Source of the DNA: a virus
Virus record (IMG/VR): IMGVR_UViG_3300044491_001942
Location: 1 to 20,396 of that record
DNA: 20,396 nt
Direction: 5' to 3' (one strand)
Position 1 is the first letter of the stretch; each line of letters starts with the position of its first letter. The notes beneath the pieces are model-generated. The model had not been told where the DNA came from and searched no databases. It saw only the letters and a program-made list of their open reading frames with translations. Both the position numbers and the translations under genes were made by a program. Shown here piece after piece: positions 1 to 20,396 of this stretch.

Positions 1-632
1 GCTTTAGTAATAACATTACCCTGTGTAATTGGACCATAGAAGTTAACTTTCATCTCGAAAGAAAGAGTGTATATGATTGTTCTTCTAGCTTCTACTGGTC
101 CTTCATAATCATCTTGAAAGTCGACACTTGTTAGTGTTAATGGAACATCTTCTTTAATGTCTGAATAATCATCAAGTGGTTTAATTGATAAAGTGTATTG
201 TGGATTGAAATACGGTATGATCTGCTCTACAATCTGCAAAGCATCGTCTTGAGTCTTTGTGAAGATGCTCAATTGAAAGTTAAGGATATAAGGTACGGAT
301 GTGTTTATCTTAGCTCGATGATTAGCATCGTCCCCAGTCCGCAGGACATTATTTGTTTTTTGCAGTTGTCTAGTTGGATCGTATTGTATAGAAGTAATCT
401 CAAACGACATACGAGGAAGTTTGATAGCTACTTTTTGATCATTGTTTAGATCACCCTGCTGTCGGATACGGTCAATGAACTTTTGTCTTGGAGCATATGC
501 TAGAGGAACCTTAGCCGTACTAATGATATCCCCAGAAGAGTCCTTACGAAGCACGTAGACGTCATTAAACATCTTGCCAAACATAGCAACCGATCTGCGC
601 ATTCTTTGATGATAGAAATAGTTACCAAACAT
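1..632 (-). CDS. gp15: Tail sheath stabiliser gp15 (partial, C-terminus beyond window)
   Basis: This is an open reading frame of 210 complete codons that runs off the left edge, so the C-terminus is missing. T4 gp15 has about 272 residues. It starts MFGNYFYHQRMRRSVAMFGK, the typical opening of T4-like gp15 proteins in marine phages, and continues with 'NDVYVLRKDSSGDIIS', 'VPLAYAPRQKFIDRI' and 'LPRMSFEITSIQYD', all familiar parts of this family. In T4, gp15 forms the hexameric ring that caps the tail tube and sheath and makes the head-joining face of the tail. The start ATG follows the gp14 stop by only 2 bases, so translation is probably coupled. The order gp13-gp14-gp15 matches T4. Identification rests on remembered family sequence plus gene order. 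Confidence 0.9.
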   Translation of the reverse strand, partial: MFGNYFYHQRMRRSVAMFGKMFNDVYVLRKDSSGDIISTAKVPLAYAPRQKFIDRIRQQGDLNNDQKVAIKLPRMSFEITSIQYDPTRQLQKTNNVLRTGDDANHRAKINTSVPYILNFQLSIFTKTQDDALQIVEQIIPYFNPQYTLSIKPLDDYSDIKEDVPLTLTSVDFQDDYEGPVEARRTIIYTLSFEMKVNFYGPITQGNVITK

Positions 633-634
633 TA

Positions 635-1513
635 TTAAGGCTCTCCAAATGGATTTGACTCTGAGAAGTCCAAGAAGTCTGTTAATGAATCATAAAATTC
701 ATTTGCTTCATTAGCTGAGAGATTGTTTGCCTCAACTACAGTTGTTACATTTGATTTAGATATAGGAGTCTTTGTGTTTACAATCTGTCTGTCTGTAGCG
801 AAAGTATGGAACTTGCCATCGTCAGCACCTACGTGGATTAGATGTAGTATGTTATCGGAGTCAGACCACTTAGAAACTTCGCCCGACACTACAGTGCCAG
901 TAGACAGTGTTTGAGAGACGTTCTCACCAATTGCCCACGTATTATTTGATGCACTATCCAAGGTTAGTAGATATGAGTATGCATAATCAATTTCAATATT
1001 ATCAACAGCATTAATGTTTGTATCAAAATCTTCTCCATTGTAGTCAAACAACTCACAACGAAGTTTGTATGTTGGCAAGTTCTGTAGTTGATAAAATGGC
1101 TGCTCGTGTTCAACATGAGTGATTTCAAACAACTTGCTAGAGAATGGAATGTATAGCAGGTCACCTTCAATGGGTCTTATTGCGGTAATCTCATTATCGT
1201 GTCTATGAACTGTTTGAGTCCACCTACGACGAGACACAATAAATGTCGCCTGGTCTCTTATCTCAACACCAAACTTTGTGAACAGATCACCTTCACCGTC
1301 AAAACCATCGACGTTCTCTATATACATTTCAACCTTGTAACCCGAATTGAATCTTGATTGAATAGCTTCGCCGAGAATACGGTCTTCGTTAACAATGTCT
1401 CTTGGAAGATAATAAACATCTTGTCCATACATTTGTAGAGACTCTATGACAATATCTTCATAGAGCCCTTGCTCTGACCTTACATTTTGGCTGAAGTATG
1501 GATTAGTAGCCAT
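635..1513 (-). CDS. gp14: Neck protein gp14 (head completion)
   Basis: The 292-residue product begins MATNPYFSQNVRSEQGLYED and contains 'LQMYGQDVYYLPRDIVNEDRILGE', 'FNSGYKVEMYIENVDGFDGEGDLFTKFGVEIRDQATFIVSRRRW', which are hallmark stretches of the T4-like gp14 neck protein. It is somewhat longer than T4 gp14 (about 256 residues). In T4, gp14 works with gp13 to close the portal after DNA packaging and to form the collar that receives the tail. It begins 3 bases after the gp13 stop, with only a G-rich, weak Shine-Dalgarno sequence, so coupling to gp13 is likely. The gp15 start follows almost directly. No signal peptide or membrane segment is seen. Confidence 0.9.
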   Translation of the reverse strand: MATNPYFSQNVRSEQGLYEDIVIESLQMYGQDVYYLPRDIVNEDRILGEAIQSRFNSGYKVEMYIENVDGFDGEGDLFTKFGVEIRDQATFIVSRRRWTQTVHRHDNEITAIRPIEGDLLYIPFSSKLFEITHVEHEQPFYQLQNLPTYKLRCELFDYNGEDFDTNINAVDNIEIDYAYSYLLTLDSASNNTWAIGENVSQTLSTGTVVSGEVSKWSDSDNILHLIHVGADDGKFHTFATDRQIVNTKTPISKSNVTTVVEANNLSANEANEFYDSLTDFLDFSESNPFGEP

Positions 1514-1516
1514 CAG

Positions 1517-2269
1517 TTACCCCACAAAGAAGTCGGCTGGCATCTCATGTTCAAGACGAATGGTTTCTCTTAGACGTTCAATGTCTGCACCTGCGTCATC
1601 AAATAGTTGACGACCGTTAAGCATAACTCCACCTGGAAGCTGCATGCCTTCGAATTTAATTAAGTTAGCACCCCATTGACGCTTGATCAATGCTGTTGTA
1701 TATTCTTTTAACCACATGTCGTTATAAACATTGGTATGTGTATTAGGATCGATTGTTTCATAGATCTCAGCTACAATGTAATCGCCTGCAATAATATCTT
1801 TATCTTGGAACTCACCGTGAATGTACAAACGATTCTGCATTCTACTGAATTGTACTTGCGGAGTACCATTTAATCTCATATCCAGCAACGACAAGTATTG
1901 CTGCATCTGTTCATAATATGCTAGATCGCCAATATACGTGTGCATGTTTGCAATGTCGTTCATATGCATTTGATACTTGATATCGAAGAAGTTTCTTACT
2001 GAGCGATCACCATGAACTCTAAACAGTTTTGATACAATTTGGACACTACTTGCAAGAGAGATATATTCATTTGTGACATCATCTGCAGTCACTTCATGCT
2101 TCAAGAAAGTACGAAGTGTTGCATCGGAATGATACTGCTGAAAGTACTGAACAGCCTCATCAACCCGATCTTCTAATTGATCAGGATCAACATTAATCTC
2201 AATAACAGGTTCACCGAGATTGCGGAGGCAGTAATCAATCAAAGTCGCTCTTGATGTTGGAATAGCCAT
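1517..2269 (-). CDS. gp13: Neck protein gp13 (head completion)
   Basis: The 250-residue product begins MAIPTSRATLIDYCLRNLGE and continues 'PVIEINVDPDQLEDRVDEAVQYFQQYHSDAT', the strongly conserved N-terminus of gp13 in marine T4-like phages. 'MWLKEYTTALIKRQWGANLIKFEGMQLPGGVMLNGRQLFDDA' near the C-terminus is another conserved gp13 stretch. T4 gp13 (309 residues) is longer; marine versions are usually shorter, like this one. Its role is collar formation on the DNA-filled head together with gp14. The start has an AGGAC Shine-Dalgarno sequence 7 bases upstream. A CATAAATA late-promoter box lies 21-28 bases upstream and overlaps the stop codon of the preceding fibre gene, so gp13-gp14-gp15 probably has its own late transcript. 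Confidence 0.92.
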   Translation of the reverse strand: MAIPTSRATLIDYCLRNLGEPVIEINVDPDQLEDRVDEAVQYFQQYHSDATLRTFLKHEVTADDVTNEYISLASSVQIVSKLFRVHGDRSVRNFFDIKYQMHMNDIANMHTYIGDLAYYEQMQQYLSLLDMRLNGTPQVQFSRMQNRLYIHGEFQDKDIIAGDYIVAEIYETIDPNTHTNVYNDMWLKEYTTALIKRQWGANLIKFEGMQLPGGVMLNGRQLFDDAGADIERLRETIRLEHEMPADFFVG

Positions 2270-2289
2270 ATCTTTGTCCTATTTTATAC

Positions 2290-2297
2290 TATTTATG
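2290..2297 (-). promoter_or_regulatory. T4-type late promoter box CATAAATA before gp13
   Basis: The minus strand reads CATAAATA, matching the NATAAATA late-promoter core of T4-like phages. The TAA stop codon of the upstream fibre gene lies inside the box. The leader to the gp13 ATG is about 20 bases. No hairpin is seen in this leader, unlike several other late promoters in the window. Confidence 0.65.
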
Positions 2298-4344
2298 ACC
2301 CAGAACCAAACAAACTCTTGACCGCTGTACCAGCTGAGTTATAAATTATAAACTGAGTTGCTCCGGATAGCTCGCTTGAAGTAACAGTGTTTGCAGCCAA
2401 TGATGTTGAGAAGCTCAAGTTACCAGAACCATTGAATGATCCAGATGTACCAGTAACGTCCCCAGTAAGAGAGATTGTTCTGCCATTCGCCCATGTGGTT
2501 GCTGTAGCAGCGTTACCAGATGTGTTCTGATTACCAGCTGAATTGACACCAGGGAGGTTGATGTCAGCTGATCCATTAAATGAGACGCCACCAATATTGC
2601 GTGCTGTCTGCAATGTAGTTGCTGTAGCAGCGTTACCAGATGTGTTCTGATTACCAGCAGAGTTGACGCCAGGAAGTGTAATGTTAGCTGTACCATCGAA
2701 AGATACACCGCCAATGGTACGTGCTGTCTCTAGCGCAGTAGCTGTAGCGGCATTACCAGATGTATCTTGGTTACCCGCGGTATTTACACCAGCTAGGTTG
2801 ATGTTAGCAGAGCCATCAAAGGATACACCGCCAATATTGCGTGCTGTCTGCAATGTGGTAGCTGTTGTAGCATTACCGCTCAATGCACCAGAGAACGTAG
2901 ATGCTACAAATGTCTCTGTACCAACAGTCCATCTATCATTTGTTTCATCCCAAACAAGAGTTTTGTTGGTTGAAGTTCCACGTTCAATTTCAATACCAGC
3001 ATCTTGACTTGGTGTACCAGTTTCATTGTGGTTAAGAGTAATTAAGTTATCTGCTAAGAGAAGAGTTTCTGTATCAACTGTTGTAGTGGTACCACTTACT
3101 GTTAAGTCACCACCAACTATTACATTACCTGTAGTAGTGAGAGATGCCATTGTGTTGGAACCTGTTGATGCAACATTACCAGTAACATTACCTGTAAGTG
3201 AGGCTGTAATTGTGCCGGCACTGAAGTTGCCTGATCCATCTCTGAATACAATTGTTGAACCTGTGTTAGAGTTTGTTGCATTCGATGTAACTGTAAATGT
3301 TCCACCCTCTGAGTTAACTGATCCAGAGATACCGTTACCAGATGTAGCACCTTGTTCAACATAGTTACCAGTTGTATGTGTACCAAGATCTACCGAGTTA
3401 GCCGCCTGTGCAGTTGTCAGTGTAATATCGGCTGAGCCATCAAAGCTCGTTGCAGTCGCTGTGACATCACCGGCAACTGTAATGGTTCTAGCAGTTGCAA
3501 GCGCAGTTGCGGTTGCCGCATTTCCGCTTGTATCCTGGTTACCAGCTGAATTTACACCAGGAAGTGTAATGTTAGCTGTACCATCAAAGGATACACCGCC
3601 AATGCTTCGTGCTGTCGCAAGCGCAGTTGCTGTAGCGGCATTACCTGATGTATCCTGGTTACCAGTTGAATTGACACCAGGAAGTGTAATGTCAGCTGTA
3701 CCATCAAATGACACGCCACCAATGGTACGTGCTGTCTCTAGCGCGGTAGCTGTAGCGGCATTACCGGATGTGTCTTGATTGCCTCCAGTGTTAACACCAG
3801 GGAGGTCGATGTTAGCAGAGCCATCAAAGGATACACCGCCAATGGTACGTGCTGTCTCTAGCGCAGTTGCAGTGTCTGCGTTACCTGTCACATTCCCAGT
3901 AACAGCACCGTAAATTGCATCACCGTGAATTTCTGCAAATGTTGTTCCACTAGCGCCTATATCATATGTGCTGCTAGCACTAGGAATAATATCACTAGCA
4001 ACATCCGCGCTAAACGAAACGGTGTCTGTAGCAGCATCACCAAATGTTAGGTTACCAGCAATCGTAGCATCACCTGCAACTGTCAGACTTCCGCTAAGAT
4101 AGAGATCTTTCCATCTAGTGGCATCCGCTCCAAGATCATGGGCATTTGTGCTACTAGGAATAACATCCCCACCAATTGTTTGATTGGTTAAATTTTTCTC
4201 AAGAATTTCGACACCGCCAGCTGTAGATCCATCGTGCACTCGAAGAGTGCTCTTTGTTGTATCTACTGTGACTTCACCTACAGCACCAGTGAAAAGATCG
4301 TTCTGTGCTGTGGTGCCTCTTCTAAACTGTACTACTGTAGGCAT
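2293..4344 (-). CDS. Repeat-rich tail fibre-like structural protein (position of T4 whisker gene)
   Basis: The 683-residue product begins MPTVVQFRRGTTAQNDLFTG, followed by 'GEVTVDTTKSTLRVHDGSTAGGV', an N-terminal module common to phage fibre proteins and resembling the N-terminal domain of major tropism determinant (Mtd) proteins. Then come two blocks of 40-residue repeats of the type TARTIGGVSFDGTANITLPG...NQDTSGNAATATAL: about 3.5 copies, an intervening module ('GGDLTVSGTTTTVDTETLLLADN...NDRWTVGTETF'), and about 3.5 more copies. The C-terminus ends 'FIIYNSAGTAVKSLFGSGS', a tail shared with two other genes here. The composition (Gly, Ala, Thr, Ser, Asn) and repeats fit an extended trimeric beta fibre. 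It lies directly upstream of gp13, where T4 has wac (fibritin), but I see no fibritin homology. The exact role (whisker, short fibre or baseplate fibre) is not decided. An AAGGA Shine-Dalgarno sequence lies about 12 bases before the ATG, a rather long spacing. Confidence 0.78.
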   Translation of the reverse strand: MPTVVQFRRGTTAQNDLFTGAVGEVTVDTTKSTLRVHDGSTAGGVEILEKNLTNQTIGGDVIPSSTNAHDLGADATRWKDLYLSGSLTVAGDATIAGNLTFGDAATDTVSFSADVASDIIPSASSTYDIGASGTTFAEIHGDAIYGAVTGNVTGNADTATALETARTIGGVSFDGSANIDLPGVNTGGNQDTSGNAATATALETARTIGGVSFDGTADITLPGVNSTGNQDTSGNAATATALATARSIGGVSFDGTANITLPGVNSAGNQDTSGNAATATALATARTITVAGDVTATATSFDGSADITLTTAQAANSVDLGTHTTGNYVEQGATSGNGISGSVNSEGGTFTVTSNATNSNTGSTIVFRDGSGNFSAGTITASLTGNVTGNVASTGSNTMASLTTTGNVIVGGDLTVSGTTTTVDTETLLLADNLITLNHNETGTPSQDAGIEIERGTSTNKTLVWDETNDRWTVGTETFVASTFSGALSGNATTATTLQTARNIGGVSFDGSANINLAGVNTAGNQDTSGNAATATALETARTIGGVSFDGTANITLPGVNSAGNQNTSGNAATATTLQTARNIGGVSFNGSADINLPGVNSAGNQNTSGNAATATTWANGRTISLTGDVTGTSGSFNGSGNLSFSTSLAANTVTSSELSGATQFIIYNSAGTAVKSLFGSGS
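2470..2875 (-). repeat. Second block of 120-base (40-residue) fibre repeats
   Basis: About 3.5 in-frame copies of the TAR(T/N)IGGVSF(D/N)G...LPGVNSAGNQ(D/N)TSGNAATAT repeat are encoded here. The DNA is visibly repetitive on the plus strand, with the pattern ccatcaaaggatacaccgcc recurring in variants. The last unit is degenerate ('GRTISLTGDVTGTSGSFNG'). Confidence 0.85.
3480..3880 (-). repeat. First block of 120-base (40-residue) fibre repeats
   Basis: Three full copies and one diverged copy of the same 40-residue unit as in the second block are encoded. The last copy changes to 'ARTITVAGDVTATATSFDGSADITL'. Units differ by scattered synonymous and conservative changes. Confidence 0.85.
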
Positions 4345-4361
4345 GATGAATTATATTCCTT

Positions 4362-4814
4362 CTATAGATTGCCATGGTCAATAAAAATAAGAGAACCTGC
4401 TGGATTCATATGATCGTATGCTTCTCTTGCTGTAAAAACACCAAAAGCATCAACCGCTCCTGCAGAGTCCGTGGTACCATAATCTCCAACTGGATAATCC
4501 GGATCCACAGCTTCCAACGCGATTGCATCGTCAACATATTTCTTTGTCGCCGCGTCACTATCAGATTCAGGTACCCCAAGATTAACAATCTTGTTGTTAC
4601 TCATATCTATAGCACCAGTTACGGTGCCACCAGATAGAGATAGGTACGCTGAAGCCACCAGATCGGAGTCAACAAAACTTTTTACTTCATTTGAGGAATT
4701 TTTATAGAAAATGCGGCCGTCAACAAAGTTGATAGCCACTTCACCATACGTTAGAGCATCAGCACTAGGTACGTTACCAGATACTGATGATTTTTTTAGT
4801 AAGACCTTCGCCAT
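4362..4814 (-). CDS. Small fibre-like structural protein
   Basis: The 150-residue product begins MAKVLLKKSSVSGNVPSADA, followed by 'YGEVAINFVDGRIFYKNSSNEVKSFVDSD'. This N-terminal module (about residues 1-52) is shared with the gene at 10606-11733. Residues from about 58 to 97 ('LSLSGGTVTGAIDMSNNKIVNLGVPESDSDAATKKYVDDAI') form a repeat unit very common in phage tail fibres. The C-terminus ('AREAYDHMNPAGSLIFIDHGNL') shows no recognised domain. It is preceded by a late-promoter box and a perfect hairpin, and has a good AAGGA Shine-Dalgarno sequence 8 bases before the ATG. It is probably an adaptor or short fibre component; the assignment as a structural protein is more secure than any specific role. 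Confidence 0.72.
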   Translation of the reverse strand: MAKVLLKKSSVSGNVPSADALTYGEVAINFVDGRIFYKNSSNEVKSFVDSDLVASAYLSLSGGTVTGAIDMSNNKIVNLGVPESDSDAATKKYVDDAIALEAVDPDYPVGDYGTTDSAGAVDAFGVFTAREAYDHMNPAGSLIFIDHGNL

Positions 4815-4845
4815 ATCAAAATTCCTTAAAAAAGGTATTAGTTTA

Positions 4846-4875
4846 AAGTCTGGGATATAAAAATACCCCAGACTT
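4846..4875 (-). promoter_or_regulatory. Perfect 9-bp hairpin in leader of the 4814 gene
   Basis: AAGTCTGGG and CCCAGACTT pair perfectly around a 12-base loop. The hairpin begins 6 bases after the CATAAATA late-promoter box, so it would sit at or very near the 5' end of the late transcript. It also lies just after the stop of the 960-codon gene. There is no U-run after it in either direction, so a classical intrinsic terminator is less likely than an mRNA-stabilising or processing hairpin. Confidence 0.6.
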
Positions 4876-4881
4876 ACTCGT

Positions 4882-4889
4882 TATTTATG
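4882..4889 (-). promoter_or_regulatory. T4-type late promoter box CATAAATA
   Basis: The minus strand reads CATAAATA three bases after the stop of the gene at 4892-7765 and about 70 bases before the ATG at 4814. It matches the NATAAATA core and is positioned in one of the few intergenic gaps of the array. Confidence 0.65.
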
Positions 4890-4891
4890 AT

Positions 4892-7765
4892 CTAGTATGT
4901 TCCGCCATCTACTGTATCAATTGTTACAACTCCAGAAGCAACATCAAAGTCGTCTGAATCAAATTGTGCGACACCAGCATTAGAAGTACTTGCTAGCTCA
5001 GCTGCAATGGTGATTGTATTTGCAGTGTCATCATATGTGATGTCAATACCTTCACCAGCTTGCAACGTGTTGTTAGCAAGATGATCTTCAATAATCTCTT
5101 TAAAGTCAACACCATTAAGCTCAAGCGAGTTAGAACCGGTAAGGTTAAGAGTTTTATTGAATTCCCACTCATCGGTTGAACCGTTGAACGCTAATGTTGC
5201 TTTTGTGCCTGAGTAGCTAGAGCCACCGACTGTAAGACCAGCACCATCCGCTTCAGATGCGTCTGTCGCCTCATCAGCAAGATTGAGGTTAAGGTCGCCA
5301 ATTGAGATTTCAGTAGAATTAATTGTTGTGGTTGTACCTTGAACTTGCAAGTCACCACGGATAATTACTGTACCACCATCCGAATCGTAAGGTAGTGGAT
5401 CGATGTAGAAGTTTGCAGGACCTTTTAGAGAACCAAGAACGGTTAGATCTGAATCAACTGTTAAGTTTGCTGCATGAGTAGCATCAATATCAGATCTTAG
5501 GAACTGTGTGCTATTTAATCCATCAAGAGTATCAGCATCTACATTCAGTGCATCGACAAACGCTTTGTCTACCCGAGCATCAATTGCTGCATTTGCTCTT
5601 GTGTCTGTGTAATATAGATTTGTTGAACCTTCAGCTACATCGTCTGTATCTTTAGTTGCAAGTCTAGTGTCAAAGTCTGCATTAGCTCTAGCAGTTGTGT
5701 AATAAAGGTTTGAACCTTCTGCTAAATCACCAGTATCTTTAGTTGCTATTCTAACATCAAAGTCTGAATCAGCTCTTGCTGTTGTGTAATAAAGGTTTGT
5801 TGAACCTTCGCTCAAGTCGTCAGTGCTTGCAGCTGCGATTCGTGCATCTGCTCTTGCGTCAGTGAAGTAAAGATTGGAACCTTCAGAAAGATCTGTTGTG
5901 CTCTTACTGCTTAGATCAAGGTTAGCACCAGTCTGCAGATTGACTCTTGCGTCCGCTCTGGCGTCTGTAAAGTAAAGGTTAGTTGAACCTTCAGTTACAT
6001 CATCTGTTGTTGATAGACCTAAATCGCTATCAAATGCAGCTTGATCATAGTGATCACCGGTTGTAATGCTGAATGCACCGGTCGAACTGTTGTAGCTTAG
6101 ATCGCCACTTGCCGAGAAGATGCCTCTAACATCAGCAGAATCTAGAACATTTGGCGTGCTAGTAAAGTTGGCGTAGTTCAGGTAGTACGAACCATCTTGG
6201 CCATCTAAAGTATCAGCATCTACGTTCAATGCATCTACAAATGCTTTGTCTACATCTGCAGTAATAATGCCTGAAACTTGTGCTGAGTCTGGTAGATCAC
6301 CAATTAGACCAGTGATTGTTGTGCTAAAGTTAGCGTCATCACCTAATGCTGCTGCAAGTTCATTCAACGTGTCCAGTGTTGCTGGAGCTGAAGCTGTAAT
6401 CGCCGCAATAATATCAGTCTGTGTACCATAATCATTAGAAGTCAAGTATGTGCTTACACGAGCATCTGTATAGTAAAGGTTTGTTGAACCTTCAGATACA
6501 TTGTCTGTATCTTTAGTTGCTATTCTAACATCAAAGTCTGAATCAGCTCTTGCTGTTGTATAGTAAAGGTTTGAACCTTCTGCTAAATCAGCAGTATCTT
6601 TAGTTGCCAATCTTGTATCAAACGCTGAGTTGGCTCTAGCATCTGTATAGTAAAGGTTTGTTGAACCTTCAGTTACATCATCTGTTGTTGCAGCAGCAAT
6701 TCTAGCATCAGCTCTGGCGTCTGTGTAGTAAAGGTTAGTACCTTCAGTTAGATCTGATGTAGACTTTGCGTTGAAATCAGAATCGAAGCCATCGTAAGTA
6801 GTTGCAGCTGTGAAGCTAAACTCACCAGTTGAAGAATTATAACTTAGATCACCAGCAGCTGAGAAGATGTTTTTAACATCACCCGAATCGAGTGTATTCG
6901 GTGTGTTGGTGAAGTTTGTATAATCTAGATAGTAAGTACCATTCTGTCCATCTAACGTATCAGCATCTACATTCAACGCATCGACAAATGCTTTATCAAC
7001 ATCTGCAGTAATGATAGCAGAAACTTGTGCTGAATCTGGTAATGCACCGATCTGAGCAGTTATTGTTGCGCTAAAGTTAGCGTCATCACCAAGTGCAGCA
7101 GCTAGTTCATTAAGAGTGTCTAACGTAGCTGGAGCAGCATCTGTGATGGTTGCAATGATGTTAGTAGCTGTATCAAAATCATTGTCACTTAAATAAGTAG
7201 CTACTCGTGCATCTGTATAGTAAAGGTTTGTACCTTCACTTAGATCTGATGTAGACGCAGCAGCAATTCTAGCATCAGCTCTAGCGTCTGTAAAGTAAAG
7301 ATTTGAACCTTCGTTCAAATCGGAAGTAGACAACATTGCAGTGAATTCTGCACTATCGATACTTAATGAGTTAGTACTAGCATCATATGCTAGGCCGTTG
7401 CCACCAATCGCAGCTGCATCCAATGAAGTATTGAAGTCAGAATCAAAGTTGGTTTGGGTGTATACGTTTTCTACATCAAATGAGAATTCACCAGTTGAAG
7501 AGTTATACGACAAGTCACCAGCAGCTGAAAACAAACCTCTAATAGAAGTTGAAGTGCTTGATGCTGCAAGATCGGAGTCAAACCGAGCTGTTGTATAAAA
7601 TAAATTACTACCTTCAGATAAATTATCTGTTGAAGGAGTTGCAAATGATAAATTACCACTTGCATCGGTTTGTAGTAGCTGATTGGCTGTACCATCAGCT
7701 GTTGGATATGTTAAGCCTGAGGCTATTAAGCCATTCTTAACAATAAATTTCTTTTGCTCGGCCAT
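4892..7765 (-). CDS. Long repeat-rich tail fibre-like protein
   Basis: I start this gene at the ATG at 7765 (957 residues, MAEQKKFIVKNGLIASGLTY). A GTG at 7774 in the same frame would add three residues, but its GGAGA would be only about one base away, whereas the ATG has GGAG at a workable 10 bases. The body has 12 copies of the EGxxNLYYTxAR motif. It also has three copies each of 'FSA(A/S)GDLSYNSSTG(E/A)FS' and 'DKAFVDALNVDADTLDG', and a long internal duplication of about 250 residues. Near the C-terminus is the shared '[15 protein letters not shown]...NLADEATDASEADGAGLTVGG...STDEWEFNK' module, and the protein ends 'TIDTVDGGTY'. It is the longest fibre-like protein in the array. Repeats and composition suggest an elongated beta fibre in the T4 baseplate/short-fibre position. 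Receptor binding is plausible but unproven. Confidence 0.78.
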   Translation of the reverse strand: MAEQKKFIVKNGLIASGLTYPTADGTANQLLQTDASGNLSFATPSTDNLSEGSNLFYTTARFDSDLAASSTSTSIRGLFSAAGDLSYNSSTGEFSFDVENVYTQTNFDSDFNTSLDAAAIGGNGLAYDASTNSLSIDSAEFTAMLSTSDLNEGSNLYFTDARADARIAAASTSDLSEGTNLYYTDARVATYLSDNDFDTATNIIATITDAAPATLDTLNELAAALGDDANFSATITAQIGALPDSAQVSAIITADVDKAFVDALNVDADTLDGQNGTYYLDYTNFTNTPNTLDSGDVKNIFSAAGDLSYNSSTGEFSFTAATTYDGFDSDFNAKSTSDLTEGTNLYYTDARADARIAAATTDDVTEGSTNLYYTDARANSAFDTRLATKDTADLAEGSNLYYTTARADSDFDVRIATKDTDNVSEGSTNLYYTDARVSTYLTSNDYGTQTDIIAAITASAPATLDTLNELAAALGDDANFSTTITGLIGDLPDSAQVSGIITADVDKAFVDALNVDADTLDGQDGSYYLNYANFTSTPNVLDSADVRGIFSASGDLSYNSSTGAFSITTGDHYDQAAFDSDLGLSTTDDVTEGSTNLYFTDARADARVNLQTGANLDLSSKSTTDLSEGSNLYFTDARADARIAAASTDDLSEGSTNLYYTTARADSDFDVRIATKDTGDLAEGSNLYYTTARANADFDTRLATKDTDDVAEGSTNLYYTDTRANAAIDARVDKAFVDALNVDADTLDGLNSTQFLRSDIDATHAANLTVDSDLTVLGSLKGPANFYIDPLPYDSDGGTVIIRGDLQVQGTTTTINSTEISIGDLNLNLADEATDASEADGAGLTVGGSSYSGTKATLAFNGSTDEWEFNKTLNLTGSNSLELNGVDFKEIIEDHLANNTLQAGEGIDITYDDTANTITIAAELASTSNAGVAQFDSDDFDVASGVVTIDTVDGGTY
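5560..7640 (-). repeat. Twelve EGxxNLYYTxAR repeats plus a ~750-bp internal tandem duplication
   Basis: Twelve units of the form D(L/V)xEG(S/T)xNLYYTxAR are spread through this stretch. Around them a larger unit, including 'ATLDTLNELAAALGDDANFS', 'DSAQVSxIITADVDKAFVDALNVDADTLDGQ' and 'GDLSYNSSTG', occurs twice about 750 bases apart, with further partial copies on either side. Confidence 0.82.
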
Positions 7766-7821
7766 TCGGTTCACTCTCCCCAGTTTGGCGTATATGCTTC
7801 GAAGTCATACTTAATTATTAT

Positions 7822-7829
7822 TATTTATA
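7822..7829 (-). promoter_or_regulatory. T4-type late promoter box TATAAATA
   Basis: The minus strand reads TATAAATA, a perfect match to the T4 late-promoter core, in the 82-base gap before the 957-codon fibre gene (ATG at 7765). The leader contains an imperfect hairpin (GTATG-a-CT, loop TCGA, AGCATA-t-AC) at about 7791-7811. Confidence 0.75.
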
Positions 7830-7849
7830 AAGGAACCCTAAAGCTCCTT
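7830..7849 (-). terminator. Hairpin at the end of the 7848-9134 gene, weak terminator candidate
   Basis: AAGGAGC pairs with GGTTCCTT over seven positions, including one G-U pair, with a six-base loop. It overlaps the TAA stop codon and is followed by only a short TTT before the late-promoter box. It could be a weak terminator or a 3'-end stabiliser. Confidence 0.35.
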
Positions 7850-9134
7850 ACGATGATGAAATACCGTATACAGTGTTTACAGCTGTACCAGCTGAGTTAT
7901 ATACTACCAACGATGAACCTGGAGTTGCAGTAACACCACCGGAGATGCTAATACTACCTGAGCCACTTAATGTACCAGTGAAACTATCACTTGCATCACT
8001 ACGCAAGAAACTTGATGCGTCTAAACCATCAACTTGATCTGCATTAATATTTAGGGCGTCAATATCTGCCTTGGTTTGGTCGGCTGTAGCGCCAGTTTCG
8101 ATACCTGCCAGTTTGGTTTGCTCTGCGTCACTAAACTCATTAGTATCAGAATTGCTTTCATAAGCGGTTTTAATCTGTGCAGCAGTCTGGTCGGCTGTAG
8201 CGCCAGATTCGATACCATCTAGTTTAGTACCATCGGCTGCAACGTCACGACCATCTACTGTGCCTGATACTACAATGTTACCAGCTACATTAATCTGTTT
8301 GTTGAAGTCCCACTCGTCATTAGTACCATCGTATGTGATACTAGCAGATGCACCATCTACTGTAATACCAGCACCGTTTGCAGCTGAAGCGTTTACAGCT
8401 CCACTAGCCAACACAATATTCAGATCATCAACAGTCATTGTTGCGGAGTTGATAGTTGTAGTAGTACCATCGACTTGCAAGCTACCAGCGATAACAACTG
8501 TACCTGTGTCATCTCCAACAGCAGCAGGGTCGATTGTAAATGTAGCTGGACCCGCAATGTAGCCTGTTGTTGTGATGTTACCAAATGTTCTGTTACCTGA
8601 TATACGAGTGTCTACTCTAGCGTCAGTGTAGTAAAGGTTTGTTGAACCTTCGCTCAAGTCGTCAGTATCAGCTGCTGTAATTCTAGCATCAGCTCTAGCG
8701 TCAGTGTAGTAGAGATTAGTTGAACCTTCACTCAAGTCGTCGGTATCAGCTGCTGCGATTCTAGCGTCTGCACTAGCGTTTGCTCTGGCGTCTGTGTAGT
8801 AAAGATTTGTAGAACCCTCACTTAGATCATCAGTATCAGCTGCTGTAATTCTAGCGTCTGCCCGAGCATCTGTATAGTAGAGATTAGTTGAACCCTCACT
8901 TAGATCGTCAGTGCTTGAAGCTGCGATTCTAGCGTCTGCTCTAGTGTCTGCTCTGGCGTCTGTATAGTAAAGGTTGCTACCTTCAGTTAGATCAGCTGTT
9001 GACTTTGCTCCAAAATCACTATCAAACCCCGAGTATTGGAGATCGACTGTGGTGTTAAATTCTAGGTTACCGGCACTATCTACGGTAAGATCATTTCCGA
9101 GCTGCGCAAGTTCATATGCTTTAGTTGTTGCCAC
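7848..9134 (-). CDS. Tail fibre-like protein with five NLYYTDAR repeats
   Basis: The 428-residue product starts at a GTG (MATTKAYELAQLGNDLTVDS); GGAG lies 7 bases before it and no better ATG is nearby. Residues about 45-185 carry five EGSxNLYYTDARADARI repeats, mostly of 26 residues. Next comes 'SGNRTFGNITTTGYIAGPATFTIDPAAVG' and the shared module '[26 protein letters not shown]...ITYDGTNDEWDFNK'. Then come two 'GTKLDGIESGATADQT'-type units, 'INADQVDGLDASSFLRSD', and the C-terminal signature 'SLVVYNSAGTAVNTVYGISSS'. The repeat part and the shared module are close to those of the next gene (9175-10602), so the two are duplicates whose C-terminal thirds have diverged. It has its own late-promoter box (9163-9170). 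Confidence 0.77.
   Translation of the reverse strand: MATTKAYELAQLGNDLTVDSAGNLEFNTTVDLQYSGFDSDFGAKSTADLTEGSNLYYTDARADTRADARIAASSTDDLSEGSTNLYYTDARADARITAADTDDLSEGSTNLYYTDARANASADARIAAADTDDLSEGSTNLYYTDARADARITAADTDDLSEGSTNLYYTDARVDTRISGNRTFGNITTTGYIAGPATFTIDPAAVGDDTGTVVIAGSLQVDGTTTTINSATMTVDDLNIVLASGAVNASAANGAGITVDGASASITYDGTNDEWDFNKQINVAGNIVVSGTVDGRDVAADGTKLDGIESGATADQTAAQIKTAYESNSDTNEFSDAEQTKLAGIETGATADQTKADIDALNINADQVDGLDASSFLRSDASDSFTGTLSGSGSISISGGVTATPGSSLVVYNSAGTAVNTVYGISSS
8610..9003 (-). repeat. Five in-frame NLYYTDAR repeats (78-90 bases each)
   Basis: The basic unit is 26 residues (DDLSEGSTNLYYTDARADAR plus ITAADT). Two units carry four extra residues (ADTR or ANAS). The copies are nearly identical as protein but differ at many third codon positions. 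Confidence 0.88.
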
Positions 9135-9162
9135 GATTAATCTCCATCGAGTTCTTTGCTGC

Positions 9163-9170
9163 TATTTATC
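9163..9170 (-). promoter_or_regulatory. T4-type late promoter box GATAAATA
   Basis: The minus strand reads GATAAATA in the 40-base gap between the 9175-10602 gene and the GTG start at 9134. It matches NATAAATA and leaves a leader of about 25 bases. Confidence 0.6.
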
Positions 9171-9174
9171 ACGC

Positions 9175-10602
9175 TTATGCAGCCGTGATACCATTAATTG
9201 TTTTTACTGCTGTGCCACCTGAATTGTACACGATCAACGTTGCTGCTGGTGTGGCTGTTACAGTGCCAAATGTAACATTACTAGAAGTGTTAACCGCCTG
9301 GTTTGCAGTGTATGTGGTGTAACCAGCCCCGTTAGTAAGCTCGTTGTTGTTAGTAATGTAGTTAGCGTTTGTAGCGCCTGTATATCCTAGATTAGCTAGT
9401 GTCAGAGTTCTAGTAGCTACTGTAGCGTTAGCATCTGTAACATGTCCTAAAGTATCTGTAGTAATATTTAAATCTAAATCTGATATTACTGTAGCACCTG
9501 TAAGAGCACCGGTATCAATAGCTGCATCATCTCCAGGATGTGTTGGGTGTACGTAGTTGTTAGCGCTTGCAGCAATACCATCTAGTTTAGTACCATCGGA
9601 TGCAACATTACGTCCATCTACAGTACCACTTACTATAACATTTCCAGCTACATGGATATTTTTATTGAAGTCCCATTCATCATTAGTACCATCGTATATG
9701 ATAGTAGCTGATGCACCATCAACGGTGATACCAGCGCCGTTTGCAGCTGAAGCGTTTACAGCTCCACTGGCCAATGTGATGTTAAGGTCGTCAACTGTCA
9801 TTGTAGCTGAATTGATTGTAGTTGTAGTACCATCAACCTGCAAGCTACCAGCGATCACGACCGTACCTGTGTCGTCTCCGACTGCGGCTGGGTCAATTGT
9901 AAATGTAGCTGGACCAGCAAGATAACCAGTTGTTGTGATGTTGCCAAATGTTCTATTGCCTGATAGACGAGTATCGACTCTAGCATCTGTATAGTAAAGA
10001 TTTGTAGAACCTTCACTTAGATCGTCCGTATCAGCTGCTGCGATTCTAGCATCAGCTCTAGCATCTGTATAGTAGAGATTAGTTGAACCTTCACTCAAGT
10101 CGTCAGTATCAGCTGCTGTAATTCTAGCATCAGCTCTAGCGTCTGTAAAGTATAGGTTTGTTGAACCTTCGCTTAGATCGTCGGTATCAGCTGCTGTGAT
10201 TCTAGCATCAGCCCTGGCGTCAGTGTAGTAAAGATTTGTAGAACCTTCGCTTAGATCGTCCGTATCAGCTGCTGCGATTTGAGCGTCTGCTCTAGCGTTT
10301 GCTCTGGCGTCTGTGTAGTAAAGATTTGTAGAACCTTCACTCAGATCGTCTGTGCTTGCAGCTGTAATTCTAGCGTCTGCTCTCGCATCTGTATAGTAAA
10401 GGTTTGTTGAACCTTCGCTTAGATCGTCGGTATCAGCTGCTGTGATTCTTGCGTCTGCTCTAGCGTCTGTATAGTAAAGATTAGTTGAACCCTCTGCCAC
10501 ATCATCTGTAGTTGAAACATCACTGGAACCTTCAGTGATCAACGTGTTGATCATTGCTGTTACATCTGCATCCAGATTGCTTTTCTTGATTTTTCCGCTC
10601 AT
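9175..10602 (-). CDS. Tail fibre-like protein with seven NLYYTDAR repeats
   Basis: The 475-residue product begins MSGKIKKSNLDADVTAMINT. Seven EGSTNLYYTDAR repeats (about residues 35-215) are followed by 'GNRTFGNITTTGYLAGPATFTIDPAAVG' and the shared '[26 protein letters not shown]...IYDGTNDEWDFNK' module, almost identical to the neighbour at 7848-9134. The C-terminal third differs: 'NYVHPTHPGDDAAIDTGALTGATVISDLDLNI' and 'ANLGYTGATNANYITNNNELTNGAGYTT', both familiar fibre motifs. It ends 'TLIVYNSGGTAVKTINGITAA'. It starts 3 bases after the previous stop with only a G-rich weak Shine-Dalgarno sequence, so coupling is likely. It is probably one of a set of related fibres or fibre segments; I cannot tell whether it assembles alone or with its neighbours. 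Confidence 0.77.
   Translation of the reverse strand: MSGKIKKSNLDADVTAMINTLITEGSSDVSTTDDVAEGSTNLYYTDARADARITAADTDDLSEGSTNLYYTDARADARITAASTDDLSEGSTNLYYTDARANARADAQIAAADTDDLSEGSTNLYYTDARADARITAADTDDLSEGSTNLYFTDARADARITAADTDDLSEGSTNLYYTDARADARIAAADTDDLSEGSTNLYYTDARVDTRLSGNRTFGNITTTGYLAGPATFTIDPAAVGDDTGTVVIAGSLQVDGTTTTINSATMTVDDLNITLASGAVNASAANGAGITVDGASATIIYDGTNDEWDFNKNIHVAGNVIVSGTVDGRNVASDGTKLDGIAASANNYVHPTHPGDDAAIDTGALTGATVISDLDLNITTDTLGHVTDANATVATRTLTLANLGYTGATNANYITNNNELTNGAGYTTYTANQAVNTSSNVTFGTVTATPAATLIVYNSGGTAVKTINGITAA
9965..10510 (-). repeat. Seven in-frame NLYYTDAR repeats
   Basis: There are seven units, six of 26 residues or nearly so and one with a four-residue insertion (ANARADAQI). 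One copy has YFTD in place of YYTD, and the first copy has VAEG in place of LSEG. Confidence 0.88.
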
Positions 10603-10605
10603 GGA

Positions 10606-11733
10606 TTATACCCCAATCTCTGTACGAATTGTTTTTACTGTGGTGTTGGCGTAGGTAGGTGACATCAACAATCTTACAGAATCACCACTGATATCCGCAT
10701 CTACTGTTCCAAGATCACTCTCGGTCCATACTTCAGCATAAGGTGAGATATAAGCAGTTGTGCCATCATGATTCAACAATATTTCTAAGCTATGATACCG
10801 AGAATTTTGTGTCATCTGCACAATATATTTTGTTGTGCGACTAGTTGTTTTGTTGTAAGAATCAATTGCTTGATTTGCTGCATCTGTTGAAAGTGATGTT
10901 GAATTGACGTCTCTAAGAAGCGTGGCTGCACCAAAGGAGTTAACAACAAGTGTGTCTCCTGAATTAGCAGCGTCACCTAATAGAGTAATTGACGATCCAT
11001 TAGTGGCTGTGAAGTCCAGACCGTTAGTGAGTCTTGCACCATTCCAAAATACTTCTAGTTTACCCACATCGTACGTAAGAGTATTGCTGTTAATATCAGC
11101 ACCATTAAGCGTTGTTGTTTCTGATGATGGTTGGTAAATGTATTGGAAATGTTCTTTAAGATTGACTGTAGATGTCTGCACTCGAATTGTGCGAACTTCA
11201 ATATCATCTCCTGTGATAGGAGCTGCAGCAAGATTAAGAGTTGATCCGTTTAACGAGTACGTATCGGTTTGTTGAACAGCACCGTTGATGAACACCAATG
11301 CGTGTTGTTCTTCGGCCGGTGAGGAAGTTAGTGTAAATGCAGTTGTAGAACTGTCTCCTGAGAATGTATCAAGGATAACAGTGTTTGATGCAGCAATTGG
11401 ATTACCTTGCCGTTGTGCAACATAATCACTATCGATAAGATTAATAACTTCCGAACTATCAACCGAATTATTCTGGATTAGAATAAGGGCGTCTGCACTA
11501 TCAATCGAATTATTGTTAATGAGCGTGATAGCGTCAGCACTATCGATAGAGTTCTGCTGGATCAGCGTAAGAGCATATGCCGAATCAACAAAATGTCTAA
11601 TTTCATCATTATTGTTCTTATAGTATAGTTTGCCGTCTTCATAGTTGATAGCCAGTTCACCGTACTGAATATCACTTGTGCCAGGCTTTCTACCAACAAC
11701 GGCGGATTTCTTTAGTTTAAATATAGTAGACAT
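10606..11733 (-). CDS. Tail fibre/baseplate-associated structural protein
   Basis: The 375-residue product begins MSTIFKLKKSAVVGRKPGTS, followed by 'IQYGELAINYEDGKLYYKNNNDEIRHFVDS', the N-terminal module also present in the gene at 4362-4814. Residues about 50-105 hold four 14-residue repeats (LIxxNSxDSADAI). Two beta-domain units follow: 'FSGDSSTTAFTLTSSP...LVFINGAVQQTDTYSLNG...GDDIEVRTI' and 'LEVFWNGARLTNGLDFTATNGSSITLL...GDTLVVNSFGA'. The C-terminus, 'TTKYIVQMTQNSRYHSLEILLNHDGTTAYISPYAEVWTES...GDSVRLL', resembles a C-terminal domain I recall from structural proteins of marine T4-like phages. The start is supported by AGGGA 6 bases upstream. It is probably a fibre or baseplate decoration; no enzyme motif is seen. 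Confidence 0.74.
   Translation of the reverse strand: MSTIFKLKKSAVVGRKPGTSDIQYGELAINYEDGKLYYKNNNDEIRHFVDSAYALTLIQQNSIDSADAITLINNNSIDSADALILIQNNSVDSSEVINLIDSDYVAQRQGNPIAASNTVILDTFSGDSSTTAFTLTSSPAEEQHALVFINGAVQQTDTYSLNGSTLNLAAAPITGDDIEVRTIRVQTSTVNLKEHFQYIYQPSSETTTLNGADINSNTLTYDVGKLEVFWNGARLTNGLDFTATNGSSITLLGDAANSGDTLVVNSFGAATLLRDVNSTSLSTDAANQAIDSYNKTTSRTTKYIVQMTQNSRYHSLEILLNHDGTTAYISPYAEVWTESDLGTVDADISGDSVRLLMSPTYANTTVKTIRTEIGV
11421..11588 (-). repeat. Four 42-base (14-residue) repeats
   Basis: Four tandem units of LTLIQQNSIDSADA type cover exactly 168 bases: two nearly exact, one with SVDSSEV, and the last degraded to 'INLIDSDYVAQR'. A heptad-like spacing of Ile/Leu would allow a short coiled stalk. 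Confidence 0.7.
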
Positions 11734-11757
11734 ATTAGATCCCTAAAAAGGTGTGGA

Positions 11758-11779
11758 GGAGGCTATAACAATAGCCTCC
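11758..11779 (-). promoter_or_regulatory. Perfect 9-bp GC-rich hairpin in leader of the 11733 gene
   Basis: GGAGGCTAT pairs perfectly with ATAGCCTCC around a 4-base loop. It begins 4 bases downstream of the TTTAAATA late-promoter-like box, so the late transcript would start almost at the hairpin. A CCTTTTTAG run follows 6 bases later on the minus strand, so read-through transcripts from the upstream gene could also use it as a weak terminator. Confidence 0.6.
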
Positions 11780-11783
11780 CTAT

Positions 11784-11791
11784 TATTTAAA
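11784..11791 (-). promoter_or_regulatory. Late-promoter-like box TTTAAATA
   Basis: The minus strand reads TTTAAATA, 7 of 8 matches to TATAAATA, directly after the stop of the 11792-13732 gene. Its position in one of the few gaps and the hairpin just downstream support it, although the second base departs from NATAAATA. Confidence 0.45.
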
Positions 11792-13732
11792 TTAGAACGT
11801 GCCACCGTCAAGTTCTTGAATATAGACATTACCTTTATCACCGATTTGGAACTGTCTGTTTGATCCAGCACCATCTGCAGAATCAGCATCAGCAAAACCA
11901 CCGAATCGGGAAACACCAACATTTGTAGTTGTGGCATATTCGTTGTGGAATGTGATTGTTCCTGCTGCATCATCGTATGTAATGTCTTGACCTGAAGAAT
12001 CATGTGCTAGGAATACGTTTCCAGCTAGATGATCTTCGATAACTTCATCAAGTCCAACACCATTAAGTTTGATTGCATCAGCTAATGCTGCAAACCCAAT
12101 GTCTAGTCCTTTGTTAAAGTCCCAAGTATCGTTCGCACCATCATATGTGATGGTTGCTTTTGTACCTGTATAACCAGCACCACCGACTGTGATACCAGCA
12201 CCGTCTGCTTCAGTAGCATCGGCTGCTGAGTCAGCCAGAACCATATTCAGGTCATTGACAGATACTGTAGTAGAGTTGATCGTGGTTGTAGTACCTTGAA
12301 CAGTAAGGTTACCACGGATAACCAAATCACCCGAGTCACCTACTGGAGCCGGATCAATATATAGAGTTGTGTTACCTGCTGTTGAACTGATTGTTGTACC
12401 ATCAAGTCTGATGTTATCAACAGTCAATCCTGTCATTGTTGTTTCGCCAGCTACGTTTAACGTACCGTCGATTACAACATTGTTGCGGAATTCTGCGGAG
12501 TCTGTTACGACAAGTTCACCGGTGAGGGTGGTGTTGCCAGTTACTGCCAATCCACCTGCGAGTGTAGCAGTGCTAGCTACGTCAAGAGTGCTACCCAGAT
12601 TCAGTGTACCATCAACTGATAGATTTGCACCAAATGAGGAGCTATCAGCAACAGTCAAGTTGGAGACTGAAATATCGGAGTCTAGGTGAACAATAACATC
12701 TAGACCTGATGCAACTGTATGGACATTCGTCCCACCCTGAACAGATAGAGACTGAGTAAGAAGGTCAACTGCTCCTGTACCTGTATCAGCAGCAGTGTTT
12801 AAAGTCGATGCAACCGCAACTGTGCCAGCTGAGTCAATGTGACCTTGCGCGTCTACTGTAAATACTGGAATTGTGGTTTGTGAACCGTATGTGCCAGCAG
12901 TAACACCAGATGTGTCATGGGTAAATGTTACTGTGTTGTCTGTAACAGTAGCTGTGAGGAAACTATCACCAGCAAATGTTAGTGTGTCGGATGTTGTTAC
13001 AGTGTCTGTACCAGTATCACCAGCAATCGAAAGATCGGTAGAGATGGATGCAGTACCAGCTGCTGTCAAGCGACCTTGTGCATCAACTGTGAATGTTGGA
13101 ATCGCAGTAGAAGAACCATAGTCACCAGCTGTAACTGCAGTATCATCTAGACTGATCGTAACATCGTTGTCTGTGACGGCTGTTGTAAGACCAGTACCAC
13201 CAGTAAACGAAATATCGGAGTCTTGAATGTTTACGGTGTCTGTACCAGTGTCACCGGTAAATGTTAGATTACCACCACCAACTTGTGCATCGACGTATGC
13301 TTTCGTAGCAGCGTCTTGTGCGCCGGATGGATCAGTAACATTAGTAATACGTGATGTGTTAACATCAACAACACCTGTACCATTTGGATCGAGGTTAATA
13401 TTACCGTTTGTATCTGTCGAACTGATAGTATTGCCATCAATGGTAATATTGTCGACGTTTAATACATCAATCTTACTATCTGCATCTACTACAATAGCAC
13501 TTGAAGCAGTAAGGGTTCCTGGGGTATGATCTAATTGATTCTGAAAATACTCACCACCGATAACAACAACACTTGTTGCGTTACCTGACCCATCATCGCC
13601 TTTACCGAAGTATAGCCGATCACCGCCGTTGGCAGCTGTACCGGTACCTTGTGAGTACGCGATTTCACCTGTCTTCAGAGATCCCGGCGCATTCGCCGTG
13701 GTAGATCTTTTAATTCTAATAATTGCCGCCAT
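11792..13732 (-). CDS. Tail fibre-like structural protein
   Basis: The 646-residue product begins [20 protein letters not shown], followed by 'TGEIAYS...[15 protein letters not shown]', an N-terminal module related to those of the other array genes. '[21 protein letters not shown]' is a common fibre unit. Three diverged units of about 70 residues follow ('[40 protein letters not shown]...[11 protein letters not shown]'). Next are '[51 protein letters not shown]'-type beta-helical repeats and the shared '[40 protein letters not shown]...NDTWDFNK' module. The end, '[13 protein letters not shown]', belongs to the GG(T/S)(Y/F) C-terminal class. Its ATG shares one base with the stop of the upstream gene (TAATG) and has GGAGG 9 bases before it. 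It looks like an elongated beta-helical fibre. Confidence 0.77.
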
Positions 13733-13998
13733 TAGTAGCTGCCTCCGTTAATATTTTGTTCTTCTAAGTCTAAAGACGCTTCCCAGACTCCTGAGCTAGA
13801 GCTATATACAAGTAAACTACCATTGACGGCTCCTTGTGTATTTATACCAGTAATATTGTTAATATTACCAGAGCCACCAGAAACGCGTCGAATTGGTGTT
13901 CCCACCACTACTTTTTTTACCTGGGTCGTTGATCCAGATGATACCACAGTTGCCCGTGTTGTTCCACCTGCTGTGACTGTTGCCGAATACCTTGCCAT
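13732..13998 (-). CDS. Small structural-region protein of unknown function
   Basis: The 88-residue product begins [20 protein letters not shown] and is rich in Ser, Thr, Gly and Val. '[17 protein letters not shown]' sits in the middle. The C-terminal part '[29 protein letters not shown]' combines a motif like the '(L/I)VVYNSAGTAV' tail and the GG(T/S)(Y/F) ending found in the large fibre-like proteins. AGGGA lies 4 bases before the ATG. It is translationally linked to the next gene (TAATG) and follows the BppU-like gene by 10 bases. It may be an adaptor or connector for the fibres. It is too short for a confident family call. Confidence 0.62.
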
Positions 13999-14008
13999 AA
14001 TGTCCCTG

Positions 14009-14359
14009 CTAGGTTACTGATGGTGTGACCTGAACTCTACCTTCAAGTACTCTTTCAATAATTGTGTCACCATTGCTGTCATCATAAGACAACTCTACAT
14101 CATAAACATAACGACCGTTTTTAAGAGCATTTGTCTGCGTATTTGTAAGGGAAATCGTGGCCACCCCATCAGTAGCGGGGCTAGCGACTATGCTACTAAA
14201 TACAATTGTATCAGCGCTGTCGCTCGTATAAGTTTTCTTTAGACTTGCAGAAACTGTATGTCCTGTGAGATCTTTTGTTGAACCGTCTTTGTCCACCAAA
14301 TGGATCTCAACAGCTACATCGCTGCCTTTGTCAATAGTAAATTCTTCGTACTGGGCCAT
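14009..14359 (-). CDS. BppU-like baseplate/fibre adaptor with immunoglobulin-like fold (predicted)
   Basis: The 116-residue product begins MAQYEEFTIDKGSDVAVEIH, followed by 'LVDKDGSTKDLTGHTVSASLKKTYTSD...ATISLTNTQTNALKNGRYVYDVELSYDDSNGDTIIERVLEGRVQVTPSVT'. The pattern of an opening beta strand, D-x-D-G, 'DLTG-T-V-A-x-L-K', 'L-T-x-x-Q-T-x-x-L' and 'GRYVYDV' is that of the N-terminal domain of phage baseplate upper proteins (BppU) and similar small proteins of marine T4-like phages. In BppU this domain attaches receptor-binding parts to the baseplate. The gene is the first of the leftward array, with a perfect TATAAATA box about 55 bases upstream and TAAGG 6 bases before the ATG. Attachment of the downstream fibres is an inference from this fold and position. 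Confidence 0.72.
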   Translation of the reverse strand: MAQYEEFTIDKGSDVAVEIHLVDKDGSTKDLTGHTVSASLKKTYTSDSADTIVFSSIVASPATDGVATISLTNTQTNALKNGRYVYDVELSYDDSNGDTIIERVLEGRVQVTPSVT

Positions 14360-14383
14360 GAAATACCTTAGTTTTTCTTTGTC

Positions 14384-14397
14384 GGTGCCGCAGCACC
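14384..14397 (-). promoter_or_regulatory. GC-rich hairpin in leader of the 14359 gene
   Basis: GGTGC pairs with GCACC around a four-base loop (TGCG on the minus strand). It lies 17 bases downstream of the TATAAATA box, close to the expected 5' end of the late transcript. Confidence 0.5.
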
Positions 14398-14413
14398 CTG
14401 CTCCTATTGGATT

Positions 14414-14421
14414 TATTTATA
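14414..14421 (-). promoter_or_regulatory. T4-type late promoter TATAAATA at head of the tail-fibre array
   Basis: The minus strand reads TATAAATA, a perfect core match, about 55 bases upstream of the first array gene (ATG at 14359). It is the leftward promoter of the diverging control region and is likely to drive at least the 14359, 13998 and 13732 genes. Confidence 0.75.
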
Positions 14422-14423
14422 AG

Positions 14424-14442
14424 AAAAGTACTTGCTACTTTT
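14424..14442. other. AT-rich 7-bp inverted repeat between divergent promoters
   Basis: AAAAGTA and TACTTTT pair around a five-base loop, with T-rich sequence on both sides. It lies between the leftward late promoter and the rightward promoter, with no gene ending at it. It could be a weak two-way transcription stop or a protein-binding site, or chance in AT-rich DNA. Confidence 0.25.
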
Positions 14443-14467
14443 ATTTTAATTCTAATAGGTTTTACTG

Positions 14468-14496
14468 TTGTCAGATAGAATAAACAGCTGTATAAT
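14468..14496 (+). promoter_or_regulatory. Near-consensus sigma-70 promoter for the B12-type radical SAM gene
   Basis: TTGTCA (5 of 6 matches to the -35 consensus) at 14468-14473 and TATAAT (perfect -10) at 14491-14496 are separated by exactly 17 bases. Transcription would begin near 14503 and run toward the gene at 14575. This is the only host-type promoter of such quality that I noticed in the window and suggests early expression by host RNA polymerase. Confidence 0.7.
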
Positions 14497-14526
14497 TAAT
14501 TGTGGTTGTTAAGCAGGAGCTATATA

Positions 14527-14562
14527 ATGTTCTGCGCTATAATAAATACACAGGAAATATGA
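14527..14562 (+). CDS. Putative 11-residue leader peptide (upstream ORF)
   Basis: An ATG at 14527 opens an 11-codon ORF, MFCAIINTQEI, ending in TGA at 14560-14562, which is 12 bases before the main ATG at 14575. It has a strong AGGAG Shine-Dalgarno sequence (14515-14519) with 7 bases of spacing, arguably better than that of the main gene. It lies on the predicted sigma-70 transcript but its ATG is upstream of the late-promoter box (14541-14548), so late transcripts would lack it. That would make leader control specific to early mRNA. A function in translational coupling or attenuation is inference; chance is possible for so short an ORF. Confidence 0.35.
   Translation: MFCAIINTQEI
14541..14548 (+). 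promoter_or_regulatory. T4-type late promoter box AATAAATA (rightward)
   Basis: The plus strand reads AATAAATA, matching NATAAATA, 26 bases before the ATG at 14575. If active, it would add late expression to the sigma-70-type early expression of the same gene. Confidence 0.45.
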
Positions 14563-14574
14563 GATAGGGACCCT

Positions 14575-16173
14575 ATGAAAATTTTGATGGTATATCCTAA
14601 CTTACCTTTAATGATGTCACCATCGATTGCGGTAGGGATATTCAACGCTATTAGTAAAGAGTTAAATGTAGAATATAGAGTGTTTGAGACCACTGAGTAT
14701 AGTGACGAGTACGAGAATAGACATATCAAACTTGCTTCGATTGGTGCCAATCGTGGTAACAAAGGTGACCTTCGAGATGATGAGATCTTTACCATCAAAC
14801 CTACTAGCGAGATTATACCTGACTTCGTTCGTACCGTTGAAGAGTATCAACCAGACATTCTGTTGATGAGTTTACAAGAAGACGTGTTTCACGTAGCTGA
14901 GATGCTACTTAGATCCATTGAGGATAAGAAGATTCCTCATCTTATTGGTGGTGTATTTTGTAACAATGCTCCAGAGTTAGTACTAAAGTCTCCATACATT
15001 AACAACATATGTACCTTTGAAGGTGAAGTAATGTATAGGAAAATCATTACTGCATTAAAAGAAGGTAAAGATATTACTAGTGTTGATGGTGTTATGTGGA
15101 AAGATGCTGATGGTAAGATTAAAAAGAATAAGCCAAACCCTCTTTGTAATATAAGCGATGTGACACCTGACTTTGGTTGTTTCGATAATAAGAGATGGCA
15201 AAGACCTATGGGTGGTAATCACTTCTATCGTGCAGTGAGTATGGAAACATACAGAGGTTGTCCATACAAATGTACTTACTGTAACTCTCCTACGAGCCGT
15301 GAGATTTCTAGCAAATTAAATCTTGGTAACTTTATGCGTCGAAAAGATGCTAAACAGATTGAAAAAGATTTAAAGTTCTACATAGATACAATTGGTCCAG
15401 ACTTTATTATGTTTATGGATGATAGCTTTCTTGCTAGACCTAAGCGTGAGATATTTGAGTTCTGTGAAATGTGGAGCAAGTATAATATACCATTTTGGTT
15501 TAACTCACGAATCGAAAACTGTCGACCTGAATATCTTCAAGCGCTCAAAGACGTTGGACTGTACCGTATGACGTTTGGTCTTGAGAGTGGTAACGAGAAA
15601 TATCGCAATGAGTACTTATTGCGTTCTGTGAAGAATGAAACATACTACGATTACTTTGATATTATTAATGATAGTAATATTCCCTATAGCTTAAATGTAC
15701 TTATAGGCATGCCATTTGAAACACGTGAAATGGTACTTGATAGTGCAAGAGTTATACGAAGAGCAAGAGGTTGGGATGGTTTAACGGTTTCTATGTTTCA
15801 ACCATATCATGGTACTAAACTAAGAGACATATCAGTAGAAGCAGGGTTCTTAGATCCAAGTGTTGTTATGTCAGGTGGGTTCTTAGATAGTTACTTCTTA
15901 GATATGCCTAAACCTTATTTGCAGAGAGAAGATGTTTTCTCTCTAACTAAAACGTTTCCTTTGTATTCGTATTATGAAGATGATATGTATGATACAATAC
16001 GTAAAGCAGAAACAGATGAAAAGCTATTCAATAGTCTGTTAGAGGATTACAAAGATAAGTTTTACCCTGGTAGTAATCAGATTGGTGGACGAGATAGGAT
16101 CGATCATATAGGTTTTGCTTGTGATAAACATGACCCTTCATCCACTTATAAATTTACCTCTGCCAATCAGTAA
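14575..16173 (+). CDS. B12-binding-type radical SAM protein
   Basis: The 532-residue product has the two-domain layout of the cobalamin-dependent radical SAM superfamily. Residues about 1-175 form a Rossmann-like B12-binding domain: 'MKILMVYPNLPLMMSPSIAVGIFNAI', 'YQPDILLMSLQEDVFHVAEMLL', 'IPHLIGGVFCNNAPELVL', 'NNICTFEGEVMYRKIITAL'. The radical SAM core follows, with C229-x3-C233-x2-C236 (GCPYKCTYC) for the 4Fe-4S cluster. 'FIMFMDDSFLARPKREIFEF', 'FWFNSRIENC', 'YRMTFGLESGNE' and 'NVLIGMPFETREMV' are typical strands of the core barrel. A classic base-off DxHxxG motif is not evident, which is common in this group. Such enzymes methylate or rearrange unreactive carbons in sugars, lipids or peptides. 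The gene stands alone on the plus strand and meets the facing operon tail to tail, with a 20-base overlap. AGGGA lies 4 bases before the ATG. The substrate is unknown. Confidence 0.88.
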   Translation: MKILMVYPNLPLMMSPSIAVGIFNAISKELNVEYRVFETTEYSDEYENRHIKLASIGANRGNKGDLRDDEIFTIKPTSEIIPDFVRTVEEYQPDILLMSLQEDVFHVAEMLLRSIEDKKIPHLIGGVFCNNAPELVLKSPYINNICTFEGEVMYRKIITALKEGKDITSVDGVMWKDADGKIKKNKPNPLCNISDVTPDFGCFDNKRWQRPMGGNHFYRAVSMETYRGCPYKCTYCNSPTSREISSKLNLGNFMRRKDAKQIEKDLKFYIDTIGPDFIMFMDDSFLARPKREIFEFCEMWSKYNIPFWFNSRIENCRPEYLQALKDVGLYRMTFGLESGNEKYRNEYLLRSVKNETYYDYFDIINDSNIPYSLNVLIGMPFETREMVLDSARVIRRARGWDGLTVSMFQPYHGTKLRDISVEAGFLDPSVVMSGGFLDSYFLDMPKPYLQREDVFSLTKTFPLYSYYEDDMYDTIRKAETDEKLFNSLLEDYKDKFYPGSNQIGGRDRIDHIGFACDKHDPSSTYKFTSANQ

Positions 16174-16465
16174 CATTCTTAGGTACATGACCTGAACACT
16201 TTCTCTGACATCTTGGAGGAGCCGTTTCATATTGTTCTATTGACTTGTAGAATGCTTGCCACTCTTCACTGAATAGAATTTCATCAATACTATCATTGTT
16301 TGATAGATGGAGATGCTCACTAAACAATGCTTCGTGGGTTTCATCCATAGTTTCGGTTGGAAGATCGTGTCTATCCATCCAACAGCAAGGAATAATAAAG
16401 CCCTGCGCGCTGTGACCAAAGTCTTTAGGGTTTGGCCTTGTGCATCTAGGATTAAAATTTGACAT
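16154..16465 (-). CDS. SPASM domain protein, detached C-terminal part of a radical SAM enzyme
   Basis: The 103-residue product carries only the auxiliary cluster part of a radical SAM/SPASM enzyme: C8 in 'PRCTRPNPKDFGH', 'IIPCCW' (C27, C28), 'SIDEILFSEEWQAFYKS', and 'CQRKC' (C86, C90). The same layout (CGRPF...VVPCC...IEEIWYGNEY...CKSC) forms the C-terminus of the intact enzyme at 18476-19426. It overlaps the upstream radical SAM core ORF by 14 bases in the +1 frame. GGGGAG lies 8 bases before its ATG, so it can be translated on its own. Either the enzyme is made as two polypeptides or a single-base insertion (natural or from assembly) split one gene of about 300 codons. Its stop lies within the end of the facing gene. 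Confidence 0.75.
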   Translation of the reverse strand: MSNFNPRCTRPNPKDFGHSAQGFIIPCCWMDRHDLPTETMDETHEALFSEHLHLSNNDSIDEILFSEEWQAFYKSIEQYETAPPRCQRKCSGHVPKNVTDWQR

Positions 16466-17066
16466 GAGTATTCTCCCCTGTTGGTACCATCCAAGGTTCG
16501 TCCGCTGGAAATCTTCCAGACCTTGTTATTAACATCTTGATATCGTGTGAGGCAGCCAGCATTTGAGCTTCGACTAGTCTATCTTCGTTGTATGAGAATA
16601 TAATGTATTGCCATCTAACATCCATCCCCATTTCTTTTCCCATCACCATCATTTCAAAAAGATGTTCACCATCTTGATTGATTCTGTACATGTGGCTTTG
16701 ATGTGGTAAACCATCTATTCCAAATACCCACGTAGCAGTTGGGTTGGCTTCGAAAGCTCGCTTGTACCATGCTCGAGGTCTTTGAGAGGCTGATGTTGCA
16801 ACCCATGCGTGCTTATCAGCATCATATATCTTCTTGAGAAAACCAGGAAAGTTGGGATGAAAGACTGGGTCAGATATATTACCACAGAAGATGAAGTTTT
16901 CAAACTTCTCTAATACCAAGTCAAACTCATAGTCAGTCATATCATGTCCGGGCACTTTCTTACCACTCGACAATAGATAGTGTCTAGTACATGCTTTACA
17001 TTGCAATGTGCATCTGTGTGTAATATCTAAGTTGATCTTTTTTCTATTGAAGAAATCTGCTTTCAT
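16452..17066 (-). CDS. Radical SAM core protein lacking its SPASM domain
   Basis: The 204-residue product begins MKADFFNRKKINLDITHRCT and has the radical SAM cluster motif C19-x3-C23-x2-C26 (CTLQCKAC) at the usual N-terminal place. 'FENFIFCGNISDPVFHPNFPGFLKKI' is the GGEP-like SAM-contact region, and 'WVFGIDGLPHQSHMYRINQDGEHLFEMM' is typical of SPASM-type enzymes. The ORF stops soon after 'LITRSGRFPADEPWMVPTG', exactly where the SPASM domain would begin; that domain is the overlapping ORF at 16154-16465. The start shares one base with the stop of the glycosyltransferase-like gene (TAATG). Radical SAM/SPASM enzymes often act on peptides or on alcohol groups of sugars. The substrate here is unknown. 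Confidence 0.82.
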   Translation of the reverse strand: MKADFFNRKKINLDITHRCTLQCKACTRHYLLSSGKKVPGHDMTDYEFDLVLEKFENFIFCGNISDPVFHPNFPGFLKKIYDADKHAWVATSASQRPRAWYKRAFEANPTATWVFGIDGLPHQSHMYRINQDGEHLFEMMVMGKEMGMDVRWQYIIFSYNEDRLVEAQMLAASHDIKMLITRSGRFPADEPWMVPTGENTHVKF

Positions 17067-18013
17067 TAATCATCCACCGAGTATACAACATTATTGACTA
17101 TAAAGGGAAACCCTTTAATAATACCTTCTAGCTCTAAAGGAGTATTAGAATGATAGAGATATCTCTGCGGTCTTTGTACAGCAGATTGCTTCTTGAAATC
17201 GTATTGACCTATCTTGGTTGTAGGAATACGTGCACCATAGTTATAGTTACCCCACATCGTTACTTGAACACTCTCTTCATGAAACTCACCATACTCCCAC
17301 CACTTACTAGGATGGCTCATATATGTGGGTGATCCATAACATACTGTTGGCACATTCATAATAGCTGCCATAAAGTATGTTGCACCTTGATAAGTAAAGT
17401 GCATCTTAGAATGTTTAAGCAACTCGGCTATCTCATCCTCTGACATAGAATAGTCTATCTCTTTTACAGGATAAGGTGATAACTTCTCTATGTTATCTAT
17501 AACATCAAGCTGACCAGTCTCTTTAGCATTCTCATATTTGTGAGAGTATCTTTTTAACAGTGCATCTGGAAACTTCTGATAAGTTATATAACCACCATCT
17601 CTCTTCGATTGTAGTTTGTCGTTCAATGGCCATATAACTTGAGTCATTATGGGTTGCTGTATCTCTACACCAAACAAATCATCATACTCATAGAAAGAAA
17701 ATATTACACCACACGATGGAGGCTGCCAGTTCTTAGCAAACCACATAATAGTATGATCAACAGTAGACTCATTTGCTTTGCTATACTTATGTCCTATTAG
17801 ACCTGTACGTATTAGAATGCATATCTTGTAAGGTGTAGTTACAATGCCTTCTTGCGCAAGACCTTGAATCTTGAATAATTCGTGGGAGAATCTACTTACG
17901 ATGAGAGCATGAGCTCCAGATGATTCTGCATCAAACTTAATTATACAGTTACTAGCATCTGCAACCTCACCAGTATTATCACAACCTAAGTATAGTGTTT
18001 CGAAATGTTTCAT
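17066..18013 (-). CDS. Glycosyltransferase-like protein (tentative)
   Basis: I start this gene at the ATG at 18013 (315 residues, MKHFETLYLGCDNTGEVADA), with AAAGG 6 bases upstream. A TTG two codons earlier is less likely. The gene overlaps the oxygenase gene by 35 bases. The C-terminal half contains 'ISMSEDEIAELLKHSKM'-like sequence (here 'YSMSEDEIAELL') and 'HFTYQGATYFMAAIMNVPTVCYGSP', which resembles the donor-binding part of GT-B glycosyltransferases of the heptosyltransferase kind, where a Gly/His-rich turn is followed by 'A-x-x-x-x-x-P-T-V-x-x-x-G'. I do not see a clear N-terminal acceptor-domain motif, so this is a fold-level guess. Its position between an oxygenase and radical SAM enzymes suggests a shared pathway on a sugar or glycosylated target. 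Confidence 0.55.
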   Translation of the reverse strand: MKHFETLYLGCDNTGEVADASNCIIKFDAESSGAHALIVSRFSHELFKIQGLAQEGIVTTPYKICILIRTGLIGHKYSKANESTVDHTIMWFAKNWQPPSCGVIFSFYEYDDLFGVEIQQPIMTQVIWPLNDKLQSKRDGGYITYQKFPDALLKRYSHKYENAKETGQLDVIDNIEKLSPYPVKEIDYSMSEDEIAELLKHSKMHFTYQGATYFMAAIMNVPTVCYGSPTYMSHPSKWWEYGEFHEESVQVTMWGNYNYGARIPTTKIGQYDFKKQSAVQRPQRYLYHSNTPLELEGIIKGFPFIVNNVVYSVDD

Positions 18014-18479
18014 TCTCAACCTTTGTAGGATCTACAAGAAAATAATTGTATGTGAATCGCTCTTCATCGCCTGCTCTATAGTCGTGCCACGTCACACCAG
18101 TTTCACCACAGAAGACCATTAGTCTATTGGGTTTCCACTCTACTTCAAACTCTTCATCCATATAGAACTTCGTGCCATGTGATACTTCAGGTCCGAGATA
18201 TATGATTGCAGACATAATCTTGAATTCAGCTTCGTCGTGGCGTTGAGATTGATAGTGAGGTGGAATTGCTGAAGTGTGAATGATTCTGCCTAGATCGTTA
18301 TGTCCTCTATGCTTTTCAAACTTACCAAGAAATTGAGCTATCTGAGGTGTGGGGTCAACATCAAAGCTATATCGTTTAACTGGATCGTTATGGTTTATCG
18401 TACCTTGCATTGACTTCTCAAGGATAGCATCAAAAACATCCTGAGGCAAGAAATCATCTTCTATAATAATCTGTGTCAT
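17979..18479 (-). CDS. 2-oxoglutarate/Fe(II)-dependent oxygenase
   Basis: The 166-residue product has the compact double-stranded beta-helix of phage 2OG-Fe(II) oxygenases (prolyl-4-hydroxylase-like). Likely iron ligands are H81 and E83 (in 'RHDEAEFK') and H132 (in 'TWHDY'), with R141 ('EERFTYNYFLV') as the 2-oxoglutarate-binding arginine. 'IMSAIIYLGPEVSHGTKFY' and 'WKPNRLMVFCGETGVTWHDY' are characteristic strands. The first ligand pair reads H-x-E rather than the common H-x-D. The reaction is expected to be hydroxylation of a small molecule, peptide or sugar. The start ATG overlaps the stop of the radical SAM/SPASM gene by 4 bases (ATGA), so co-translation is likely. T4-like marine phages often carry such genes, mostly with unknown substrates. 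Confidence 0.8.
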   Translation of the reverse strand: MTQIIIEDDFLPQDVFDAILEKSMQGTINHNDPVKRYSFDVDPTPQIAQFLGKFEKHRGHNDLGRIIHTSAIPPHYQSQRHDEAEFKIMSAIIYLGPEVSHGTKFYMDEEFEVEWKPNRLMVFCGETGVTWHDYRAGDEERFTYNYFLVDPTKVENETFRNTILRL

Positions 18480-19426
18480 ATTCTAAATTGTTCCATAGTA
18501 AATGTTGATCCTGTCAAGGTATTATAATCAGCATTGAAGTTAGACCATACCAAGGCTTCTGGTGCTTCATATAGCATATCACAACTCTTGCAATAATCAA
18601 TAGAATCAAAGTCGTGCATCTCATGTGCTTTACGCAGCTTGTTATACTCATTACCATACCAGATCTCTTCAATAGTCTGATCAGATAAGTGACCCATAAC
18701 AGCCTTACTATCTTGACCTAGAACCATACAACATGGTACAACAGCACCAGACTTACCACCATTGCCACCAGCTCTTACAATAAGATCGGGTGAGAAAGGT
18801 CGGCCACAGCTACGCTTCTTTTTACCAAATCTCCAATCAACATCAAGCTGCCCAGACCAGTTATGCATTTTCCAAATGGATGCTTTAATCCCTGGAACAT
18901 GATCAATCCAGTTCTTTTGATATTGCTCTACTTCATAGTCCTGCTGTTCGTTATCTAACACGAGGGAATAAGACCCAATATTGCCACCATATTCAATAGC
19001 GGCGTTTGCATTATCCATAACCTCATAGAAGGCAGGTTTACTCATCTGCTCTTCGTACTTCTCAGGATTGTATCCAGTAACTGAGATACGAGCAAAGTGC
19101 ATGCCAGCATCGATAGTCTTTTTCATTAGATCGTCTTTGAACCAGAAGCCGTTGGTGATAAACGACATCTTGAAACCACGATCGGTTCCAGCTTTAACAA
19201 AGTCTGGCAGCTTCTTGTTCATAGTAGGTTCGCCAGAGCCTTCAAGATAGATCTCTTTGACTTTAGAATCCTGCAACTGATCTAATGTGTTGAGGAACAT
19301 CTTGTAGTTAATCATCCGTCTAAACGATTTCTCTCTACCATTGTCAAACGAGTGGGGACAGAAGGAACAACTGTAGTTACATGAGCCGCAGATCTCTATT
19401 ACAGCTTTTTCAATAGGTAGCGGCAT
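18476..19426 (-). CDS. Radical SAM/SPASM domain enzyme (intact)
   Basis: The 316-residue product has an N-terminal cluster motif C16-x3-C20-x2-C23 (GSCNYSCSFCPH). 'VKEIYLEGSGEPTMNKKL' contains the GGEP-like motif, 'FKMSFITNGFW' follows, and a C-terminal SPASM domain carries 'RSCGRPF', 'VVPCCMV' and 'CKSCD' cysteines for auxiliary clusters. 'GHLSDQTIEEIWYGNEYNKLRKAH' is the usual link between the SPASM cysteine groups. The family includes peptide-maturing enzymes and dehydrogenases of sugar or aminoglycoside alcohols. The ATG has a strong GGAGG site 8 bases upstream, preceded by the palindrome at 19443-19454. It starts the tightly overlapping run of enzyme genes ending at 16154. It is probably homologous to the split enzyme at 16154-17066, but the two are clearly diverged. 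Confidence 0.88.
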   Translation of the reverse strand: MPLPIEKAVIEICGSCNYSCSFCPHSFDNGREKSFRRMINYKMFLNTLDQLQDSKVKEIYLEGSGEPTMNKKLPDFVKAGTDRGFKMSFITNGFWFKDDLMKKTIDAGMHFARISVTGYNPEKYEEQMSKPAFYEVMDNANAAIEYGGNIGSYSLVLDNEQQDYEVEQYQKNWIDHVPGIKASIWKMHNWSGQLDVDWRFGKKKRSCGRPFSPDLIVRAGGNGGKSGAVVPCCMVLGQDSKAVMGHLSDQTIEEIWYGNEYNKLRKAHEMHDFDSIDYCKSCDMLYEAPEALVWSNFNADYNTLTGSTFTMEQFRI

Positions 19427-19442
19427 TTACTTTCCTCCAGAC

Positions 19443-19454
19443 GGTCTATAGACC
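19443..19454. other. Perfect 12-base palindrome before the radical SAM/SPASM gene
   Basis: GGTCTATAGACC is a perfect palindrome, and the adjoining minus-strand AGACC-G-GGTCT overlaps it, so alternative hairpins can form just upstream of the GGAGG ribosome site of the gene at 19426. A second inverted repeat (CTCTT-TTTA-AAGAG) lies at 19516-19529 in the same gap. They may act as regulatory or mRNA-processing structures, or as an operator. Confidence 0.4.
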
Positions 19455-19544
19455 CGGTCTATTTCTTTTCTTTTTCACCTGATCTGCTTCATATATGAAT
19501 ACACTTCCTTCTTGTCTCTTTTTAAAGAGCATATTCCATCTCAT
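19446..19544 (-). CDS. Possible 32-residue small protein
   Basis: An ORF of 32 codons begins MRWNMLFKKRQEGSVF and includes 'IYEADQVKKKRNRPGL', ending at TAG about 20 bases before the start of the radical SAM/SPASM gene. It fills most of the 131-base gap between that gene and the SGNH gene. The peptide is strongly charged, with an amphipathic look rather than random sequence. No convincing Shine-Dalgarno site precedes the first ATG; an internal ATG at codon 5 has GAGATGGA before it. It may be a small phage protein, or speculatively a peptide substrate of the adjacent SPASM enzyme, but no leader/core pattern is visible. Chance ORF is the main alternative. Confidence 0.33.
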   Translation of the reverse strand: MRWNMLFKKRQEGSVFIYEADQVKKKRNRPGL

Positions 19545-19557
19545 AATAAGCAATAAC

Positions 19558-20331
19558 TTAATGTAAGTCCACTTGTTCATTGAACCAATCTCCAATTAAT
19601 TTATGTCCTTTTGCATTAGGGTGCAGGTCGACCTTACTAACAACAAAGTCGTAATAATCCTTGCGTGGTCGCATTAGCAAATGTTCCACGTTCGTTCCAC
19701 CCAGTTCTTCGAAGAATGGGAAACCTAAAAAAGTATCGCTTGAGTTTTGATACATCTCTTGAAAGATCTTATTTTTTATAATCTCTCCAGTAGCAATTTC
19801 AATGAAGGGCCAAGGGATTGTATGTACTAGCTGAAACACTACTAGCTTTATTCCTCTGCCTTCGCAAACTTCTTGAAGAGTTCTCAACTTCAAGATGGTA
19901 GCATTAACGATACTATGTATCAAGTTCCAATTACCAATTTCCTCTAGGGATATTAACGAATTCATGTAATTGACAAATCCGTGTGCAGCCTCTATAGATG
20001 CTAAATCCCTCTCCGATCTTTCATTGTGGGGTTTTTTACGAAGCTCTGCATCACGCGCCCACAACGCAGGATGGATTTCGGTTCCGTGAAGAGGAAATCT
20101 AGACCACTCAGTAAGTGCACAGACCACAGTTGTGATATCGGGGTTGGTATAAATTTGCTCTAAAGCCTTGTCGATTATCGTTTGGTTACTGTAACCACTA
20201 AAACCTATCGATACTACACGCTGATTGGTGTTGATATGATCATACCATTTAGGCCAACTGCAATCCATCTCAGGATGAAAATTGCTTCGGAAATTAGGAT
20301 TCGTCCAAGAGCAGCCGCTGACAAGTATCAT
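19558..20331 (-). CDS. SGNH/GDSL-hydrolase-like protein
   Basis: The 257-residue product begins MILVSGCSWTNPNFRSNFHP. 'GCSW' stands at the GDS block, with S8 as the candidate nucleophile. 'VSIGFSGYSNQTIIDKAL' matches block II (Gly), and 'TVVCALTEWSRF' takes the place of the block III GxND. 'VDLHPNAKGHKLIGDWFNEQ' is block V, with D235 and H237 as the other catalytic residues. SGNH enzymes remove or transfer acyl groups on sugars, lipids or peptidoglycan. Proteins with this 'SGCSWT' opening occur in marine phages without known function, and some may lack activity. There is no signal peptide. The start overlaps the stop of the preceding, similar gene by 4 bases (ATGA). The product probably acts with the enzyme operon downstream. 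Confidence 0.75.
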   Translation of the reverse strand: MILVSGCSWTNPNFRSNFHPEMDCSWPKWYDHINTNQRVVSIGFSGYSNQTIIDKALEQIYTNPDITTVVCALTEWSRFPLHGTEIHPALWARDAELRKKPHNERSERDLASIEAAHGFVNYMNSLISLEEIGNWNLIHSIVNATILKLRTLQEVCEGRGIKLVVFQLVHTIPWPFIEIATGEIIKNKIFQEMYQNSSDTFLGFPFFEELGGTNVEHLLMRPRKDYYDFVVSKVDLHPNAKGHKLIGDWFNEQVDLH

Positions 20332-20396
20332 TTTAAATCCTTAACGTGTTTATTAAACCAATCACCGATATATTTATTACCCTTTTTATTAGGGTG
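20328..20396 (-). CDS. SGNH-hydrolase-like protein, paralogue (C-terminal fragment at window edge)
   Basis: Only the last 22 codons are inside the window. They read HPNKKGNKYIGDWFNKHVKD plus two residues and closely match the C-terminus of the next gene (HPNAKGHKLIGDWFNEQVDLH), including the catalytic block V histidine. The TGA stop overlaps the ATG of the neighbouring SGNH gene by 4 bases. This is therefore a tandem paralogue, cut by the window edge. Confidence 0.7.
   Translation of the reverse strand, partial: HPNKKGNKYIGDWFNKHVKDLK

Follow-up and report, generated by a model that had tools for sequence, protein, structure and literature searches.

We conclude that the window, by which we mean the whole 20,396-nucleotide stretch of viral DNA analysed here, probably belongs to a marine T4-like phage and carries, within its hypervariable host-recognition island, a late-expressed sugar-tailoring cassette. 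The evidence comes from the families and folds of the encoded proteins, a conserved gene neighbourhood, one fusion of a GT-B protein to a 2OG oxygenase, matches to late promoters, and sugar genes that occur in SAR11 clusters as well as in related phages. From these we infer the reactions of the cassette, their order and their target. A surface glycan determined by the phage, whether of the virion or of the infected-cell envelope, is a likelier target than a peptide or a free metabolite.

Homologues of gp13, gp14 and gp15, together with tail fibres, identify the contig as phage, the fibres lying between these homologues and the cassette (Table 1). A tRNA search of the whole window found none. 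The gene of the L-shaped tail fibre assembly family is the usual neighbour of the cassette. Seven cassette ORFs occupy 14575-20331, with a partial eighth running to 20396; all coordinates and overlaps were confirmed, and the family assignments of the earlier note stand by motif, profile or fold. The overlaps of 4, 35, 1 and 14 bases that an earlier note had reported between the leftward genes were reproduced from the ORF positions, the 35-base overlap being counted from the ATG at 18013 (41 bases if the TTG at 18019 is taken as the start). The three radical SAM systems of that note, one of them split, are also real: CxxxCxxC is present in all three and conserved across relatives, and Pfam Radical_SAM is above cut-off for two of the three.

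Table 1. Features of the cassette and its surroundings, in window coordinates.
Feature	Position	Strand	Details
gp15 homologue	3-632		phrog_227
gp14 homologue	635-1513		phrog_460
gp13 homologue	1517-2269		phrog_211
Tail-fibre gene array (context)	2293-13998	-	
First tail-fibre operon gene, L-shaped tail fibre assembly family	14009-14359	-	phrog_3304 2e-16, phrog_1084 8e-22
Late-promoter match for first tail-fibre operon gene	14414-14421		TATAAATA
Late-promoter match, 34 bases upstream of AprD4-like gene	14541-14548	+	AATAAATA
AprD4/HpnJ-like radical SAM protein, Rossmann-like N-terminus ('B12-binding' architecture)	14575-16173	+	532 aa; Pfam Radical_SAM 4e-16
Separate SPASM polypeptide of split system	16154-16465	-	SPASM 16.6 bits, below cut-off
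Radical SAM core polypeptide of split system	16452-17066	-	CTLQCKAC (C19xxxCxxC); phrog_21308 8e-06
GT-B fold protein, GT9 heptosyltransferase-like	17066-18019 (ATG start at 18013)	-	AlphaFold model pLDDT 83
2OG-Fe(II) oxygenase, prolyl-4-hydroxylase-type fold	17979-18479	-	Model pLDDT 81
Radical SAM/SPASM enzyme, BtrN/BlsE/DesII-like	18476-19426	-	Pfam Radical_SAM 4e-16, SPASM 2e-11
SGNH-hydrolase-like protein	19558-20331	-	GDSL 13.8 bits, below Pfam cut-off
Second SGNH-like paralogue, C-terminal end only	20331-20396	-	Sequence read, HPNKKGNKYIGDWFNKHVKDLK
Late-promoter match upstream of SGNH-headed leftward genes, within cut-off paralogue	20371-20378	-	AATAAATA

The intact radical SAM/SPASM enzyme is a SPASM enzyme by its SPASM domain (44.3 bits, above cut-off), and its top solved relatives in the PDB profile search are BtrN (the best, E 5e-15), BlsE and DesII, all of which work on sugars or aminocyclitols. 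It shares with them a domain layout, not a proven reaction, and lies far under every equivalog cut-off. Relatives were found in 20 viral loci; among the cultured phage isolates searched, only phage C48C1 has a clear one (39%). SAR11 homologues, 38-46% identical, sit among nucleotide-sugar epimerase and DegT genes, in surface-polysaccharide loci. In NCBIfam the enzyme also scores well to peptide and metallo-maturase families, W_rSAM_matur among them with 82 bits, the scores to peptide maturases being below cut-off, and SPASM enzymes are often peptide maturases. A RiPP-like system in which the SPASM and 2OG enzymes modify a phage peptide nevertheless appears very improbable. A modified peptide is less likely because no short precursor ORF turned up as a conserved neighbour of the radical SAM genes, the systematic search covering ORFs of 60 aa or more; moreover, most of these genes share a few bases with their neighbours, and they are accompanied by GT, DegT and carbamoyltransferase genes. 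Of the sugar or peptide chemistry originally proposed, the sugar half is supported, by the BtrN, BlsE, DesII and AprD4 relationships, the GT-B fold, and the DegT, carbamoyltransferase and GT genes of relatives.

For the AprD4-like protein, which carries CPYKCTYC at 229, the top solved relative is AprD4 itself, the apramycin C3' diol dehydratase (6fd2; PDB profile E 1e-25). To the AprD4 family (NF033070), whose cut-off is 500 bits, it scores 47.8, which places it outside that equivalog, and no AprD3-like reductase partner was identified for it. A viral scan with the single sequence gave no matches; an alignment-based scan did find relatives, and identity to L040 is 70%. The description 'B12-binding type' applies to domain architecture rather than to demonstrated cobalamin binding, because DxHxxG is absent from all 16 aligned sequences (this protein and 15 relatives) and the B12-binding Pfam score, 22.8 bits, is below the 32.1 cut-off. 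Some cobalamin radical SAM enzymes lack DxHxxG, so this protein may bind cobalamin nonetheless. The label of a cobalamin methylase (class B radical SAM methylases) is not supported, the cobalamin motif being absent.

The third system is divided between two polypeptides. Relatives of its core, 33-45% identical, are every one adjoined by a SPASM ORF, and the cysteines of the separate SPASM polypeptide are kept; a PDB sequence search with the core found no relative. A frameshift or sequencing artefact was rejected, because the same division into two ORFs is found in L004, L006 (twice), L012 and L020, where the junctions differ and the cysteines are conserved. A stand-alone SPASM polypeptide that is a conserved neighbour of a radical SAM core should be of interest to enzymologists.

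Between these systems lie the GT-B protein and the 2OG oxygenase, which were assigned through their models. The GT-B protein has no meaningful Pfam match and no sequence match in the PDB, and a viral scan with its single sequence found nothing, relatives coming from an alignment-based scan. Its model shows two Rossmann-like domains in the GT-B arrangement, with GT9 heptosyltransferases nearest: WaaC at Z 10.4 (3.8 Å over 197 residues, both halves covered) and TibC at Z 9.2. The earlier GT-B-like call is thereby borne out, and the model makes it likely that the protein is a glycosyltransferase, although identity to GT9 is only about 10-14%, with no GT9 sequence match. The 2OG protein, also without a Pfam match, has a double-stranded beta-helix of prolyl-hydroxylase type (Z 14.9 to PHD1, 14.8 to P. 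putida P4H) and the residue set H81-x-E83...H132...R141, comprising the HxD/E...H triad and the distal Arg, in agreement with the original 2OG-Fe(II) assignment. HxE is found in this protein and its closest relatives, as against HxD in L021 and L022. An endonuclease V reading, suggested by the title of phrog_274, is ruled out by fold and motif. Neither the 2OG nor the GT-B protein gave a match in the records of known phage isolates searched; in one relative the two are fused (L014, 4638-6152).

When would these genes be expressed? Late-promoter calls here are matches to the T4-type consensus only, and since TATAAATA with one mismatch is no more frequent across the whole window than expected by chance, only position upstream of genes is informative. 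For a site like the match at 14541-14548 the background rate is 2%. Among relatives, NATAAATA stands upstream of seven of the nine rSAM/SPASM genes whose preceding gene is divergent, compared with none of 15 others (Fisher 1e-4), and upstream of all 12 fibre-operon heads. Judged by these matches, the cassette seems to be expressed late, together with virion genes.

The 2OG enzyme may hydroxylate a tail-fibre or baseplate residue that the GT-B enzyme glycosylates, with radical SAM enzymes preparing the unusual sugar; the cassette would then lie beside the fibre genes because the fibres are its substrate. We hold this only tentatively. The cassette is often ahead of the fibre operon and has the same late-promoter type, the GT-B and 2OG genes overlap as well as being fused in one phage, the GT-B fold resembles the protein glycosyltransferases TibC and POMGNT2, and the prolyl-hydroxylase fold (Z about 14-15) has a viral collagen prolyl hydroxylase among its matches. 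Many enzymes of this fold type use protein substrates, which counts against the broader sugar-tailoring explanation. On the other hand, the fibres of the window are not collagen-like, P4H folds take small molecules too (PolD, 9blq, is among the matches), the top GT-B match is the LPS heptosyltransferase WaaC, and in L040, L017 and L021 the cassette was not seen adjoining these fibre genes. A more specific form is rather unlikely: the fibres would bear a deoxy- or dehydro-sugar made by radical SAM enzymes, attached by the GT-B enzyme (fused in one phage) to a hydroxyl made by the P4H-type oxygenase, so that receptor-binding proteins would vary in their chemistry in addition to their sequence.

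Conservation of the neighbourhood in related marine T4-like genomes, which the earlier note had set as a check, was largely found, the same families recurring near rSAM/SPASM genes. Within 6 kb of these in 23 relatives there are GT-B genes in 13, AprD4-like genes in 11 and 2OG genes in 10, and fibre genes are near in 10. About ten other phages combine rSAM/SPASM with 2OG, nearly all with GT-B too, and in most of them these genes adjoin the tail-fibre operon; eleven have rSAM/SPASM next to the AprD4-like gene. Records G008, G009 and G016, of 85-160 kb, carry the 2OG gene at the cassette locus alone, and every GT-B copy of these three and of G018 is in the cassette. Relatives add Nol-like carbamoyltransferase, PseC/LegC-like DegT, GT25, GT8-like and KdsB-like genes, and further rSAM/SPASM enzymes.

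The AprD4-like gene has a different history. Where it accompanies rSAM/SPASM, the two are directly adjacent on the same strand in 12 of 13 records, mostly with a 4-base overlap; in L040-like phages, the gene that precedes the pair has no profile match to GT-B. In the window it is instead inverted relative to the leftward genes and has its own late-promoter match, and in the tree it falls among phages whose own rSAM/SPASM shares only about 42% identity with that of the window. In the records searched it was found nowhere else in the 13-row clade of the window's rSAM/SPASM. Because of this tree conflict, and because the gene is missing from nine records of the sister clade, among them one of 160 kb, we rejected a single inherited operon that includes it. 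On sequence grounds, it is a separate gain from another phage lineage and the set is mosaic here. Tree grouping, inversion and promoter together indicate a recombining cassette whose members may not all serve one pathway: of the joint pathway first proposed, the conserved neighbourhood is borne out and one fixed pathway of all genes is at most partly supported. Is the locus then only an insertion hotspot gathering unrelated metabolic genes without joint function? The mosaic, inverted gene and an island described as hypervariable in the available text of PMC7029224 would fit, but the same families come together again in divergent phages and within one fused protein, and we consider this improbable.

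The setting closely resembles the host recognition cluster (HRC) of pelagimyophages, for which the available text of PMC7029224 lists tail fibres, glycosyltransferases and radical SAM cassettes: the island of the window is likewise beside tail fibres, near gp14, in a marine T4-like phage. The HRC lies between VrlC and gp14; the window has gp13, gp14, gp15 and fibres, the VrlC side being beyond the contig. In G009, a relative of 160 kb, CsgG is present and psbA absent, as expected of pelagimyophages. Because that text already records radical SAM cassettes and glycosyltransferases beside tail fibres, 'candidate new' was too strong for the island. It names the cassettes without analysis, and the rSAM/SPASM, AprD4-like and 2OG/GT-B set, the split SPASM and the fusion are not described in it. 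Large cyanophages, also T4-like and marine, have sugar genes in their LPS gene clusters (PMC3037559) and carry carbamoyltransferases and 2OG oxygenases as well; those clusters lie near hli03 or phoH by tRNAs, whereas the present cassette is by fibres and rich in radical SAM genes.

The available text of PMC7029224 also proposes that pelagimyophage glycosyltransferases of such an island alter the infected-cell surface against superinfection. Alteration of the O-chain or capsule by the present cassette, blocking superinfection, is a reading that we hold as tentatively as virion decoration: the SAR11 homologues lie in polysaccharide loci and the GT-B fold is WaaC-like, but late promoters would come late for superinfection exclusion, and neither an O-antigen flippase nor a membrane acyltransferase was recognised in the window. 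Envelope remodelling and virion decoration are each a narrower form of the sugar-tailoring explanation that we prefer.

Under that broader explanation, the radical SAM enzymes would alter the sugar ring, either in a nucleotide sugar or after the sugar has been placed, the BtrN-like enzyme by dehydrogenation, elimination or epimerisation, the AprD4-like enzyme by hydroxyl removal via diol dehydration, and the split pair in a further step. The 2OG oxygenase would hydroxylate the sugar or its acceptor, its GT-B partner would transfer the sugar, and the SGNH proteins may add or remove acyl groups. SAR11 cells rank with the most abundant of the sea, and phages resembling those of SAR11 have, next to their host-recognition genes, an exchangeable set of sugar enzymes rich in radical SAM members; if our reading is correct, the set would represent a phage-encoded glycan pathway of unusual complexity, from which new radical SAM sugar enzymes could be drawn.

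Finally, the two SGNH paralogues of the earlier note are real, the second being cut by the contig end with its last 22 codons present. The complete protein has GCS at 6 and DLHP at 235, and GCS/GDS, invariant G46 and N49, and DxHP in nine of nine aligned sequences mark it as an SGNH hydrolase; relatives occur within the cassettes of L003, L012, L022 and L030.

The window, an IMG/VR virus record of 20,396 bases, has a radical SAM/SPASM gene with homologues in 20 viral loci, at 64-86% identity. Downstream of this gene in loci L004-L007, L010 and L012/L013, in some cases beyond one small gene, come the genes for the 2OG-Fe(II) oxygenase and the putative GT-B glycosyltransferase, and then the fibre operon. 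The gene for the AprD4-like radical SAM protein comes after it in L014, L015, L017, L022, L030, L040-L044, L051, L055, L058 and L060, and the two radical SAM genes are adjacent on the same strand in 12 of the 13 records that have both, the exception being phage record G025. Among 23 relatives, which include close-kin contigs and are not independent events, 13 have GT-B within 6 kb of the radical SAM/SPASM gene, 11 have the AprD4-like gene there, 10 have 2OG and 10 have fibre genes. The 2OG gene occurs only at the cassette locus in phage records G008, G009 and G016 (85, 160 and 157 kb), and the GT-B copies of these three and of G018 all lie inside the cassette; G012 has a weaker 2OG match away from it. 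All gene coordinates, strands and overlaps in the earlier note proved correct, and its second SGNH paralogue is real, though cut off by the contig end.

Features of the window, with family assignments
Feature	Position	Strand	Remarks
gp15, gp14, gp13 homologues	left end; gp14 homologue 635-1513		phrog_227, 460, 211
Tail-fibre array	after gp13-gp15 homologues, to 13998	leftward	
Tandem repeat in fibre genes	4892-10602		
Fibre-assembly family gene	14009-14359		phrog_3304; between fibre array and cassette
Late-promoter match	14541		before AprD4-like gene
AprD4-like radical SAM gene	14575-16173	+	
SPASM domain protein	16154-16465		
Radical SAM core protein	16452-17066		
GT-B protein	17066-18019	-	
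2OG-Fe(II) oxygenase	17979-18479	-	
Radical SAM/SPASM enzyme	18476-19426	-	
SGNH blocks	19558-20331		
Late-promoter match	20378		before SGNH-headed leftward genes

Profile searches with the radical SAM/SPASM enzyme gave BtrN as the top solved structure, then BlsE and DesII. The AprD4-like protein, which the earlier note called a B12-binding type, does combine a radical SAM domain with a Rossmann-like N-terminal part; the cobalamin motif DxHxxG is absent from it and from 15 relatives, however, so that cobalamin use is unproven. Among solved structures its closest relative is AprD4 (E 1e-25), a diol dehydratase of the radical SAM type with an aminoglycoside as substrate (PMC5461906). The separation of a further radical SAM core from its SPASM domain is kept in relatives, with varying junction positions. 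The 2OG model has a prolyl-hydroxylase fold (pLDDT 81; Z 14.9) with residues H81-x-E83, H132 and R141, relatives having HxD or HxE. The GT-B protein matched no sequence family; its model has a GT-B fold (pLDDT 83), nearest to the GT9 heptosyltransferases WaaC (Z 10.4) and TibC (Z 9.2). In L014 (4638-6152) GT-B (residues 6-232) and 2OG (336-499) are joined in a single protein.

The most economical reading of the cassette is sugar tailoring, in which the radical SAM enzymes would remodel sugar rings, the 2OG enzyme hydroxylate, the GT-B enzyme carry out the transfer step and the SGNH proteins edit acyl groups. The product is unlikely to be a peptide, given that the companion genes are sugar genes and that we saw no precursor. 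Relatives add, often on the opposite strand, a Nol-like carbamoyltransferase and a PseC/LegC-like DegT aminotransferase, as well as N-terminal twitch/SPASM radical SAM enzymes (276 bits to NF033640), further split radical SAM pairs, SGNH proteins and glycosyltransferase genes (GT8-like or GT25).

What would be tailored? A T4-type late-promoter core, NATAAATA, lies 10-120 bases 5' of fibre-operon head genes in 12 of 12 cases (background 2%). It also lies upstream of seven of nine radical SAM/SPASM genes that follow a divergent gene, compared with none of 15 others (Fisher exact 1e-4), a split chosen post hoc and including some close kin. These matches, with the two before cassette genes in the window, make late expression together with the virion genes likely. 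The late promoters, the adjoining fibre genes and the P4H-GT pairing all agree with decoration of the virion. About equally likely is remodelling of the envelope, already proposed for the host recognition cluster (PMC7029224) and consistent with the polysaccharide homologues of SAR11, whose genomes hold the largest non-phage set of radical SAM/SPASM relatives (38-46%), which in the two annotated loci are placed among nucleotide-sugar epimerase and DegT genes. Tandem paralogues of the radical SAM/SPASM gene occur in SAR11 loci L071 (768-2766) and L078 (1-1852).

The AprD4-like gene has most likely been gained separately. In a maximum-likelihood tree the window radical SAM/SPASM enzyme falls in a 13-row clade (98/99), and no AprD4-like gene is present in those sister records that were searched, among them the 160-kb G009. 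The window AprD4-like protein instead clusters (100/100) with those of L040, L041, L043 and L044, whose radical SAM/SPASM enzymes are only 41-44% identical to that of the window. The gene also has the opposite strand, its own late-promoter match and lower G+C (0.361 vs 0.37-0.41). The earlier note held that scattered, independently gained genes would count against a joint pathway; this applies to the AprD4-like gene alone, and the other cassette genes escape it.

The island, known as the host recognition cluster, is already published with its glycosyltransferases and radical SAM cassettes (PMC7029224), as are LPS-like clusters of cyanophages (PMC3037559); neither this set of enzymes nor the split SPASM nor a fusion of GT-B to 2OG is described in the portions of the open-access full-text literature covered.

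Among known relatives, the gp14 homologue is most similar to that of phage C48C1 (47%), followed by those of Methylophilales phage Melnitz (42%) and cyanophage P-RSM6 (40%), with HTVC008M at 37%, so that the contig alone does not fix the host. G009, whose radical SAM/SPASM enzyme is 81% identical to that of the window, has a CsgG gene and no psbA, from which we infer a SAR11-like host; CsgG is reported to be widespread among pelagimyophages (PMC7029224).

Several minor observations concern neighbouring genes. A 293-342 aa protein directly upstream of the pair of radical SAM/SPASM and AprD4-like genes in L040 (6137-7048), L042, L043 and L060 has no Pfam match and is negative with the GT-B profile. 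A UvdE-like UV-endonuclease gene lies immediately 3' of the pair in L055 (9599-10675), and L046 (6307-9626) has two tandem AprD4-like genes, overlapping by 4 bases and ~46% identical to the window protein. A KdsB-like cytidylyltransferase gene directly 3' of the AprD4-like gene in L045 (5266-7676) hints at CMP-linked sugars. GT-B homologues in L034 (7974-8816), L033 and L035-L037 have another phage context, near ~670-aa genes, and no nearby gene matches the cassette. Finally, a tandem repeat of 78-90 bp, coding DTDDLSEGSTNLYYTDARADARI, is common to three adjacent tail-fibre genes of the window; recombination may occur among these paralogues.
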